Part shown: in pieces, positions 1 to 64,000 of the stretch | Numbering within the stretch: position 1 is the stretch's first letter | Layout: every line of letters starts with the position of its first letter | Assembly (NCBI RefSeq): GCF_963665445.1 | Contig: NZ_OY762276.1 | Location: 4,396,601-4,460,600, forward strand | Source of the DNA: an uncultured Desulfobulbus sp. | GTDB taxonomy: Bacteria; Desulfobacterota; Desulfobulbia; Desulfobulbales; Desulfobulbaceae | Reading direction: 5' to 3' | DNA: 64,000 nucleotides | Translations under genes and position numbers: made by a program | The notes under the pieces: model-generated | What the model saw: the letters and a program-made list of their open reading frames with translations, nothing else | Databases searched by the model: none | What the model was told of the DNA's origin: nothing

Positions 1-2508
1 TTGGATGAATTTCTGTCGGTAGCGCTGGTATTGTTGGGGATCGGCCATCACCATGTCAATCTGGCGGGTGTGGATGGTCAGATACCCCAGCACCTTCAAC
101 CGGCTGAAGAGAAATTTTTGCGTCCGTTTTTCCACCCGCGCCGCCAGAGCATCACCGGTAAGTTCCACCCGAAAATCAAACCGTGACAGGATCTCTGCGA
201 GCAGTTCGATCCGACCGACGCGACGGGTTTCGTCCGCAGCCCCACCCTTGAAACGGAAGGTGACATACCGCTCGGTTCGCAGGCTGCTGATGAACGCCTC
301 AATCATAGCATAGTGGTATCCAAGGCGCACACTGAGATTGCAGTAATTGCGGGAAACCAGGAAATAATTTTTCTGGTTCAGCGCCGAGGCCACCGCCGGA
401 TCCAGGGCCGGATTCATGGCCGACTGAAAGACAATGGACCCCATGCCGCGCATGCTCACCGAAGGCGGTCCGTCCCAGGGATAAGCGTGCATCCCCTGCC
501 AGATGGCGAGCATCGGCGTCGAGACCACCTCGCTGATGTTGATGAACTTGTTGACCGGGTCAAACTCGGGCGCAAAACCGTCGGAGAGGTTGATCACCCA
601 CCACTCAAGCGGCATGTTGTCCACCAGCCGTTTAGCGGCCCCCTGGTCGAAATGATACCGTTTACCGAAATCGAACATCTCCACCACCGACTTCTCGTGG
701 CAGAAGCGGGTGATGTCATGCATGGTGGCGCAATGACTGCCCCGGAAATAGACCGAGGCCGGGTCTGTCAGGGTTAGGGGGGAGATGAGTTTGAGCGCCT
801 CAATCAAGGTCTGTTGTACCGGGCTGCCGTCCATGGGGTTGGGGCGTTTCTCGGCCTGCTGGGCAAGCAATTCTTCGATCCGACCTTTATAGATGGCGCG
901 GTTGCGGGCATCCACGGTTACGATTTCCCCGTTACTGAGCGTTTGCACCGCGTTGTCCAGTGACAGCAGCGAGGGCAGGCTGAATTCACGGGAAATGGTG
1001 GCCAAATGCCCGGCCTCACTCCCGGTTTCCGCCACCATGGCTGCGGCCCGTTTCAACAGCGGTGCCCACTCGGGCAGGGGGTGCTCCACCACCAGGATCG
1101 ATTTTCGTGGAAAGTTGACCATGTCCTCATGGGTGCGGACGATGAAGACCGGGCCGCAGCCCACGCCGGTACAACCGGTCACCCCGCCCTGGAGGAGCAG
1201 CCGTTCGTCGGCAAAGACCTTGGCCTCGCCCTGTTCCCCGGTCGAGAGGTGGACCGAGATCGGTCGACTCTGCAGCACATAGATTTGGCCGGACGCATCG
1301 ATGGACCACTCGATATCCTGGGACGAGCCGAAATGGTGTTCCAGCTTCATGCTGATTGCGGCGAGCTCGGTGGCCTGTGGCTCGCTCAGCGGCGTTCCGA
1401 TTTGGTCCGGGGCAAAGCTCTGTTCGACGATGCGATGGGGAGCCTGGCGCTCCACGGTGTAATGATTGGTCTTTTTGGTCCCGTCGACAATGCCCTTAGC
1501 CATGCCTGAGGAGAAGAAGATATCGAGTGTGCCGATCCGGCCGCTGATGGACTGGGAGTAGCAGATGCCGCTGATCGTGGCCTCGATCATCGCCAGGCAG
1601 CCCACGCACATCACGATATCCTCGTGGCGATAGCCCTTGGCCAGACGGTAGGTCATGGCCTGGGGGGAATATTTGGAGGCCAGGACTTTCTTGTAGGCAT
1701 GGACAAGGTTTTCCCGGTCAACAAAAAGCTCGGTGTGGTAGAGACCGGCAAACGAGGCCCGGCCAAGGTCCTCGCCCAGGGCGCTGGAGCGGACCGCCAG
1801 CTTGACATCCCTGCCGGCGATTTCCAGCAGCTGGTCGAAATGGGCATAGAGCTGCCGTTCCAGTTCCGTGGGTAGAGGGCTGTTGATGATCAACTGCTGC
1901 ACCTCTGTGCTTTTGTTGAGCATATCCTCCAGATCCCGAGCATCCGTCTGCTGAAAAAGACGGTTGATCTCGGGATAGACGTTATTTTCCAGGTAAAAGA
2001 GGCGGCTGGCGGAGGAGGTCACTGCAAAACCGGGCGGAATGGTAATTCCTGGCAGGGTTCCGGCCTCGCCGAGGTTGGCCATCTTCTCGCCAGTCAGTTC
2101 CACCAGAGAGCGGTTGACCCGAACCAGGGGGATGAACCAGTCGCCCTCGGGGAGAATGAGCTCCTTGTCGATGATGGCGTCGATCTGTTCCTGAATGCGG
2201 TTGAAGGAGGTCTCCAGGTTGACATAACCGCCATCGGCCATCTTACGCAGGTTCTGCACCATCTTGTAGATGTTGACCGTGACCACGGTCGACTTGGAGC
2301 GGATAAAGGTCATGGAAAAGGTGCGGCCGTCGCGCAGGGCGGTCTCCAGTTCGGCCATGGCCTCGAGCGCGTTGTTGTTGGCGGTCAGCAGTTCGCGGAA
2401 GCAGCGATACTTCGTTCTGAAGAGGCTTTGCAGCTCCTCGGTACTCAGAGTGGGGACAGTGGAAATACCGAGGAGATCTTTGATACTGGTCAACAGATTT
2501 TTCATCAT
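1..2508 (-). CDS. PEP/pyruvate-binding (PEP synthase-like) protein, 3' end outside window
   Basis: Reading frame open from an ATG pair at 2508/2505 to the left window edge (836 codons, no stop), so the C-terminus is missing. Residues 1-130 are helical and not recognised. Residues about 135-460 look like the PPDK/PEP-synthase ATP-grasp domain, with GEKMANLGEAG and VRSSALGED(L)GRASFAG motifs. A swivelling phosphohistidine domain follows, with His501 in GHLATISREF matching the PEP-utiliser motif. Beyond about residue 550 I do not see the PEP-binding TIM barrel of PEP synthase or PPDK. Instead there is an unfamiliar region containing RGSHCATMHDITRF. It probably phosphorylates some acceptor through a phospho-His, but the substrate is unknown. 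It heads a co-directional block with a membrane protein and a TauE/SafE exporter. The family call is firm; the reaction is not. Confidence 0.85.
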   Translation of the reverse strand, partial: MMKNLLTSIKDLLGISTVPTLSTEELQSLFRTKYRCFRELLTANNNALEAMAELETALRDGRTFSMTFIRSKSTVVTVNIYKMVQNLRKMADGGYVNLETSFNRIQEQIDAIIDKELILPEGDWFIPLVRVNRSLVELTGEKMANLGEAGTLPGITIPPGFAVTSSASRLFYLENNVYPEINRLFQQTDARDLEDMLNKSTEVQQLIINSPLPTELERQLYAHFDQLLEIAGRDVKLAVRSSALGEDLGRASFAGLYHTELFVDRENLVHAYKKVLASKYSPQAMTYRLAKGYRHEDIVMCVGCLAMIEATISGICYSQSISGRIGTLDIFFSSGMAKGIVDGTKKTNHYTVERQAPHRIVEQSFAPDQIGTPLSEPQATELAAISMKLEHHFGSSQDIEWSIDASGQIYVLQSRPISVHLSTGEQGEAKVFADERLLLQGGVTGCTGVGCGPVFIVRTHEDMVNFPRKSILVVEHPLPEWAPLLKRAAAMVAETGSEAGHLATISREFSLPSLLSLDNAVQTLSNGEIVTVDARNRAIYKGRIEELLAQQAEKRPNPMDGSPVQQTLIEALKLISPLTLTDPASVYFRGSHCATMHDITRFCHEKSVVEMFDFGKRYHFDQGAAKRLVDNMPLEWWVINLSDGFAPEFDPVNKFINISEVVSTPMLAIWQGMHAYPWDGPPSVSMRGMGSIVFQSAMNPALDPAVASALNQKNYFLVSRNYCNLSVRLGYHYAMIEAFISSLRTERYVTFRFKGGAADETRRVGRIELLAEILSRFDFRVELTGDALAARVEKRTQKFLFSRLKVLGYLTIHTRQIDMVMADPQQYQRYRQKFIQ

Positions 2509-2580
2509 GGCAGTACCCAATAGAAATGCTGCAGCAGAGTGGCCTCCACTGCAGCATGGTGAGAAAGAACGATCAGGCGA

Positions 2581-3282
2581 TCAATGTTCGAGCTTGATGC
2601 CGATGCCTTCAAAGAGGAAGAGCAGGCCGAAACCGTACCACATGGTATAGATCACGTAGAAGGCCAGCGACGCGATCAGGAGCACCATCTCCGCTTTGAC
2701 CGATTTTGCCTCAACCTTGTAGTAGTTGTAGGCCGGTTCAACCGCCTTGGTCATGGCACTTTTGACCACCTGGGCCTGCTCGAATTTTTCGGCCTTGGTC
2801 AGGTCTTTTTCCATGGCGGTGAGCGCATTGTACCAGCTGATGAGGGCCTTGCGTTCGTCGACACCGTACTTGGAGGAGATTGTCTTGCCATCGTTTTTGT
2901 ACATCAGGTCGGCATCGTTGAGCATGATGGTCAGCATGGCACCGAAGTCGCCCTTGACCTTCACTTTGACGTCATCCACCTCGGCCGGAATATTGTTGGT
3001 GGTAAAAAGTTTTGCCACGGTGGCGGCTTCATCGGCGGATTTCATCTTCATGCTGGTGGAAAATTCCTGACCAGCGTACTTTTCGACCTTTTTCAACTGT
3101 TTGTCAATATAATAGGCAGACCCCTTGGACAACTGGTTGAAGAAGTTATCGAGATAATCCAAACCATTGATCTTACCGCCATGCACCCCCGGGAAGAGAG
3201 GCATGAAGATGGCAACGAGAACCGCGAAGAAGGATGCAAGCAGAACAAATGCGCGTGCCTTGAGTTGTGTTGAGCTTACCAT
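2581..3282 (-). CDS. Small membrane protein of unknown function
   Basis: Not recognised as a named family. The 233 residues have one N-terminal hydrophobic segment (about residues 10-28, ARAFVLLASFFAVLVAIF), a hydrophilic helical middle of about 150 residues rich in Lys, Asp and Ala, and one C-terminal hydrophobic segment (about residues 200-222) ending in a short charged tail. This predicts two membrane passes with a large soluble loop. Its ATG lies 2 bases after the TauE/SafE stop, and an AGGAGG ribosome site sits inside the end of that gene, so the two are translationally coupled. It is probably an accessory subunit of the exporter next door (inference from position only). Confidence 0.75.
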   Translation of the reverse strand: MVSSTQLKARAFVLLASFFAVLVAIFMPLFPGVHGGKINGLDYLDNFFNQLSKGSAYYIDKQLKKVEKYAGQEFSTSMKMKSADEAATVAKLFTTNNIPAEVDDVKVKVKGDFGAMLTIMLNDADLMYKNDGKTISSKYGVDERKALISWYNALTAMEKDLTKAEKFEQAQVVKSAMTKAVEPAYNYYKVEAKSVKAEMVLLIASLAFYVIYTMWYGFGLLFLFEGIGIKLEH

Positions 3283-3284
3283 GA

Positions 3285-4565
3285 TTAATGAGCCTCCTCG
3301 GCTTTCAGGACGTTGAGGTTAGTGAAAAAACACCAGAATACCCAGATCGCGAAGACGATGATGATACCGAAGAAGCCGACGTTGCCGATCCAATCGCAGA
3401 TGTCCAGAACACCTTTGTCGACCTTGATATAGCCCATCTTGGTTAGCTTTGTCGGCAGGGCACAGGCGCGGTTGATGAAACCGGCTGTTACGGTAAAGGC
3501 ATAGAAACCGCGGATGGTGATACCGGGAACAACCTTGGTGACGATGGAACCGATCTGGATACCGATCAGGGAACCGAGCAGCATCCCCATGGCCAGGGTG
3601 TAGAAGATAAAGCCGTAGATCGCGTACTGACCGATGGCACCGTACCCAGCGGTGAACACGATCTGGAAGATATCGGTACCAACGGTGGTCATGGAGGAAA
3701 CGCCCAGACCGTAGACGAACATGGGGAAGGTGAGGAAGCCGCCGCCCACGCCCATGATCGCAGCCGCCATACCGACGATGAAACCGCTGATGACCAGGAA
3801 GATGAAGGAGATCTTGCGGCCACCGGGGGTGATGCCCTCGTCAAAGGTGATCATCGGTGGCAGGGTGATGGATTGAATGCGTTTGCCCATGGGCGGGATC
3901 TCTTCGCCCATTTTTTTGGCGCCGGCTTCAACAGTCACGGTTTTTTTACGCGCCTTGAGCCAGTCGGTCATGGCATAGAAGGCCAGAAAGCTCAGAATGA
4001 TCACGTAGATGATGGTGATGAAGGTGTCGCTCAGCACCGGGTTTTTGTCATAGATGGAACGGTTGATATAACCGCCCAGGGTGGAGCCGCCGATGGAGCC
4101 GATAAGGAACCAGACGGCCAGGCCAACGGAGATGTTGCCGAGTTTGCGATGGAGCACGGAGCCCATGATCGCCTTGGCAAAGATGTGAAACAGGTCGGTA
4201 CCGACTGCAAGGATACCCTTGACGCCGGCGCTCATCAGTGCCGGAGCAATGATGAAGCCGCCGCCCGCGCCGATACAACCGGTGATCAGGCCGGCGCAGA
4301 CGCCGACCAGAATCGAGGCGCCGAAGATGAGGTTGGTGTAATGCGAAGGACCATAGGCCGATTTACCGCCGATGAAGTGGGGAAGGGCATTGCCGATATC
4401 ATCGGCGAAACAGACCCCGCCAATGATTGCAGGCAAGAGCATGAGTCCCAAAACCATGAGGCGTTTTCGGTCCTTGAGGATGTTCGTGGACATCTCCAAT
4501 TCCCACCGTGCATGGGCCTTGGCGCCCGCCACCATGAACTGGTTGAGCTGACGGAAAAATTTCAT
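3285..4565 (-). CDS. TauE/SafE family anion (sulfite/organosulfonate) exporter
   Basis: Membrane permease of 426 residues, larger than the usual 250-300 of the TauE/SafE (DUF81) family. It has the two family half-repeats. The first holds GLITGCIGAGGGFIIAPAL followed by AVGTDLFHIF. The second holds AAAIMGVGGGFLTFPMF followed by TVGTDIFQIVF. A hydrophilic loop of about 50 residues separates the halves. The cytoplasmic N-terminus of about 35 residues contains an amphipathic stretch. Family members export sulfite, sulfoacetate or related anions. In a likely sulfate reducer an oxidised sulfur anion is a reasonable substrate, but this is inference. It is flanked by a response regulator and sensor kinase upstream and a coupled small membrane protein downstream, so it may be the regulated output of that two-component pair. 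Confidence 0.88.
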   Translation of the reverse strand: MKFFRQLNQFMVAGAKAHARWELEMSTNILKDRKRLMVLGLMLLPAIIGGVCFADDIGNALPHFIGGKSAYGPSHYTNLIFGASILVGVCAGLITGCIGAGGGFIIAPALMSAGVKGILAVGTDLFHIFAKAIMGSVLHRKLGNISVGLAVWFLIGSIGGSTLGGYINRSIYDKNPVLSDTFITIIYVIILSFLAFYAMTDWLKARKKTVTVEAGAKKMGEEIPPMGKRIQSITLPPMITFDEGITPGGRKISFIFLVISGFIVGMAAAIMGVGGGFLTFPMFVYGLGVSSMTTVGTDIFQIVFTAGYGAIGQYAIYGFIFYTLAMGMLLGSLIGIQIGSIVTKVVPGITIRGFYAFTVTAGFINRACALPTKLTKMGYIKVDKGVLDICDWIGNVGFFGIIIVFAIWVFWCFFTNLNVLKAEEAH

Positions 4566-4624
4566 TGCGATCTCCTTGTTGTTAATAATTAAAGTTGTCT
4601 TTGTATCAATAAGATCCTGCCCCC

Positions 4625-5053
4625 TCAGCTTGGCAGGACCATATTTCTTTTGATTTGGGCCATTTCGATTTTTTCCTGCTGGATGCGTTTGCGCTCGTAG
4701 GCGGCATCCAGTTTTTCCAGCAGAATGTCGGTTTCCATCGGTTTCATCAGGTAGTCAAAGGCCCCGTACTTAATCCCGTTGATCCCTGATTCCACCGAGG
4801 CATGCCCGGTGAGCATCACCACCTCGACCATCGGTGCGATGTTTTTGATTTCGCGCAGGGTTTCGATGCCATCCATTCCCGGCATCTTCACATCCAGCAG
4901 GACCACGTCGTAGTTCTTGGCCTTGATCATCTCCAGGGCAGTGGCGCCGTCAGGAGCGCTGTCGCAGTGGAGATCCTGCTTGCTCAGTTTCTTGATCATG
5001 ATTTCGCGGAAATCCTGTTCGTCGTCGACGATGAGTACGTCATAGCGTGCCAT
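4625..5053 (-). CDS. Single-domain response regulator
   Basis: CheY-like receiver of 142 residues with the acidic pair in LIVDDEQDF, the phospho-acceptor Asp54 in VLLDVKMPGMDG, the switch Thr/Ser in MLTGHAS and the conserved Lys in YLMKP. There is no DNA-binding or catalytic output domain. The protein ends in about 20 charged, probably helical residues. It must therefore act by protein contact or as a phosphorelay intermediate. Its start is 12 bases from the stop of the sensor kinase gene upstream, so the kinase is its likely partner. Confidence 0.9.
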   Translation of the reverse strand: MARYDVLIVDDEQDFREIMIKKLSKQDLHCDSAPDGATALEMIKAKNYDVVLLDVKMPGMDGIETLREIKNIAPMVEVVMLTGHASVESGINGIKYGAFDYLMKPMETDILLEKLDAAYERKRIQQEKIEMAQIKRNMVLPS

Positions 5054-5065
5054 TGTTTCTCTCCG

Positions 5066-6721
5066 TTATTTGTCCTGTTGTATGCTCTTGATGGGTACTT
5101 TTACGGTGAAGGCAGTGCCCTCGCCGGTTTTGCTTTCAACGTCTAGGGAGCCACCCAGGGTGCGAATGATGTTCTGGCTGATGGCCAGGCCGAGCCCGGT
5201 CCCCTTGCCCTGTTCCTTGGTGGTGAAAAAGGGATCCCAGATCCGTTTCATGACCTCGGGAGGAATCCCTGGGCCATTGTCGGCAATCTGAATCGCAATG
5301 TCCTGACCTACCTGGCTGGTGGTAATGGTCACCTTGCCGTCGTGTCCAATGGCATCAAGGGCGTTGTCGATCAGGTTCAACAGGATCTGCTGCAGCCGGT
5401 GGCCTTCGGTCATGGTGGTGGGGAGCTGCGGATCCAGTTTGAGGTCGACCGCGATGTTGTTGTGCTTGGCTTCTTTCTCGAGAAAGGAGAGGGTCTCCTC
5501 CACCACCTCGTTGATCTGCACCTGCTCCTGTTCCGCATTGATCTTGCGGGCAAAGCCGAGCAACCGGTGGGTGATGGTGGCGGCTCGCTGCACATGGTGT
5601 TTGATCTTCTTGATCGTCTGCTGGTATTCCTTCATGTTCTTGAGCGTGGCCGGGTCTTCCTCGGGCAGCAGTTCCTCGATCCAGCCCGCCTGTGCGAGAA
5701 TCATCTGCAGCGGGTTGTTGATCTCATGGGCCACGCCAGCGGCCAACCGACCGATATTGGCCATCTTCTCGATATGGGCCATCTGTTGGTCTATGGCCGT
5801 GGCCTCGCGGTCGGCCTTGGCCACATGGGCCACGATGAACCGGCTGAGAAAGATGGCAATGACAAAGAACAGGGTGGCAGTGACCACGATGATCACCAGG
5901 GTGCGGTTGAGATGCTGGTAATAGGGCCCGAGCATGTCCGGAATGTGCACCTTGAGCATCAGCATCCAGGTATCGTTGTTGAGCCAGGTGGTGGCATAGA
6001 GGGTGTCCCCTTCCTGCACCAGTTCCGGGGTTGAGTGGTTGCGCACCAGCCGCATCTCCTGCTCCGGCAGAGCGGTCAGGTTGCCCTGCAGGCTTGGTGT
6101 CTGGAGCTCACCGTGTTTGTTGACGATGAACACATCGCCGTGTTCGCCGATCTGGGCGCTGTGCAACAGGGAGTTGAATACGCTGGAATTAATGGTGGTG
6201 CGTAGCACATAGTGTTTGAGTGGATCGGTCAGGGCCACCACGAAGTGGGGGAGCTTGCGGTAACCGCTGAAGACATCGCTGACGTGTGCACCACGCACCA
6301 ACACTTCCGAAAACCAGGGCTGTTCCTGGTAGTTTTTGCCTGTGACCTGCTCGCGATAGGGGCCGACATAGGCCAACTGCTGGCCATTGGTGTCAATCAG
6401 TTGCAGGTCGACCATGCCGCCAGCACCGCTGATGGCGAGGAAAAGCTGATCAAGGTGGGGTTGGTTCTGGAGATATTCCTGGGGATAGAGGCTGATCAGG
6501 GTGGTGAGGAGGTCGACCTGGTGCTTGAGGAAGTTGTTGATCACATCCTGGCGGTGCTGCACCACCTGGCTGGCGGTCAGCTCCAGATCCTGGATTGACA
6601 CCTGCTTGGAGTTGTAGATCGAGGTGGTGGCAATAATGAGGATGGGAATTATGCCGCACAAGAAGAACCCGATGGCCAAGAGCCTGGTGAGATTCTGGTA
6701 GTGGCGTTGTTTATCGGCCAT
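5066..6721 (-). CDS. Membrane sensor histidine kinase with extracytoplasmic Cache-like domain
   Basis: Kinase of 551 residues. TM1 (about 13-33) and TM2 (about 274-294) flank a periplasmic domain of about 240 residues with dCache features (VDLQLIDTNGQQLAYVGPY, QPWFSEVLV). A short linker leads to HisKA with His332 in GVAHEINNP, then HATPase with N box NLIDNALDAI, G1 DNGPGIPP and G2 GKGTGLGLAIS. The dimerisation/ATPase part is NtrB-like. It sits 11 bases after the HTH protein gene and 12 bases before the receiver gene, consistent with one operon. The ligand is unknown; small organic acids are typical for dCache domains. Confidence 0.9.
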   Translation of the reverse strand: MADKQRHYQNLTRLLAIGFFLCGIIPILIIATTSIYNSKQVSIQDLELTASQVVQHRQDVINNFLKHQVDLLTTLISLYPQEYLQNQPHLDQLFLAISGAGGMVDLQLIDTNGQQLAYVGPYREQVTGKNYQEQPWFSEVLVRGAHVSDVFSGYRKLPHFVVALTDPLKHYVLRTTINSSVFNSLLHSAQIGEHGDVFIVNKHGELQTPSLQGNLTALPEQEMRLVRNHSTPELVQEGDTLYATTWLNNDTWMLMLKVHIPDMLGPYYQHLNRTLVIIVVTATLFFVIAIFLSRFIVAHVAKADREATAIDQQMAHIEKMANIGRLAAGVAHEINNPLQMILAQAGWIEELLPEEDPATLKNMKEYQQTIKKIKHHVQRAATITHRLLGFARKINAEQEQVQINEVVEETLSFLEKEAKHNNIAVDLKLDPQLPTTMTEGHRLQQILLNLIDNALDAIGHDGKVTITTSQVGQDIAIQIADNGPGIPPEVMKRIWDPFFTTKEQGKGTGLGLAISQNIIRTLGGSLDVESKTGEGTAFTVKVPIKSIQQDK

Positions 6722-6732
6722 GGCGTCCGTCC

Positions 6733-7266
6733 TCAGAGGTTGAGCAGGGTGTTGAAATTGATGGCCTGATCCAGGGGAAATCGGTGTATCGGAATTTCCC
6801 TGGTCAGCATCTGATGCAGCTTTTGCACAAAGGTCTGGGCGTCTCCGTTGCCTTTCAAGAGGTAGATGATATCCGGACCAAAGGTGATCACCTTCAGTTC
6901 GGTGGTGCTGTCGTATTCGATGAAATCAACAATAAATGAAGGGTGCTGCCGCAACCGGTACAAGGTCCAGATGAGGTTGTTGGCCATGGGGCCGGGCAGA
7001 TCCTTGTCGAGAAGGATGAACAGGATCTTTTTGCTGTTGCCCGGCAGGAGGCGTTCGGGGATACGGATATTGTGGCGGATCAGGTGCTGAATCAGGTCGC
7101 AGGCGCGGATCAACCTGTTTTCCTCGGTGTCGATCACCGGAATCAACCCCTGCTCAATCCATTTCCCAAACCGTTGTGTTGATACGCAACAGATGGAAGC
7201 GGCCTGATCAAGCGTCAGGTACTCCAGGTTCTTGGGGGAAAGCATGTTTTTGAGACTGTGGTCCAT
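6733..7266 (-). CDS. MerR/excisionase-type HTH protein of unknown role
   Basis: Of 177 residues, about 17-75 resemble a MerR/excisionase-style winged HTH (LDQAASICCVSTQRFGKWI, then a strand-turn ending RACDLIQHL). The remaining 100 residues are not recognised and look like an alpha/beta fold (KILFILLDKDLPG, ELKVITFGPDIIYLL), perhaps a degenerate receiver-like domain without acidic pocket residues. It is the first gene of the minus-strand block that includes the kinase, receiver and exporter. It may be the DNA-binding output that the receiver-only regulator lacks (inference). Confidence 0.7.
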   Translation of the reverse strand: MDHSLKNMLSPKNLEYLTLDQAASICCVSTQRFGKWIEQGLIPVIDTEENRLIRACDLIQHLIRHNIRIPERLLPGNSKKILFILLDKDLPGPMANNLIWTLYRLRQHPSFIVDFIEYDSTTELKVITFGPDIIYLLKGNGDAQTFVQKLHQMLTREIPIHRFPLDQAINFNTLLNL

Positions 7267-7432
7267 GGGGCCGGCTCATGCGTTGAAGAATTGATGTGTT
7301 CCGCCAGAGCATGAGCAGAAAAAGGACCAGATTGGAGGTGAAAAAAGAAATTATAAAATATCATGAAAACAAGAGGTTACATCTATCGTAAAACAAGTCG
7401 TACCAGGACTTGGCCTCAAGTTGTGTAGAAGA

Positions 7433-7550
7433 GGTGACAGCTGGGGTGGATTGATCTTTTAACTCGTTGGAATTCTATAGTTAATCTTGCGTATAAAAAC
7501 GGTGACAGAAACGGACGGCTTCGGTACTCTCTGTGCAAGATTGGTGACAG
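7433..7550. promoter_or_regulatory. Three copies of GGTGACAG upstream of the kinase/NtrC operon
   Basis: The octamer GGTGACAG occurs at 7433-7440, 7501-7508 and 7543-7550, all on the plus strand in the divergent intergenic region (7267-7560). A possible promoter, TTGGAA at about 7470 with TATAAA about 19 bases further on, lies between copies one and two. The third copy runs into the ribosome site. The arrangement suggests a regulator-binding site, but the binding protein is unknown. Confidence 0.3.
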
Positions 7551-7560
7551 GGAGGTGGTC

Positions 7561-8778
7561 ATGGAGCAGAAGACAATCAAGATCCTAGAGCAGCAACGCC
7601 AGGATCTGGTCATACGGGTCCTGAAAAAGCACGAAGAGATGGAGGCGACCCGTTTTTTCACCGAACGGATTCTCACCGGACTCAGCGAGTTTTTCCTCCT
7701 GCTGGACAAGGATTTCCAGGTGATTCAGACCAACCGCGAGTTCCTGGAACGCAGCGGGTACCCGCCGCTAACCGAGCAGCCACTCGCTCTCGAACAACTC
7801 TTCTCTGCGGAAAAGGCCCAGGAAATAAAGAAAGTCCTGCGGCGTGACGAGTTTGCCGAGATGGAGGCCCAACTACGCAGCAAAAAGGGTGACCTCCTCC
7901 CTGTGAAAATGCGCGGTTCGACCCATGTCACCCAGAACGGTCGGGTGTTGCATATGCTGATTTGTACCGACTGCAGCGAGTTTTTTGAGTTGATGGCGCA
8001 GATGCAGGAGGGGCAGAAGCAACTGATCCACTCCAGCCGCCTGGCCAGTCTCGGCGAGATGGCCGCCGGAATCGGCCACGAACTGACCCAGCCGCTCAAC
8101 GCCATCCTGCTCTTCGCCCGCAACTGCCTCAAGGCCCTTGATACGCCCGGAGACCACAGCGAGATGATGCGGGAAAACCTGCAGATCATTATTGACCGGG
8201 TCAACAAGGCCTCCTCGATCATTGCCACCATGCGCAGCTTTGGCCGTAAGGTCGACGAGGAGCGCTCACCCATTGATCTCAACGAGATTATCCGCAAGAT
8301 CATCAAGTTTCTCGAGGCGCAGCTCCGCCTCAGCGAGATTCATCTCGATCTCCAGCTGGCACCGCAACCCTGCGAAGTGATGGGGGTGGAAGTTCGCTTG
8401 GAGCAGGTCTTTCTCAATCTGGTACAGAACGCGATTCAGGCCATGGGACGGGTGGTGGTCCCACGGCTCACCATCACCAGCCGTATCACCACCTGTCTCA
8501 ATTTGACCACCATGCTCAATGAACCCTATGTCCTGGTCACGGTGGCCGACAATGGTGAAGGGATTGCCGAAGATCTGCAGAAAAAAATTTTTGATCCCTT
8601 CTTTACCACCCGCGAGGTCGGCACCGGCATGGGGCTTGGACTGTCCATTGTCGACCGGATAGTGCGCGGCTTTTCCGGCTACATCGAGGTGGAGAGCGAG
8701 CCCGGCAAGGGGGCGCGTTTTTCCGTCTACATCCCCCAGCTGCAGCGGCAAGAGACCGCACAAGGAGCGCAGGCATGA
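7561..8778 (+). CDS. PAS-containing sensor histidine kinase (cytoplasmic)
   Basis: The ATG at 7561 is preferred over an in-frame GTG at 7555, because GGGAGG at 7550-7555 is then at normal spacing and would overlap the GTG. There is no membrane segment. The N-terminal helix is followed by a PAS domain (about 35-140, LLLDKDFQVIQTNREFL). HisKA has its His at about 173 in GIGHELTQPLN, and the HATPase has NLVQNAIQAMG, DNGEGI and GMGLGLSIVDRI. The order matches NtrB/ZraS-like kinases. The stop overlaps the start of the downstream sigma-54 activator (ATGA), so the two are translationally coupled and almost certainly cognate. Confidence 0.9.
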   Translation: MEQKTIKILEQQRQDLVIRVLKKHEEMEATRFFTERILTGLSEFFLLLDKDFQVIQTNREFLERSGYPPLTEQPLALEQLFSAEKAQEIKKVLRRDEFAEMEAQLRSKKGDLLPVKMRGSTHVTQNGRVLHMLICTDCSEFFELMAQMQEGQKQLIHSSRLASLGEMAAGIGHELTQPLNAILLFARNCLKALDTPGDHSEMMRENLQIIIDRVNKASSIIATMRSFGRKVDEERSPIDLNEIIRKIIKFLEAQLRLSEIHLDLQLAPQPCEVMGVEVRLEQVFLNLVQNAIQAMGRVVVPRLTITSRITTCLNLTTMLNEPYVLVTVADNGEGIAEDLQKKIFDPFFTTREVGTGMGLGLSIVDRIVRGFSGYIEVESEPGKGARFSVYIPQLQRQETAQGAQA

Positions 8779-10172
8779 CCGAGGAGCCCCTTCCCCGTCC
8801 CGAAATCCTGGTGGTGGATGACGACATCTACCTGTTGGCCGCCATCAAGCAGACCCTGGTACTCAACGGGTATGCGGTACAGACCTTCGGCAATCCGGTC
8901 GAGGCGTTGAGCAGTCTGGACGCCCACTCCTTTTTGGCGGTCCTGGCCGATATTCGCATGCCGGAGATGGACGGGATGGAGTTGCTGGAACACATTCTCG
9001 AAAAGGATCCGGACCTGCCGGTGATCCTCATCACCGGACACGGCGACATATCCATGGCCGTGGAGGCGGTCAAGAAGGGGGCCTATAATTTCCTGCAAAA
9101 GCCCGTCGACGAGGACATCATCCTGGCCACCCTGTCGCGGGCCATCGAACGGCGTCAGCTGGTGCTGGAAAACCGGCGTCTTGAACAACAACTCATTGCC
9201 ACCCGTGAGGGACGATCCCGCTTTTACGGGCTGGTCGGCAGTCATCCGGCCATGCTTGGCCTCTACAACCTGATCGAGGCGGTGGCCAAGGAGAGCGATC
9301 CGGTGTTGATTGTCGGTGAAACAGGAACCGGCAAGGAGCTGGTGGCCCGGGCTATCCATGATATCGGATGGCGCTGCGCAGCCCCCTATGTGGCGGTCAA
9401 TATGGGCGCCATACCCTCGGAGATGATCGAATCCGAGCTTTTTGGCCACGAAAAGGGGGCCTTTACCGGAGCCATCCAGCGCAAGGTGGGCAAGTTCGAG
9501 TATGCCGGTGAGGGCACGCTTTTCCTCGATGAGATCTGCTCCATGCCTGCACAACTGCAGTCCAAACTGCTGCGGGTCCTGGAAGACCGCACCTTCTCCC
9601 GGGTCGGCAGCAATGCCGTTGTCCCCTTACGGGCACGGATCATTGCCGCCACCAACCGTGATCTGGAGGCGGAGATCGACAAAGGCACGTTTCGTCAGGA
9701 TCTCTTCTTTCGTCTCAATGTTTTGCCGGTGCACCTGCCGCCCCTCCGGGAGCGAAGGGAGGATATTCCCCTGTTGGTGGATTACTTCTGGAACGAGTAC
9801 TGTGGTGGCCAAGGGGGCGAGACACGCCCCTGCAGGCCCGAGTTGATCCACCATTTGATGCAGCAGGACTGGCCGGGCAATATCCGTGAACTGCGAAATT
9901 TTGTCCGCCGTTACTGCGTGTTGGGCGGCCAGGAACCGGGACAGATCCTTCCTGAGGTAGAACCGATTGATGACGAAACCACTTGTCTGCCGTGGAAAGA
10001 GTATATGGAACAGCAGGAACGGTGCTATGTGGAACAGGTACTGCGCAAGGTGGGAGGGCAGGTGAGTGCGGCCCATCAGGTGATGGGAATTTCCCGGAAA
10101 AGCCTCTACGACAAGATCAATAAATACGGCCTTGATCTCAGTCGGTTTCGGGAAGAAAATGCTGACGGCTGA
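8775..10172 (+). CDS. Sigma-54-dependent response regulator (NtrC family)
   Basis: Protein of 465 residues with a complete NtrC layout. The receiver has Asp59 in VLADIRMPEMDG. The AAA+ domain (about 145-385) has Walker A GETGTGKE and the sigma-54 contact motif GAFTGA (within HEKGAFTGAIQ), followed by arginine-finger-type sequence (FRQDLFFRLN). A C-terminal Fis-type HTH (about 425-460) contains AAHQVMGISRKSLYDKI. The intact GAFTGA implies it activates RNA polymerase-sigma-54. It starts inside the kinase stop. Target genes cannot be read from the sequence; I saw no convincing -24/-12 element in the window. Confidence 0.92.
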   Translation: MTEEPLPRPEILVVDDDIYLLAAIKQTLVLNGYAVQTFGNPVEALSSLDAHSFLAVLADIRMPEMDGMELLEHILEKDPDLPVILITGHGDISMAVEAVKKGAYNFLQKPVDEDIILATLSRAIERRQLVLENRRLEQQLIATREGRSRFYGLVGSHPAMLGLYNLIEAVAKESDPVLIVGETGTGKELVARAIHDIGWRCAAPYVAVNMGAIPSEMIESELFGHEKGAFTGAIQRKVGKFEYAGEGTLFLDEICSMPAQLQSKLLRVLEDRTFSRVGSNAVVPLRARIIAATNRDLEAEIDKGTFRQDLFFRLNVLPVHLPPLRERREDIPLLVDYFWNEYCGGQGGETRPCRPELIHHLMQQDWPGNIRELRNFVRRYCVLGGQEPGQILPEVEPIDDETTCLPWKEYMEQQERCYVEQVLRKVGGQVSAAHQVMGISRKSLYDKINKYGLDLSRFREENADG

Positions 10173-10300
10173 ATCAGCGATGAAGGGAGTTGTTCCAGGT
10201 GTCGTACAGATTTCCGTACAGAGGGCCGATTATGAGGTACCCGTGCCCCTGGGGTAATCCGGCCTGGAAGGGATGTCGATAAGTTGCATAAAAATAGGTG

Positions 10301-11287
10301 TTAACGGGGTTCTGGTTTGAGAGTGTGTGCCTGTTCGAGCTGGTCGATGACCTTGAGCATGGCCAGGCATCGATCATGGGGTGATCTGTTTTTCCGATTT
10401 TCCAGCTCCTTGAGGATGGTTTCCAGTTTTTCCCGCAGAACGGGAGAAAGGGCCACGGAAGACGTGGGGGCCAGCAGTTGACGGCCGTAGCGGAGTGCTG
10501 CAGGGAAAAAATCGGTTCTCTGTTGCGGTTGACACCCCTCGCGAATCATCTGCAGCCAGTGCTCAAGCGAAAGATCCGCTATCGAGGTATCCAGGGCGCT
10601 CTTTGCCCCAAACTGTTGCTGTTCCTGGTCTGTATTCTTTTGCGGTGCGACCGTGACCTGTTGAGGTGGTGCCGAGCGTGGGACCGTCCTGTTGGCAGAA
10701 GAGGCAAAAGAGTGGATCTGTTTGCCCATCTCCTGCAACTGCTCAAATTTCTCGGCCTTGTCCTCCGACTCCCGGCGCGGCTCGATGCCATGGGGCTTTT
10801 CCAACACAGGAGAGGCCGGTGCGATCATCTCGGGTTCCGTTGAAGGTGCCTCTTTCGGACTGGGAGGAGCTGCTTCCTGTTTTACCGGATCGAAGAAAAG
10901 GTGCAGGGTATGCTTGCCCGGTTGCAGGGCAATGGTGACAAAGACGGCAATGCTGGCGGCGACAGCGAGGACTGAGCCCACCGCTGCCAGCACCTTGGGT
11001 CGCGAAAAAAGTCGGGTCACCCTGTTTTTCGCTTGGGGATGTTGTTGACTTTGCCGGATGTGATCGAGTTGCACCCAGAGCGATGTGCACTGATCGCAGA
11101 CGGCCAGATGCGTCAGTGCGCTCTCCTTCTCCTGCGGCGTCAGATTCCCCTCCACCAGGGCCGCCATGGTTTGGTCGCTGAGGCATTGCTCGGGAGAAAG
11201 AGAGTGATCGGCGAGCATGGCGAGCCAGGCTAAGCGCTGCTGCTGTTTGTGTCGTTTGGAGAGGTGTTGTGGATTGGCCATGTGCAT
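10301..11287 (-). CDS. Anti-sigma factor with zinc-finger (zf-HC2) domain
   Basis: Membrane protein of 328 residues. Residues 30-75 form a zf-HC2-like anti-sigma domain with the HxxxCxxC motif (HLAVCDQC, His60, Cys64, Cys67). A single transmembrane helix is at about 98-121. A C-terminal region of about 200 residues is rich in Pro, Glu and Gln and presumably extracytoplasmic. It lies 61 bases downstream of a sigma factor gene on the same strand, the usual sigma/anti-sigma order. The start could also be the ATG two codons in (11281). Confidence 0.82.
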   Translation of the reverse strand: MHMANPQHLSKRHKQQQRLAWLAMLADHSLSPEQCLSDQTMAALVEGNLTPQEKESALTHLAVCDQCTSLWVQLDHIRQSQQHPQAKNRVTRLFSRPKVLAAVGSVLAVAASIAVFVTIALQPGKHTLHLFFDPVKQEAAPPSPKEAPSTEPEMIAPASPVLEKPHGIEPRRESEDKAEKFEQLQEMGKQIHSFASSANRTVPRSAPPQQVTVAPQKNTDQEQQQFGAKSALDTSIADLSLEHWLQMIREGCQPQQRTDFFPAALRYGRQLLAPTSSVALSPVLREKLETILKELENRKNRSPHDRCLAMLKVIDQLEQAHTLKPEPR

Positions 11288-11348
11288 AAGGTCAAAAAAA
11301 GCTGCAGTTGAATTAGAGAGACGGTCCCGGCCGGTTGATGTGTCGGCA

Positions 11349-12188
11349 TTATATATCTAAAATTTGCTGCAGTTCCTTCTCCAGGCCGGCGTCGGTGAAG
11401 TCCTGGCGCAACCGGTGCAGCAAGCGGCGCAGCCGACCGTGAACCTGATGCCTGTTCCAGCCGAGCAGCCGCCCTGCTTCCGCAACCGCCATTCCATCGC
11501 GAAAACAGAGTTTGAGTAACAGCCGCTCGCGTGGCTGCAAACAGATCTTCACCTCAAGGAGCTGTGTCAGAGGCAGTGTTTGTTCCTGTGTATTTTGGTC
11601 GCCAAAGAGAAGGTGTGCCAGCACAGTCAGCCACTGTTCCCTCTCCTCGTGCTCCAAGGCCTGCTCGGGCTGAGAACCCTGGTTGTCAGGATCGTGAGCC
11701 GGAATATCGTCGGGGAGTTCTGTCTGCTCGCCACGATAACTTCCGCAGTTGGGAATTGCCGCCAGGAGTTCGTCGGCGGCCTGCTCGGCAGTGGCCATGG
11801 AACAGCCCTGGCGGGAGGTCAGGATTTCCAACGCCTCGGTTGGACTGTACCGCTCCAGGCAGAGCAGGCGAAAAAGACTGGCCCAGATGCCCCCGAGGCG
11901 TCGCACCCATAACGGTGCCTTGATGCGACCGAAACGCGATCGGGAAAAATCTTCCAAAAGCCGCAAGGTCACCGAGGCCAGATAGGTGGCCAAAGAAGAC
12001 TGCCCGCCAAAAGACTGCAGGCGCTGCCAATCGTTTTCCGCGAGTTTATCCATGACATAGAGGGCTGCTTCTTCGGCCAGTTCTTCCTGCGGAAAGCGGC
12101 GTCCGGCAAGACGATTGATCATCGGCCAATGGGCGAGAGCTTTCTGTTGCCAGGAGGGGGATGGGGTCATGGTCTGCTGATTTGCCAT
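11349..12188 (-). CDS. RNA polymerase sigma factor, sigma-70/ECF-like
   Basis: About 279 residues. Region 2 is recognisable but divergent (LAEEAALYVMDKL, SLATYLASVTLRLLEDFSR). A long acidic linker (about 150-200) follows, then a clear region 4 HTH (ERLLLKLCFRDGMAVAEAGR, then HQVHGRLRRLLHRLR). The linker makes it longer than standard ECF factors. The ATG at 12188 is chosen because GAG lies about 11 bases upstream; an in-frame GTG at 12200 would be too close to that site. It is paired with the anti-sigma factor downstream and divergent from the VWA lipoprotein, a combination often seen as one regulatory module. Confidence 0.82.
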   Translation of the reverse strand: MANQQTMTPSPSWQQKALAHWPMINRLAGRRFPQEELAEEAALYVMDKLAENDWQRLQSFGGQSSLATYLASVTLRLLEDFSRSRFGRIKAPLWVRRLGGIWASLFRLLCLERYSPTEALEILTSRQGCSMATAEQAADELLAAIPNCGSYRGEQTELPDDIPAHDPDNQGSQPEQALEHEEREQWLTVLAHLLFGDQNTQEQTLPLTQLLEVKICLQPRERLLLKLCFRDGMAVAEAGRLLGWNRHQVHGRLRRLLHRLRQDFTDAGLEKELQQILDI

Positions 12189-12248
12189 GCGCGTTTTCAC
12201 TCGTTACAATGCTGATGCATTGAGAAAAAAAGTTGCCTCTGCATTTTC

Positions 12249-12349
12249 GTCATTCTTGTAAAAAGCCGCGAGAACGACGTTTCGAGATTCGTAACATACT
12301 GTTTTCACTGTGTGTAACTTTCAGTGTTTTGACTTTTTACGAGTCCATC
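12249..12349. repeat. 101-bp dispersed repeat, copy A
   Basis: Gap-free alignment by eye to copy B at 14842-14942, both starting GTCATTC and sharing GACGTTTCG, GATTC, TTTCAG and TTGACTTTTTACGA blocks. It contains internal inverted pieces (GTAAAAAG against CTTTTTAC), so it could fold. It sits upstream of the VWA lipoprotein gene. Confidence 0.6.
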
Positions 12350-12449
12350 ATTTTCGGCGACACATCCGCTCAAGGAAACCGTCTAGAGGAGTAAATGAGG
12401 CGGAGAGACCGCCTTGACCAGTTTCCATACTCAAGAAAGGAGTTTCATT

Positions 12450-14150
12450 ATGCAGGGGAAAAAGATCACCATACTGCTGGCTTTGCTAATTATGGCCGGA
12501 TGCACTTCAGGTAATCAGGAAAACAAACAAAAAGTTGATGAGTTGCAGGCCCGGGACAAAGCGTCCAGGCAGATGTCGGAGAAGGCCATGAACACCGCGC
12601 CGCGGCCCGCGCCTCTTGCGATGGAGTCGGTCGGCGCTGTTCCACGGATGCAGCATCTCCAGAATTTTTTGAACCCTTGGCCCCAATCGCCACCGAATTG
12701 GAATCGGGAATCGTATAATGCGGTGCAGGAAAATGGATTTATCAATGTGAGCCATGATCCGCTTTCCACCTTCAGTATCGATGTGGACACCGCCAGTTAT
12801 GCCAATGTTCGCCGTTTTGTCAATGATGGCCAGCTGCCGCCGGTGGGCGCGGTTCGCATTGAAGAGATGGTCAACTATTTTTCCTATAATTACCCCGAGC
12901 CAACCGACAACAGCCCCTTTAGCCTCAGTGCCGAGATCGGTCCCAGCCCCTTTCACACGGATTACCTTTTGGCCCGCATCGGTCTCAAGGCCAGGGATTT
13001 GAGTGCCGATAAGTTGCCGCCGTCCAATCTCGTGTTTTTGGTCGATGTTTCCGGCTCCATGCAGGCGGGCAACAAACTGCCCCTGTTGCAGCAGGCGCTG
13101 CCCCTGCTGGTCCGCCAGTTGGGAAGCCGAGATCGGGTGACCATGGTGGTCTATGCCGGTTCGGACAGCGTGGTCCTGCAGCCGACGCCCGGCGATCGGC
13201 AAAAAGAGATCCTTGCCGCCATCGACCGATTGCGGGCCGGTGGTTCGACCCACGTCTCCAGCGGCATCCGTACGGCCTATGACTTGGCCTGCCGCGTATT
13301 TATTCCCGGCGGCAACAATCGGGTTATCCTCGCCTCGGACGGGGACTTCAACGTCGGCGTCACCAGCCGGGATGAGCTTGCCCGCCTGATCGAACAGGAG
13401 CGAAAAGGAGGTGTCTACCTGACCGTGCTCGGCTTTGGCATGGGCAACTATCATGATGATACCATGGAGATTCTCGCCAACAAGGGGAATGGCAACTACG
13501 CCTATATCGATAGCCTGCTCGAGGCGAAAAAGGTGCTGGTGAAGGAAATGAGCGGGACGCTGTTCGCCTTGGCCAACGATGTCAAGATTCAGGTTGAGTT
13601 TAATCCGGCACAAGTTGGCGCCTATCGGCTGATCGGCTATGAGAATCGTGCCCTCGCCGATGAGGATTTCAAGGATGACACCAAGGATGCAGGGGAGGTC
13701 GGTGTCGGTCACCGGGTCACCGCGCTCTATGAGTTGATTCCCGCAGGGCATAAGGCGATTCCCCAACTCGACCCACTCAAATATCAGCAGGTGCAGGCCA
13801 CCGCCGTTGATGGCAGTGATGAGCTGATGACGGTCAAGCTTCGCTACAAAACGCAGGGAAAAACCAGTTCCGAGCAGATTTCACTGGCCGTGGGCGCCGC
13901 TGAAAAACAGGGTTCGGCGGACTTCCGTTTTGCCGCCGCCGTTGCCGGTTACGGGATGCTCCTGACCCACTCGCAACACCTGGGCGATTTCACCTGGGAA
14001 AAATGTCTTCGGCTGGCCCGTGAGGGCCGCGGCCCGGATAACGAGGGTTATCGGGCCGAGTTTTACCGGCTGGTGGAGATGAGCGAGTTGCTGGCCAGGC
14101 AGGAAAAGGCCACGGAAAGGCCGTCTCAGCCGCAACCAGCTTTTAAGTAA
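12450..14150 (+). CDS. Lipoprotein with von Willebrand factor A domain (YfbK-like)
   Basis: The start is set at ATG 12450 because AAAGGAG lies 7-8 bases upstream and it gives a proper lipoprotein signal (ILLALLIMAGC, lipidated Cys18). An upstream in-frame ATG at 12414 has neither. After a low-complexity linker comes the YfbK-type N-terminal module (DPLSTFSIDVDTASYANVR). The VWA domain has an intact MIDAS start at about residue 197 (VDVSGSMQAG). A C-terminal DUF3520-like region ends in SELLARQ. It is probably an envelope-anchored protein that binds partners through a metal site. It is divergent from the sigma/anti-sigma pair, which may control it. Its end overlaps the convergent hydrolase gene by 8 bases. 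Confidence 0.88.
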   Translation: MQGKKITILLALLIMAGCTSGNQENKQKVDELQARDKASRQMSEKAMNTAPRPAPLAMESVGAVPRMQHLQNFLNPWPQSPPNWNRESYNAVQENGFINVSHDPLSTFSIDVDTASYANVRRFVNDGQLPPVGAVRIEEMVNYFSYNYPEPTDNSPFSLSAEIGPSPFHTDYLLARIGLKARDLSADKLPPSNLVFLVDVSGSMQAGNKLPLLQQALPLLVRQLGSRDRVTMVVYAGSDSVVLQPTPGDRQKEILAAIDRLRAGGSTHVSSGIRTAYDLACRVFIPGGNNRVILASDGDFNVGVTSRDELARLIEQERKGGVYLTVLGFGMGNYHDDTMEILANKGNGNYAYIDSLLEAKKVLVKEMSGTLFALANDVKIQVEFNPAQVGAYRLIGYENRALADEDFKDDTKDAGEVGVGHRVTALYELIPAGHKAIPQLDPLKYQQVQATAVDGSDELMTVKLRYKTQGKTSSEQISLAVGAAEKQGSADFRFAAAVAGYGMLLTHSQHLGDFTWEKCLRLAREGRGPDNEGYRAEFYRLVEMSELLARQEKATERPSQPQPAFK

Positions 14151-14637
14151 GCAGGGATGGCCAATCGAGGGTGGGAAAGCAGGTATGCAGCATGTGATCA
14201 TCGTCCTCGAGACGAACCTCGAGGTTGTTGAAGGCTGCCTCCGCCCGGGGCCGCACCAAGTCGGGCGGACAGACGGTGTCGTGCCGGCCCATGACCAGCA
14301 GGGTCGGCACGGCAATTTTCTTCTCTGGCGGCCGGTACTCGCCGAAGTTGAGGGCCGGCGCCAGCAGAACCAGCCTTCGGCAGCGCTCGGGGTGAGCAAT
14401 CGCAAAGCAGGTGGCCATCAGCCCGCCGAAACTTGACCCGACCAGGATGAGCTGGTGCAGGCCCTCGACTTGCCGTTCCAACTGGGTGAGGCGCTGGCTC
14501 AATGTTCCATCATAATTCACCATCTGCACCTGCGGAAAGTGCTGACGAAACCAACGGGCCTTGGTGCCCTGGATGGAGGAATCAAGGCCGTGGAGGAAAA
14601 ATGGGGTTGGCGAAAGGGGGGGGCTGAAGGAAGTCAT
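14143..14637 (-). CDS. Small alpha/beta hydrolase
   Basis: Protein of 164 residues, short for the fold, resembling the YqiA/dienelactone-hydrolase-like small hydrolases. A possible catalytic triad is visible: Ser in LVGSSFGG, Asp in VMGRHDTVCP and His in EDDDHML, with the FLHGLDSS oxyanion-type loop near the N-terminus. It is probably cytoplasmic with no signal peptide. The substrate is unknown. No good ribosome site precedes the ATG. Confidence 0.8.
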   Translation of the reverse strand: MTSFSPPLSPTPFFLHGLDSSIQGTKARWFRQHFPQVQMVNYDGTLSQRLTQLERQVEGLHQLILVGSSFGGLMATCFAIAHPERCRRLVLLAPALNFGEYRPPEKKIAVPTLLVMGRHDTVCPPDLVRPRAEAAFNNLEVRLEDDDHMLHTCFPTLDWPSLLT

Positions 14638-14841
14638 TTGAAATTAATGATGTAAAAAGGCTGATAATTCGATACAGTATAAAACTGCTGCGGTATCGAT
14701 GCGGAGGTTTGGGTTCACGGTACCATTAAAGAGAAGTCCGCACAACAGGTCATCCGTTCGAGTCTCAGCATGTATCGTCCACTTGAGTCTTCACTCTCCG
14801 TTCAGGTTGTTCGTTTCATGTGCCGGCGCAAAAAGACAATT

Positions 14842-14942
14842 GTCATTCCCCTAAAATGCCCTGAGAATGACGTTTCGTGATTCATAACCAACTGATTTTA
14901 CGCTACATGATTTTCAGATTCTTGACTTTTTACGAACTTGTC
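14842..14942. repeat. 101-bp dispersed repeat, copy B
   Basis: Same length as copy A at 12249-12349 and about three quarters identical by eye. The first 30 bases carry an inverted repeat, GTCATTC and GAATGAC. The right end CTTTTTACGAAC is repeated inverted about 100 bases downstream, so this copy may be part of a larger fold-back element. Confidence 0.6.
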
Positions 14943-15062
14943 AAAATGAGCAAAAGAAATACTCTGCTTTTTCAAGAAACGGAGTAGAATGCGCCGCGTA
15001 TATCTGCCGCAAAAAGATACAACCTGAGTTCGTAAAAAAGGCACATAACTTCAATCCAGTTG

Positions 15063-15084
15063 CCGGTATGGTGATCAATACCGG
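15063..15084. promoter_or_regulatory. Operator-like palindrome in front of the PKS gene
   Basis: CCGGTAT, 8 bases, ATACCGG: a perfect 7-base inverted repeat that ends 6 bases before TATAAT (15091-15096). If that is the -10 box, the palindrome covers the -35 area, where a repressor or activator would bind. The call rests only on symmetry and position. Confidence 0.4.
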
Positions 15085-15111
15085 AATATATATAATTCAG
15101 CTAAAAAATAC

Positions 15112-18100
15112 ATGACACGTCGCGTTGCTGTAATCAGTTACGCCTTTCGTTTTCCGGGAACAACCACTGCGGGTTTCTGGGAAGATCTGCTGGCTGGACG
15201 CAATCTCGTCACCGAGGTCCAGGCGGAGCGATGGGCGCAAGAATCATTTTTTCATCCCCAAAAAAATCATCCCGGCACCAGCTATACCTTTGCCGCCGGC
15301 TCGATCGGCGATGTCACCGGGTTCGATGCCCATTTTTTCGGTATATCGCCGCGGGAAGCAACGGTGATGGACCCCCAGCAGCGGTTGCTTCTGGAAATGA
15401 GCTGGGAATCCCTGGAAAACGGCGGCATTTGCCCCTCTTCCTTAAAGGGGAGCCGGTGCGGGGTGTTCATCGGCATTGCCAGTGCCGACTATTCCTATCG
15501 CCTGGCCGACGATCTCAATAGCATTGAGGGGGCGGTGGCCACCGGCAATACCGCAAGCATTGCCGCCAATCGTATTTCCTATGTGTTTGATCTCTGCGGT
15601 CCAAGCATGGCGATCGACACCGCCTGCTCATCCGCCCTGGTGGCCTTTCACCAGGCCTGCAACTCCATCATTTCCGGAGAATGTGCCCAGGCACTGACCG
15701 GGGGGGTGAGTCTGCATCTTCATCCCTATGGGTTCCTGACCTTTTCCAAGGCCACCATGCTTTCTCCCCGGGGCCGTTGCAACGTATTCGATGCCTCTGC
15801 CGATGGCTACGTTCGTTCCGAGGGCGGCGGCATTTTTTTCCTCAAAGAGTACGAGCAGGCCGTAGCTGACGGCGATCCCATTCTGGCGGTGGTGGCGGCG
15901 AGTGCGGTCAATGCCGACGGTCGGAAAACCGGGCTCACTGTCCCCAGCCCCAAACGACAGGCCGAACTCCTGCGACAGGTATATAGCGATGCCGGCATAG
16001 CAGCCGATAGTCTCGACTACCTCGAGGCCCATGGTACCGGAACCGCAGTCGGTGATCCGGTCGAGGCGAGAGCCATCGGTGAGGCCCTGGGCATGAGCCG
16101 AGCTGCCGGACCACTCCCTATCGGGTCGGTCAAAGGCAACCTTGGGCACCTGGAGGCGGCTTCCGGCGTGGCAGGGTTGGTCAAGGCCATCACCTGTCTG
16201 CAGCACCGGAGTATTCCGGCCTCGGTCGGCATGGAGCGCATCAACCCCAACATTGATTGCAAGCGTCTCAATATCGATATCGTTACCGAACCCAGGCCTT
16301 TGAAGACAGAGGGACAACTGACCATAGGGGTCAACTCCTTTGGTTTTGGCGGGGCCAATGCCCACGTGATCCTGCAGACCCAACCCGATCAAGCAGCCGC
16401 AGCATCACCCGCACACCAGGAACCTTGTCCACCGCTGGTGCTCTCCTCGCGCGACCGGGAGGCGCTCCCCCAGTTGGCCGCCGCCTACGCCAAACTGGTA
16501 CAGGAACATCCCCAGGACTACCCGGCCATTGCCTATAACGCTGCATTTCGCCGTGAACAGCTTCCCCAAAGGGCAATTTTCTGGGGAACTGACAGTGCGG
16601 AGATCGGTTCTCTGCTCGATGCCGCGGCCCATGGTGGAACAGGGGCCGGACTCTACAGCGGAACCGGGCTGGACAACGCCTCCGGTGCGGCCTTCATTTA
16701 TTCCGGAAACGGCTCCCAGTGGGCCGGAATGGGAAGCCGGCTGCTGGCGGATCCACTTTTCCAGGCCACCATTGCCGAGATCGACACCCTGTTCAAGCCC
16801 CTGTCCGGCTTCTCCCTCGCTGATGAACTGGCAGGAAACAATGGCGAAGATCGCTACCAGTACACGGAAATTGCCCAGCCGGCCCTGTTTGCCATCCAGG
16901 TTGGCGTCACCCGTATGCTTGAGCGTGACGGCATTGTCCCCGTGGCCGTTGCCGGGCACAGTGTGGGTGAGGTTGCCGCCGCCTGGGCAGCCGGTATCTT
17001 GGATCTGCAGTCGGCGGTGACGGTGATTTTTCATCGCAGCCGCCTGCAGGGAACGACCAAAGGCCAGGGGCAGATGACCGCGATCGGGCTCGGGGGAGAA
17101 GAAACCGCGGAGTTGCTCCAATCTCTTGGGCTTGCGGAAACGCTTGCCCTGGCGGGAAGCAACAGCTATCGCGGGGCGACCCTGGCCGGTGCTCCGGAGG
17201 CGCTGAGCCTCGTGGAGGCCGAGCTGGAACGGCGCGAGATTTTCCATCGCCGGCTCGACCTGGATTATGCCTTCCACAGTCCGGCCATGGATCCCACGGA
17301 AACGGGTGTGTACGAAGCCCTGGCCGCCCTTCGTCCGAAGGGCGGCAGGCTTGCCATGTATTCCACCGTGACCGGCAAGCCCATTGACGGTGCCGAGTTG
17401 GGCGCGAAATACTGGTGGCTGAATATTCGCCGGCCGGTACTGTTTCAACAGGCCATCGAGGCGATGCAGGCCGAGGGCATCAATGTGTTCGTCGAAATCG
17501 GCCCCCATGCGGTTTTGCGCAGTTATCTCAATGACTGCATCAAGGCAGGCGGCAGCGAGGGGCAGGTCATCCCCACGCTCAAACGCGGTGATGATGATCC
17601 TCTGCGAGTGCGCGAGGCCAGTGCACAGGTGCTCATTGCCGGCAGTCCGGTCGATTGGTCCCGGTTTTTCGCATCGTCCTATCCTTTCCTTCAACTGCCC
17701 AACTACCCCTGGCAGCGGGAGAGGTATTGGCATACGCAAACGCCTGAGGCCCATGGCACCCTTGATCGCCACAAGGTGCATCCACTTTTGGGCTATCAGT
17801 TGCGGCAGCAGGAACTCTGTTGGGAAAATCAGCTGGATACCAAGCTGCTGCCGTTTTTGGGCGACCATGTGGTCGGGGACGCAACCGTATTTCCGGGTAC
17901 CGGCTATGCGGAACTGGCCCTGGCCGCAGCCCATGCCTGGCTGGGAGGCGAATTTCTTGAAATCGAGGACCTGGAAATTCGTTCCCCGCTGATCCTTGAG
18001 AACGATCGTTCCCAGTTGGTCCGTATCCAGGTTCAAGGCAAGGATGGCAGCACCACGGTCGTCGGCCGTTCTCTGGGGAGCGATGACCCCTGGACCAGCC

Positions 18101-21100
18101 ACTGCGTGTGCCGTATTCTCCAGGAGCCGGGGCATCTGCCGCTTACGCTGGAGTATCCGCACATTCCCCTGCACCAACCGGATTTCACCGGCGACAGCCA
18201 TCTGCGTCTGACCAAAATCGTTGGTCTGGACTATGGCCCCGCCTTTCAATGCATCGAGCATGGCTGGGTGAGCGAGCAGCAGTCGGTGCTCGCCGTGCTC
18301 CGGGTTCCGGAGGTGCTGAACAATGAAAATCCGCAGATGCATCTTCATCCCGCGGTGTTGGACTGCGCCTTTCAGCTGATTATTCAGTTGATGCGGGAAC
18401 GGGTGGCCTTGCATGAAGGCATCACCTTCATTCCGGTACGGATCGGGCGGATTGTGTTCCGCAAGAGTGGAGGTGCACCCACCCTGGCCCTGGTGAGCCT
18501 GCGTCGCTTTACCGAGCAATCCCTCTGTGCCGATTTCACCTTGTTTGACAGTGAACAGCAGGTCGTGGCCGTGGTGAAGGAGGCTCGTTTCCGCAGGATC
18601 CGTCTCCATAAAGGTGCATCGGATCGGCTGCAGCTGCTGACGGAACATTGGGAACCAAGACCGTTGATTGATACGGTTGCTGAACAGCCCTTGCTGTCCT
18701 TGACCCGGGTAAGGGAGGTCTTTGCCGATGTGGCGGCCCGGGTGGCGCTTTCCGGCCCGTTTCGCCGCTATAGCCAGGAGGTTGATCCGCTCTTGGATGT
18801 TTTGTGCAGTCAGTGGTGCGCTGAGGCGTTTCGCCAACTTGCCGATGAGCAGGGGATGATCGAGCAGCAGTGCATTCAAGAGTGGGGTTCGCTTCGCGCT
18901 GAACTGGATCCCTTTGTTCAGTCTCTTCTCCACCAGGGCTTGGCGGATCAAATGCTGACCAAAACAGCAACCGGTTATGGGATTCCGGTCGATGGCGAGG
19001 AGCAGGTTTCGGCAAAGGATATCTGGAATAGTATGGTTGCCGATTATCCCGATTCGTTTGCCCTCGTGCATGGTGTGGGGCAGATCGGCATGCATCTTGC
19101 CGAATTGATTCAGGGAGAACTGGCTGCCCATGAAATTTTTTCCCGAAAAGCATCGATGGCGGCGTTGATCTGTCAGGTGCTGAGTGGGGAAGGAAAACAG
19201 AAACTGGGACAGGCCCTGCGGCAGCTCATTGGCCAGGCCGTGCGGCAACTGCCCAAGGGGGCCCGCCTGGGGGTTGTGGAGATCGGGCAGCGTGTCCCCT
19301 CCTATGCAGGCGATCTGCAGGCGGTGATGGATCCGCAGTGCTGCGATCTCACCTTTGTCGGCGTTGCGCCCGACTTCGAAGTCGAGGGCTCCCAGCTCCA
19401 GGAACGGTATCCACGGCTGCAGCTCACTGCCCTGCACAGGGACGGTGAGACTGCGAAATCGGCGAGGATGGCACATCTCGTTGTCCTGACCCTTGATTTT
19501 ACAACTCTGGCGGAAGCGACCACGGCCTTGGAGTATGCCCGGTCCTGTCTGGTTCCCGGCGGCTCGTTGCTGATCATCGGCCTCCATCCGGCCCGATGGA
19601 TTGATTTTCTTTACGGCGGCCGACCTGAGTACTGGAATTTTTTTGATGATGATTCCAACAGGTCTCGACAAATCAGCGCCCAATTCTGGATGCAGCATCT
19701 GCAGAAACTGCAGTTTGCCCATGTCTCCCAGCTGACCTTCTCCTCCGACACCTTGGCCGGTCCGTATATGCTTCTGGCCCAACCCGCGGAAGGTCTGTTG
19801 CCGCCAATGCAGATTACGGGCCAGGATGGGCCGCGGAGCTGGATTCTGCTGATCGATCGTGGTGGCCCATCGGCGCAGTTGGCCGACAAACTTGCTGCCG
19901 GGCTGCAGACCAAGGGCGACATGGTGGTTGTGTCAGATGCCGAAGATGTACCGGGCCTGCAAGCCCTGCTGACGGAAACCACGGGGTTGTACGGTCAGCT
20001 CGACGGCATTGTCCATTTGGCGGGGATCGCGCCTCCACAGATCAGCCTGTCTGTGGAGGAGGAGGTCGAGCGACAGGCAGCTCGTTGCACCCTGGCGGCG
20101 CATATCCTCCAGGCCTGCGAGAGAAGTTCCACCCAGACTAACTGCTGGCTGGTCACCTGCGGTGTCGGTGATGCTGCAGCCCCAGCCGAGGATGCCCTCT
20201 GCTGTTGCGATGGCTCGCTGTGGGGGTTCGGGCGAACCCTGGTGAATGAGGCCCTTGATCTGCAGGTTCGCCTGGTCGATCTGGAACGGCTCGATACTCC
20301 GGAAGGGATCGCCGCCTTGGTCCGGGAATTCGATCTCCCGGATGACGAGCTGGAGGTGCACCTCACCGCCCAGGGCGGACGCTTTGTTCCCCGTTTGGCG
20401 TTTGAACCCCGTCAAATGGCGGGTGAGATCGACGAGCGGGACGAACGGGGGCTTGTGCGGCTCGACTTTTCCTTTGCCGGGAAAGTAGGGAACTTACGCT
20501 GGCGGGAGCAGCCGCGGGTGCTCCTGGCGGATGATGAGGTCGAAGTCGAGGTGCAGGCGACCGGACTCAATTTCCGCGACCTGATGTTTACCCTTGGCCT
20601 CCTTTCCGAAGAGGCCATTGAAAACGGATTTGCCGGTCCGACACTCGGCCTGGAGTTCTCCGGTGTGGTTCTCCGCGTTGGCGAGAGGGAGACCACCTTC
20701 GCCCCAGGAGACAAGGTGGTCGGTTTCGGCCCTTCCTGCTTTGCCGATAGGGTGATCACCAAGGCAAGTGCCATTACCCACCTGCCGCCTGGGATTTCCT
20801 TTGAGGCGGCTGCCACCATTCCCTGCACCTTTTTCACCGTCTACTACGCCCTGCATTACCTGGCTCAACTCGAGCCCGGTGAGCGATTGCTGATTCATTG
20901 CGCAGCCGGCGGCGTGGGCATTGCCGCGGTGCAGATCGCCAAATGGATGGGCGCGGAAATCTTTGTCACTGCCGGTTCCCGGGAAAAACGGGATTTCCTC
21001 CGTCTGCTCGGGGTGGATCATATCTTTGATTCACGCACCCTTGCCTATGCCGATGAAATCATGGAGGTCACCCAGGGCCAGGGCGTGGATGTGGTCCTGA

Positions 21101-22737
21101 ATTCGCTTGCGGGCGAAGCGGTCAGCCGCAATTTTCGTATTCTCAAACCCTTTGGCCGCTTCCTGGAACTCGGCAAACGGGATTTTTACGAGAACACCAA
21201 GATCGGTCTGCGTCCCTTCAGGAACAATATCAGTTATTTCGGTATCGATACCGATCAACTGATGCTGGCCCGTCCCGAGCTGACCAGGCGTCTGTTTGCC
21301 GAGGTGATGGACCTGTTCAGCGATGGCATCCTCCATCCCTTGCCCTATCACACCTTTGAGGCGGAAGAGATCGTCGATGCCTTCCGCTATATGCAGCAGG
21401 CGCGGCATATCGGCAAAATTGTGCTCACCTATCGCAACGGCATCAGCCAGGTGGAACGGCCGAAACCGGTTACCCGGCAAAGGCTCATCCTCCCGGAAAC
21501 CGGCACCTATCTCGTGACCGGCGGTCTGGGTGGGTTCGGCCTGCGCACCGCACGCTGGCTGGTGGAGCGGGGCGCCCGTCACCTGGTGCTGATCAGCCGC
21601 AGCGGCCCGGTCTCCGATGAGGCCAAGGCGGCCCTTGCCGCGTTTGCCCGGCAGGGGGTTGTCGTCTGGGCCAGGGCCTGCGACGTGACCGATTTGACGG
21701 CCATGCAGGCGCTCATGGCGGAAATAAATGCCTCCATGTGGCCGTTGAAGGGCATTGTCCATGCAGCCACGGTGATTGAAGACGGATTGATCCGCACCAT
21801 GGACGGCAACCAGATACGCAAGGTGCTGCTGCCCAAGGTACTTGGGGCCTACCACCTCCATCAGCTCACCGGGAAAATGGGTCTCGATTTCTTTATCCTC
21901 TTTTCCTCGGCCACGACCCTGTTCGGCAATCCGGGCCAGGGCAACTACGTGGCGGCCAATGCCGCTCTCGAGTCCCTTGCCGAAAATCGGCGTTCGGCCG
22001 GACTTCCGGCGACCTGCGTCCGCTGGGGTGCCATTGACGACGTCGGCTTTCTCGCCCGCAACACCGAGATCCGTGAGGCCCTCCAGGGGCGGATGGGCGG
22101 ATCGACCATCCAGTCTGCAGCGGCCCTGGCCATTCTCGAGGAGTTGCTGCTTTCCAATCGTTCCGGTCTTGGGGTGATGGAAATCGACTGGGCTGCCTTG
22201 TCCCGTTTTCTTCCCAGCGCGTCCAGTCCCAAGTTCACTGAGCTGGCGCGAAGCGGCAAGGGGGACAAGGGCGAGGGGGATGCGGATTCCATGCAGCGCC
22301 TGCTGGAGGAACTCTCCGATGAAGAGTTGCAGCAGGTCTGCATCGACATGCTCAAGGCCGAGGTGGCGGAGATCCTGCGTATGTCCCCGGACAAGCTCGA
22401 TCCCTCACGCTCGATGTATGACATGGGCCTTGATTCCCTCATGGGAGTCGAGCTGGTCGGGGCCCTGGAGTCGCGCTTCGGCGTGCGCCTGCCGGTCCTG
22501 ATCCTCAGCCAGAACCCGACCATTGCCAAGCTGAGCGAGTACATCATCGAACAGCTGCGGGGAGGTGAAGCGAAAGAGGAGGGGGCCGCCGAGCAGGAGA
22601 TGCTCGCTCAGGTGCAACATCTCTCCGGTCAGCATGGCAGCGAGGCGACGGCACTCAATATCGAGGAATTGGCCCAAGACCTCCAGGAAGGTGAGGGGGG
22701 CCCAACCACACGGATCATTCAAACCGATGCCAATTAG
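15112..22737 (+). CDS. Type I highly reducing polyketide synthase (KS-AT-DH-psiMT-ER-KR-ACP)
   Basis: One module of 2541 residues. KS has Cys172 (DTACSSA), His307 (EAHGTGT) and His346 (GNLGHLEA). AT has Ser617 (GHSVG), with YAFH at the specificity site, closer to malonyl-type. DH has His919 (GDHVVGD) and Asp1084 (HPAVLD). Residues about 1160-1600 resemble the C-methyltransferase region, but the SAM loop reads VVEIGQRVPS rather than a glycine-rich loop, so it is probably inactive. A structural KR half comes next. ER has AAGGVGIAA (about 1931-1939), and KR has TGGLGGFG (about 2136-2143) and GNYVAAN. ACP has Ser2442 (GLDSLMG). A tail of about 80 residues may dock a partner. There is no thioesterase. 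The order parallels animal FAS and fungal reducing PKSs. It should make a saturated acyl chain by iteration (inference), released by the overlapping AONS gene. Confidence 0.95.
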   Translation: MTRRVAVISYAFRFPGTTTAGFWEDLLAGRNLVTEVQAERWAQESFFHPQKNHPGTSYTFAAGSIGDVTGFDAHFFGISPREATVMDPQQRLLLEMSWESLENGGICPSSLKGSRCGVFIGIASADYSYRLADDLNSIEGAVATGNTASIAANRISYVFDLCGPSMAIDTACSSALVAFHQACNSIISGECAQALTGGVSLHLHPYGFLTFSKATMLSPRGRCNVFDASADGYVRSEGGGIFFLKEYEQAVADGDPILAVVAASAVNADGRKTGLTVPSPKRQAELLRQVYSDAGIAADSLDYLEAHGTGTAVGDPVEARAIGEALGMSRAAGPLPIGSVKGNLGHLEAASGVAGLVKAITCLQHRSIPASVGMERINPNIDCKRLNIDIVTEPRPLKTEGQLTIGVNSFGFGGANAHVILQTQPDQAAAASPAHQEPCPPLVLSSRDREALPQLAAAYAKLVQEHPQDYPAIAYNAAFRREQLPQRAIFWGTDSAEIGSLLDAAAHGGTGAGLYSGTGLDNASGAAFIYSGNGSQWAGMGSRLLADPLFQATIAEIDTLFKPLSGFSLADELAGNNGEDRYQYTEIAQPALFAIQVGVTRMLERDGIVPVAVAGHSVGEVAAAWAAGILDLQSAVTVIFHRSRLQGTTKGQGQMTAIGLGGEETAELLQSLGLAETLALAGSNSYRGATLAGAPEALSLVEAELERREIFHRRLDLDYAFHSPAMDPTETGVYEALAALRPKGGRLAMYSTVTGKPIDGAELGAKYWWLNIRRPVLFQQAIEAMQAEGINVFVEIGPHAVLRSYLNDCIKAGGSEGQVIPTLKRGDDDPLRVREASAQVLIAGSPVDWSRFFASSYPFLQLPNYPWQRERYWHTQTPEAHGTLDRHKVHPLLGYQLRQQELCWENQLDTKLLPFLGDHVVGDATVFPGTGYAELALAAAHAWLGGEFLEIEDLEIRSPLILENDRSQLVRIQVQGKDGSTTVVGRSLGSDDPWTSHCVCRILQEPGHLPLTLEYPHIPLHQPDFTGDSHLRLTKIVGLDYGPAFQCIEHGWVSEQQSVLAVLRVPEVLNNENPQMHLHPAVLDCAFQLIIQLMRERVALHEGITFIPVRIGRIVFRKSGGAPTLALVSLRRFTEQSLCADFTLFDSEQQVVAVVKEARFRRIRLHKGASDRLQLLTEHWEPRPLIDTVAEQPLLSLTRVREVFADVAARVALSGPFRRYSQEVDPLLDVLCSQWCAEAFRQLADEQGMIEQQCIQEWGSLRAELDPFVQSLLHQGLADQMLTKTATGYGIPVDGEEQVSAKDIWNSMVADYPDSFALVHGVGQIGMHLAELIQGELAAHEIFSRKASMAALICQVLSGEGKQKLGQALRQLIGQAVRQLPKGARLGVVEIGQRVPSYAGDLQAVMDPQCCDLTFVGVAPDFEVEGSQLQERYPRLQLTALHRDGETAKSARMAHLVVLTLDFTTLAEATTALEYARSCLVPGGSLLIIGLHPARWIDFLYGGRPEYWNFFDDDSNRSRQISAQFWMQHLQKLQFAHVSQLTFSSDTLAGPYMLLAQPAEGLLPPMQITGQDGPRSWILLIDRGGPSAQLADKLAAGLQTKGDMVVVSDAEDVPGLQALLTETTGLYGQLDGIVHLAGIAPPQISLSVEEEVERQAARCTLAAHILQACERSSTQTNCWLVTCGVGDAAAPAEDALCCCDGSLWGFGRTLVNEALDLQVRLVDLERLDTPEGIAALVREFDLPDDELEVHLTAQGGRFVPRLAFEPRQMAGEIDERDERGLVRLDFSFAGKVGNLRWREQPRVLLADDEVEVEVQATGLNFRDLMFTLGLLSEEAIENGFAGPTLGLEFSGVVLRVGERETTFAPGDKVVGFGPSCFADRVITKASAITHLPPGISFEAAATIPCTFFTVYYALHYLAQLEPGERLLIHCAAGGVGIAAVQIAKWMGAEIFVTAGSREKRDFLRLLGVDHIFDSRTLAYADEIMEVTQGQGVDVVLNSLAGEAVSRNFRILKPFGRFLELGKRDFYENTKIGLRPFRNNISYFGIDTDQLMLARPELTRRLFAEVMDLFSDGILHPLPYHTFEAEEIVDAFRYMQQARHIGKIVLTYRNGISQVERPKPVTRQRLILPETGTYLVTGGLGGFGLRTARWLVERGARHLVLISRSGPVSDEAKAALAAFARQGVVVWARACDVTDLTAMQALMAEINASMWPLKGIVHAATVIEDGLIRTMDGNQIRKVLLPKVLGAYHLHQLTGKMGLDFFILFSSATTLFGNPGQGNYVAANAALESLAENRRSAGLPATCVRWGAIDDVGFLARNTEIREALQGRMGGSTIQSAAALAILEELLLSNRSGLGVMEIDWAALSRFLPSASSPKFTELARSGKGDKGEGDADSMQRLLEELSDEELQQVCIDMLKAEVAEILRMSPDKLDPSRSMYDMGLDSLMGVELVGALESRFGVRLPVLILSQNPTIAKLSEYIIEQLRGGEAKEEGAAEQEMLAQVQHLSGQHGSEATALNIEELAQDLQEGEGGPTTRIIQTDAN

Positions 22738-24076
22738 GAAACAGCCGGGCCTGACGGCCCAGATCAAGGATAAGCTCATTCAGCAGGCCCTTGAACGGAA
22801 GCTGCGGCGGGCGGAGCAGAGCGACGAGTCGGTCGCACCTGTTCGCGGGGAAGCAACGCCCGAGAAGATTCCTGAGCAGTTCTACAAATTCAGCCTGCAT
22901 CCGGGATATCAGCAGATCCGCATCATCAACGGTGGGGCGGCTCGAATGGGGATCGACAACCCCTTTTTCAGGCCGCATTCCGGCGTGGCCGGGGCAACGA
23001 CCACGATCAAGGACAGGCTGTTCGTTAATTACGCCAGTTACAACTATCTCGATCTTTCCGGGGATGCTGAGGTCAGTACTGCGGCGAAAAGAGCTATTGA
23101 TCGCTACGGCACCTCGGTGTCGGCCAGCCGGCTGGTCTCCGGGGAACGACCGGTACACCGCCAGCTGGAGCAGGCACTGGCCAGATTTTACGAGGTTGAT
23201 GATGCCATCGTCCTGGTCAGTGGCCATGCCACCAACGTCACCACCATCGGCTACCTGTTCGGCCCTCGGGATCTCATCCTTCATGATGAGCTGGTGCACA
23301 ACAGCATTCTCCAGGGGATTGCCCTGTCGGGTGCCCGCCGTCTCCCCTTCGCCCATAACGACTGGCAGTCCCTGGAAACCCAGTTGACCGAACAACGGCA
23401 CCATTTCGAGCGGGTGCTGATCGTGGTTGAGGGGATCTACAGCATGGATGGTGATTTTCCCGACTTACCCCGCTATATCGAGTTGAAAAAGAAATACAGG
23501 GCCTTTCTCATGGTGGATGAGGCCCACTCCCTCGGCGTGATGGGAAAGAACGGTGGGGGAATTCGCGATCATTTCGGAGTGGACGGCAGGGATGTGGATA
23601 TCTGGATGGGGACTTTGAGCAAGACCCTGGCCGGATGCGGGGGCTACATTGCCGGGGAAACCGCCCTGATCGAGCATCTCAAGTTCCTTGTCCCCGGCTT
23701 TCTCTATTCCGTGGGCATGTCGCCGCCGCTGGCAGCTGCCTCCCTCAAGGCGCTTGAGATCATGCAGCGCGAGCCCGAACGGGTGCAGGCCCTGCAACGC
23801 AACGGACAACTCTTTTTGCAACTGGCCAGGGAGGCAGGGATAGATATCGGCACCAGCGAGGGGCTGGCCGTCATTCCGGTGATCACCGGGAGTTCCATCA
23901 GGGCGGCCCGGCTCTCGGCGGCCCTGTTTGCACGGGGCATCAATGCCCTCCCCATCCTCTATCCGGCGGTACCGGAAAAGGCGGCCAGGATCAGGTTTTT
24001 TGTCTGCTGCAGGCATACCGAGGCCCAGATCAGGGAAACGATTCAGGTCCTGATCGAGGAACTGGACCGGTTGTAA
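22727..24076 (+). CDS. Alpha-oxoamine synthase (BioF/serine palmitoyltransferase-like, PLP)
   Basis: About 449 residues from ATG 22727, which overlaps the PKS stop by 11 bases. More upstream starts would only translate PKS codons in another frame. The core is AONS family: NYASYNYLDLSGD, SASRLVSGE, the Asp/His motif MVDEAHSLGVMG, and PLP Lys299 in GTLSKTLAGCGGY. A charged N-terminal extension of about 90 residues is absent from BioF and could contact the PKS ACP. Family enzymes condense an acyl thioester with an amino acid and lose CO2. Overlap with a PKS that lacks a thioesterase suggests that it is the off-loading enzyme, giving a 2-amino-3-ketone as in fumonisin-type and sphingoid pathways (inference). 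A role in biotin synthesis is unlikely in this context. Confidence 0.9.
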   Translation: MPIRKQPGLTAQIKDKLIQQALERKLRRAEQSDESVAPVRGEATPEKIPEQFYKFSLHPGYQQIRIINGGAARMGIDNPFFRPHSGVAGATTTIKDRLFVNYASYNYLDLSGDAEVSTAAKRAIDRYGTSVSASRLVSGERPVHRQLEQALARFYEVDDAIVLVSGHATNVTTIGYLFGPRDLILHDELVHNSILQGIALSGARRLPFAHNDWQSLETQLTEQRHHFERVLIVVEGIYSMDGDFPDLPRYIELKKKYRAFLMVDEAHSLGVMGKNGGGIRDHFGVDGRDVDIWMGTLSKTLAGCGGYIAGETALIEHLKFLVPGFLYSVGMSPPLAAASLKALEIMQREPERVQALQRNGQLFLQLAREAGIDIGTSEGLAVIPVITGSSIRAARLSAALFARGINALPILYPAVPEKAARIRFFVCCRHTEAQIRETIQVLIEELDRL

Positions 24077-24084
24077 GGGGCGAG

Positions 24085-24921
24085 ATGGCACAACAGGCCT
24101 CGTTATGGGCGCAACTGCTCCGCGAGTTGAAAAAACCGCCCGCTGCCGGTGAGGTTGCGGAGTATCCGACGCTGCGCAATGCGATCCTCGACATTATGGC
24201 CGAGGGCCGTCGGAAAAACATCATCAATCTCCTGCTCAGGGTCGATATCACCACGCTGTGGGAGGAACTGGAGCGCTTGCGCAAGAACGGTGCAGCCAGG
24301 CCAACCCTCACCGCCTGTGTGTCCCAGGTCTTTGCCGCGACTATCGATGCGGATCGATCCCTGCAGGCCTACCGTTTAGGACGGAAAAAGATCGTCATCT
24401 TTGATGAGGTCGATCTGGCGATGATGGTCGAGCGGGAGATCGAGGGGCGACTTCTGCCGGTAGTCCATATCATCCGCGGCGCCAATCACAAGGATGTGCA
24501 GGAGATCGATCAATCCCTTCGCCGGGCAAAGATCGCGAAGCTGGGGGAGCATGGGCCACTGTCCCGGCTTGAGCATTTTTTTTTCACTCTGCCCCGGTTG
24601 CTGCGCCGTCTGGTCTGGTGGTATCTGCGCCGCGACCCCTATGCCTTCAAACAGTTGGCCGGCACAGTGGGGATCACCTCCATGGGAATGCACGTCCAGG
24701 GCTCAGCAGTGGTTTTGCCGATCACCCCGATGAGCCTGACCCTGTCGATCGGCTCCCTGGAACAGGGGTGGCAGGTTGTCGACGGAAAACCGGTCGAACG
24801 CCACCTCCTCCAGCTCAATCTCGGCGCGGATCACGATGTGATCGATGGCGCCCCGCTCATGCGTTTTGCCGAGCGATTTCGGGTCGCCTTGGAGCAGGGA
24901 GGTCCCCTTGTTGCTCCATAA
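24085..24921 (+). CDS. CAT-fold acyltransferase (E2 catalytic domain without lipoyl domain)
   Basis: Protein of 278 residues matching the 2-oxoacid dehydrogenase E2 / chloramphenicol acetyltransferase catalytic fold. The active-site motif is near the C-terminus (DHDVIDG, His250 and Asp254). It has no lipoyl or peripheral-subunit-binding domain, and no E1 or E3 gene is nearby, so it is not a true dehydrogenase subunit. A hydrophobic, basic stretch (about 165-190, FFFTLPRLLRRLVWWYL) suggests membrane contact. It lies 8 bases after the AONS gene with a GGGGCGAG ribosome site. It is likely an N- or O-acyltransferase acting on the AONS product (inference). The 3' end overlaps the convergent LtaS-like gene by 65 bases. 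Confidence 0.82.
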   Translation: MAQQASLWAQLLRELKKPPAAGEVAEYPTLRNAILDIMAEGRRKNIINLLLRVDITTLWEELERLRKNGAARPTLTACVSQVFAATIDADRSLQAYRLGRKKIVIFDEVDLAMMVEREIEGRLLPVVHIIRGANHKDVQEIDQSLRRAKIAKLGEHGPLSRLEHFFFTLPRLLRRLVWWYLRRDPYAFKQLAGTVGITSMGMHVQGSAVVLPITPMSLTLSIGSLEQGWQVVDGKPVERHLLQLNLGADHDVIDGAPLMRFAERFRVALEQGGPLVAP

Positions 24922-26440
24922 GGCCCATCTTTGCAAGCAGCTGCACGGCCAGTTGCTCCGCCCGTAGATCCATGTGTTGCCCCACCCTTTGTTCCTCCCT
25001 GTTTGACCAGAGAAAGTAATCGGTTTCACCGCTCGGATTGCCGAAGGTCCTGTACACCGCCGGCATAATGGGAACGTGATCGCCGTACCAACAGAGCCAG
25101 GCCTTCCTCTCAAGAGATTGCAGAGCTTGGGCGATCATTCCTGCCATCGTGTCGGCATTGCGCAGGTGACGCAGGTAGATGAGCAGGTCATCGCAGCCCT
25201 GGGGAAGAGCTTGCGTGCAATACTGATTGCATTCGTGGGCAAAGGGTTTTTCCCAGTGCAACGGACCGTGATTCTCCATGGTGATGACAAAGAGAAAGAC
25301 CGGCTGATTGGTTGAGCGGCGCAGTTCAGCGCAGATTGTCTCCCCCAGGGTAAGGTCGCCGATATAGGGGCCACTTTTTTCATTGCTTGCAAAGCTCTGG
25401 ATATCAATGAACTGATCAAAGCCGAACAGGGGGAATATTTTGTTCCGCTTGTAAAACTCGGCCGGGTAGGGGTGGATGCAGATCGTTTTGTAGCCATGCG
25501 ATTGCAGCAGGGTGGCCAGGGTGAAGGGAGACCAGGCGGCGAGTTTGCGATAGGGATTGAATCGGTGCACCCCAATCTGTGCGGGGCTGAGTCCGGAGAG
25601 AACAGCGAACTCGGTCCGCACGGTATTCGCCCCCCAGGCCGGAACGCGCAGCTGACCGTGGATCGCAGCTGCGTCCTTCAGGGTATCGATCTGTCCGAGA
25701 AGATCGGGTCGAATCAGGGAACACCAACCCCTGGGATCGAAATAGGATTCGCTCTGGACCGCAACCAGGTGGGGAAGGGGACTGACGTTTCTTGTCGCTG
25801 GTCCGATATTTTTAAGCGGCGGGACAAGCCTGGGATCGGTTCGCTCAGCAGTGATGTAGGGCAACATGCTGCCGAGAAATCCATGGGACCGGATATCCTC
25901 GATCGGGTCCCAGGTCATCGGAGGGGAGGCCTTGACGCCCCAGTACAAAAGACCGCTGGTGATGGCCGACAGAACCGCGATGCCGGCAAGAAAAACGGAC
26001 CAGGGCAGGGCGGCGGTCAGCGGTAGCTCGAGATACAATCCCAAGGCAATGGCGGAGACGACGATGATGGTTGCGCCAATGGCCTTGGCGATACCGAAAA
26101 AGGGCAGATACAGCCGGGGAAAGCGAATGGTATCGAGAAAATACTCAAAATCCTGGGCAAAAAATGGTTCATGCAGGGAATCGAACTTGGCGTTATTCAC
26201 CAGAACCAGGATGACCAGAAACGAGAGCGCCACAAAGGCGGCAAACCAGGGCCTCTGAAAGACGGCAAGTTCAAAACTATACACAGCCAGCCACAAACCG
26301 CAGTGCAGTGCCAGGGAGGAAAGCGGACGTCGCCATGGACCTGCCACTCCCGGTTTGACCAGGGCCTCGATGGGAAAGGAGGCGAGCAAACCTGTAAGAA
26401 TGGGCAGCCAGACCGCGGCGATGAAAGATTCAGCCGCCAT
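24857..26440 (-). CDS. LtaS-like membrane sulfatase-fold phosphotransferase
   Basis: About 527 residues from ATG 26440, which overlaps the SDR stop (ATGGCGGCTGA). Residues 1-200 carry about five membrane helices. The rest is an alkaline-phosphatase/sulfatase-fold domain as in lipoteichoic acid synthase and phosphoethanolamine transferases. It has metal Glu in VAVQSESYFD, a probable nucleophilic Thr in WGANTVRTEF, His in TMENHGPLHW, and the metal pair in WYGDHVP. Family members move phosphoglycerol or phosphoethanolamine from a phospholipid to a lipid or glycan at the outer face of the inner membrane. It is last in the kpsC-yhcH-kpsS-SDR order, so the acceptor may be the capsule terminus or the lipid of the neighbouring PKS pathway (inference). 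Confidence 0.85.
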   Translation of the reverse strand: MAAESFIAAVWLPILTGLLASFPIEALVKPGVAGPWRRPLSSLALHCGLWLAVYSFELAVFQRPWFAAFVALSFLVILVLVNNAKFDSLHEPFFAQDFEYFLDTIRFPRLYLPFFGIAKAIGATIIVVSAIALGLYLELPLTAALPWSVFLAGIAVLSAITSGLLYWGVKASPPMTWDPIEDIRSHGFLGSMLPYITAERTDPRLVPPLKNIGPATRNVSPLPHLVAVQSESYFDPRGWCSLIRPDLLGQIDTLKDAAAIHGQLRVPAWGANTVRTEFAVLSGLSPAQIGVHRFNPYRKLAAWSPFTLATLLQSHGYKTICIHPYPAEFYKRNKIFPLFGFDQFIDIQSFASNEKSGPYIGDLTLGETICAELRRSTNQPVFLFVITMENHGPLHWEKPFAHECNQYCTQALPQGCDDLLIYLRHLRNADTMAGMIAQALQSLERKAWLCWYGDHVPIMPAVYRTFGNPSGETDYFLWSNREEQRVGQHMDLRAEQLAVQLLAKMGLMEQQGDLPAPRRPEIARQNA

Positions 26441-27206
26441 AACCCAACAGGCGCAGAATGCGCTCAGAAATGGCTGCCGGCGCCACCGAAAGATACCAGG
26501 TGCCGAGATTGAGCGGAAAGGGAAAGCTGATGCGGGCCTGGTTGCGGGCCAGTCCCCGCTTGATGACACGGGCGGCCCGCTCCGGTCGCCAGAGAAAAGG
26601 TTTGGGGCCGGGCATCTCATTGCACATTTTCGACTCCACATAGCCGGGCATGATCACATTGACCCGGACGCCTTCCGGGGCGAGCCATCCGCGCAGCGCC
26701 TCCCCGTACGCCTTGATTGCGGCCTTGCTCGCGCTGTAGCTCGGGGTGAGCGGCAGACCGTAATAGGCGGCCAGGGAGCTGAATAGGGCGATTTGTCCGC
26801 ACCGACGCTGCCGCATCGATGGCAGCACCGCATCCACCACCGCCATGGCGGCCAGGACGTTGATTTCTATCAGGCTGGAGATCTGCTCCCAGGTTTCGCC
26901 CTGCCCAGAAGGACCGATGTTGGCATTGACGCCGGCAGCGGGAATGGCCAGGTCAATGGCTTGCTCCTGAGAGATTTCCGCAATCCAATCGCGCAGCTCC
27001 TCCACATTCCGCACATCAAACACCTGGGTGACGACCTGTGCTCCGCGTTGGCGGCAGCCATCGGCCACCTCGGCTAAGCGGCTTTCCTTTCTCCCCTGAA
27101 GGAGCAAGGTTTGTCCAGGGGATGCATAGGCCTCGGCCAAGGCACTGCCAATGCCACCGGTGGCACCGGTTATCAGGATGATTTTGGGGAGGCCAAAAGC
27201 ACTCAT
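26430..27206 (-). CDS. Short-chain dehydrogenase/reductase
   Basis: SDR of 258 residues with Rossmann motif TGATGGIG, NxAG-type segment (PAAGVNANIG), Ser in FSSLAAYYG and catalytic YSASK, followed by PGYVESKM. The C-terminal extension of about 40 residues is hydrophobic and may touch the membrane, as in 3-ketodihydrosphingosine reductases (weak resemblance). The start overlaps the kpsS stop (ATGA) and the end overlaps the LtaS-like start, so all three are coupled. An SDR is not a standard capsule-core gene. Reduction of the ketone made by the nearby AONS is a natural proposal (inference). Confidence 0.9.
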   Translation of the reverse strand: MSAFGLPKIILITGATGGIGSALAEAYASPGQTLLLQGRKESRLAEVADGCRQRGAQVVTQVFDVRNVEELRDWIAEISQEQAIDLAIPAAGVNANIGPSGQGETWEQISSLIEINVLAAMAVVDAVLPSMRQRRCGQIALFSSLAAYYGLPLTPSYSASKAAIKAYGEALRGWLAPEGVRVNVIMPGYVESKMCNEMPGPKPFLWRPERAARVIKRGLARNQARISFPFPLNLGTWYLSVAPAAISERILRLLGYGG

Positions 27207-28432
27207 AACAGTTCCTCCAGCGGAGATCGTGTTGCCTCAAGTCGTGGCACCGTATTGGCGGCGAGCATCTCGATCCCCCCGCTTGAATAGAGACCGCCGT
27301 TGACCTGGGTGGTATGGATGACGGTGTTGCGAAAGCTGCGGAACAAGGTCCCGATTGGTTTTTCCAGGTTGCTCCAGAAGGCATCCAGAGATCCCTGAAA
27401 GGTTAACCCCGCAATGTTATAAATCGGTTTGCTCAGGGCAATCGTCGGACAGCGGCGTGCAAGCGCGGACATGCCCACGGTACTGTTCACGGTCACGGTC
27501 CCGGCCGCATGGTTGAGCAGTTCTGGTAAATTTCCCGTTTCCATATAATAGATTCTTCCTGCGAGGCCAAATTGCCTGGTGAGCCGAGTGAGGATGGTGG
27601 GGTAATGGGCAAGGCCGGCATCAAGGGGATGATTCTTGATGATCAGAGCGGTGTTTCCAGGAGCATGCAGGGCAAAGGAGCGCATGATATGCTCCAGCGC
27701 TTCTGTCATATCGGCAAAGGGGGAGTGATAGCGGATTTGTGCATCACTGCTGAGCTGTAGGGGGAACAGGTAATAGGGGATACCCTTGCGCAGGATGGTC
27801 AGTAGCAGTTGGTCATCGCGTTTGCGATGAAAGCGAAGCGTTGGCAACCGTTTTATATATCCAAGATATTCGATTGGAGCGGTAACCGGAGCATGGGTCC
27901 GATAGCCGGGAAAGAACAGCGGATTGTAGAAACCGGCCAAATGGTAGGCCACATCGTGGAAGGCGCGAATGTTGAATGAATAGGCAAAGGAGCGCCCCTG
28001 GCGGTATTCCGGGAGTGTTTTGGCGACCTCCCGATACCAATCCGGATCCTTGGGCAAGGAGGAATACCCGTTCACTCCGTTTCGTTCAATGCTCACCCAG
28101 TAAGGACGAAAATACCCTTCTTCAATGACATGGGTGCGTACGTCATAATCAGCAGCCAATTCGATGGCCGGGCGGTGGATTGGCCGACAGTCGCCAAACA
28201 GCACCTGATCGGTAATTCCTTGCCTTCGGTATTTGTCTGCCAGAAATGCGCTCAGATCGGCAACCGGACCCCGAAAGGTCCAGGAGGGTTGCCCCGGCCA
28301 ATAAAGCCAGTCACCGGCGTTAAAATGTATCTTATGGACCTGGTGTCCTGCCGCGCGAAGAGCCTGGCCAAGGCGGTAAAAAAAGGGCGAGCAAACACCC
28401 TGCAAAAGGAGAAAACAACGCTTTCGGCTCAT
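27203..28432 (-). CDS. kpsS: Capsule beta-Kdo transferase KpsS
   Basis: About 409 residues matching KpsS/LipB. Features are the N-terminal LLLQGVCSPFFYRLG, the HKIHFNAGDWLYWPG segment, EEGYFRPYWVS, YLFPLQLSSDAQIRYHSPF and NSTVGMSAL near the C-terminus. KpsS adds the first beta-Kdo to the lysophosphatidylglycerol acceptor in ABC-dependent capsules (known for E. coli and Neisseria). ATG 28432 is chosen; an in-frame GTG at 28441 is possible and neither has a strong ribosome site. It is part of the conserved 3' end of this locus, after yhcH and before the SDR. Confidence 0.92.
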   Translation of the reverse strand: MSRKRCFLLLQGVCSPFFYRLGQALRAAGHQVHKIHFNAGDWLYWPGQPSWTFRGPVADLSAFLADKYRRQGITDQVLFGDCRPIHRPAIELAADYDVRTHVIEEGYFRPYWVSIERNGVNGYSSLPKDPDWYREVAKTLPEYRQGRSFAYSFNIRAFHDVAYHLAGFYNPLFFPGYRTHAPVTAPIEYLGYIKRLPTLRFHRKRDDQLLLTILRKGIPYYLFPLQLSSDAQIRYHSPFADMTEALEHIMRSFALHAPGNTALIIKNHPLDAGLAHYPTILTRLTRQFGLAGRIYYMETGNLPELLNHAAGTVTVNSTVGMSALARRCPTIALSKPIYNIAGLTFQGSLDAFWSNLEKPIGTLFRSFRNTVIHTTQVNGGLYSSGGIEMLAANTVPRLEATRSPLEELL

Positions 28433-28483
28433 CAAACGCACTCAATGCGGCGGAAACAAAATTGGAGAACGTGTCGCCCCAAG

Positions 28484-28951
28484 TCACACCAGGCTGCGAT
28501 GAATCTTAACGACTACTTTTTTGACTTCCCCACCCTCATCAAAAACTCTCAACATTGGCATGTGTGCATCTTCAGGAAACAACACTGTGAAATATCCGGG
28601 GAAATTGTTCACGTGCAGACATGATGTAGCCGGTAGATGATATAAGGTGAAATCCAGCTCCGAATTATAAGGTGTTTTTACTTGCAGGGTTGATCGGTCA
28701 AACCATTCGATCGCCTCGCAACCAGACAACGACATCTGAATATCGACATATTCATCATGCGTCTCCAAGACGGATTCATTGGCCGTGCAGGTTGGATAAC
28801 GCATTACCCTGGCATATATCTTTTCCCCTTGGAGCTGAACCTTCTCAACAAGCTCGGTCTCTGCTGAAAGACTCTGCAGATATGCAAATACAGTCTCCCA
28901 AGAGGGGGAAGAAAAATATAGTTTCCAGTTTTCTAGCTTGTCATGGATCAT
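28484..28951 (-). CDS. YhcH/YjgK/YiaL family protein (DUF386)
   Basis: Cupin-like protein of 155 residues. Family features are ETHDEYVDIQ (metal-binding His and Glu), FPGYFTVLFPEDAHMP and a terminal VVKIH. Members occur beside sialic acid and other sugar-acid genes and are thought to act on free sugars, for example as anomerases. It lies between kpsC and kpsS, 42 bases before kpsS, which is not a usual member of the pair. A role on Kdo or another capsule sugar is inference. Confidence 0.87.
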   Translation of the reverse strand: MIHDKLENWKLYFSSPSWETVFAYLQSLSAETELVEKVQLQGEKIYARVMRYPTCTANESVLETHDEYVDIQMSLSGCEAIEWFDRSTLQVKTPYNSELDFTLYHLPATSCLHVNNFPGYFTVLFPEDAHMPMLRVFDEGGEVKKVVVKIHRSLV

Positions 28952-29042
28952 TGAAGGGCTCTCCGTCTCGTATTCACAATCAATCGCTTCAGTCTTGCCA
29001 ACAACCCGCTTTACCGATGGTTGCGGATTAAAGGGTATAAAA

Positions 29043-31097
29043 CTATTTGTTCATAGACAGTATCTTTTTTTCCAGGCGCTGATAGCATCGGATCAGCCGT
29101 GTTTTGAGGCCGGCCTTCTGCTGATGATGTTTGTTTGCCGTCAGCCAGTTGAGTAGGTGTTCCACCGTGCAGATCTGGCCTGTGGAGGGATCGACATAGG
29201 TGGGGTAGAGGATCAGGGTTCCGGCAATGAGTTCCGTCAGACTCAGCTGCCGACCGCGTCGCGGGCAAGTCAGGCGATCCTTGGTCAACCCCCATCCAGC
29301 GTAAAAGGGGAGGCCGTAGGTAGCGACCTTGCAGCCGCGCAGCAGGGCCTCAAAACCGCTGAGCGAGGTCATTGTATGAACCTCGTCGACCACGGCCAGC
29401 AAGCTGTTCATCGAAAGATCGGTTACGATTTCATCACAGTAGCGATACGCTTCAGTTGGGTCTATCTTGCCAAGACGATTGCCCACCAGTACATCGGGAT
29501 GCGGCTTATATACGATATATTCGTCCGGTCGCGCCATTCTGGCGGCACGCAGCAGGGCAAGATTGGTCCTGATCTCCGGGGAGCCGCGCAGAACCGAGGC
29601 ATCGTCCTCAACCTGACCCGGCACCAGGATCAGGGACTTGTCTTTGTGTGGAAAAGTGATTTCACCCGCATTGCCGACATTGTATTTGGTCAAGCCGTGC
29701 TGCAAGATATGTGCATGTAACGATTCGGCTCGTTTCAGCAGCCGCTCGCTGTAAAGGGTCTCACGGAGCAAGGTTTCCAGCCGGCTGGGGTGAAAACCGT
29801 CGTAATATATCCCCTCGTCGTCGAGAGCCAGCGACCCGGGACGAACCAAGTCCGACCCCAAACCGACCGAACGCAGGAATGCATCCTCCACGCGCAGCAT
29901 TGGCACCTGTTGTTCTTTCGCCCGGGAACGCAGTTGCTCCGTTTCTTTCGAAGCCCACAGAGCCCAGCGTTCTTTGCTTGCCTGTGCCTGCTCAAGAGCC
30001 GTTTTCGCATCCTTTGCAAATCTGACCGCTTTTTTTTCCTGTGAGAGAAAGGTTGGAAGAAATTTTCGTTTCCAGGGAGCCATGCCGCTGCAAACGGTCT
30101 TCCCCTGCGTCAGCAACCAGTGTCGACGTCGATCGGACAAGAGCGTGATGATATCTTCAATCTGGCAGCGCTGGCCCGTGATCGGATCGACATAACGGGC
30201 ATACTTCAAGTAGGCAGTGGCGAAAAGTTCATCAAGAGAGCAGCGGCGCGAGCGACGGGAACACGCCTGTTCATCCATGGTCAAACCCCAACCTGCATAA
30301 AAAGGCATTCCGAAACATCGCACCGTTTTATCGGCCAGCAGTGCCTCGAAGCCCAACAGGCTGCTCACAGTGTACACCTTGCTCACACCATCGAGTACTG
30401 ACCACGGGTTGACATGGTCGGTCAGCGGTTGAATCCGGGGGGAATCGGGTATTGACCCCAGGTAGCCTTTGCGGTGGCCTGCCAACACATCGGGGTGGGT
30501 TTTGACGATAATCTGCGCATGAGGATTTTCATCCAGAGCGGCCTGGAGCATATTTTGAAAGGAGCTCGCATCCGCCATGGCCCCGGTCACCGACATATCG
30601 CCGTAGGTTTGGTCGATCACCAGGATTCGTCCTATACCATCATCCGGCCAAAGCTTCTTCTCCGGTGCGTTATTGTACTTACTGAGACGCTCCTCTCGCA
30701 CCAGTGCACGAACGTGTCGGGCTCGCTCGAGAAAAGGTTGGTCAGACCAGCATCCTTCCTCCAACCATTGCTCGAGTTGCGATGGTTGGCGGGCATCATA
30801 GTAAATCCCCACAGGATCGACCACTAGGCTCAACGGCATTTCACCGTCCCGGCCTAGTTGAATAGAACGGAGAAATCCATCTTCCAAAGCAATGTAGGGA
30901 AGTTTGTTTTTGGAAGCAAACTGCCTCGCCTTCTCGGCTGTTGGTTTGTGCCCCCAACCGACCACCGCATCGAACTTTGCTCGGCGTTTGAATACCCATT
31001 GGCCGAACTCCTCGGCGAATTTTTCCCCATGCGGGATTCGTCTGATGCCCCGCGAAAAAACAAGGAGATTTCCCGTAATTTTTTTAGACGTAGTCAT
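29043..31097 (-). CDS. kpsC: Capsule beta-Kdo transferase KpsC (two-domain)
   Basis: About 684 residues from ATG 31097. The reading frame continues to an ATG at 31175, but that would add 26 residues with a hydrophobic stretch not expected in KpsC. Two homologous halves are visible. The first has ALEDGFLRS(I), DQTYGD, KTHPDVLAG and FYAGWGLT. The second has RVEDAFLRSVGLGSD, PGQVEDDAS, KPHPDVLVGNR and again FYAGWGLT. This is the LipA/KpsC duplication in which the halves add alternating beta-Kdo linkages of the poly-Kdo linker (known). It is the first gene of the kpsC-yhcH-kpsS-SDR-LtaS-like run. Confidence 0.94.
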   Translation of the reverse strand: MTTSKKITGNLLVFSRGIRRIPHGEKFAEEFGQWVFKRRAKFDAVVGWGHKPTAEKARQFASKNKLPYIALEDGFLRSIQLGRDGEMPLSLVVDPVGIYYDARQPSQLEQWLEEGCWSDQPFLERARHVRALVREERLSKYNNAPEKKLWPDDGIGRILVIDQTYGDMSVTGAMADASSFQNMLQAALDENPHAQIIVKTHPDVLAGHRKGYLGSIPDSPRIQPLTDHVNPWSVLDGVSKVYTVSSLLGFEALLADKTVRCFGMPFYAGWGLTMDEQACSRRSRRCSLDELFATAYLKYARYVDPITGQRCQIEDIITLLSDRRRHWLLTQGKTVCSGMAPWKRKFLPTFLSQEKKAVRFAKDAKTALEQAQASKERWALWASKETEQLRSRAKEQQVPMLRVEDAFLRSVGLGSDLVRPGSLALDDEGIYYDGFHPSRLETLLRETLYSERLLKRAESLHAHILQHGLTKYNVGNAGEITFPHKDKSLILVPGQVEDDASVLRGSPEIRTNLALLRAARMARPDEYIVYKPHPDVLVGNRLGKIDPTEAYRYCDEIVTDLSMNSLLAVVDEVHTMTSLSGFEALLRGCKVATYGLPFYAGWGLTKDRLTCPRRGRQLSLTELIAGTLILYPTYVDPSTGQICTVEHLLNWLTANKHHQQKAGLKTRLIRCYQRLEKKILSMNK

Positions 31098-31459
31098 TGC
31101 AGGATAACGTTGTACTGGGAAAAAAGAGATGGAAAGCAGCAACCCAATGAAAAAACTGCCCGCCATCATAGACAACTTGTCGAAATCGACAACAATTTCA
31201 TAACCAACGAGAACAACAAATGATCAAAAAAAATCATTGATGTTGTAACTATATGTTATCAAGCGTAATTTTTATAGGCGATGGTTTGTGAACCATAGGG
31301 GCGTAAACGACTCATGGCAGATCGTTGAGCTCGGCAGACTCGTGCACCCGGATAACCTCAAAATGGATCCAATGAGGAGGAGGCTCTAGGTTGTAGGTGA
31401 TTTACGGCAGATGGCTCGAAACACTGTTAAAATATTCAACTGTGACGAGTACTGGTATA
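31098..31459. other. Intergenic region between the HAD gene and kpsC
   Basis: 362 bases (284 if kpsC starts at 31175). It is a transition from AT-rich to GC-richer DNA, with a run of A/T near 31220-31270. No ORF, terminator or ops/JUMPstart element was recognised. It should contain the promoter or read-through leader for kpsC. Confidence 0.4.
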
Positions 31460-33715
31460 CTAGCGTCTCAACCAAAGGCGGATCTGGGCATACAGTTTAT
31501 CAGTCCAGCATAACTGTGAGCTCCAGACTCCACCTGAATGTTTGAGTAAAGTTGCAGCAGCCAGCCACTTTGACCTCTCGCGAACAATTTGGCGGCACCG
31601 GATTTTCAGTTCAAAATCAACGGTACCTGATGCCATGAGAGAGACAGCCTCAATGAAGTCATCACGAGGAATTACTCGCATTGAACTTATGCGAGCTGAA
31701 ATTTCTCGCCCGTTATAATAGACCTTTTTGCCGGTGATTTCGACCTTGGACCAACTGGGAAGTGTTGAAGGAAGAAATTTTTTTGACTTAGAGTGGAGAG
31801 CGTGAAAGCCCTCTTTCCATTTCGATTCCTTTTCGGTCGTGCCAATGATCGGCCCTGCTTCCCCTGTGATGCCATTGGTAAAATTCATTTGATCGAATAT
31901 ACGCGCATCAATCGGATGAGGATTGGTCATGAATTGCGATAATACTCGGGTAGCTGTGGCTGGTGTGATTTGTAAAAATCTTATGTCACTGCCAAATGTA
32001 GCTAAAGCTACCCGGATAAAATCAAGAGCCCCATGTTGGATATTATCAATTACATGCTTATCTGCATCACTCAATAATTCAGATGATTCAAGGACAGGTT
32101 GTATTTCATTTTCAATATTATTAAAACCGATTATTGAGCCTGTTGTATTTTCAGAAATGAATATTTCCAGTAGAAATGTTATAAAATTTGAGTTCTTAAT
32201 CCACCGATTGAATGGTTCACAAAGAAAATTGTAATATGACAATTTTGTATCATCAAGAGAGTGGATACTTTCGAAAGAAGCGATGTAGTACGCATCAAGT
32301 TCTTGATTAAGCATATCAGCTAATATTCTTTGGGTTCTCCCAGAGTATCCACAATCAAATAAAGCAATTTTATCGTATCTATCAAATATTTTATGGTAAT
32401 ATTCTGTGGCAAATTTTCGATGCTGCTCTAATCCTTTGAATGCCTCCAGACCATAGTCAGCAGCAGCTTTCATTAAATTGTAAAAATTATGGCACGGTGC
32501 TTCTAAATCAATACCTTGTTTGATCAAAAAATTTTCAAATTCACCATCGATAGAGCAAAATAACCGATTTTCTAATATTTTTCTTGAAGAGAGAGTTCGT
32601 TCAAAATATAATTCTTTATCACTATGCATCAAAGAAGCTTTATTATGAGCATAGAATGGATAGCATACAGAACGTGAAATTCTAAAGTAAAGTGATTGTG
32701 GTGCATTTGGGTAATATGGTCGAAGCATCTCGTAGACAATATTCGGTAAATACCCATCGCGAGCTATAAATCCTAAAATATCATACCTTTTTTTGCAAGC
32801 ATCCCTTATAAGCCATAAACCAAGAGCGAGTAAAAATGGGCCAACTCCATAATATCCTAAAATATACGGGCTCCCGTTGAAAAGAGAGTCCTTGTTCCAG
32901 CCTTCTTGAGGCAATGTATCAAAGATTTCGTTTTGTATTAACCCTTCCAAAAGGCGATAAGACGGTTCGGCGACATCAATTCTGTCCCTCCATAATGACC
33001 AATCAATTCGGTTTTTGAGCATATGCTCGTAACGTTTAGGGATATGAAATGCTTCTATTTTACTTTGTTTCGCTTTTTTGAAATCAGCTAAGAAGTTATC
33101 ACCTATGTGAATAATTTCATATTTTTGCAAATTTAATTCATTCAATACATGAGTGTATAGATTTCCAGATGCTTTTGTAAGTCGAGTTTCTGATGAAATA
33201 AAATATCTGTCGATATGAGAGTAACCATTTTGTTTTAATGCTTTGATGATTACCGTAGCTGGTAGATATACATCAGAAAGTGCTATAATTTTTTTACCAC
33301 AATTCAATGCTAAATCGTATAAACTTTTTATGTAAGAACGTGAAGTTAAGTATTTTAGTTCAACTTCAATTTCTAAATTCTTAAACTGATTGCATGTATC
33401 ATGATCAATGTCGTAAATTTCAGATATTTTTTCATAAATCTCATCGATAGTTATGTCTTCATAGAAAGGAAATTTTAATTTCAGTTCATTGCGAGCAATT
33501 TTTTCTGCAGTTATTCGTACATCTTTAAATGGTATATCTGGAAGATTTTTATTACACTTTATACGGTTTTCGACTAAATAAAATAAATCTGTAGGTGAAC
33601 ATGTGGGTCGAACAAGTAATGTGTCAAAAATGTCGAAACTTACGACCTTTACTTTAATTTGTTTAATTGCATTCTTAATGATATTGTATAATGCAATTTC
33701 ATCTTGGTTGTTCAT
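31460..33715 (-). CDS. HAD-superfamily domain protein of capsule variable region
   Basis: Protein of 751 residues. Residues about 20-230 are a HAD phosphatase-like domain with nucleophile motif SFDIFDTLLVRP, motif II in IALSDVYLP and motif IV in IHIGDNFLADFKKA. The following 500 residues are not recognised. They contain FIARDGYLPNIVYEML and ALFDCGYSGRTQRIL, elements seen in large capsule- and LPS-locus HAD proteins. There are no membrane segments. Codon use and base composition are strongly AT-rich compared with kpsC. It may dephosphorylate a sugar phosphate or act as a glycan-modifying enzyme; the specific role is unknown. Confidence 0.75.
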   Translation of the reverse strand: MNNQDEIALYNIIKNAIKQIKVKVVSFDIFDTLLVRPTCSPTDLFYLVENRIKCNKNLPDIPFKDVRITAEKIARNELKLKFPFYEDITIDEIYEKISEIYDIDHDTCNQFKNLEIEVELKYLTSRSYIKSLYDLALNCGKKIIALSDVYLPATVIIKALKQNGYSHIDRYFISSETRLTKASGNLYTHVLNELNLQKYEIIHIGDNFLADFKKAKQSKIEAFHIPKRYEHMLKNRIDWSLWRDRIDVAEPSYRLLEGLIQNEIFDTLPQEGWNKDSLFNGSPYILGYYGVGPFLLALGLWLIRDACKKRYDILGFIARDGYLPNIVYEMLRPYYPNAPQSLYFRISRSVCYPFYAHNKASLMHSDKELYFERTLSSRKILENRLFCSIDGEFENFLIKQGIDLEAPCHNFYNLMKAAADYGLEAFKGLEQHRKFATEYYHKIFDRYDKIALFDCGYSGRTQRILADMLNQELDAYYIASFESIHSLDDTKLSYYNFLCEPFNRWIKNSNFITFLLEIFISENTTGSIIGFNNIENEIQPVLESSELLSDADKHVIDNIQHGALDFIRVALATFGSDIRFLQITPATATRVLSQFMTNPHPIDARIFDQMNFTNGITGEAGPIIGTTEKESKWKEGFHALHSKSKKFLPSTLPSWSKVEITGKKVYYNGREISARISSMRVIPRDDFIEAVSLMASGTVDFELKIRCRQIVRERSKWLAAATLLKHSGGVWSSQLCWTDKLYAQIRLWLRR

Positions 33716-34015
33716 AAAAGTTGACTCCAGAAATATGCTACTCTCAAGCGCTCTACTCCATAGCCGTCAGGCATGTGCCATGGCGGCGTTGATCATGCCG
33801 CACATGGTATTAGTTCTTCTACGATTCTTAGAATAAAAATATCTTGAACGATTTTAGACGAATAATTTCCATTTTTTTCCTTCTCCTACAAATGTTTACG
33901 GCAACACTACTTGAGAAAAATTTTTAAAATTTGGTCGCAGTGAACGAGGTGATTTTTTATGAAGCTTTCGTCAGCGCTCTAGTAAACATATCAAGACACA
34001 TGCATTCTGAACCAA
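33716..34015. other. Intergenic region, nothing recognised
   Basis: 300 bases of AT-rich DNA between two minus-strand capsule-region genes. A short GC-rich patch near 33760-33810 (CATGTGCCATGGCGG and CATGCCGCACATGG) contrasts with its surroundings and may be a remnant of something inserted. No gene or terminator was recognised. Confidence 0.4.
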
Positions 34016-35533
34016 TCAAACGATGGACCGCAATAATCCAGCCGGTCCAAAATCAGAGAATATATTGTAAGTAATCATAGTTTTAAATTTGTGAGAGAGG
34101 ATGTCTGCAGATTGATAGGTAATTGGCGAAAAATCATTATTGATGTTAAAAGAATATAGATAATATTTTAGAAGACGAGCAACATGTTCTTTCCAAGCTT
34201 GTTTTTGAGAAGAAGAAATCCCAAACTTTAATGCTTGATTTATTTGTAATGAAATTTCATTTTTAACGAAGGCTTCATAAGTTGCACCAGATCCTCGCAT
34301 TTGATTATAGCCAAGGAGTACCGTTGGTTTGTTTCTAATTTGAGAGATATAGGATACTTGAGAAAGAACGGTGCAAACTACATCTGCCGCATCGATACAC
34401 TCGTTGATGTTGCCATCTTCAATTTTGAGCACATGTGAAGGGAGTTGCCCGATTTTGTCTTTGCTATAAAATGGATGAGGTTTGTAAAGGACAAACCATC
34501 CGTTATCATCTGCTAACCGAAAAATTTCCTGAGCTGCTTCTGTGGAAGATTTAAAATTTGGTGAATGGAAATCATGGGATGTCTCTTTGTAAGGGAACAT
34601 CCCAGCGGCAAGGTCGTTGTGACCTGCATAAAAAATAATCGGTCGACCGTTGGCTAACATAATGATTTTTTCGCTAATTTCACCGTACCTATTCTGTGCC
34701 CTCCGGTTAATTCCCGTTTTGAAGTAATAATCGAGGGCTATGGTGGAATTATCGAGATCCTTTTGAGAGATGGGCAGAGAATTAAACTTCTGTGGGTGCC
34801 GGGCTATCGAACTTTCTCCCATTTGACCAAGAATATCAAAATTCACGGTTTCCGGGAGGACACCGTATTCTGTAAAGCATACAGGAACTCCTGACTGGCG
34901 GGCGGCGATAGTCGCAGTTTGAGAAAGAGGGTGAAACTGATTCCAAATGATAATAATTTTTGGTTTAAGCAGACGAATAGTTAATAACGAGAAGAGATAA
35001 GTAGTTTTTATACAATTCTTGATAATATTGATATCCACGTAATCGTAGATTTGTTGTATGTGGAGTTTGTAAAGGGTGATGATGTTTTCAAGGTCTTCGC
35101 GGGCAAAAAATACCTCTTCATTTGAAAAAGATCCAAAGCGGAAGTTCCTTTGGTAATAAATTTCTGGAGGAGGGGTTACCCTAGTCAGGTTGCAGCAGTT
35201 GAAAATAGAGTTTTTCTCGATTTCTGTGCCATCTATAAGATATAGATGATAGGGAAGAACAGAAGAGGCAAACTTCGATAAAAAATGGTATTTATCACGG
35301 ACCCGACAATAATCGATATATAAAATTACTTTCTCATCCTGACAGGAAGAGGCCATAACTTCTTCAAGCCCAGATAATCGCAAAAATTTAGAAAACTCAC
35401 TGAAATGCGCCATTGTCTCGACTGTGCCGCAGAGGTTGTGTTGGAGCGATTGCCCAATCTGTGATGATGTACCATGTTTCATCTTTTTTGCACAAAATGC
35501 ATAGAACTTGAGCAGTCGGCGTGTTGTCGTCAA
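34016..35533 (-). CDS. Capsule-type glycosyltransferase (GT-B-like), putative
   Basis: Protein of 505 residues. The region about 190-420 resembles the middle domain of the 1139-residue neighbour at 36959-40378: here KIIIIWNQFHPLS and TEYGVLPETVNFDILGQ, there RVLIWSQFTPYS and IEYGVLPGTLDYDLRGQ. Both are followed by a YKPHPF / KPHPYSK segment and a late segment with VLSQVSY or TISQSAY. The KPHP-type motif is shared with KpsC-like and CDP-glycerol-transferase-like GT-B enzymes. It is probably a cytoplasmic transferase building the serotype-specific repeat. Donor and linkage are unknown. AT-rich composition points to horizontal exchange. Confidence 0.65.
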   Translation of the reverse strand: MTTTRRLLKFYAFCAKKMKHGTSSQIGQSLQHNLCGTVETMAHFSEFSKFLRLSGLEEVMASSCQDEKVILYIDYCRVRDKYHFLSKFASSVLPYHLYLIDGTEIEKNSIFNCCNLTRVTPPPEIYYQRNFRFGSFSNEEVFFAREDLENIITLYKLHIQQIYDYVDINIIKNCIKTTYLFSLLTIRLLKPKIIIIWNQFHPLSQTATIAARQSGVPVCFTEYGVLPETVNFDILGQMGESSIARHPQKFNSLPISQKDLDNSTIALDYYFKTGINRRAQNRYGEISEKIIMLANGRPIIFYAGHNDLAAGMFPYKETSHDFHSPNFKSSTEAAQEIFRLADDNGWFVLYKPHPFYSKDKIGQLPSHVLKIEDGNINECIDAADVVCTVLSQVSYISQIRNKPTVLLGYNQMRGSGATYEAFVKNEISLQINQALKFGISSSQKQAWKEHVARLLKYYLYSFNINNDFSPITYQSADILSHKFKTMITYNIFSDFGPAGLLRSIV

Positions 35534-35983
35534 GTAAAAGCGAAGAATGTTTGCATTTCATATGCTTCGGATGCGAAGTTTGATGAGGGCGTTTGACAAT
35601 TGATCCCTGTTGTCAAAGGTCTTTCAGGGTGGTGAAGGGAGACGCGCCTGTTTGCCCTGATGACCCATTGCAGATAGTTCCGTCCGCTTTTGGTTGAGGA
35701 AAAATCGGTTCTAGGTGAAACGTCTCCAATCTATCTGAATGGTAATATTTTGAGTTGGATTAAAATCGTATAGTGGCAAAAATTGTCAGTTGTAGGCTAG
35801 AGGTCAATCCTAAATTCTATAGGAAATTTATATTTTTCCTTGGGGTGCATCCGTTAGTTATGGAATTCAAAGGATCCGCCGCCTTGCCTATAGGGTTGGT
35901 TCACCAGGCTGCGGTCTACATGAAGTATTTTAAAAACAATTTACCATAAGTTCCGGATACACCCGTTCTTCCTCTATGAGAAA
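35534..35983. other. Intergenic region, nothing recognised
   Basis: 450 bases without a supported gene. A short palindrome TGAGAAAT-T-ATTTCTCA at 35977-35993 overlaps the stop of the GSCFA gene and is not followed by a T run, so it is not a normal terminator. Composition shifts from mixed to AT-rich along the region. Confidence 0.4.
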
Positions 35984-36937
35984 TTATTTCTCAACATACA
36001 AATCGATAAAACGTTTAATTATTTCTGTTACGACTTTACCTTCTACATGTCGTTGATCATGTTTCCAGGCTAATTCTCTTCTGGTGTAGGAGACTATTTC
36101 ATAACTAGGAAAATAATCTATGGAGTCATAGGTATCGCAAATTTCCTGAGCTACTGTTCTTAGTTTTGATTTTGCAAGATGATTTGCGACGATAATGTCC
36201 TTCTCGGTAAAAGTCCTTAAAAGTGGTACCGGAGAGACTGTAAGTATAATTTTTGGAGTAGCTTGAGACACCTGAAAAATAATTTCTACGAGTTTTTTCA
36301 AAGAATTGAAAGTTTCCATGTAAGTCATGCTTTTAAACTCAAATCGACCAGATCGCTTAGGATGCCCTAGGTCTTTTGGGGTATCATTTAAAGCTATGCC
36401 TAGATGGTTATCATACCAGTAATCGGTGAGTCCTAAAGTAATGATTATTAAATCTGAATAGGCAATCTGCTCAACTTTATGTTGAACAGTATGCTTCATT
36501 TCAAGAGCGACATCTTTTGGTAATGGGAAAACACGATGCAATTGGGGATTCCAAAATTGCCCTTCTTTAATTTCAATAAGCCCATCGTCTGGTAGTTTTA
36601 CATAATTAAAAACTTCCTGTAGCTCATTGAGCATGGATAGCGTATTGAATTTAGTAAGTACTGTTTCTGCGGGACCGCCAGCATAAGTATTTTCAGGGAG
36701 ATTCAGTCCATGGCTCGAGACGTTGTATCCCCTTACGTTAAATGCACTTTCAATACTTCTGGCAAAGCAGGAACCTATAGTGAAAATTTTAGAATCTCGA
36801 GCGATTTTATATTTAGGAGTATGGTGAATATCAATTACTTGATTAGCTAGTAATCTAGTACAAGCATCTAATTCGCGGTGAGATCCACCATTTAAATGTA
36901 ATCCTTGAGCCCATCTATCGTATCCCTTTATTGACAT
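35984..36937 (-). CDS. GSCFA domain protein
   Basis: Protein of 317 residues with the name-giving motif near the N-terminus (FTIGSCFARSIE) and downstream features of the family (IITLGLTDYWYD, ILTVSPVPLLRTF, and AWKHDQRHV with the probable catalytic Asp and His). GSCFA proteins are SGNH-hydrolase-like and are presumed esterases or acyltransferases. In a capsule locus a role in O-acetyl addition or removal is reasonable (inference). A strong AAGGAG ribosome site precedes the ATG. It follows the large glycosyltransferase gene after 21 bases. Confidence 0.85.
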   Translation of the reverse strand: MSIKGYDRWAQGLHLNGGSHRELDACTRLLANQVIDIHHTPKYKIARDSKIFTIGSCFARSIESAFNVRGYNVSSHGLNLPENTYAGGPAETVLTKFNTLSMLNELQEVFNYVKLPDDGLIEIKEGQFWNPQLHRVFPLPKDVALEMKHTVQHKVEQIAYSDLIIITLGLTDYWYDNHLGIALNDTPKDLGHPKRSGRFEFKSMTYMETFNSLKKLVEIIFQVSQATPKIILTVSPVPLLRTFTEKDIIVANHLAKSKLRTVAQEICDTYDSIDYFPSYEIVSYTRRELAWKHDQRHVEGKVVTEIIKRFIDLYVEK

Positions 36938-36958
36938 TGTAAATCTCCTTAAAATTAA

Positions 36959-39900
36959 TTAAAAAATTGAATCGAAAGAAATTTTTGGAAATACACTGAG
37001 ACATGTTCCAGGTGAAGCGTTCAATATTTTAATACCATTTTTGTCGCAGTATTCTTTGGCACAACTATATGCCTTTTCCATACGCTCAGGTTCTGGAAGT
37101 GCCCATTTTTGCCCTTTTGCAGCATTTGTATAATTTTTTGTAAAATGATTCCTTCCTGATGGATCGTTCCAGTGTTTTCCATCTTTAGTGTAGTTATCTT
37201 TGGTCAAATTATAACTATGGTCGACTCCGACAAGATAAATTTCAGTACATCCTAAATATACAGCCATTTGTATAAGGGCGTAGGTAACAGTCCAGCCTTC
37301 ATAAAAACACTGTATATCATTTGAAAATTTAGGGAATTCTTTTATATTCGGAAAATGCTGTATGTAAAAAGGATACATATTTTCAACAGTTTCAAATGTC
37401 ATGAATCTATCAGAAATGATAAATTTATTCATTTGACTTGGCAAATTTCGAATCTCTTCAACAACCTGATCGATTAGCGTCAAGTCCTGGCACATCCAAT
37501 ATTTAAAGGAATAACCCCACTCTTTAAAACCAAGAAAAACTCTATTACTTCCAAGGGTAATTTCGTTTTTCAGTTTTTTCATGTCAATCTGGTTAAGACT
37601 GGGACCATTGCCGACAACAAAACATCGTTTTCCTCGGTGTTTATTTTTAAAAGTGAGAAGATTATCCTTAAAAAAATCATACATTACATATTTATAAATA
37701 AATGTTTTTAAATTTCGTAAATTATTTGGGTGTGATAGATCTGAAGCAGGGCTTTTCCCTAAATGCCTTTTTTTTATCAAGTCTACCGATTTTAATATAT
37801 CGTCAGGAGATATATTAAGTTTTGATTTAGCAAGTAGATTGTCGAAAGAACTGTTTGAATTTGCATGTTTATCTTTATTGTTAATGCTAGAATTTATCGT
37901 TTTTGAAGTATTGCTTGTTACACTAATCTTATTTTCATTATTATTCCTTAGTCGAATATCAATTAATTTTAAGTTCGATTGCACAATATCCTTTAGTTCA
38001 TTTCTTTCTACCAAAATTGTTTCATAAGCTGCTTTGGCAGCACTGTATTCGCCTGCGCGGAACAACTCGTTAGCTTCTTTTAATGTTTTCACTTTATTAG
38101 GCAAAGGCCCCTCCCTGTCCAAGGTATCTACCGGTGAAATTTTGGGTATATTATCTATTCCATTTAAACGAGTAGATTCGAACTGCGCTAACGAATCAAT
38201 TGTTTCGACCCCTGAAAAATATTCTTCAGAGGTAGGTAACGCGTAGCTTTTTTGGAGCATTGAAGCTATGTGTAAAATAAAAGATTCGCGTATGCTCGAA
38301 TCAAAGCCTCTTTTATGAGCTTCAGTGATCGCATCGCCGAGTGTTTCTGCAGTTTTTGCCCACACAACGGCACCCGATCGTGCCAAGGGAAAATCTCCAG
38401 TTACTACAACTGGTATTTCTCGAATGAGTGATTCATACGCACTTTGTGAGATGGTGGTCAAAATGACATCAAAATGAGGAATTACATCTAAAATATGAAT
38501 TTTTTTATTAACGAGGGTTACATTGGGCAATCCCTTGGATTTATTGAATTTTTTTGAATATGGGTGAGGTTTGATGAAAAAGGAAAATCCTCTTTTTGTG
38601 CCAAGATCGTTAAGGAACTCAATAATCTGAGAAGGTGCTTCGTAAGGGAATACTTTATCTTTATAATATTTTTCACCATATAGCGTACTGGTCGGGCTGC
38701 CTAATTCATTTTCAGGTAAAAATAGTATTTTAAGTCGTTTTTCAGAACGAATTTTTTTGATTAGGTTAGCGAATTCAGCAGCGGACGGTGGATCGCGACG
38801 CACTTTTCTTGTCAGTGCATCACGGCGTATGTGACGTAAGAGTTTCTCTACGTCTGTCCTAAAAGAGCCAATATTTTTTGAGGCTGAAATATGGTTACTA
38901 TCTGTTAGGTATGAGCATTCTGTCAACTGCCCTCTGAGGTCGTAATCAAGCGTCCCGGGGAGGACACCGTATTCAATGTAACTAAATGACCTGACGCCAT
39001 GGGCGTAAGCGCAGGAATAAAACAAAAGAGAATATGGAGTAAACTGCGACCATATCAAAACCCTGTCAGGCTTCATCCGGTCGAGTATTTGGTTAAAATA
39101 GGTTCTATTTTTTGTGAGTAAATGTACTTTCTTTGATTCGTTTTCTGTAAAAATGTCCAGTTTGTTTTTGATATCTGTAAGAAATTGAGGGTGGATTGTT
39201 TCTATCTCCATCTTATCGTTAACATATTTTTTAGTAGAACTAGTTGGATCACCTTTTATCTGATGGATAACAGGAAAATCATCGCTTTGATAAAAGTGTC
39301 TATACTCAGATGTTGTGCATATCATTACATCAAACTTTTCAAATAGATCATCAGCTATTACTTTTATGATGTTTTTAAATTTATCAGAATTTAATTCTCC
39401 TGCAAAAATTAAAATTTGTTCTCTTTTGCTTGTCGGATTTTTATTTTGCTTGCTCCATTTGATTGAAAATGGTGATTTCCACAATTGATTTATTCTGCTG
39501 CATTTATCTTGGTATATAGCATTGTATATTCGTTCCCATACTGCAGCTGCATCATTTTCATCTTCCACGGATCTGCATAGTCTTAATGCTTTATAATATT
39601 GATTTCTCAAATAGACTGTGTAGTTTTGTAAAAAAACATCCTCGCTGGGTAATCCTAAAAGCTGTCCCTCGATATTATTCTGTGCATCCGTTAATCCTTG
39701 AATAAATCTGCATATTTTCTCAGGAGTATTTGCCTGGGTTATTGAGCCTGGGCGAATGCGGTAGTAATACAGTGCATCTGATATGCACTTAACCTTCCGG
39801 CTTGAACGAAGTAACGCATAAGTTGTTGGAACATCCTCGAAAATTATTGCGGGGTATTGAATTTTATTCTTTTGAAACAATTCTGTGCGATACATTTTAT

Positions 39901-40378
39901 TCCAGGCTGATCCGCTAACTCGCAGGGGGCCTCCAAACAGTGAATTTTCACACTGGCCTGTAACAAGTCCCTGTGCACGACAAAACGGGTTTCCTTCCAA
40001 ATCGCCATTATCGGAAACATTTTGTATTCCGCATTGGACAATGTCCACATCCTTTTCAAATGCTTCGTGAAGAAATCGCAGGTACTCTTTATGAACAAAG
40101 TCATCGCTATCGATAAATACGATATATTCCCCTTTCGCTGCTTGTATTCCTGTATTTCGTGCAGGTCCAAGCCCTTTATTTTCTTTATGACGGATACATG
40201 AAATTCGATTATCAGTTTTAATATATTCAGAAATGACATTTATAGAATCTTGGTCATCATGATCGTCAACGATAATTAGTTCAAAATTATTGTAACTTTG
40301 TCTTAGGATGCTATCAACACATTCTTTAAGGTAATCACGCACTCTAAATACTGGTACTACAACCGTAATCAATTTCAT
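36959..40378 (-). CDS. Three-domain capsule protein: GT2 glycosyltransferase, GT-B-like domain, DUF115/MptE-like domain
   Basis: Protein of 1139 residues. Residues 1-230 are a GT-A family 2 transferase (VVVPVFRVRDYLKEC, DSDDFVH as the DxD motif). Residues about 330-720 are a GT-B-like domain resembling the protein at 34016-35533 (IEYGVLPGTLDYDLRGQ, then FIKPHPYSKKF). Residues about 760-800 look like a TPR pair (ELFRAGEYSAAKAAYE). A Ser/Asn-rich linker follows, then residues about 890-1120 are DUF115/MptE-like (CFVVGNGPSLNQID, then VGVDHSYNL). That domain is seen in surface-glycan and flagellin glycosylation proteins and resembles the start of GT42 sialyltransferases. It is probably a multi-activity polymerase or repeat-unit enzyme (inference). 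No stop interrupts it. Very AT-rich. Confidence 0.82.
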   Translation of the reverse strand: MKLITVVVPVFRVRDYLKECVDSILRQSYNNFELIIVDDHDDQDSINVISEYIKTDNRISCIRHKENKGLGPARNTGIQAAKGEYIVFIDSDDFVHKEYLRFLHEAFEKDVDIVQCGIQNVSDNGDLEGNPFCRAQGLVTGQCENSLFGGPLRVSGSAWNKMYRTELFQKNKIQYPAIIFEDVPTTYALLRSSRKVKCISDALYYYRIRPGSITQANTPEKICRFIQGLTDAQNNIEGQLLGLPSEDVFLQNYTVYLRNQYYKALRLCRSVEDENDAAAVWERIYNAIYQDKCSRINQLWKSPFSIKWSKQNKNPTSKREQILIFAGELNSDKFKNIIKVIADDLFEKFDVMICTTSEYRHFYQSDDFPVIHQIKGDPTSSTKKYVNDKMEIETIHPQFLTDIKNKLDIFTENESKKVHLLTKNRTYFNQILDRMKPDRVLIWSQFTPYSLLFYSCAYAHGVRSFSYIEYGVLPGTLDYDLRGQLTECSYLTDSNHISASKNIGSFRTDVEKLLRHIRRDALTRKVRRDPPSAAEFANLIKKIRSEKRLKILFLPENELGSPTSTLYGEKYYKDKVFPYEAPSQIIEFLNDLGTKRGFSFFIKPHPYSKKFNKSKGLPNVTLVNKKIHILDVIPHFDVILTTISQSAYESLIREIPVVVTGDFPLARSGAVVWAKTAETLGDAITEAHKRGFDSSIRESFILHIASMLQKSYALPTSEEYFSGVETIDSLAQFESTRLNGIDNIPKISPVDTLDREGPLPNKVKTLKEANELFRAGEYSAAKAAYETILVERNELKDIVQSNLKLIDIRLRNNNENKISVTSNTSKTINSSINNKDKHANSNSSFDNLLAKSKLNISPDDILKSVDLIKKRHLGKSPASDLSHPNNLRNLKTFIYKYVMYDFFKDNLLTFKNKHRGKRCFVVGNGPSLNQIDMKKLKNEITLGSNRVFLGFKEWGYSFKYWMCQDLTLIDQVVEEIRNLPSQMNKFIISDRFMTFETVENMYPFYIQHFPNIKEFPKFSNDIQCFYEGWTVTYALIQMAVYLGCTEIYLVGVDHSYNLTKDNYTKDGKHWNDPSGRNHFTKNYTNAAKGQKWALPEPERMEKAYSCAKEYCDKNGIKILNASPGTCLSVFPKISFDSIF

Positions 40379-40975
40379 GTAATGCTAAGTCTCCACCAAT
40401 TAATGATTAGATCAATTAATGCCAATATAATTATAAAAAATTTTAAAAGGTATCAGTATAATATATTAGCCTTCTTAAAAATCGATGTAAGCCTTACAAC
40501 TCTTCATTCCAAGCCTCATTCCTATCGAGGCCAATAGAACCTAGTAGTTTAGGTGGATAAAAAGTCGATCTTAATTTTAGCGCTTGTTCATTTCCTGACA
40601 ATAACTGAGGAGGGAGACAGGAAGAAAACATTACGATATTTTTAATTGAGGGGCCAAATTAACGAAAACTCCGAGGAAAACGAACGGGTCATTGATAGGA
40701 GACATAATAATTGATGGCCTGGCACAATCCAAAAAAACCGCTATTCACTTTGATCCAAGAAGTATGCAGAAAAATTCGAAATGCTCCTTAAAAAAGTAAC
40801 CTGATCGGTACTTATCGATGACTAGCTGCATTTTCTTTATTTGTGTGGATTTGATCCGTGAAAAAAACAAATCCACACAAATTGACAGGGAACCCAAATT
40901 TCCTCCCTCATGCCCACATGTCTTATCCGTGGCTACCGGATCAAGTTCTGCAGGCAGATCCCACTAGAATACACG
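40379..40975. other. 597-base intergenic region inside the capsule locus
   Basis: No supported gene. It holds a strong inverted repeat (separate entry, 40839-40882) and otherwise AT-rich unique-looking DNA. It separates the GT gene from the CMP-sugar cassette, so it is a likely site for a promoter serving the 40378-35984 genes. Confidence 0.5.
40839..40882. repeat. Perfect 15-bp inverted repeat with 14-base loop
   Basis: Arms ATTTGTGTGGATTTG (40839-40853) and CAAATCCACACAAAT (40868-40882) are exact reverse complements; the loop contains seven A. No T run follows on either strand, so it does not look like a standard terminator. It lies about 95 bases beyond the 3' end of the SIS gene. Confidence 0.7.
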
Positions 40976-42103
40976 TCATTTCTCAGATTGAAAAATATCT
41001 GTAAACATGTCGGCAACAGTGAAAATCCAGGCGGAGTGTAGTCCTGTAGCCAGGCTGCAGTTCCTCGTATCTGCCCAGAAATTGATCTGACCGTATTTAG
41101 ACAATGGATTGTCTGTATCAAAAGCGCTGAATGTAACAAGGGGGAAATTGTTTTTTACGGAATAGTCAGCCGCCTTTAAAATATTTGCAGATCTGCCGCT
41201 CGAGCTTATCAATACAACGGCATCTTTCGGGTCAGCATAAGCTTCCAGGCTTCTGTAAACCCAATTCTCTTGACCGTAATCATTTCCAAAGGCAGTCAGC
41301 AAGTTATGATCGTTGAATGCTACGGTACGAATACGGCTCTGCTTGGTAAAGTCAGTTGCGGCATGGCTAGCAATAGAAGAGCTGCTCCCATTCCCAGCAA
41401 AAATGACTTTGCCTCCCCTTTCATGAACCTTGCTGCAGAGATCGCGTAAGCCAACAAGTTCAGGCCAGTGTTCCTTGGCTGTCAACTGTTGTTCAATGGT
41501 CTCCAATGACCTTCTCAGGAAGTTGTCATCTCCATCGTTGTTTTCGATCAATGTCGCAACAAGCAAAACCCAGATCATGTGGGTGTTTTCAATAATATTA
41601 TAGATGTTGCTGTCCAGCCAGAGATTCAATTCTCCCTGTTTTCTCAAAGGATTATCTGCGGAAAAGCCTGAAAAGGTTACACACTTGATATTATTTTCAC
41701 GCGCGTATTTGGCGGCATTGACAATATTGGGTGAGGATCCGCTGGAACTGATCAACACCGCAACATCACCGGGATCGGCATAAGCCTCGAGCGCCTTTGC
41801 AACCCAATTTTCATAGCCGTAGTCATTCCCAAAGGCTGTGATTAAATTATGATCGTTTAGCGCAATCGTTCGTACACCTGCATGCTGTGTGTAATCAGTT
41901 GCCGCTTGACTCGCTATTGATGCACTTGCGCCATTGCCAGCAAAAATTAGTTTTTTACCCTTCTTTTTTATATCGAGGCAAAGATCCCTAAAGGCAAGCA
42001 AGCTTGGAATGATATCTGTTTCCAAGAGAGCCGTTCGATACTTGCTGAAGTAACTCGATAGTGCGATTTCATCTGACTCAGTAAGTTGCATTATTGTTTC
42101 CAT
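40976..42103 (-). CDS. Tandem-duplicated SIS (GmhA-like) sugar isomerase
   Basis: 375 residues made of two homologous SIS domains in one chain. Domain 1 (about 15-195) has LIFAGNGASASIASQAATDY, LNDHNLITAFGNDYGYENW and VLISSSGSSPNI. Domain 2 (about 205-372) has VIFAGNGSSSSIASHAATDF, FNDHNLLTAFGNDYGQENW and VLISSSGRSANI. Such domains normally form homodimers or tetramers of single-domain phosphoheptose isomerases. Both copies retain the phosphate-binding Ser loops. It probably isomerises a ketose phosphate to an aldose phosphate feeding the cassette at 42123-45474 (inference). The GGGAG ribosome site supports the ATG at 42103. Confidence 0.85.
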   Translation of the reverse strand: METIMQLTESDEIALSSYFSKYRTALLETDIIPSLLAFRDLCLDIKKKGKKLIFAGNGASASIASQAATDYTQHAGVRTIALNDHNLITAFGNDYGYENWVAKALEAYADPGDVAVLISSSGSSPNIVNAAKYARENNIKCVTFSGFSADNPLRKQGELNLWLDSNIYNIIENTHMIWVLLVATLIENNDGDDNFLRRSLETIEQQLTAKEHWPELVGLRDLCSKVHERGGKVIFAGNGSSSSIASHAATDFTKQSRIRTVAFNDHNLLTAFGNDYGQENWVYRSLEAYADPKDAVVLISSSGRSANILKAADYSVKNNFPLVTFSAFDTDNPLSKYGQINFWADTRNCSLATGLHSAWIFTVADMFTDIFQSEK

Positions 42104-42122
42104 GGTTTGCGACTCCCGTTGT

Positions 42123-43118
42123 TTAATTACAGGCGTATATACGATCGAGAAGTTGCATTACATTGAATGCATCTTGACTCGTTCCATAGGTTATAGGGCT
42201 ATCAGCATTTATACATTCAAAAAAATGATCAATCTCTGATTGCCAGGAAGTGTCGATATGATAGGTGATTTGTTCTTCAAACTCATAGCGGCCGTCACGC
42301 AAGTAACTGGGATTTCGTTTTATCGAAAGGATCTCGTTTCCATAGGCGCCTGAGGAAGTTTTAAGTCCATTCAATATCAGCGCCCCGCCTTCGAGAAAGA
42401 CTTCAATAGAAAATAGATAGCGCCATTGAGTCATCGTTGAGTGGACAGAAGCGCATATTCCTGTGGTTTTGTTTCGAAGAATGGCAAAAACATTATCTTC
42501 GATACCATCAATCTTCCAATACAGGTTGGAGACGAAAGCGGAAACGTCGTCAAATGGTCCTCCAAAGTACAGCATCAAATCGACCATGTGAATTCCCTGA
42601 TCCAACAAGATACCACCTCCAGCCAGCTCAGGTTTTGCTCGCCATCCTTCAAAATACGCTTCGTCGACTTCTTTACCGTATCGGCCTCGCATCCAGAGCA
42701 CTTTGCCGAGTTCTTTCTCATCGACGATTTGTTTCATTCGTACGATACTTTTGTGATGGCGGTGATTGAAGCCATACATCAACTTGCACTTCGGGTTCTG
42801 CTGTTCAGCCAGCATCACATCCTTGACCTGAGAAGCATTAAATCCAGGAGGTTTTTCTGAAAACACATGTTTTCCGGCCTGCAAGGATGCTATGCACAGT
42901 TCGGGGATGAGAAAATTTGGAGTGCAGACGAATACAGCGTCTACATCCTTTGACAAGTAAACAGATTCCGCTGACTCGGCTCTCTTGTAGGGTGTGCTTT
43001 CGGTCATAACTGTATCGTAGACCACAACCACTTTCCCGATCCCCGACGCTTCAATCGCCTTGGCTCGTATCTTCCCCATTTTTCCGTAGCCGATAATCCC
43101 GCAATTTATCATTGTCAT
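42123..43118 (-). CDS. Gfo/Idh/MocA family NAD(P)-dependent oxidoreductase
   Basis: Protein of 331 residues. The N-terminal Rossmann fold has GIIGYGKMGKIRA and the SEKPPG motif with catalytic Lys. The C-terminal domain has the family GGGILLDQGIHMVDLM motif. Members oxidise or reduce sugar or inositol hydroxyls. It lies 19 bases after the SIS gene boundary and 11 bases from the next dehydrogenase gene, in a run that ends with a cytidylyltransferase, so the likely substrate is a phosphorylated or CMP-linked sugar of this capsule (inference). Confidence 0.9.
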   Translation of the reverse strand: MTMINCGIIGYGKMGKIRAKAIEASGIGKVVVVYDTVMTESTPYKRAESAESVYLSKDVDAVFVCTPNFLIPELCIASLQAGKHVFSEKPPGFNASQVKDVMLAEQQNPKCKLMYGFNHRHHKSIVRMKQIVDEKELGKVLWMRGRYGKEVDEAYFEGWRAKPELAGGGILLDQGIHMVDLMLYFGGPFDDVSAFVSNLYWKIDGIEDNVFAILRNKTTGICASVHSTMTQWRYLFSIEVFLEGGALILNGLKTSSGAYGNEILSIKRNPSYLRDGRYEFEEQITYHIDTSWQSEIDHFFECINADSPITYGTSQDAFNVMQLLDRIYACN

Positions 43119-43129
43119 CCCTCGATCTA

Positions 43130-43945
43130 TTATTTTGAGCCTTCGATTGTTTGCATAAAATCAATAAAATCGTTCGCTGTCCCCTGTAAAAACTCACGAC
43201 AGGTACTGGAAATATGTGGCGTTCGAATGAATCGGTCTTCGGGTAATTCAGCGAGCCGCCCACGATATGGTTCATGCCAGAACACATCACAGGCTGCCCT
43301 TAATCGTCCCGACAGTAGTTCCTGATACAGCGCGTCTTCGTCTATGACGGGTCCACGAGCTGTATTGACCAATAGTGCACCGTCTGGCATTAATGCCAAC
43401 CGTTCCTTGTTGAACATCTCCCGCGTAGAATCAGTGAGTGGTACATGGAGACTGATACAGTCTGCTGTTTTTATCTTGGTATCAAGTTCAGAAACTGCAT
43501 TATGGGCAATATCAAAGCTGTCTACCTGCATAAAAGGTTGCATCTTCTCACACACTCGCTTCCCAATCCTGCCAGCGCCAATCACGAGTAGTTTGCGCGT
43601 TGCAAGTTGTGGTCGATCTACCTTCTTCCATGCATTCCAATCCCCATTTTCAGCATAAAGCCCCGTTAAAATCAGATGGCAGGAAAAAGCGGCGGTCTCT
43701 TCAAAAATGATATTGCAAGTCGACTCTGAAGGTAGGGAAATCGCGACACCACGCTGCTTTGCTTCATCAAAGGGCAGATTATCAGTGCCGACGCCGGTCT
43801 TGAAGATTCCTTTCAGGTTGGGGAACTCGGCCAACACGAATTTCTTGCCACCGACGAGAAAAATTTCAGCGGCGTTTTGATCCTTGGTGTAGTCAAGAGG
43901 AGGCAGGTAGCCCTCCAGGGTATTCGTAGCTTTGTAAATCAACAT
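43130..43945 (-). CDS. D-2-hydroxyacid dehydrogenase family protein
   Basis: 271 residues, shorter than the usual 310-330 because the N-terminal substrate domain is reduced. NAD-binding motif LVIGAGRIGKRV, LHVPLTDSTREMFN, catalytic Arg in LVNTARGPVID and catalytic His in RTPHISST are present. Family members include 3-phosphoglycerate dehydrogenase and glycerate dehydrogenase. In this cassette it may oxidise a sugar acid or glycerate-like precursor (inference). It lies between the Gfo/Idh gene and the IMPase gene with gaps of 11-12 bases, so it is part of one operon. Confidence 0.88.
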   Translation of the reverse strand: MLIYKATNTLEGYLPPLDYTKDQNAAEIFLVGGKKFVLAEFPNLKGIFKTGVGTDNLPFDEAKQRGVAISLPSESTCNIIFEETAAFSCHLILTGLYAENGDWNAWKKVDRPQLATRKLLVIGAGRIGKRVCEKMQPFMQVDSFDIAHNAVSELDTKIKTADCISLHVPLTDSTREMFNKERLALMPDGALLVNTARGPVIDEDALYQELLSGRLRAACDVFWHEPYRGRLAELPEDRFIRTPHISSTCREFLQGTANDFIDFMQTIEGSK

Positions 43946-43957
43946 CTAACTGCTCCT

Positions 43958-44707
43958 TTAGCTGAATGAAATTTTGCCGTTACTGGCCCGAACATGATAC
44001 TTCAAGGGGGCAGATCCCGGCTTCATGGCGACACTCCCTCCTGCAGCCTCGACTAAGGCAACTCCGGCTGCGACATCCCAAAGGTAAATATCCTCCTCCT
44101 CGTAGACATCGAAAATCCCGGCCGCCACATGAGCGAGCATAAGGGCAGCGGATCCCAACATGCGCACTTTTTTATACTTCTGCACGGCCTGAACGACAGC
44201 CATCAACGAATCGCTGTCGTATGAACGGCCACTTGGAAACCCTGTCGCTAAAACTGCTGCAGAAAGAGTGTCAACCGATGATACCTTGATTTTTTGATCA
44301 TCATACCAGGCACCCTTACCGACTTCGCCAACGTACACACGATCATGAAAAATATCGTGTATGATTCCAAGCCGTGGCTTATTGTTTTCCCACAATGCTA
44401 TTGACACTGCGGACATGGCAAAACCACGAGAAAAATTTAAAGTTCCGTCCAAGGGGTCTACAAGCCACAGAGGGCCGCTCATATTTGTCAGGGACGCATC
44501 TCCTTCTCTCTCCTCTTCGGCAAGAACCTCGATACCACTGGGAGACAGCAGTTCTAATATCTTTTTTTGGGCAGCAATATCTGCTTGAGTTTTTATATCC
44601 TTCCCCTGATTTTGCGTGATCTTGGCATCTCGCAAGAAATCTTTGCGTAATATCTGCACTGCTGCAGCTGCCGCTTTTTTAGCTAATGGTAAATAGTCGC
44701 CCATCAT
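43958..44707 (-). CDS. Inositol monophosphatase family phosphatase
   Basis: Protein of 249 residues with the complete metal site of the IMPase/HisN/CysQ superfamily: EEEREGDA, WLVDPLDGTLNFSRG and the late LWDVAAGVALVEAAGG. It should remove a phosphate from a small polyol or sugar phosphate using Mg2+. Sitting between dehydrogenase genes and a CMP-sugar transferase gene, it could dephosphorylate the sugar before cytidylylation, as KdsC does for Kdo-8-P with an unrelated fold (analogy, inference). Confidence 0.9.
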   Translation of the reverse strand: MMGDYLPLAKKAAAAAVQILRKDFLRDAKITQNQGKDIKTQADIAAQKKILELLSPSGIEVLAEEEREGDASLTNMSGPLWLVDPLDGTLNFSRGFAMSAVSIALWENNKPRLGIIHDIFHDRVYVGEVGKGAWYDDQKIKVSSVDTLSAAVLATGFPSGRSYDSDSLMAVVQAVQKYKKVRMLGSAALMLAHVAAGIFDVYEEEDIYLWDVAAGVALVEAAGGSVAMKPGSAPLKYHVRASNGKISFS

Positions 44708-44811
44708 GGAGCCTCAAGATGTTGCGTGCAGGGAGCATGCTGAGGGAGGTTTTCCCTCGCCTCTCCCAGTCAGTCGTCGATATTGAAATTGTGGTCTGAA
44801 TTTGCTGCAGT

Positions 44812-45474
44812 TTATCGAGAGATCAACGGCAAAAGTGCCTCGGCTATTTGCAGGTCTTCTTCTGTCTTAATAATGTGACCGGCCAAATGAGTGATAGGAT
44901 GGAAGCCAATCCGTCCTGAATACGTTGCACATTGCCCTGCATGGACAGCTGCCAGATAGGTGCTGCGCCGCCATGCCGTGATACTCCAAGACAAACGCTG
45001 TACAGGTTGGAGATCCTGCGAGTTTGTCTTTTCGCTAAACGTGAAATTAACCGGCTTCCCCTGATAGGCGCATTCAATCTGGATATTGTCAGTTGAAAGC
45101 AAGCAATCGACAGCATCAGATTCTAAAGCCGTTACGAATCCGCGCACATCTTGAACAGTCAAGAGAGGGGCGATGCTGTGAACTTGCACCACAAAGTCAC
45201 AAGGATGCTTTTCAAGGAACTCAGCTATATACTGCTCACTCGTCGCCTGATTATTTCCAAGCGCTTCTGGACGCTGATGAAACCCGACCTCCTCAAGCGC
45301 TGCAATTTCTCCGAACTGGATGTTTTCAGAGTTAACCCATATCTCATCGAATACTTGAGCTTCTTTACATTTGCGAATCGCTCTGGTAATCAACGGAACT
45401 CCGTGGAGTTCACGAAGATTTTTTTTCTTGAGGCGTTGGCTTCCCATGCGTGCAGGGATCATTGCAATAATCAT
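44812..45474 (-). CDS. CMP-sugar synthetase (acylneuraminate cytidylyltransferase family)
   Basis: Protein of 220 residues. The nucleotide-binding start IPARMGSQRLKKKNL is the family signature (compare IPARYGSTRLPGKPL in the KdsB of this window). VQVHSIAPLLT stands where the usual PTSP motif would be. It should join CTP to an acidic or keto sugar. Because KdsB is encoded separately, this second enzyme probably activates a different sugar used in the serotype-specific polymer (inference). It is the first gene of the cassette that runs to the SIS gene. Confidence 0.85.
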   Translation of the reverse strand: MIIAMIPARMGSQRLKKKNLRELHGVPLITRAIRKCKEAQVFDEIWVNSENIQFGEIAALEEVGFHQRPEALGNNQATSEQYIAEFLEKHPCDFVVQVHSIAPLLTVQDVRGFVTALESDAVDCLLSTDNIQIECAYQGKPVNFTFSEKTNSQDLQPVQRLSWSITAWRRSTYLAAVHAGQCATYSGRIGFHPITHLAGHIIKTEEDLQIAEALLPLISR

Positions 45475-45585
45475 TCATTTCTCCTGTTTAAAAATTATTA
45501 ATCTCTCAATTTGTCTTCATAATATGATAACTAAAACATATTGCAGGTGTGCTAGTGCGCATGACCATCATTTATTTTTTATTAA

Positions 45586-47103
45586 TCAATTGCGTGTCGC
45601 ATAAATATTCAATGATTTTCCAGAAGTTGCTGCAAGAAAGTAATCATTGTATTTGCTTAAAGAAGAATTCCATAGACTTCCATTAACAGTATATTTAAAC
45701 CCAGCTTGACTCAGAACTGATAAAAGTTGTGGTAACCTGTCATTTGATAGTCCGTCGCCAAAATGAAATTCACAAAAAATAAATTTTACATTTGATAGAT
45801 TTTTTTCGCAGTCATTAAGCACTTCTAGCTCTGATCCTTCTATATCAAGCTTTAAAAAATCGACTTCTCTTTCTATATAACTATTTAGACGAACACAGTT
45901 TACCTCACATATTTTTATATCATTTCTATTTTTTACAAGTCGAGTCTTGAGGCTTCCACCCATGGGCATTTTTTCAGGGATAAAAAACTTTGTTTTTTCA
46001 TTAGTATTCGATAGAGCAAAAGGGAATACTTCAACATCATCCCAATCATTAATTTTTATATTATCTAAAAGTATAGAATAAAGGTCTGGGTTTGGTTCAA
46101 ATGCTATAATCTTTGATTTAGGAAATATACTTTTAAAATAATACACTGACAGGCCAAAGTTGGCCCCGCAATCAATAATTAACGGATATTCATTCATTGA
46201 TTTGAACCTGTAAGATTCATCTATCAATATCTCTCGAATTAATATCGGAACATCGAAAGGTCGCAAAAATCGTAAACCATTACCCAATCCGAGCAAACTC
46301 CCGTCTTGAATTATTAGATCACTGAGAACTCGTTCTGATGTTATTTTTCTATTTTTTCTAATTTCTCTGATACCCTTTTGTTTCAAGGCATCAAGGTCGC
46401 CGAGCATATTCGTGTTAAGATACTCAAGGCATTTGTCGAACATTCCGCAGAAGCAACCGATATCCACAAGATCAGAGAGGGGCAGTTCCTTAGACAAGAA
46501 ATTCTCGTTTGTATTTTCCCTAAGTTCGGGATGGTTCTTCTCCCGTATCGTTACAGAGCTAATAATTTCATTTTTTTTCGTGGGCTGCTGGTCAATAAAT
46601 TGGTGAGGTGAAAAATTGAATTTTGCAGTTTCCCGCAGCATACGGACATAACTCAACTGCTCTAGATCGTTTGTTTCAATTGCAGCGACAGACGCCTCAA
46701 AATAGCTTTTTATATGGGCTTTATCCTGTTTTAAAAAAGCTACCCGAGCTAACGTGTTGTATACTCCAGCAATGAGAACTTGAGCGACGGTTTTAACAGG
46801 GCACTCCCAATCGAGAGCCAAACGCAAATATTCTCTGGTTTTGTCATAATTATCCAACTGTTGATGGGCACTGGCAACCAAAAGAGCAAATCGGTCCCGC
46901 TCAGGCTTATGGCGAAATGTTTCTATATCGAGAGCCACCAATCTTTGCCATTCTCCGAACTGCCAAAGAGTTTTAAGCTGGGACAGCGTCAGTTCTTCAT
47001 CCTCTGCAGCTAGTTTTGTCTCTCGATCTGTCATATCAGGCACAAGGCCATCCTCAATCGGTTGATTTCGGTTTTCAAAATGAGGGTGATGATCCGTCCG
47101 CAA
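45586..47103 (-). CDS. FkbM family methyltransferase with N-terminal helical repeats
   Basis: Protein of 505 residues. Residues about 25-170 are TPR-like helices (LVASAHQQLDNYDKTREYL). Residues about 300-470 are a FkbM methyltransferase with SAM motif LIIDCGANFGLSVYYF, FEPNPDLYSILLDNI and the DFLKLDIEGSELEVL motif. FkbM proteins O-methylate sugars or other hydroxyls. In this locus, capping or decorating the capsule glycan is likely (inference). Strongly AT-rich in the C-terminal half. Downstream of the IS remnant relative to transcription. Confidence 0.85.
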   Translation of the reverse strand: MRTDHHPHFENRNQPIEDGLVPDMTDRETKLAAEDEELTLSQLKTLWQFGEWQRLVALDIETFRHKPERDRFALLVASAHQQLDNYDKTREYLRLALDWECPVKTVAQVLIAGVYNTLARVAFLKQDKAHIKSYFEASVAAIETNDLEQLSYVRMLRETAKFNFSPHQFIDQQPTKKNEIISSVTIREKNHPELRENTNENFLSKELPLSDLVDIGCFCGMFDKCLEYLNTNMLGDLDALKQKGIREIRKNRKITSERVLSDLIIQDGSLLGLGNGLRFLRPFDVPILIREILIDESYRFKSMNEYPLIIDCGANFGLSVYYFKSIFPKSKIIAFEPNPDLYSILLDNIKINDWDDVEVFPFALSNTNEKTKFFIPEKMPMGGSLKTRLVKNRNDIKICEVNCVRLNSYIEREVDFLKLDIEGSELEVLNDCEKNLSNVKFIFCEFHFGDGLSNDRLPQLLSVLSQAGFKYTVNGSLWNSSLSKYNDYFLAATSGKSLNIYATRN

Positions 47104-47136
47104 AAAAAGGACATTGTTTTACGCTATTTTTAGGGG

Positions 47137-48270
47137 CTCAAACGCCAAGCTGGCTGATATCGCCATTTTCGTTGTATCGACGGGTTCGATTGTAGTCGAC
47201 TTCAATGATAACAGGTGGCTTTCACGCTCATGCTACGTGTGAGCGAGTGTTTTGCAAGCAGGGGCTAGTACTTGGCTGAACAGTATTGTGACCACACTCG
47301 ATTGGAGTGAGCAATCACCACCTGAGGCGTCTTTCCGCGCCGGAGCCCCATGATCAAAGCCTGGCAGATTAAGCCAGCTGTAATACGCGCAGATATGGTG
47401 CCGTCCGCCACGATTACCGAGAAAAGATTAATGACTACAGTAAGGTACAACAAGCCATCGCTTGTCCTGAGGTAAGTGATATCGTAAACCCATTTTTGAA
47501 TGGGAAAATATGAGTTGAAATCCTGGAGCAAAAGCTTCGGCGTGACCAGCAAATTGTGCCTCGAGTTTGTGATAGCTTTCAAATTCTTGGCCTGTAAGCT
47601 CTGCGGTTTGATACTCGCTGCCACAGTTTTTCTGTTATCGTTTGTACCCTTGATCCCTGAGGTCAAGGAAGAGCTTTGGCCATCCTGCGAGCTCCTTGCG
47701 AGCAGAGAAGGCGGTAGTGACTCTTATTTCGAGAAGATGGCGATTTTGCTCTCTTGTCGACGGTTGTTGGTTTCGTTGACCTTAGGGGCTGTCAGCAAAT
47801 AACTTGAACATCTTTCATCTCATCTTCGGGCCATCTTTGGCTTCGGCTCAATCGCAAAATCCTCGACGTAGCACCGCTACGCCTGCGGTTTTGCACTGGT
47901 CGCCACAACCAAATCTGCCCCAAACCTGAGCGCAATTTTGTCCAAGTTATTTGCGAACAGCCCCTTAGGAATGATAACTGCATCCGGGATGCTCTCGGTA
48001 CCCGACCGATACATGATAACGGTCGTGAACTCGCCAGTGTGGTTTTCAATATAGGCGTACTTCACTTCAGACTCCTGGCAGGTAATCGAGGTACGAGACC
48101 TCGAAGTACGCTACGACCTTTTTTATGATCGTCGAATCCTCTGCCTGCTCGCCAAGCTGCTTCTTCAATTCGAAGGGGGCTTCGACCGCACTGGTTGATT
48201 GTCGGCTCCATGTTTGAATTCGCCAGGGATAACGGTTGCGTGATTTTGCTGATTTTGTCTTTGTTGGCAT
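47137..48270 (-). pseudogene. Decayed IS3-family element (orfA and orfB remnants)
   Basis: Pieces of both IS3 genes are readable on the minus strand. An orfA tail (about 48270-48067) includes ELKKQLGEQAEDSTIIKKVVAYF. An orfB start (about 48065-47970) includes VKYAYIENHTGEF. After an interruption, orfB core (about 47660-47290) includes NSRHNLLVTPKLL, WVYDITYLRTSDGLLYL and VVIAHSN-x-VWSQYCSAKY. A C-terminal scrap (about 47204-47150) includes EVDYNRTRRYNENGDIS. Frameshifts, stops and a missing segment before the YNR motif show it is dead. The orfB frame is split by the inverted-repeat element at 47782-47967. Terminal repeats were not identified. Confidence 0.75.
47782..47967. mobile_element. 186-bp MITE-like element inside the IS3 remnant
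   Basis: Ends are imperfect 25-base inverted repeats: left AGGGGCTGTCAGCAAATAAC at 47784-47803 and right GTTATTTGCGAACAGCCCCT at 47946-47965, differing at two central bases. The interior has a second nested inverted pair (GCAAAATCCTCGACGTAGC, GCTACGCCTGCGGTTTTGC). It encodes nothing and interrupts the IS3 orfB frame, so it probably inserted after the IS. A target-site duplication was not clear. Confidence 0.6.
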
Positions 48271-48383
48271 CGGTCACCGCTGTCGGGGGGAGACCCGCTT
48301 AACTGGGAGTTTGTCGAAATGGGGTTGGTTCAAGACTTTTGTTGTCGATAAAACCTTTATTCAGCGTACGCACAGTATACTTC

Positions 48384-49988
48384 CTAGAACTCCTTTTTAC
48401 GAAGCAGGACATCTTTAATCAGCTCAAGCTGAGCTTCTGCCTTCACTAGCTCTTCATCGATCAAACTCTGTCGTTGCGCAAGATGTACAGATTGATCTTC
48501 TGCCTTCATCAAAGCATTTTCTTTCTGTTCAAGCTTGGCCTTGAACCCTTCAATCTGTGCCTTGCAATCCTTTGTCAGACGTTCCTGGTCCTCGTGGACT
48601 TTCTTCAAACGGACTATCTCGGCCTGTCGCTCGGTGGCCAGTTTTACCTGCTCATCCCTTTGCGTGCTGAGTTGTCCGATCAGCTGCTGTCGCTCCTTGT
48701 CTAGGCGCTCGAGTTCCGCGCGTGCCTTTTTCAAGCGCTCTATCTCGGCCTGTCGCTCGGTGGCCAGTTTTACCTGCTCATCCCTTTGCGTGCTGAGTTG
48801 TCCGATCAGCTGCTGTCGCTCCTTGTCCAGGCGCTCGAGTTCTGCGGATGCCTTTTTCAAGCGCTCTATCTCGGCCTGTCGATCGGTCGCCAGTTTTACC
48901 TGCTCATCCCTTTGCGTGCTGAGTTGTCCGATCAGCTGCTGTCGCTCCTTGTCCAGGCGCTCGAGTTCCGCGCGTGCCTTTTTCAAGCGCTCTATCTCGG
49001 CCTGTCGCTCGGTGGCCAGTTTTACCTGCTCATCCCTTTGCGTGCTGAGTTGTCCGATCAGCTGCTGTCGCTCCTTGTCCAGGCGCTCGAGTTCTGCGGA
49101 TGCCTTTTTCAAGCGCTCTATCTCGGCCTGTCGCTCGGTGGCCAGTTTTACCTGCTCATCCCTTTGCGTGCTGAGTTGTCCGATCAGCTGCTGTCGCTCC
49201 TTGTCCAGGCGCTCGAGTTCTGCGGATGCCTTTTTCAAGCGCTCTATCTCGGCCTGTCGATCGGTCGCCAGCTTTACCTGCTCGTCCCGCTGCCTTTTGA
49301 GCTGGGTGATATTTTTCTGTTTCTCCTGCGCCAAGTGTGAATAATCTCGGACAAACAAACCATGTCCCAAATCTGAATGACGTTCCTGCTCTACCTTTAT
49401 ACAGCGATAGTTTTTCTCCTGGAGGAAGGTATCTATTTCATGCTGTCCAGCATCGGCTCCAGATAAAACTGCTTGATTGAGCACCATGCGTGGTATGATG
49501 ACATCAAAATCAGCTAAAAGATGCGAGGCACTGCGCAGAATTTTCAAACTCGGTAAGCAATCGACGATCAAATAGTTAGCCTTGAACGAATTTTCAGTGC
49601 ATAAAGTTTTAAGTGTTGTAGCCTTATTGCTAAACTCATCGGTTTTTTTGATATTTGGCCACAACTCGCGTAACAGTTCAGGCGGCAATAAACTGCTCTC
49701 AGCCCTGTTGGCTACGACATGAAACGTTACCTCTTCATCGACTTCAGCAACAACTTGATTAATAACCTGCCATCCAGGATTATTTTGATGAGCAGCTTGA
49801 AGCTGACGATAGCTAAACGAATCAGCTTCAATGAGTATGGCCGATGCAATGGCCAATTCATTGAGCAGTTTGACCCATTGCCCGCATCCATTACCAGCTC
49901 CGACAATCACAACTCCCTTTACAGGGAAAATATCTTGAAGGCAAGAAAGGTAGCTCTGCGACATCATCTTAATAGGTGGCATAATCAA
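48384..49988 (-). CDS. FkbM-like protein with long coiled coil of 42-residue tandem repeats
   Basis: Protein of 534 residues. Residues 1-220 resemble a FkbM-type methyltransferase (VIVGAGNGCGQWV, then LIVDCLPSLKILRSA where active members have a DVEG-type motif), so activity is uncertain. From residue 233, six head-to-tail copies of a 42-residue unit beginning QRDEQVKLAT follow, five nearly identical. The unit is six heptads long, as expected for a continuous coiled coil. The C-terminus is non-repeated coil. It lies 4 bases from the next coiled-coil gene (49992-51887). The role is probably scaffold or length control near the capsule machinery (inference). Confidence 0.8.
   Translation of the reverse strand: MIMPPIKMMSQSYLSCLQDIFPVKGVVIVGAGNGCGQWVKLLNELAIASAILIEADSFSYRQLQAAHQNNPGWQVINQVVAEVDEEVTFHVVANRAESSLLPPELLRELWPNIKKTDEFSNKATTLKTLCTENSFKANYLIVDCLPSLKILRSASHLLADFDVIIPRMVLNQAVLSGADAGQHEIDTFLQEKNYRCIKVEQERHSDLGHGLFVRDYSHLAQEKQKNITQLKRQRDEQVKLATDRQAEIERLKKASAELERLDKERQQLIGQLSTQRDEQVKLATERQAEIERLKKASAELERLDKERQQLIGQLSTQRDEQVKLATERQAEIERLKKARAELERLDKERQQLIGQLSTQRDEQVKLATDRQAEIERLKKASAELERLDKERQQLIGQLSTQRDEQVKLATERQAEIERLKKARAELERLDKERQQLIGQLSTQRDEQVKLATERQAEIVRLKKVHEDQERLTKDCKAQIEGFKAKLEQKENALMKAEDQSVHLAQRQSLIDEELVKAEAQLELIKDVLLRKKEF
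48537..49292. repeat. Tandem repeat, six copies of 126 bp, in frame
   Basis: Units at 49292-49167, 49166-49041, 49040-48915, 48914-48789, 48788-48663 and a diverged one at 48662-48537 (read on the minus strand). The first five differ mainly at two codons per unit (Glu or Asp; Ser or Arg), including at the DNA level. The 126-base period keeps the reading frame whatever the copy number. Confidence 0.9.
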
Positions 49989-49991
49989 CCG

Positions 49992-51887
49992 CTATTGTTT
50001 TTTATATTGCTGAAATTCTCTATCGGTCTTTAAGAGCGCAAAGGGCATAATGAGAAACCCCCATGGGGTTCGGCAGTGTTTGAGCCATGTCTTCCCTAAT
50101 CGGTAAGACAGGTGTTGCATTGCCTTCTGAGCCTTTGGATAGTCTCGATACTCTGGCAGAGGTGGCTGGTTTTTATCCTGTTGGGGGGGCGTTTTTCGAT
50201 AATCCCTGGCGAGACTCCACATGGAAAAGGGGAGAAAAAGTAGTGGCCACCCTTTACGACTCCGCTCTATTATGGCTGCACCAATCTTATAGGATAATTC
50301 TCCTTTAACCCGTTCGGCTGCACCATAGTAAATGGGCTGCTGATTTTTTTTCAATTCTGCATTTTCTAAAAAAGACCACTCTAATTTTTCCTGGACCTGA
50401 TGTAGCTGAAGCAATAGGAGGTTGTTTTCCTGTTGTATTTCATGTAAAGAGTCTATTTGTTTTGCGCGAATTTTATTGAATTCCTGTTCTTTTTTTTGAA
50501 GTTTTTCTCTTAACTCGTTCTGTATTTCTTTCTGCTGTTTTAATTCAATGGATTGCTCTATAAGTTTTTTCTTGATCTGCTCTAGTTCTTGAACTTTTTT
50601 CAGGAAATCTTGATCCTTCAGGGAGTATTTTACTAATTCATTTTCTTTCTTTTTTAACTCAATAGATTGCTCTGCGAATTTTTTCTTAACTTGATCTAGC
50701 TCTTGAATTTTTTTCAGATAATCTTGATTCTTTAAAGCATATTGTTCCAGCTCATTATTTTTTTGTTTTAACTCGAGAAATTGCTCTGTTGATTTTTTTT
50801 CTATCAGCTCAAGCTTCTGAATTTTTTTCAGGTCATCCTGAGCTTTTAAAAAAGATCGCTCAAAATCATCCTGAATTTTATGTAGCTGAATCAACAATAA
50901 TTCATTTTCTTGTTGTGTCGCATTTTGCAGGTGCAAAGCCTTGTCTTTATCATGCTGCAACTTATCAAGTGTAGATTTCAAAACTTGAGTTTGCTCAGCA
51001 AACTGCAGGCTTTCACGTTGGAGGCGGGAAAAGTTCTGCCATGCCAGAAATGCACTGTTTTGGGGCGAGAAGCTACGGCTATATGGCAGAGTTGCGATTG
51101 CCTGCAATTCCTCGTAGAGCTCTAAAGCCTCTGGGAATTGCTGAATCAGCTCATCTGCCAAAAAAATCTCAAGAGGATCTGACGTTCCTGTAAAGGCAAC
51201 CAAATCTGTTTGATTCTGAGAGTTCGCACTCGCCTCCGAAACATCTTTTGGCTCCTTTTTTTCGCTTAATTCGGTCTTTCCCTGGAGAAGGCTCGAATCT
51301 TGGATTTTCCCGATCGGAGCATCAATCCGGGTTCTGAGCTGCTGCAGGTAACTGTTGACCGACGCACGAACCTGTTCGACATGAACAAGCAGGCAACGCT
51401 CCGCGTTGCGTTGATAAAAATGGAGAAGAGCATCATTGTAGGCCTTCCAGGATACCAGGTCGATTCCTTCCTGGGGAGTGGAGCCTGAGTCCGATTCAAC
51501 AGTATCTTTGATCAGGGCTGTACGCGGATGGTTATATACCAGAATAAAGGCAATCTTCGGATCAATCGTTTTCCAATAATTGAGCAGATAGATCGCCTGG
51601 GGATCAGCCCAGCCCCAGAATTGTTGCTCCAAGTTGCCGCGCATCAAGTCCAGCACCATGCCATTCCAGACAGCACCGATTTCGATCTGATCATAGGCGT
51701 GATTCTCGAGAGACCCGACGTTCAATGGCGAAATTCCATGCGCCTTGCAAAGCATGCAATCGATTTCCTGTGGGGTAAGCCCTTCCTGGCGCGATGGCAG
51801 AGCGGATGACATCCCGCAATCAAAAAGCAACTGAATAACGTCCCCATAGCCAGACAATGGGTGGCCGACAACAATAACTTTGTTCAC
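49992..51887 (-). CDS. Sulfotransferase-like N-terminus plus coiled coil, capsule-locus protein
   Basis: Protein of 631 residues. Residues 1-200 resemble bacterial sulfotransferases in order (VIVVGHPLSGYGDV at the P-loop position, FILVYNHPRTALI at the 3'-phosphate position, CLLVHVEQVRAS), but the HRSGTS-type loop is degenerate, so catalysis is doubtful. Residues about 290-520 are coiled coil with a 35-residue periodicity (KKIQELDQVKKKFAEQSIEL). The C-terminal 100 residues contain a motif twice, YKIGAAIIERSRKGWPLLFLP and, later, YRLGKTWLKHCRTPWGFLIMP (written in part), of unknown function and possibly membrane-associated. It lies 14 bases after kpsD in genome order and is transcribed from the kps side. 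Confidence 0.75.
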   Translation of the reverse strand: MNKVIVVGHPLSGYGDVIQLLFDCGMSSALPSRQEGLTPQEIDCMLCKAHGISPLNVGSLENHAYDQIEIGAVWNGMVLDLMRGNLEQQFWGWADPQAIYLLNYWKTIDPKIAFILVYNHPRTALIKDTVESDSGSTPQEGIDLVSWKAYNDALLHFYQRNAERCLLVHVEQVRASVNSYLQQLRTRIDAPIGKIQDSSLLQGKTELSEKKEPKDVSEASANSQNQTDLVAFTGTSDPLEIFLADELIQQFPEALELYEELQAIATLPYSRSFSPQNSAFLAWQNFSRLQRESLQFAEQTQVLKSTLDKLQHDKDKALHLQNATQQENELLLIQLHKIQDDFERSFLKAQDDLKKIQKLELIEKKSTEQFLELKQKNNELEQYALKNQDYLKKIQELDQVKKKFAEQSIELKKKENELVKYSLKDQDFLKKVQELEQIKKKLIEQSIELKQQKEIQNELREKLQKKEQEFNKIRAKQIDSLHEIQQENNLLLLQLHQVQEKLEWSFLENAELKKNQQPIYYGAAERVKGELSYKIGAAIIERSRKGWPLLFLPFSMWSLARDYRKTPPQQDKNQPPLPEYRDYPKAQKAMQHLSYRLGKTWLKHCRTPWGFLIMPFALLKTDREFQQYKKQ

Positions 51888-51901
51888 AACATTCCCTCCT
51901 T

Positions 51902-53533
51902 TTACAGATCCAATGCCACCTTGGCAGCAATCGCGATCTGGTACAAAATTTGCGTCATATCCTTAAACATCGGCAGATTTTTGCTATCGATACCAGGGAG
52001 TACCAATATTTGGTCACCTGGGGCAATCGTCGTTTCCTTGGCCGACATCACGGCCCCGTTCGGCTTGACGACAAGCGGACCATGTTTGTCTGCCCGTTCG
52101 GAATAGCCGCCTGCACTATTGACATAGCCTTCAACATCAAGTTCAGACGACCAGACGACCGCCTGCGGCATCACCACTTCACCACTGATTAAGACGACGT
52201 CACTCTTGGCTGGAATGATAATTTCGTCGCCATTCTCCAGGTAGATATTCGCTACCTTGTCGCCATGACAAACCACGACCGTGCCTTCCGGTTCAATTTG
52301 GCGAGCCTTCTGGACAAACTTGGCGATCAGCTCCCCCTCACGCATTCTGATGTTTGCTTCATCAACACTGGAGGAGGAGACAGTCAGCGAATTTTGCTCC
52401 AAACGCTGGAGAGCATCATGCAAAGCTTTTTTCTGCTGCACCGCTACACTTTTGCGCTTGATATGGATACCATGGAGGTTCGCCAGCTCGGGTTCGACTG
52501 CAATCTGGAGCAGGAGATCGTGCAGGCGGGTATTTTTATTGATTGGATAACGGGAGGCGCCGACAATCGCCCCGGTTGCCGCAACCATAATGGTTTTGCC
52601 GGGGATGTCAGCATGCAGACGGACGAGGTCACCATCCACCAACTTGAGTTTTAAAAAATCGCTGATCGGTAGATAGACGTTGTAAGGAGCACCGCGGCGG
52701 GTGCCGACAACGCTGGCATGGGAGGCCTTGTTCTCCGGGTTGATGAGTGCCAGCAGCTGCTCGCCATTGAGCATTTCCTTATTCTGGAACTCGAACGAAG
52801 CTGAGTGTCGCACTTGGCCCTCAACGGCGATACTCGGGCCTCGTTGACCGACCAGCAGAACGTCGCTATCCTCAAGACGTACAGCGGGCAGCTGTCCCTC
52901 GCGGAGGAAAGGATAGAGGTCGATTCGGGCAATTATCTTCCCCCGGCGTAATACCCTGACATCGCGATAACTGCCTCGATCGGGGTCGATCCCACCCGCC
53001 AGGTCGAGAAAATAGAGCACAGAATCGGTCGGTCCGCCAGCATAGCGTCCAGGTTGGGCGACAAATCCGGAAACGAACACGGCCACGGGCTGCGGTTTCA
53101 GCAGGTTTACATAGACCTCTACGTTCCGGGTAAAAACCGAGCGAACTTTTTCACGAATAGCGCCCTCCAGGTTGGCGTGACGCATCCCATCGACCTTGAC
53201 CGGGCCGATCTCCGGCAGAAACAGATTGCCACGGGCATCCACCTCCAAGACGCCGTCGAAGGACTGGGCGCCCCAGAGCTGCAGTCTCACCCTGTCACCC
53301 GGCAGGATAAGGTAATCGTCGTCGCGGCCATCGAAATATCCCTGGGCAAATTTACCCTGGAACAGCTCTGCACCATAAGGAGCCAAGCCAGCCTTATTGA
53401 CAGTGAGGGCGTTTTTCTCCTGTGGCTGCGATAGAGAATCAACTTTGTCCTGCACTTGGGTTGCTGCATCAGCCAGTACAGGAAGAGCAAACACGAGCAA
53501 AAGAGTTATCGATAGATAAGTGCGTATCTTCAT
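51902..53533 (-). CDS. kpsD: Capsule polysaccharide export outer-membrane protein (KpsD/Wza-like)
   Basis: About 543 residues. The start is set at ATG 53533 because it directly follows the kpsE stop (TGATATG) and opens a clean signal peptide (LSITLLLVFALPVLADA). An upstream ATG at 53566 lies inside kpsE. A polysaccharide export (PES) domain follows (DDDYLILPGDRVRLQLWGA) and then several SLBB-type repeats (FVSGFVAQPGRYAGG, VLISGEVVMPQAV). KpsD forms the periplasm-spanning outer-membrane channel working with KpsE (known). It is the fifth gene of the kps run. Confidence 0.9.
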   Translation of the reverse strand: MKIRTYLSITLLLVFALPVLADAATQVQDKVDSLSQPQEKNALTVNKAGLAPYGAELFQGKFAQGYFDGRDDDYLILPGDRVRLQLWGAQSFDGVLEVDARGNLFLPEIGPVKVDGMRHANLEGAIREKVRSVFTRNVEVYVNLLKPQPVAVFVSGFVAQPGRYAGGPTDSVLYFLDLAGGIDPDRGSYRDVRVLRRGKIIARIDLYPFLREGQLPAVRLEDSDVLLVGQRGPSIAVEGQVRHSASFEFQNKEMLNGEQLLALINPENKASHASVVGTRRGAPYNVYLPISDFLKLKLVDGDLVRLHADIPGKTIMVAATGAIVGASRYPINKNTRLHDLLLQIAVEPELANLHGIHIKRKSVAVQQKKALHDALQRLEQNSLTVSSSSVDEANIRMREGELIAKFVQKARQIEPEGTVVVCHGDKVANIYLENGDEIIIPAKSDVVLISGEVVMPQAVVWSSELDVEGYVNSAGGYSERADKHGPLVVKPNGAVMSAKETTIAPGDQILVLPGIDSKNLPMFKDMTQILYQIAIAAKVALDL

Positions 53534-53534
53534 A

Positions 53535-54623
53535 TCAGAATCCGGCATGTTCCTTAATCGCCGCAACTATCAGCGATCCCATTCCAAACAACAACAGTAT
53601 CCCTACGAAACTGACCCCAATAGCATAGCCTCGCCGCGGCCAAAGCGGTTCATCCGGCAGGGTCGGATGGACAAAGGCCACCAGGTAACGACTCTTGTTT
53701 TCGGCCCGGATACGCGCCGCTTCCAGGGCCTGCATCGCCACGACAAGTTCCTTTTGGGAGAATTCGTGCTCGATTTTGAGTTGCTCGTACTCAGCGGCCA
53801 GATTGTTGACGGTGTCCTTCCCCCGGCCCGCCAGACGTTTTTTCTCTGTGTCTATCTGTCCTTCCAGGGCGTGCAGCCGCGCCTTCAATCCGACCATTTT
53901 GGCGCTATCTTCCCGCATGTAGGAGTGTGTCTCAGCCAACTCGGCGCGAACTTTAACCGCCGCTCCTTCCAGTTCGGCCACCAGGCCCTCTACCTTGCCG
54001 GCCTCTGCCGCAGGGTCGAGCAGGTTGTGAGCCATCCGAAACTGCTGTAATTTGTTTCTGGAGCGAGACAAACGCTGTTCAGCCCGGTCGATCTCGGTCC
54101 GTGATAAAGAGAGGCTGTCTTCGATTGCGCGCTCCCGCAGGCGGTTGACCAGCTCCTCGCTTTGGGCAAGAATCGCCTGGCAGATGTTTTGTGAAGTTTG
54201 CGGATCAAAGGCTCTGACTTGAAGTTTCAAAATTCCGGAGACCTGGTCGAAGCTGATTTTGACTTGACGCTGAAAGTACTCAGTAAACTCTTCTCGAGTC
54301 GGCTCCCGCTGCAATCGGGAAAAAAAATCAGCTTGTGGGTTCTGATAGTGAGCCTTGAGATGCAGCTGCTCATCAAGCAGGGCGAGCAACTCGTATGAGC
54401 CGATGTATTCCTCGACCACATGGGCATCTGCCGCGGTGCCTCCGGAGGATTGTCCCAAAAATGACAACAGTTCCGATGAACCGGTGCCTTCCTGGCTACG
54501 CAGGGAGAAGCGTGTTTCGGAAACGTACATGTCGCTGGCCCAAAACCCGAAATAAACCAACACGACCAGCATCGGCAGAGCAACAAACAATAACCATCTC
54601 AGTTGAGCCTTCGTCATCACCAT
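53535..54623 (-). CDS. kpsE: Capsule export inner-membrane co-polymerase KpsE
   Basis: Protein of 362 residues with the PCP-3 layout: TM helix near the N-terminus (about 9-30), periplasmic alpha/beta and long coiled-coil part (ALLDEQLHLKAHY, RAEQRLSRSRNKLQQF), a Pro-rich segment (HPTLPDEPLWPRR) and a C-terminal TM helix (about 330-352). KpsE links the KpsMT transporter to KpsD (known). It lies 4 bases after kpsT. A second ATG two codons in (54617) is equally possible. Confidence 0.9.
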   Translation of the reverse strand: MVMTKAQLRWLLFVALPMLVVLVYFGFWASDMYVSETRFSLRSQEGTGSSELLSFLGQSSGGTAADAHVVEEYIGSYELLALLDEQLHLKAHYQNPQADFFSRLQREPTREEFTEYFQRQVKISFDQVSGILKLQVRAFDPQTSQNICQAILAQSEELVNRLRERAIEDSLSLSRTEIDRAEQRLSRSRNKLQQFRMAHNLLDPAAEAGKVEGLVAELEGAAVKVRAELAETHSYMREDSAKMVGLKARLHALEGQIDTEKKRLAGRGKDTVNNLAAEYEQLKIEHEFSQKELVVAMQALEAARIRAENKSRYLVAFVHPTLPDEPLWPRRGYAIGVSFVGILLLFGMGSLIVAAIKEHAGF

Positions 54624-54627
54624 TTTC

Positions 54628-55290
54628 CTAGTGTTTCGTCGCCGGCAATGCCTCGTAGAAGGCTATTGCTTCTTCCATATCGTCGTATAAACAAAGATTT
54701 CCCTCGTGGAGGACGGCGGCAGCATCGCAGTGTTCGCGGATGGTGCTGATAGAGTGCGAAACAACCAGAAGCGTTGAATGATCCTTGCGTCGCTCGAACT
54801 CAGCCTTCGATTTTTTCTTGAAGTTCGCGTCACCGACCGCTGTTACCTCATCGATCAGGTAATAGTCGAAATTGATCGCCATGGAGAGGCCGAAGGCCAG
54901 TTTTGATTTCATACCTGACGAATAGGTATTGATCGGCATGTCCATGTACGCCCCCAACTCGGAGAAATCCTCCACAAAGTCTGTGACCGTCTTGATGCAG
55001 ACGTCGTAGATTCGGCAGATAAATCTGAGGTTCTCCCGACCCGAGAGACTGCCGTGGAAGCCGCCGCTAAAACCGATTGGCCAGGAAACCCGGCCATGTC
55101 GACAAATTTGGCCGCTGGTTGGCAATTCCGCACCACCGAGCAGACGCAACAGGGTCGATTTACCGGCGCCATTCTGACCCAGAATGCCGAGGTTCCGTCC
55201 CGGTTCGATGCGGGCGTTGACGTTGTTCAGGATCGTTTTTTTGCCTCGACCCACCCGGTAATACTTGCAAAGATCAACCAACTCTATCAT
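54628..55290 (-). CDS. kpsT: Capsule ABC transporter ATP-binding protein KpsT
   Basis: Protein of 220 residues with Walker A GQNGAGKST, signature region NTYSSGMKSKLAFG, Walker B YYLIDEV and the switch His in VVSHS. The length and short signature are typical of KpsT/CtrD. It powers export of the lipid-linked polysaccharide across the inner membrane. The start overlaps the kpsM stop by 4 bases. Confidence 0.95.
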   Translation of the reverse strand: MIELVDLCKYYRVGRGKKTILNNVNARIEPGRNLGILGQNGAGKSTLLRLLGGAELPTSGQICRHGRVSWPIGFSGGFHGSLSGRENLRFICRIYDVCIKTVTDFVEDFSELGAYMDMPINTYSSGMKSKLAFGLSMAINFDYYLIDEVTAVGDANFKKKSKAEFERRKDHSTLLVVSHSISTIREHCDAAAVLHEGNLCLYDDMEEAIAFYEALPATKH

Positions 55291-56075
55291 AGCAACCGGT
55301 CCAGGTAGCGTCGCGAGTAGCGTTCCAGCAGCAAACCAATGGTCAGAAACACCAGAGCGACGCTCGCTACATAGGGGAAGGAGATGAACTGTTCTCCGTA
55401 GCCGGAAACAAATCCCTGGCGAGTCATCTCGATGATATGGGTCAGTGGATTGAAGGAGAGAACCTTCTGGGAGGCCACAGGGAGATCGATCACGGAGAAG
55501 AACAGTCCGGAGGTGAAGAACAGGAGCCGTAGCACCATTGGCACCAGTTGTTCGGTCACCGGCCAGATCAGATTGAACGCGGAGCAGGCCGCACCGCCTC
55601 CTAACCCCATGGTCAGGGCCAGCAATAGGGCGCTGAATATGGCATGGGGGCTTTCAATGGCTACCTTCTGGCCAATGCAGTACGAGGCGATCAACAGCAC
55701 CACCAGCACCAAGGTCTGCATGGCGCCTTGGAGAAGAATCCTGGCCAGTAGCAGGTCGAGGGGGAAAACTTGAGGGTAGTTAAGCAAGGTCCGGTTCCCG
55801 GCAATTGCGTGCAAGCCATTGGTAACGCCGTTACTGAAAATGTACCATGGAACGAAGCCGCCGAGGAGGAAGACTGGCGTTGACATACCGTGCGGAGCCT
55901 GGAATCCGGCGATCTCACGGATGCCCCAGAAGACCGAGATGTTGAATGCCGCCTGAATAACCGCCCAGAGATAGCCGAGCTTGTGTTTACCAAACAGGGT
56001 CTTGGATTCGCGGAGCATCAGAGCCCAGACCACCCGCCGTTGCACCCTGAGGGCCTGTTGAAAAGAACTGTTCAT
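55287..56075 (-). CDS. kpsM: Capsule ABC transporter permease KpsM
   Basis: About 262 residues from ATG 56075, preferred because the longer frame to 56189 would overlap the lipoprotein gene and add a non-KpsM N-terminus. ABC-2-type permease with an amphipathic N-terminus (RVVWALMLRESKTLFG, where the family typically has a similar RE motif) and about six membrane helices. The GYLWAVIQA segment and FNPLTHIIEMTRQGF near the C-terminus are characteristic. It pairs with KpsT. Confidence 0.93.
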   Translation of the reverse strand: MNSSFQQALRVQRRVVWALMLRESKTLFGKHKLGYLWAVIQAAFNISVFWGIREIAGFQAPHGMSTPVFLLGGFVPWYIFSNGVTNGLHAIAGNRTLLNYPQVFPLDLLLARILLQGAMQTLVLVVLLIASYCIGQKVAIESPHAIFSALLLALTMGLGGGAACSAFNLIWPVTEQLVPMVLRLLFFTSGLFFSVIDLPVASQKVLSFNPLTHIIEMTRQGFVSGYGEQFISFPYVASVALVFLTIGLLLERYSRRYLDRLL

Positions 56076-56083
56076 GGCGGCGG

Positions 56084-56458
56084 CTAGTTGTTGCTCTGGG
56101 GTACGGCCGACCACCCACTCCCCTGCGGATCGCGACAGACCAGCAGTTGCCAGCTTGCAGACGTTGTTTCCACAAGTAATCGCTTGCAATCGACAGCGGC
56201 TGCGGAGTAGTAGCTGTCGAGCACCGTGGCCTTCAGCGTTCCACCGTAAGCGGGATCGTCAAGTTTGATCGTGTCTCCCTGTTTTAATTGACCAACTTTT
56301 TTCAGCAAAAGACTTTCCTGGGCAGACCTTTCTGTTTCGGCAGTCGGCTGAACAAAGGGACCTTGGAAAGTGCAAGCGGAAAGGAAAATAAACGGAAAGA
56401 ATACAGCTATAGATATTTGAACCAGGTGGAACAGCCTGGCATATCTGCGATGCAGCAT
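56084..56458 (-). CDS. Small lipoprotein at the head of the kps operon
   Basis: Protein of 124 residues with a lipoprotein signal (FFPFIFLSAC, lipidated Cys about 29). The mature part contains a conserved-looking segment (ATVLDSYYSAAAVDCKRLL) and ends near PQSNN; it is reminiscent of DVU3141-type small lipoproteins (weak recollection). An AGGGGA ribosome site lies 5 bases before the ATG. It is first in the lipoprotein-kpsM-kpsT-kpsE-kpsD run and 8 bases from kpsM, so it is likely an envelope accessory for capsule export (inference). Confidence 0.75.
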   Translation of the reverse strand: MLHRRYARLFHLVQISIAVFFPFIFLSACTFQGPFVQPTAETERSAQESLLLKKVGQLKQGDTIKLDDPAYGGTLKATVLDSYYSAAAVDCKRLLVETTSASWQLLVCRDPQGSGWSAVPQSNN

Positions 56459-56959
56459 TACGGTCCCCTAAGGGTATTAATCAGAATCTCAAATGCCCCC
56501 AATTTAGCAGATGAGTTTTTCTCAATTTGTTAAGCATATCAGCAAATTTAATATTTGGGTAGTTTAAATGCAGCCTCGAAATCAAGTTCGTTTCGGGACG
56601 CAAGCTCTCCCAAGGTTCTTGCGTTGGTGGTGTACCGGAACCGGTGGAGACCGTCGGTTAATGGTTCCTTCCGTGAGAATCTTCACCCTAAGTATCACGT
56701 GGATTGAGAGCGGTGCATGCTATTCTGCAAATCCTTGTTATCACGGTTCGTTTCGACGCTTCTCTAAGTCACCTTGCTCTAGCAAGAAATTGTCCGAGAA
56801 AACTGTCCAATTTTTTGGAAGACGATGAATGGTTGCAAAAAATAGTTTTATTGAAACGAATTACTCTGGTATCTCTTCAGGCGAACGTAAGTTTTTTCAC
56901 CGTGCTCGACATGTATTGACCCATTCGGGGCGGAATATCGCTCATGTAAGGTACTTCTG
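56459..56959. other. Divergent intergenic region between the kps operon and kdsB
   Basis: 501 bases that must carry promoters for both directions. The first 100 bases are AT-rich (near 56510-56570); the rest is mixed. Small frames here have no recognisable product. No ops/JUMPstart element was found. Confidence 0.45.
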
Positions 56960-57694
56960 ATGAATAGGCGTATTATTATAGTTATACCAGCTCGCTACGG
57001 TTCTACCCGCTTGCCGGGAAAGCCCTTGGCGGAAATTCATGGCAAGCCCATGGTGCAACATGTGTACGAGCGGGCATTGCTTGTGCCCGAGGTCGAAACG
57101 GTCGTCGTCGCTACCGATGATAACCGGGTCATGGAGGCTGTGCAGGCCTTTGGTGGCAGGTCTGTCATGACCTCGGACCACCACCCTTCGGGCACGGATC
57201 GTCTGACCGAGGTGATGCAAGCGCTGGAGGCGGATATTTATATCAACCTCCAGTGCGACGAACCTCTGGTGCGGTCGGAGGATATCAGTAAATTGGCCCA
57301 GGGAATGCTAGCGGACTCCTCCGTCCAGGTCGGAACGCTTTGTCATTGCCTTCCAGCGGCTGAGGCAGACAACCCGCACCTCGTCAAGGTCGTCGTTTCC
57401 GCCACCGGAGATGCTCTCTATTTCAGTCGTTCTCCCATTCCCTACAATCGCAGCCAAGAAACCGCCTGTTACTACAAGCATGTGGGGATCTATGCCTACA
57501 GGCGTGAAGTGCTCGAGCTCTATGCCGGCTTGCCTCAGCCGATGATGGAGCAGGCAGAAAAGTTGGAGCAACTGCGATTGCTTGCCGCCGGATTTCGCAT
57601 TCGTGTCTTTGAAGTGCCGCCTGTGGGACCGGGGGTGGATACCCCTCAATGCCTGGCCGCAGTGCGGGAACTTATGAAGGACCGTCAGTTTTGA
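56960..57694 (+). CDS. kdsB: 3-deoxy-manno-octulosonate cytidylyltransferase (CMP-Kdo synthetase)
   Basis: Protein of 244 residues with the full KdsB/KpsU signature: VIPARYGSTRLPGKPL, MVQHVYERA, VVVATDDNRV, the CTP/Kdo site INLQCDEPLV, YFSRSPIPYNR, YKHVGIYAYRREVL and GPGVDTP at the end. It makes CMP-Kdo from CTP and Kdo. CMP-Kdo is the donor for KpsC and KpsS and for lipid A core. It is transcribed divergently from the kps operon, so it could be the general kdsB or a capsule-dedicated kpsU copy. An AAGGT site precedes the ATG. Confidence 0.95.
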   Translation: MNRRIIIVIPARYGSTRLPGKPLAEIHGKPMVQHVYERALLVPEVETVVVATDDNRVMEAVQAFGGRSVMTSDHHPSGTDRLTEVMQALEADIYINLQCDEPLVRSEDISKLAQGMLADSSVQVGTLCHCLPAAEADNPHLVKVVVSATGDALYFSRSPIPYNRSQETACYYKHVGIYAYRREVLELYAGLPQPMMEQAEKLEQLRLLAAGFRIRVFEVPPVGPGVDTPQCLAAVRELMKDRQF

Positions 57695-57705
57695 CGGTCC
57701 TTTTT
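57679..57705 (+). terminator. Rho-independent terminator of kdsB
   Basis: Stem GGACCGTCA (57679-57687), loop GTTT, stem TGACGGTCC (57692-57700), then TTTTT (57701-57705). The stem includes the last kdsB codons and its TGA stop. On the opposite strand the stem follows purL but lacks a good T run. Confidence 0.92.
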
Positions 57706-57725
57706 CTTCAAAGTTTTCTCCAAAC

Positions 57726-60700
57726 CTATTTCATACACCAGTCATAGGCGTTCTGGAACATCCGCAGCCAGGGGCTGACCGGCAGGGATTTCATCGATTC
57801 CGGTACATAGTGGGCCTGCCAGGTGAGGAAGGTGCGTTCCGGGTGCGGCATCATGGCCAGATGGCGACCGTCCGGTGAGCAGAGACCGGTGAGTCCGCCG
57901 GGCGATCCATTGGGGTTGAAGGGATAGGCCTCGGTGGCCTTGCCCTCGTCGTCCACGTAGACCACTGCGGCCATCTGCTCGGTCCAAACGCGCTGGCGGA
58001 TGGACTCGTCCGGAAAATGAAGGAAACCTTCACCGTGATCCACATGGATGCCGAACACCAGATCCTCCATGCCCTGCAACAGGATGGATTTGCTCGGCAG
58101 TACCTTCACCGTGGTCCAGCGGGATTCGAAACGACCGCTGAGGTTATGGATGAACCGGGGCTGGTGCTCGGCCTCGATGCCCAGCCACGGCACCCAGCCC
58201 AGCAGGCCGAACAGCTGGCAGCCGTTGCAAATCCCTAAGGTAAAGGTATCCGCTCGGTTGTAAAACTCGTGGAACTGGGCCTGGAGCCGCTCGTTGAAGC
58301 GGATGGTCGCGGCCCAGCCCTTGGCGCTCTCGGGAACGTCGGCATAGGAAAAGCCGCCCACCGCCGCGATGCCGCGAAATTTGGTCAAGTCGACCCGACC
58401 CGCCAAAAGGTCGGTCATGGTGATGTCCCAAGGCTCGAAACCGGCACTGTAAAAGGCGGAACTCATCTCCCGATCCGAGTTGGACCCCTCATCGCGGAGA
58501 ATGATCACCTTGGGTTTGTCCGACTTCTGCAGGATGGCTGGCGCAGTCGGCGCCGGTTGAAAGCTGAGGTTGTATTCAGGGCCTTTGCGATCCAGGGTGT
58601 TGAATTTTTCCGCATCCGCATATTCGGGGTTCATCTGCAACCGTTCGAGCTGATAGCTGGTTTCCTCCCACCACTGGCGCAGCAGTACCATGGAGTCATC
58701 CAGCACCAACTCGCCGTTGAATTGCACAGTGATCGCCTTTTTCACCTGGGAAGATCCCAGGACCGAACAGGGGATTTTGTGCCGCTCAAAGCGCTCCTTG
58801 ACCTGGGCCAGGTGCGTCCAGCGGCATTCGATCACCAGGCCCAGCTCTTCGGCGAACAGGGTTTCAAGGATGGTGTCGGAACCGTTCAGTGCAAGGTTCA
58901 GGCCGCAGTTGCCGGCAAAGGCCATCTCCAACAGGGTGGTGATCAGGCCGCCATCGCTGCGGTCATGACCCGCCAAAATGATCTCCTGATCGATCAGCGA
59001 CTGGACCGCGGCAAAGGCCTCCTTGACCTGGGCCGGGTTGTCCATGTCCGGGACCTCATCGCCGATCTGGGCGCAGGTTTGGGCCAGGGCACTGCCGCCG
59101 AGCCTGTTCTTGCCGCCTGCGAGGTCAACCAGCAGCAGCACCGAGCCGGGCTCCTTGATGTCCGGGGTGACCTTCTTGCGAATGTCGCCCATGGCGGCGT
59201 AGAGGGATATGACCAGTTCGCGGGGTGATTTGACCACCTCGTCGCCGACCTTGGCCGCCATGGACAGGCTGTCCTTGCCGCCGTCCACCGCGATCCCCAC
59301 CGCGATCATGGCCTCGGCCATGGCCTCGGCCGCATCTCGCAGGGCAGCGCCTTCGCCTATAAGTTTTGGTGCCCACATCCAGTTTGCCGAGCACTTCACC
59401 TGCTCCAGATCCTCGATCTTGGCCCAGACCAGGTTGGTCAGGGACTCACCCACGGCCATGCGCGCACCGGCCGCCGGATTGACCAGCATCTTGATCGGCT
59501 GTTCGCCAATGGCGGAGGCAATCCCGGTATGGCCGAAATGGCTCTGCGCCACCACCGCCACATCGGCCACGGTCAGTTGCAGTGGCCCGCAGCACTGCTG
59601 TTGCGCAATCAAGCCGGTCACCGCCCGGTCGACCTTGTTGGTCAGGAACCGTTTGGAGCCCACCGAGACCAGGCGCAGCACCCGATTGAGCGCCTCGCGC
59701 ACATCCATGCCCTTGGGAGGGGCAAAGGGGGACAGAGCGGGGCGTGTCCGGGTGTCGGTGAATGTCTTTTGCGGAATGTTACCGAGCAGCTCCGGGATGT
59801 CGATGTCAACCGGGTTGGTGTCGTTCTCGCTGTCATGGACCACGAACTTCAGATCGCCGGTCACCTCGCCCAGAACCTCGCAGGCCACCTTTTCCCGCGC
59901 ACATATCTGCTGAAACTTCTCGATATTCTCCGGGCTGATCAGCAGGCCGACCCGCTCCTGGTACTCGGCAACGTAGATCTCCAGCACCGACATGGTCGGG
60001 TCGCCGACACGGATATTGCGGATCTCAACCCGGCCACCGGCATGCTCCACCAACTCCTTGAGCACGTTGGCCGGACCACCGGCGCCCTGGTCATGGATGA
60101 CATCGATCAGGCTCAAATCGCCCATCTCGTTGCAGGCGCGCAGCACCCGGTTCATCTTTTGCTCCATCTCGGCGTCGCCGCGTTGGACCGCATCGAAATC
60201 GAGCTTGGACTCGTTCTCTCCCTGCATCATCGAGGAGGCTGCACCGCCGCCAAAGCCGACCCGGTAGGCCGGCCCACCCACCTGGACAATGAGCATGCCC
60301 TTTGTGGCGTCCTTTTTTTCGGTGTGACGGTCATCGATCTGGCCGATACCGGCGGTGAACATGATCGGCTTCAAAAAGCCCCAGCGCTCGCCGTTCTCCA
60401 GGCGCAGGTCAAAGGAGCGGGTAAAGCCCTGAATCAGGGGCTCGCCGAATTTGTTGCCGTAGTCGGAGGCGCCGTTGCTGGCCTCGATCTCGATTTCCAG
60501 CGCCGGTGCCAGGCTGTCGGGGCAGGCGTAGTCGTTCTCCCAGCCAAGCGGATAGTCGGGAATATGGAGATTGGCCACACAGTAACCAGCAGTCCCGGCC
60601 ATGACAAAGCCACCGCGCCCGGTACCTTGGACATCGCGAATGCGACCGCCGGTGCCAGTTTCCGCACCCGGAAAGGGGGCGACACCGGTGGGAAAGTTGT

Positions 60701-61526
60701 GGGTCTCGGCGGTGAGCAGGGGATGATAGCAAACAGTCGCCTCTTTCAGTGCTGAAGGGCCACCCGGTTGCTCCGGCAGCAGGGTTGTGAGGGTGAACCC
60801 TTCAACCGCACTGGAGTTGTCCTTGAAGGCGATCTTGCTTCCCTTGGGGTTGGCAGCCAGGGTATCGGTGACCACCTTGAACAGGGTTTTGTCGTAGTCC
60901 TGTCCGTCGATTACCTGCTTGCCGCGGAAAAAACCGTGGCGGGAGTGCTCGGAGTTGGCATTGTTGAGATCCATGATCTCGACGATGGTCGGGTTGCGGT
61001 CACAGCGTTTGACAAAGTAGTTGTAGTAGAGCTCCCGGTCCCACTCATCCATGGAGATGCCGGGGATCTCCAAGAGGCCGTCGGGCCCCTTGGTCTTGAG
61101 ATCGACCTCGTAGACCGGTTCCGGTGTGATGCCGGTTTCAAAGGTGGTCAGCGGATGCTCGTAAACGCATTCGGTCATGCGGTCATGGTTGTTGGCGATG
61201 AAGGTGTCCATGTCCGTATCCTCGGGCACCAAATAGCGTCGGGAGCGCTCCACCCGGGTCACGACGTCCAGGCCAACGGCCCGGCAGATGGAGACCATGT
61301 TCGAGGACCAGGCCGTGGCAAAGTTGAGCCGGGGACCGACTTCCACCACACGCGCGCCCTTGAGCCGCGGTTCAATGGTAACGGTTTCCACGAGAAAACC
61401 ATCGGCAAGGATCAGCCGCAACCGTTCCATCTCCTCGGCCTCCAGCGGACGGCTGGATTCGATGTTGAAGCAGTAGGCAAAGTCGGATTTGAGCTGACGA
61501 TGGAGTTGGGTTACAAGAGTTGCCAT
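57726..61526 (-). CDS. purL: Phosphoribosylformylglycinamidine synthase
   Basis: Single-chain PurL of 1266 residues. The N-terminal domain (1-180) is followed by the first AIRS-like half with HSRHGFF and AETHNFPTGVAPFPGA, the second half with FGHTGIASAIGEQPIKM and GGKDSLSM, and a C-terminal class I glutamine amidotransferase (about 1010-1266) with nucleophile Cys in GICNGCQLFG and PHPERTFLTW. It converts FGAR and glutamine to FGAM in purine synthesis. It is the large single-chain form rather than PurSLQ. The kdsB terminator ends 20 bases beyond its stop. Confidence 0.97.
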   Translation of the reverse strand: MATLVTQLHRQLKSDFAYCFNIESSRPLEAEEMERLRLILADGFLVETVTIEPRLKGARVVEVGPRLNFATAWSSNMVSICRAVGLDVVTRVERSRRYLVPEDTDMDTFIANNHDRMTECVYEHPLTTFETGITPEPVYEVDLKTKGPDGLLEIPGISMDEWDRELYYNYFVKRCDRNPTIVEIMDLNNANSEHSRHGFFRGKQVIDGQDYDKTLFKVVTDTLAANPKGSKIAFKDNSSAVEGFTLTTLLPEQPGGPSALKEATVCYHPLLTAETHNFPTGVAPFPGAETGTGGRIRDVQGTGRGGFVMAGTAGYCVANLHIPDYPLGWENDYACPDSLAPALEIEIEASNGASDYGNKFGEPLIQGFTRSFDLRLENGERWGFLKPIMFTAGIGQIDDRHTEKKDATKGMLIVQVGGPAYRVGFGGGAASSMMQGENESKLDFDAVQRGDAEMEQKMNRVLRACNEMGDLSLIDVIHDQGAGGPANVLKELVEHAGGRVEIRNIRVGDPTMSVLEIYVAEYQERVGLLISPENIEKFQQICAREKVACEVLGEVTGDLKFVVHDSENDTNPVDIDIPELLGNIPQKTFTDTRTRPALSPFAPPKGMDVREALNRVLRLVSVGSKRFLTNKVDRAVTGLIAQQQCCGPLQLTVADVAVVAQSHFGHTGIASAIGEQPIKMLVNPAAGARMAVGESLTNLVWAKIEDLEQVKCSANWMWAPKLIGEGAALRDAAEAMAEAMIAVGIAVDGGKDSLSMAAKVGDEVVKSPRELVISLYAAMGDIRKKVTPDIKEPGSVLLLVDLAGGKNRLGGSALAQTCAQIGDEVPDMDNPAQVKEAFAAVQSLIDQEIILAGHDRSDGGLITTLLEMAFAGNCGLNLALNGSDTILETLFAEELGLVIECRWTHLAQVKERFERHKIPCSVLGSSQVKKAITVQFNGELVLDDSMVLLRQWWEETSYQLERLQMNPEYADAEKFNTLDRKGPEYNLSFQPAPTAPAILQKSDKPKVIILRDEGSNSDREMSSAFYSAGFEPWDITMTDLLAGRVDLTKFRGIAAVGGFSYADVPESAKGWAATIRFNERLQAQFHEFYNRADTFTLGICNGCQLFGLLGWVPWLGIEAEHQPRFIHNLSGRFESRWTTVKVLPSKSILLQGMEDLVFGIHVDHGEGFLHFPDESIRQRVWTEQMAAVVYVDDEGKATEAYPFNPNGSPGGLTGLCSPDGRHLAMMPHPERTFLTWQAHYVPESMKSLPVSPWLRMFQNAYDWCMK

Positions 61527-61657
61527 GGGGGTGTCCTTTCTATCTGAAGTTCCGAGCCGAAAGGTCGGCAGGGGAAGAAAAACAAGGAGAAAATTAATGT
61601 AAACCTAGCATTAACAACGAAATTTTTCCGCTGCAAAGTACAATCGTTAGGGAGATT

Positions 61658-63226
61658 TTACCCGCCTTCACCGGGATGCCAAGAGAAATTGGCCGTAAAA
61701 AAAGCGGCATGGTTGGAGGTGAAAAAGGGCGGATCGCGCTGAAGAATGGCGCTGATCTGCGGTTGCCGCTTGAATTCCCGGTCGAGAAAGCTGCGGATGG
61801 AGCGTCGATCCCAGCCCCGGGGATGGACAAAATCCTGGTAAAGGGAGAGATCGCCGCTGGAAAACGTCCTGCCCGCAAGACGCTGTGCCTCACTACTGCC
61901 CATCGGCATGTTGAAGATGGCCAGATTGAGGAAGGTGATCGCCTGGTGGTGACGCAGGGTGAAATCCAGGGTCTGGCGGGCCTCGGTTATCGATTCCGTG
62001 GGGGTGCCGAACAGTAGGTACACATAGGTGGCGATGCCCGCCTCCTCGAGTGCGGCAAAAACCCGTTCCACCAGGGAGAGGCTGATGCCCTTGTACATGG
62101 CGTCGAGCACCTGTTGCGATCCGGACTCCAGGCCCAGTTTGAGCAGGACGCAACCGGAGAGCCGCAGTCGGCGGCAGAATTCGGGATCCGCCAGTTGCTT
62201 ATCAAAGCGGACAAACCCATACCAGGGAACACCGGGAGCCTGGTCACAGAGTTTTTCCATCAGTGCCGGGCTGACCGCATTGTCGAGCAGGTGGATCAGG
62301 GTTGCGTCGGTTTGTCGGCAAAGTTTGTGCAGATGGGCCACCACAATGTCCGGTGGCAGGGGACGGTAACGGCTTTGCTCGGCTGGTTCCGGACAAAAGG
62401 TGCACTTGTTCCAGTAACAGCCCCGTGACGCCGAATAGGGGAGGATCGTCCCCGGGGCTAGGTAGTCGGCAAGCGGCAGGTCCGAATAGTCGGGAGCGCT
62501 TATCTCATGCACACCTGTGTGGCCGAGCAGTTGCAGCAGAGGAACCTCACCGGGGCCGGCAATGCAGTGGTCGACCAGGTGGGCGAAGGGATTGTGCCAC
62601 CCCGGTTGGCTCATCCAGGAAGTGATCAGCCCCCCGCCGAGAATGAGCTGGATCTGCGGAAAATGGCTGCGGAGGAAGCCGATCAGGCTGAAGGTGCACA
62701 GGGCCTGGCTGAGGTAGCACAGGGAAATGCCGATATAGTGTGGGGAGACAGCCTCGATTCTCGGGGCGAGTCGTTCCCTGAACCAGGGGAAAAAGAGGTT
62801 GTCCTGATACTGTCTTGCCGCCTTGCACAGAGCCGCGCTTGCCAGGGGATCAAGCTGGCTGTCCTCGTAGTTGGCCAGGTTGAGGGACAACTCCGGTTGG
62901 CTTGCGGCCGCCAACTCGAGAACCCGGTTCGTGTCGCGGACCGCCCGTTGGTAACGATCGACGTTGGTGTAGGTGGCAGGCCGGCGCAGGGCGGCAAGGT
63001 TGTTCTTCCGGTTTTTATGGGCGCGTGTCGACCAGGTGTCCGTCGGGCTATGGGCACGGTCGATCAACCACAACTGGGCCTCGAGATTGGCATCCACCTG
63101 GGCGCAGGCGTAGCCGTGGCGGCGCAGGCATCCGGCCAGGGCAGTGATCCCCGCCGGTGGCTCGGCCGCCTTGGCCAGCGGCGGATGTATCAGGAGCAGG
63201 GTGGTGTCGGAGTGCTGTCGGGCCAA
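61658..63226 (-). CDS. B12-binding-type radical SAM protein with CX4CX2C cluster motif
   Basis: About 522 residues if started at TTG 63226, which lies 7 bases after the prfC stop; no ATG gives a start outside prfC. Residues 1-150 resemble a cobalamin-binding domain (LLLIHPPLAKAAEPP, GITALAGCLRRHGY). A radical SAM core begins at about 290 with SASRGCYWNKCTFC. The spacing Cys-x4-Cys-x2-Cys differs from the classic CX3CX2C, though related B12 families show RGCYWG-type variants. Later motifs are GLESGSQQVLDAM and YLLFGTPTES. It probably methylates or rearranges an unknown substrate. The start is uncertain. Confidence 0.8.
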   Translation of the reverse strand: MARQHSDTTLLLIHPPLAKAAEPPAGITALAGCLRRHGYACAQVDANLEAQLWLIDRAHSPTDTWSTRAHKNRKNNLAALRRPATYTNVDRYQRAVRDTNRVLELAAASQPELSLNLANYEDSQLDPLASAALCKAARQYQDNLFFPWFRERLAPRIEAVSPHYIGISLCYLSQALCTFSLIGFLRSHFPQIQLILGGGLITSWMSQPGWHNPFAHLVDHCIAGPGEVPLLQLLGHTGVHEISAPDYSDLPLADYLAPGTILPYSASRGCYWNKCTFCPEPAEQSRYRPLPPDIVVAHLHKLCRQTDATLIHLLDNAVSPALMEKLCDQAPGVPWYGFVRFDKQLADPEFCRRLRLSGCVLLKLGLESGSQQVLDAMYKGISLSLVERVFAALEEAGIATYVYLLFGTPTESITEARQTLDFTLRHHQAITFLNLAIFNMPMGSSEAQRLAGRTFSSGDLSLYQDFVHPRGWDRRSIRSFLDREFKRQPQISAILQRDPPFFTSNHAAFFTANFSWHPGEGG

Positions 63227-63233
63227 TGCGTCG

Positions 63234-64000
63234 TTAGACCGATTCCCGTGTCTTGTGGAATTCGATCTCCGGGAAGAGTTCCTGAGTGTGTGACAGGCGC
63301 CAGCTCCCCTCGGCCAGGTAGGAGAGATGTCCTTCGGCATCCAGGGCAAGGTTGAACTGGTATTTTTTCTCGAACTCTCGCATCTGCTGCTTGTTTTCAC
63401 TGGTGACCCAGCGCGCCAGGGTGTAGCTGAGCGGCTCATAGGTGGCCTCAACCCCGTATTCGTCCTTCAGCCGGGTCATGGTGACCTCGAACTGAAGCAC
63501 GCCCACCGCGCCAAGAATATACTCGTTGCCCACCATCGGCCGGAAGACCTGCACCGCGCCTTCCTCTGCCATCTGCAACAGCCCCTTCTGCAGCTGCTTC
63601 ATCTTGAGCGGGTTGCGCAACACCACCCGGCGGAAATGTTCGGGGGCAAAGTTGGGAATGCCGGTGAACTTAAGCTCTTCCTTGTCGGTGAAGGTGTCGC
63701 CGATCTTGATCGTGCCGTGGTTGTGGATACCGATGATGTCACCGGGATAGGCCTCGTCCACATGGGAGCGTTCCTGAGCCATGAACACGGTGGCGTTGCT
63801 CAGGTTGATCTCCTTGCCCAGCCGGTGGTGGAGGACCTTCATTCCCCGAGTGAACTTGCCCGAGCAAATGCGGAAAAAGGCGATGCGGTCGCGGTGGGCC
63901 GGATCCATGTTGGCCTGGATCTTAAAGGTAAAGCCGCTGAAGGTCTCTTCCTCGGGATCGACCATGCGGGTGGTGGTTGCCCGCGGACCCGGCGCGGGAG
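63234..64000 (-). CDS. prfC: Peptide chain release factor 3, 5' part outside window
   Basis: The frame is open from the right window edge to a TAA at 63234. The visible C-terminal 255 residues match RF3 domains II and [57 protein letters not shown] and a final HKTRESV. RF3 is a GTPase that recycles RF1/RF2. The G domain is not in the window. Confidence 0.95.

What the first reader, a model, noticed from the sequence alone, without database searches (positions are those of the whole stretch)
15112..27206. PKS, AONS, CAT-fold acyltransferase, SDR and LtaS-like enzyme may form a polyketide route to a ceramide-like lipid
Seen: a reducing PKS without thioesterase overlaps an AONS gene and is followed by a lone E2/CAT-fold acyltransferase. 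Converging on it are an SDR and an LtaS-like phosphotransferase. Known: sphingoid-base pathways use an AONS, a ketone reductase, an N-acyltransferase and head-group enzymes, and fungal fumonisin uses a PKS followed by an AONS. Inference: the five genes could make a phospho-head-group amino-alcohol lipid from a PKS chain, in a bacterium where the sphingolipid genes spt/cerS are not what is seen.
Basis: partly seen in the sequence, partly recalled or inferred. Interest (0 to 1): 0.88.

Follow-up and report, generated by a model that had tools for sequence, protein, structure and literature searches.

The report
Sphingolipid module of a capsule locus
A sulfate-reducer-like bacterium carries, at the edge of its capsule genes, a polyketide-synthase pathway that very probably builds a sphingolipid with a phosphoglycerol head, and this lipid is probably what the sugar capsule is anchored to.

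Summary
In detail: intact PKS (KS-AT-DH-ER-KR-ACP, no TE), overlapping AONS, E2/CAT-fold acyltransferase, and converging LtaS-like enzyme and SDR. The set is the rkp-1 (Sinorhizobium) / wcb (Burkholderia) capsule 'lipid carrier' module, and its PKS-AONS pair matches SgaAB of Pseudomonas fluorescens, shown in 2025 to make C24-C28 sphinganines and, most likely, phosphoglycerol-sphinganines (PMC12134224). Published sgaAB primers land on the ends of the PKS and AONS genes of a Pseudomonas locus that also carries LtaS-like, SDR, KpsS and KpsC genes. The AONS falls outside BioF, KBL and classical SPT. The LtaS-like enzyme is closest to phosphoglycerol transferase GacH; in 335 surveyed genomes it was found only with this AONS. 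Best reading: PKS + AONS + SDR make sphinganine, the LtaS-like enzyme adds phosphoglycerol, giving a lyso-PG look-alike that KpsS/KpsC extend with Kdo. The CAT-fold protein (4 of 80 related loci) may N-acylate it, a ceramide variant; that is unproven. In my searches, whose listings were partly capped, no paper joined the sphingolipid and capsule literatures.

The parts
15112..22737 (+). Monomodular type I PKS (KS-AT-DH-ER-KR-ACP, no TE), SgaA/RkpA/WcbR type; makes the long chain
   Evidence: Pfam; motifs; homologs
22727..24076 (+). AONS (PLP alpha-oxoamine synthase), SgaB/RkpG/WcbT type; presumed serine + acyl-ACP to 3-keto-sphinganine. Longest ORF starts at 22565
   Evidence: tree; residues
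24085..24921 (+). Stand-alone E2/CAT-fold acyltransferase with HDVIDG; proposed N-acylation (unproven)
24857..26440 (-). Membrane phosphoglycerol-transferase-like enzyme (LtaS/GacH type, RkpI/WcbQ position); presumed to add glycerol phosphate from PG. Longest ORF reaches 26641
26430..27206 (-). SDR, SgaC/RkpH/WcbP position; presumed 3-keto-sphinganine reductase
   Evidence: 62% identical to the SDR of the sgaAB-type locus L097
27203..28441 (-). KpsS (beta-Kdo transferase family, RkpJ/WcbO position)
   Evidence: PF05159; NCBIfam KpsS model matched below its cut-off
28484..28951 (-). YhcH/YjgK/YiaL (DUF386) protein between KpsS and KpsC
29043..31175 (-). KpsC-like protein (Capsule_synth, three stretches)
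51902..53566 (-). KpsD-like polysaccharide export protein
   Evidence: PF02563
53535..54623 (-). KpsE-like protein (no Pfam match; its homolog in L125 is annotated chain-length determining protein)
54628..55290 (-). KpsT-like ABC ATPase
   Evidence: PF00005
55287..56189 (-). KpsM-like ABC permease
   Evidence: PF01061
56960..57694 (+). Cytidylyltransferase, probably CMP-Kdo synthetase
   Evidence: PF02348; KdsB reading recalled

Best explanation
This is the lipid module of an ABC-exported (KpsSC/KpsMTED-type) capsule, of the rkp-1/wcb kind. The iterative PKS builds a long saturated chain on its own ACP (inferred from intact domains; PKS and AONS shown to be needed for sphinganine in Pseudomonas). 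With no TE, the chain is off-loaded by the AONS, which condenses it with L-serine to a 3-keto-sphinganine (shown in vitro with acyl-CoA for SgaB, inferred here). The SDR reduces it to sphinganine (inferred; proposed for SgaC). The five-helix membrane enzyme of the GacH/LtaS type transfers glycerol phosphate from phosphatidylglycerol to it (inferred from fold, residues and the published +154 Da lipids). The product, phosphoglycerol-sphinganine, is a one-chain phosphoglycerol lipid like the (lyso-)PG on which E. coli KpsS starts; KpsS and KpsC would put the Kdo linker on its glycerol, and the capsule is built and exported on it (inferred). In this genome the CAT-fold protein may add an N-acyl chain, giving a dihydroceramide-phosphoglycerol anchor (speculative).
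Against: Topology: five N-terminal hydrophobic segments put the transferase domain in the periplasm if it is built like LtaS, while KpsS/KpsC work in the cytoplasm, so the lipid would have to flip back or be changed after export. Six of 16 AONS-positive genomes lack an LtaS-like match (E 1e-40), and G547 and G593 have AONS and LtaS-like but no KpsS at that threshold. 28 of 80 loci show none of KpsS, KpsC, KpsE, KpsM, KpsT within the fetched stretch (many are short contigs). L050 and L114 have the AONS with no PKS match upstream. The published work treats the lipids as secondary metabolites and its main text does not mention capsule. The MYb115 locus itself was not in hand; link by primers and locus-tag spacing only. 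No lipid data for this organism.
Confidence: 0.6

Rival explanations
1. Free sphingolipid: the module makes sphinganine and phosphoglycerol-sphinganine as a membrane lipid or secondary metabolite in its own right, and the capsule genes are only neighbours.
For: Peters et al. describe SgaAB lipids as secondary metabolites acting on a nematode host, with sphinganines detected as such. Related AONS enzymes sit in longer fused frames (one of four scanned: FAAL-ACP-AONS) with no Kps match in the fetched stretches L040-L043.
Against: KpsS, KpsC or exporter genes lie within the fetched stretch in 52 of 80 loci; rkp-1 mutants are KPS-deficient (passage); LtaS-like and SDR are packed with KpsS in 31 of 32 loci.
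Confidence: 0.2
2. Anchor exchange: capsule is first built on (lyso-)PG in the cytoplasm and, after export, the LtaS-like enzyme attacks that phosphodiester and moves the glycerol-phosphate-Kdo-capsule onto sphinganine in the periplasm, leaving diacylglycerol behind.
For: Same chemistry as LtaS/GacH (recalled) and the right side of the membrane for a five-helix enzyme; removes the topology problem.
Against: Phosphoglycerol-sphinganine without capsule is reported as the most likely structure of three lipids; rkp-1 is described as needed for export and secretion itself (passages).
Confidence: 0.13
3. The AONS product is not a sphingoid base but another alpha-amino ketone, made from a different amino acid or starter.
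For: An Asn that is invariant in the SPT, BioF-like and KBL rows is Tyr in 22 of 22 capsule-type and 6 of 6 fused AONS rows, so the amino-acid pocket may differ.
Against: A Pseudomonas member (L062) of the same clade carries the same Tyr, and SgaB from Pseudomonas preferred serine almost exclusively.
Confidence: 0.07

Closest known systems
SgaAB(C) sphingolipid cluster of Pseudomonas fluorescens MYb115 (PMC12134224)
   Same: Iterative PKS + AONS + SDR; the L097 locus that matches the published primers is 50% (PKS), 67% (AONS) and 62% (SDR) identical to the window.
   Different: The paper's main text does not mention capsule and names no enzyme for the phosphoglycerol head in the sections read; L097 carries GNAT and PhyH genes instead of the CAT-fold gene.
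rkp-1 region of Sinorhizobium meliloti (rkpAGHIJ)
   Same: Same five functions, PKS, AONS, SDR, LtaS-like, KpsS, in one block.
   Different: Lower identity, all on one strand, no CAT-fold or KpsC match in L124.
wcb capsule cluster of Burkholderia (wcbO-wcbT)
   Same: AONS, PKS WcbR, sulfatase-like, SDR and capsule gene side by side (passage; letter names partly recalled); Caballeronia L125 is similar.
   Different: An LpxC-like deacetylase lies between PKS and AONS; no CAT-fold match in L125.
Fungal fumonisin/sphingofungin clusters (PKS then AONS/SPT-like)
   Same: KDSR-like reductases in PKS-derived sphinganine-like toxin clusters (stated); release of the PKS chain by an AONS (recalled, and in the finding).
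   Different: Secreted toxins, not capsule-linked; no homology test run here.
GacH / LtaS phosphoglycerol transferases
   Different: Acceptor is here presumed to be a sphingoid base rather than a cell-wall glycan or teichoic chain.

Membership tests
SgaAB-type PKS sphingolipid cluster | Monomodular reducing PKS without TE directly followed by an AONS of the same clade | tested here: met
   published primers locate sgaAB in a Pseudomonas locus orthologous to the window; MYb115 SgaB itself not compared
SgaAB-type PKS sphingolipid cluster | Product: sphinganine and phosphoglycerol-sphinganine | not testable with these tools
   needs lipid mass spectrometry of the organism
rkp-1/wcb capsule lipid module | PKS, AONS, SDR, LtaS-like and KpsS genes together | tested here: met
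rkp-1/wcb capsule lipid module | Required for capsule export | not testable with these tools
   needs a mutant; known for Sinorhizobium only from passages
Classical bacterial SPT (NCBIfam NF047599, NF047600, NF047603) | Score above the family cut-off | tested here: not met
   259, 301 and 193 bits against cut-offs 500, 640, 670; separate clade
BioF (TIGR00858) and KBL (TIGR01822) | Score above cut-off and grouping in the tree | tested here: not met
   331 and 246 bits against 426 and 493; outside both groups
LtaS/GacH phosphoglycerol transferase | N-terminal helices, alkaline-phosphatase-like domain, catalytic Thr, metal Glu, DH pair, His | tested here: met
   (residue roles recalled)
LtaS/GacH phosphoglycerol transferase | Transfers glycerol phosphate from PG | not testable with these tools
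   inferred from fold and from the +154 Da lipids in Pseudomonas
CAT/E2 acyltransferase | Fold and HxxxDG motif | tested here: met
Ceramide synthase (N-acylation of a sphingoid base) | N-acyl transfer to sphinganine | not tested
   position beside the AONS only; no enzymatic data
2-oxoacid dehydrogenase E2 subunit | Lipoyl and E1/E3-binding domains in the same chain | tested here: not met
   only PF00198 found in 278 aa

The most novel reading that the evidence does not exclude
A whole class of Gram-negative capsules (rkp-1, wcb and this locus) is anchored not on ordinary phosphatidylglycerol but on a polyketide-made phosphoglycerol-sphinganine that imitates lyso-PG; clades then tune its amine with unrelated enzymes (CAT-fold, GNAT, LpxL-like or formyl transferase), so that in Desulfobulbus the anchor is a ceramide. 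Sphingolipid making would then be far commoner in Proteobacteria than spt gene counts suggest.
Probability: 0.45. Interest if true: 0.82.

Novelty: new variant of a known kind. Interest (0 to 1): 0.64.

Why it matters
The chemical nature of the lipid made by the rkp-1 and wcb PKS genes is left open in the passages I could read, although those genes matter for rhizobial symbiosis and for capsules of several Proteobacteria. Putting the 2025 sphingolipid biochemistry, the KpsS (lyso-)PG acceptor and the GacH-like enzyme side by side gives one concrete structure to look for. If right, capsules and sphingolipids, two surface systems treated separately, are one pathway in many bacteria, and it extends to relatives of sulfate reducers with a possible N-acyl variant.

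Tried and rejected
Rejected: AONS as biotin (BioF) or threonine (KBL) enzyme: separate clade and below cut-offs. Classical SPT route: own genome has no NF047600 match at E 1e-150. The CAT-fold protein as a 2-oxoacid dehydrogenase E2: no lipoyl domain. The LtaS-like enzyme as a phosphoethanolamine transferase: GacH and LtaS rank above EptC, which does not exclude it. Sponge swf PKS clusters: reductase/sulphotransferase and radical SAM genes instead (PMC3908369, parts 1-3 of 5 read).

Led nowhere: distant CAT-fold homologs (matches in 4 of 395 phylum genomes including G000); the three fetched contexts have no match to this AONS. Review PMC12220298 has none of the terms rkp, sphing, polyketide, lyso, wcb or Sinorhizobium in its main text. 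Kiss 1997, Mueller 2009 and Willis 2013 are not held; I saw only their titles in reference lists.

Literature link between sphingolipid and capsule: searches (20 of 243 listed; 1 of 1; 4 of 4; 15 of 39; 15 of 27; 0 papers hold both the sphingolipid title phrase and 'capsul'). Only open-licence PMC papers are covered, listings were capped, and supplements were not read, so absence is not proven. Papers seen only as passages: PMC4881576, PMC3557214, PMC7902896, PMC2945791, PMC5507470, PMC4275268, PMC7694667, PMC11041684, PMC13410964.

Full report
Where it lies. The window is part of a complete 5.08 Mb genome. Its nearest named relative by AONS identity is Desulfobulbus rhabdoformis (L044, 84%).

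Observation. The five genes are real and intact. The PKS is one reducing module, KS-AT-DH-ER-KR-ACP, with no thioesterase; the AT carries the YAFHS motif usually linked to malonyl-CoA (recalled). The AONS starts most likely at ATG 22727, 11 bases inside the PKS. The CAT-fold gene follows the AONS by 8 bases. The LtaS-like gene, read from ATG 26440, and the SDR gene overlap by 11 bases and converge on the CAT-fold gene. Directly after the SDR come KpsS and, past a small DUF386 gene, KpsC. At 51.9-56.2 kb lie genes of KpsD, KpsE, KpsT and KpsM type, and at 57.0 kb a cytidylyltransferase, probably the CMP-Kdo synthetase. So the five genes appear to be one end of a roughly 42 kb capsule locus; not every gene in between was classified.

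Relatives. Of these 80: PKS directly upstream in 77; of the other three, L115 starts inside a PKS-like end, while L050 (1.2 kb upstream held) and L114 (10 kb) have no PKS match. LtaS-like in 33, SDR in 35, both in 32 and then adjacent on one strand in 32 of 32; KpsS in 47, next to the SDR in 31 of those 32; KpsC in 38; CAT-fold in 4. Many loci are cut by contig ends or the 10 kb flank, so absences are weak. The complete order PKS-AONS-CAT with converging LtaS-like-SDR-KpsS is seen in the window, G001 (L039), D. rhabdoformis (L044) and Collimonas (L045). Of the other two CAT-fold loci, L081 ends with the CAT gene and L046 has no LtaS-like or KpsS match worth naming in the 9 kb that follow. Among 95 near genomes six have an AONS above 50% identity: G000, G001, and four (G010, G019, G024, G090) in longer frames, of which the one scanned is FAAL-ACP-AONS. 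The module is therefore patchy and was probably moved horizontally; one plasmid typed as mobilizable carries PKS, AONS, LtaS-like, SDR, KpsS and KpsC genes.

Known counterparts. The S. meliloti block L124 holds PKS (best segment 35%), AONS 51%, SDR 28%, LtaS-like 30% and KpsS 38%, the rkp-1 region. Passages read say rkp-1 products make and modify a lipid carrier involved in K-antigen secretion, or a lipophilic molecule that may be carrier or anchor (PMC4881576; PMC3557214). A table passage for B. pseudomallei lists AONS, LpxC-like, WcbR PKS, sulfatase, SDR and capsule gene side by side (PMC4275268). None of these passages names the lipid.

What the lipid is. In P. fluorescens MYb115, PKS SgaA and AONS SgaB are both needed for C24, C26 and C28 sphinganines; SgaB binds L-serine and forms 3-ketodihydrosphinganines from acyl-CoAs, nearly exclusively with serine; three further lipids 154 Da heavier are 'most likely' phosphoglycerol sphingolipids; an SDR (SgaC) is proposed as reductase; 6,101 homologous pairs were counted, dominantly in Burkholderia (PMC12134224; sections 7, 8, 9 and Discussion read, other parts as passages). 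That locus is not in the collections I could open, so I used the published primers: in L097 (Pseudomonas kielensis) the sgaA forward primer matches the PKS start without mismatch, the reverse primer the PKS end with one, and the sgaAB reverse primer the AONS end with five. In L097 four genes lie between AONS and SDR (PhyH, KpsC-like, GNAT, LtaS-like), then KpsS and KpsC; the locus tags in the paper, RS19800 for the AONS and RS19775 for the SDR, leave room for four genes if tags run in steps of five. So the published sphingolipid cluster very probably sits in such a capsule locus, though the words 'capsul' and 'polysaccharide' do not occur in its main text.

AONS. The tree of 64 rows (17 of the 80 loci included; quick search, SH-aLRT only, no bootstrap) puts the capsule-type AONS (22 rows, 96) with fused AONS of FAAL-ACP, Planktothrix and Streptomyces proteins (together 28 rows, 100), apart from the BioF-like, SPT and KBL rows; one long-branched row, L029, has no sure place. 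The PLP lysine, stacking His, Asp, His and Arg are invariant (roles recalled); an Asn constant in SPT (9 of 9), BioF-like (24 of 24) and KBL (1 of 1) rows is Tyr in 28 of 28. By PDB sequence search the best relative is an SPT. Function is therefore SPT-like without membership of the SPT families.

Why this fits KpsS. In E. coli, KpsS puts the first Kdo on (lyso-)PG and KpsC extends it (passages, PMC7694667; PMC11041684). Phosphoglycerol-sphinganine is the same kind of one-chain phosphoglycerol lipid. The weak point is topology: the transferase domain should be periplasmic, KpsS cytoplasmic. Either the lipid flips back or the enzyme exchanges anchors after export (rival).

Verdict. Observation confirmed; interpretation right at its core but set in the wrong frame: a capsule-linked sphingolipid module of known kind, with an unusual N-acyltransferase candidate. 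Shown here: gene content, orthology, families, co-occurrence. Shown by others in Pseudomonas: sphinganine and serine chemistry. Inferred: phosphoglycerol transfer by the LtaS-like enzyme, use as capsule anchor, N-acylation.

Noticed in passing
L041:14189-17641, L042, L043:8845-12369, L040: Four relatives of the window's genome carry the same AONS clade (53-56%) in long frames; the one scanned (L041) is FAAL-ACP-AONS, and a 2656-aa frame with a weak PKS match lies in the same locus: perhaps a second, fatty-acid-fed way to a similar product.
   Followed up: partly
L127 (Pseudomonas sp. TMW 2.1634 plasmid pL21564-1): A plasmid typed as mobilizable carries PKS, AONS, PhyH, GNAT, LtaS-like, SDR, KpsS and KpsC genes, a likely vehicle for the patchy spread.
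   Followed up: no
L125:11018-11944: In Caballeronia insecticola an LpxC-like deacetylase (record annotation) lies between PKS and AONS, as in the Burkholderia wcb list; its role in a sphingoid pathway is unexplained.
   Followed up: no
L126:3608-11206 and L128:6311-11134: Planktothrix and Streptomyces plasmids encode the AONS in one frame with a PKS-like protein.
   Followed up: partly
L097:11426-12466: A phytanoyl-CoA dioxygenase-like gene (PhyH) sits in 7 of 80 loci, all Pseudomonas; it might hydroxylate the chain or base.
   Followed up: no
L050:1-1200 and L114:1-10000: Two methanotroph-group loci carry the capsule-type AONS without any PKS match upstream; where their acyl chain comes from is open.
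   Followed up: no
window 48384-49988: A 534-aa frame in the capsule region gives only odd partial Pfam matches (DUF4756, SOAR, ubiquitin) with no stretch passing on its own, probably coiled coil.
   Followed up: no
window 31460-33715: A 751-aa protein with a weak HAD-hydrolase match next to KpsC; only one weak homolog match (L110) among the loci searched.
   Followed up: no
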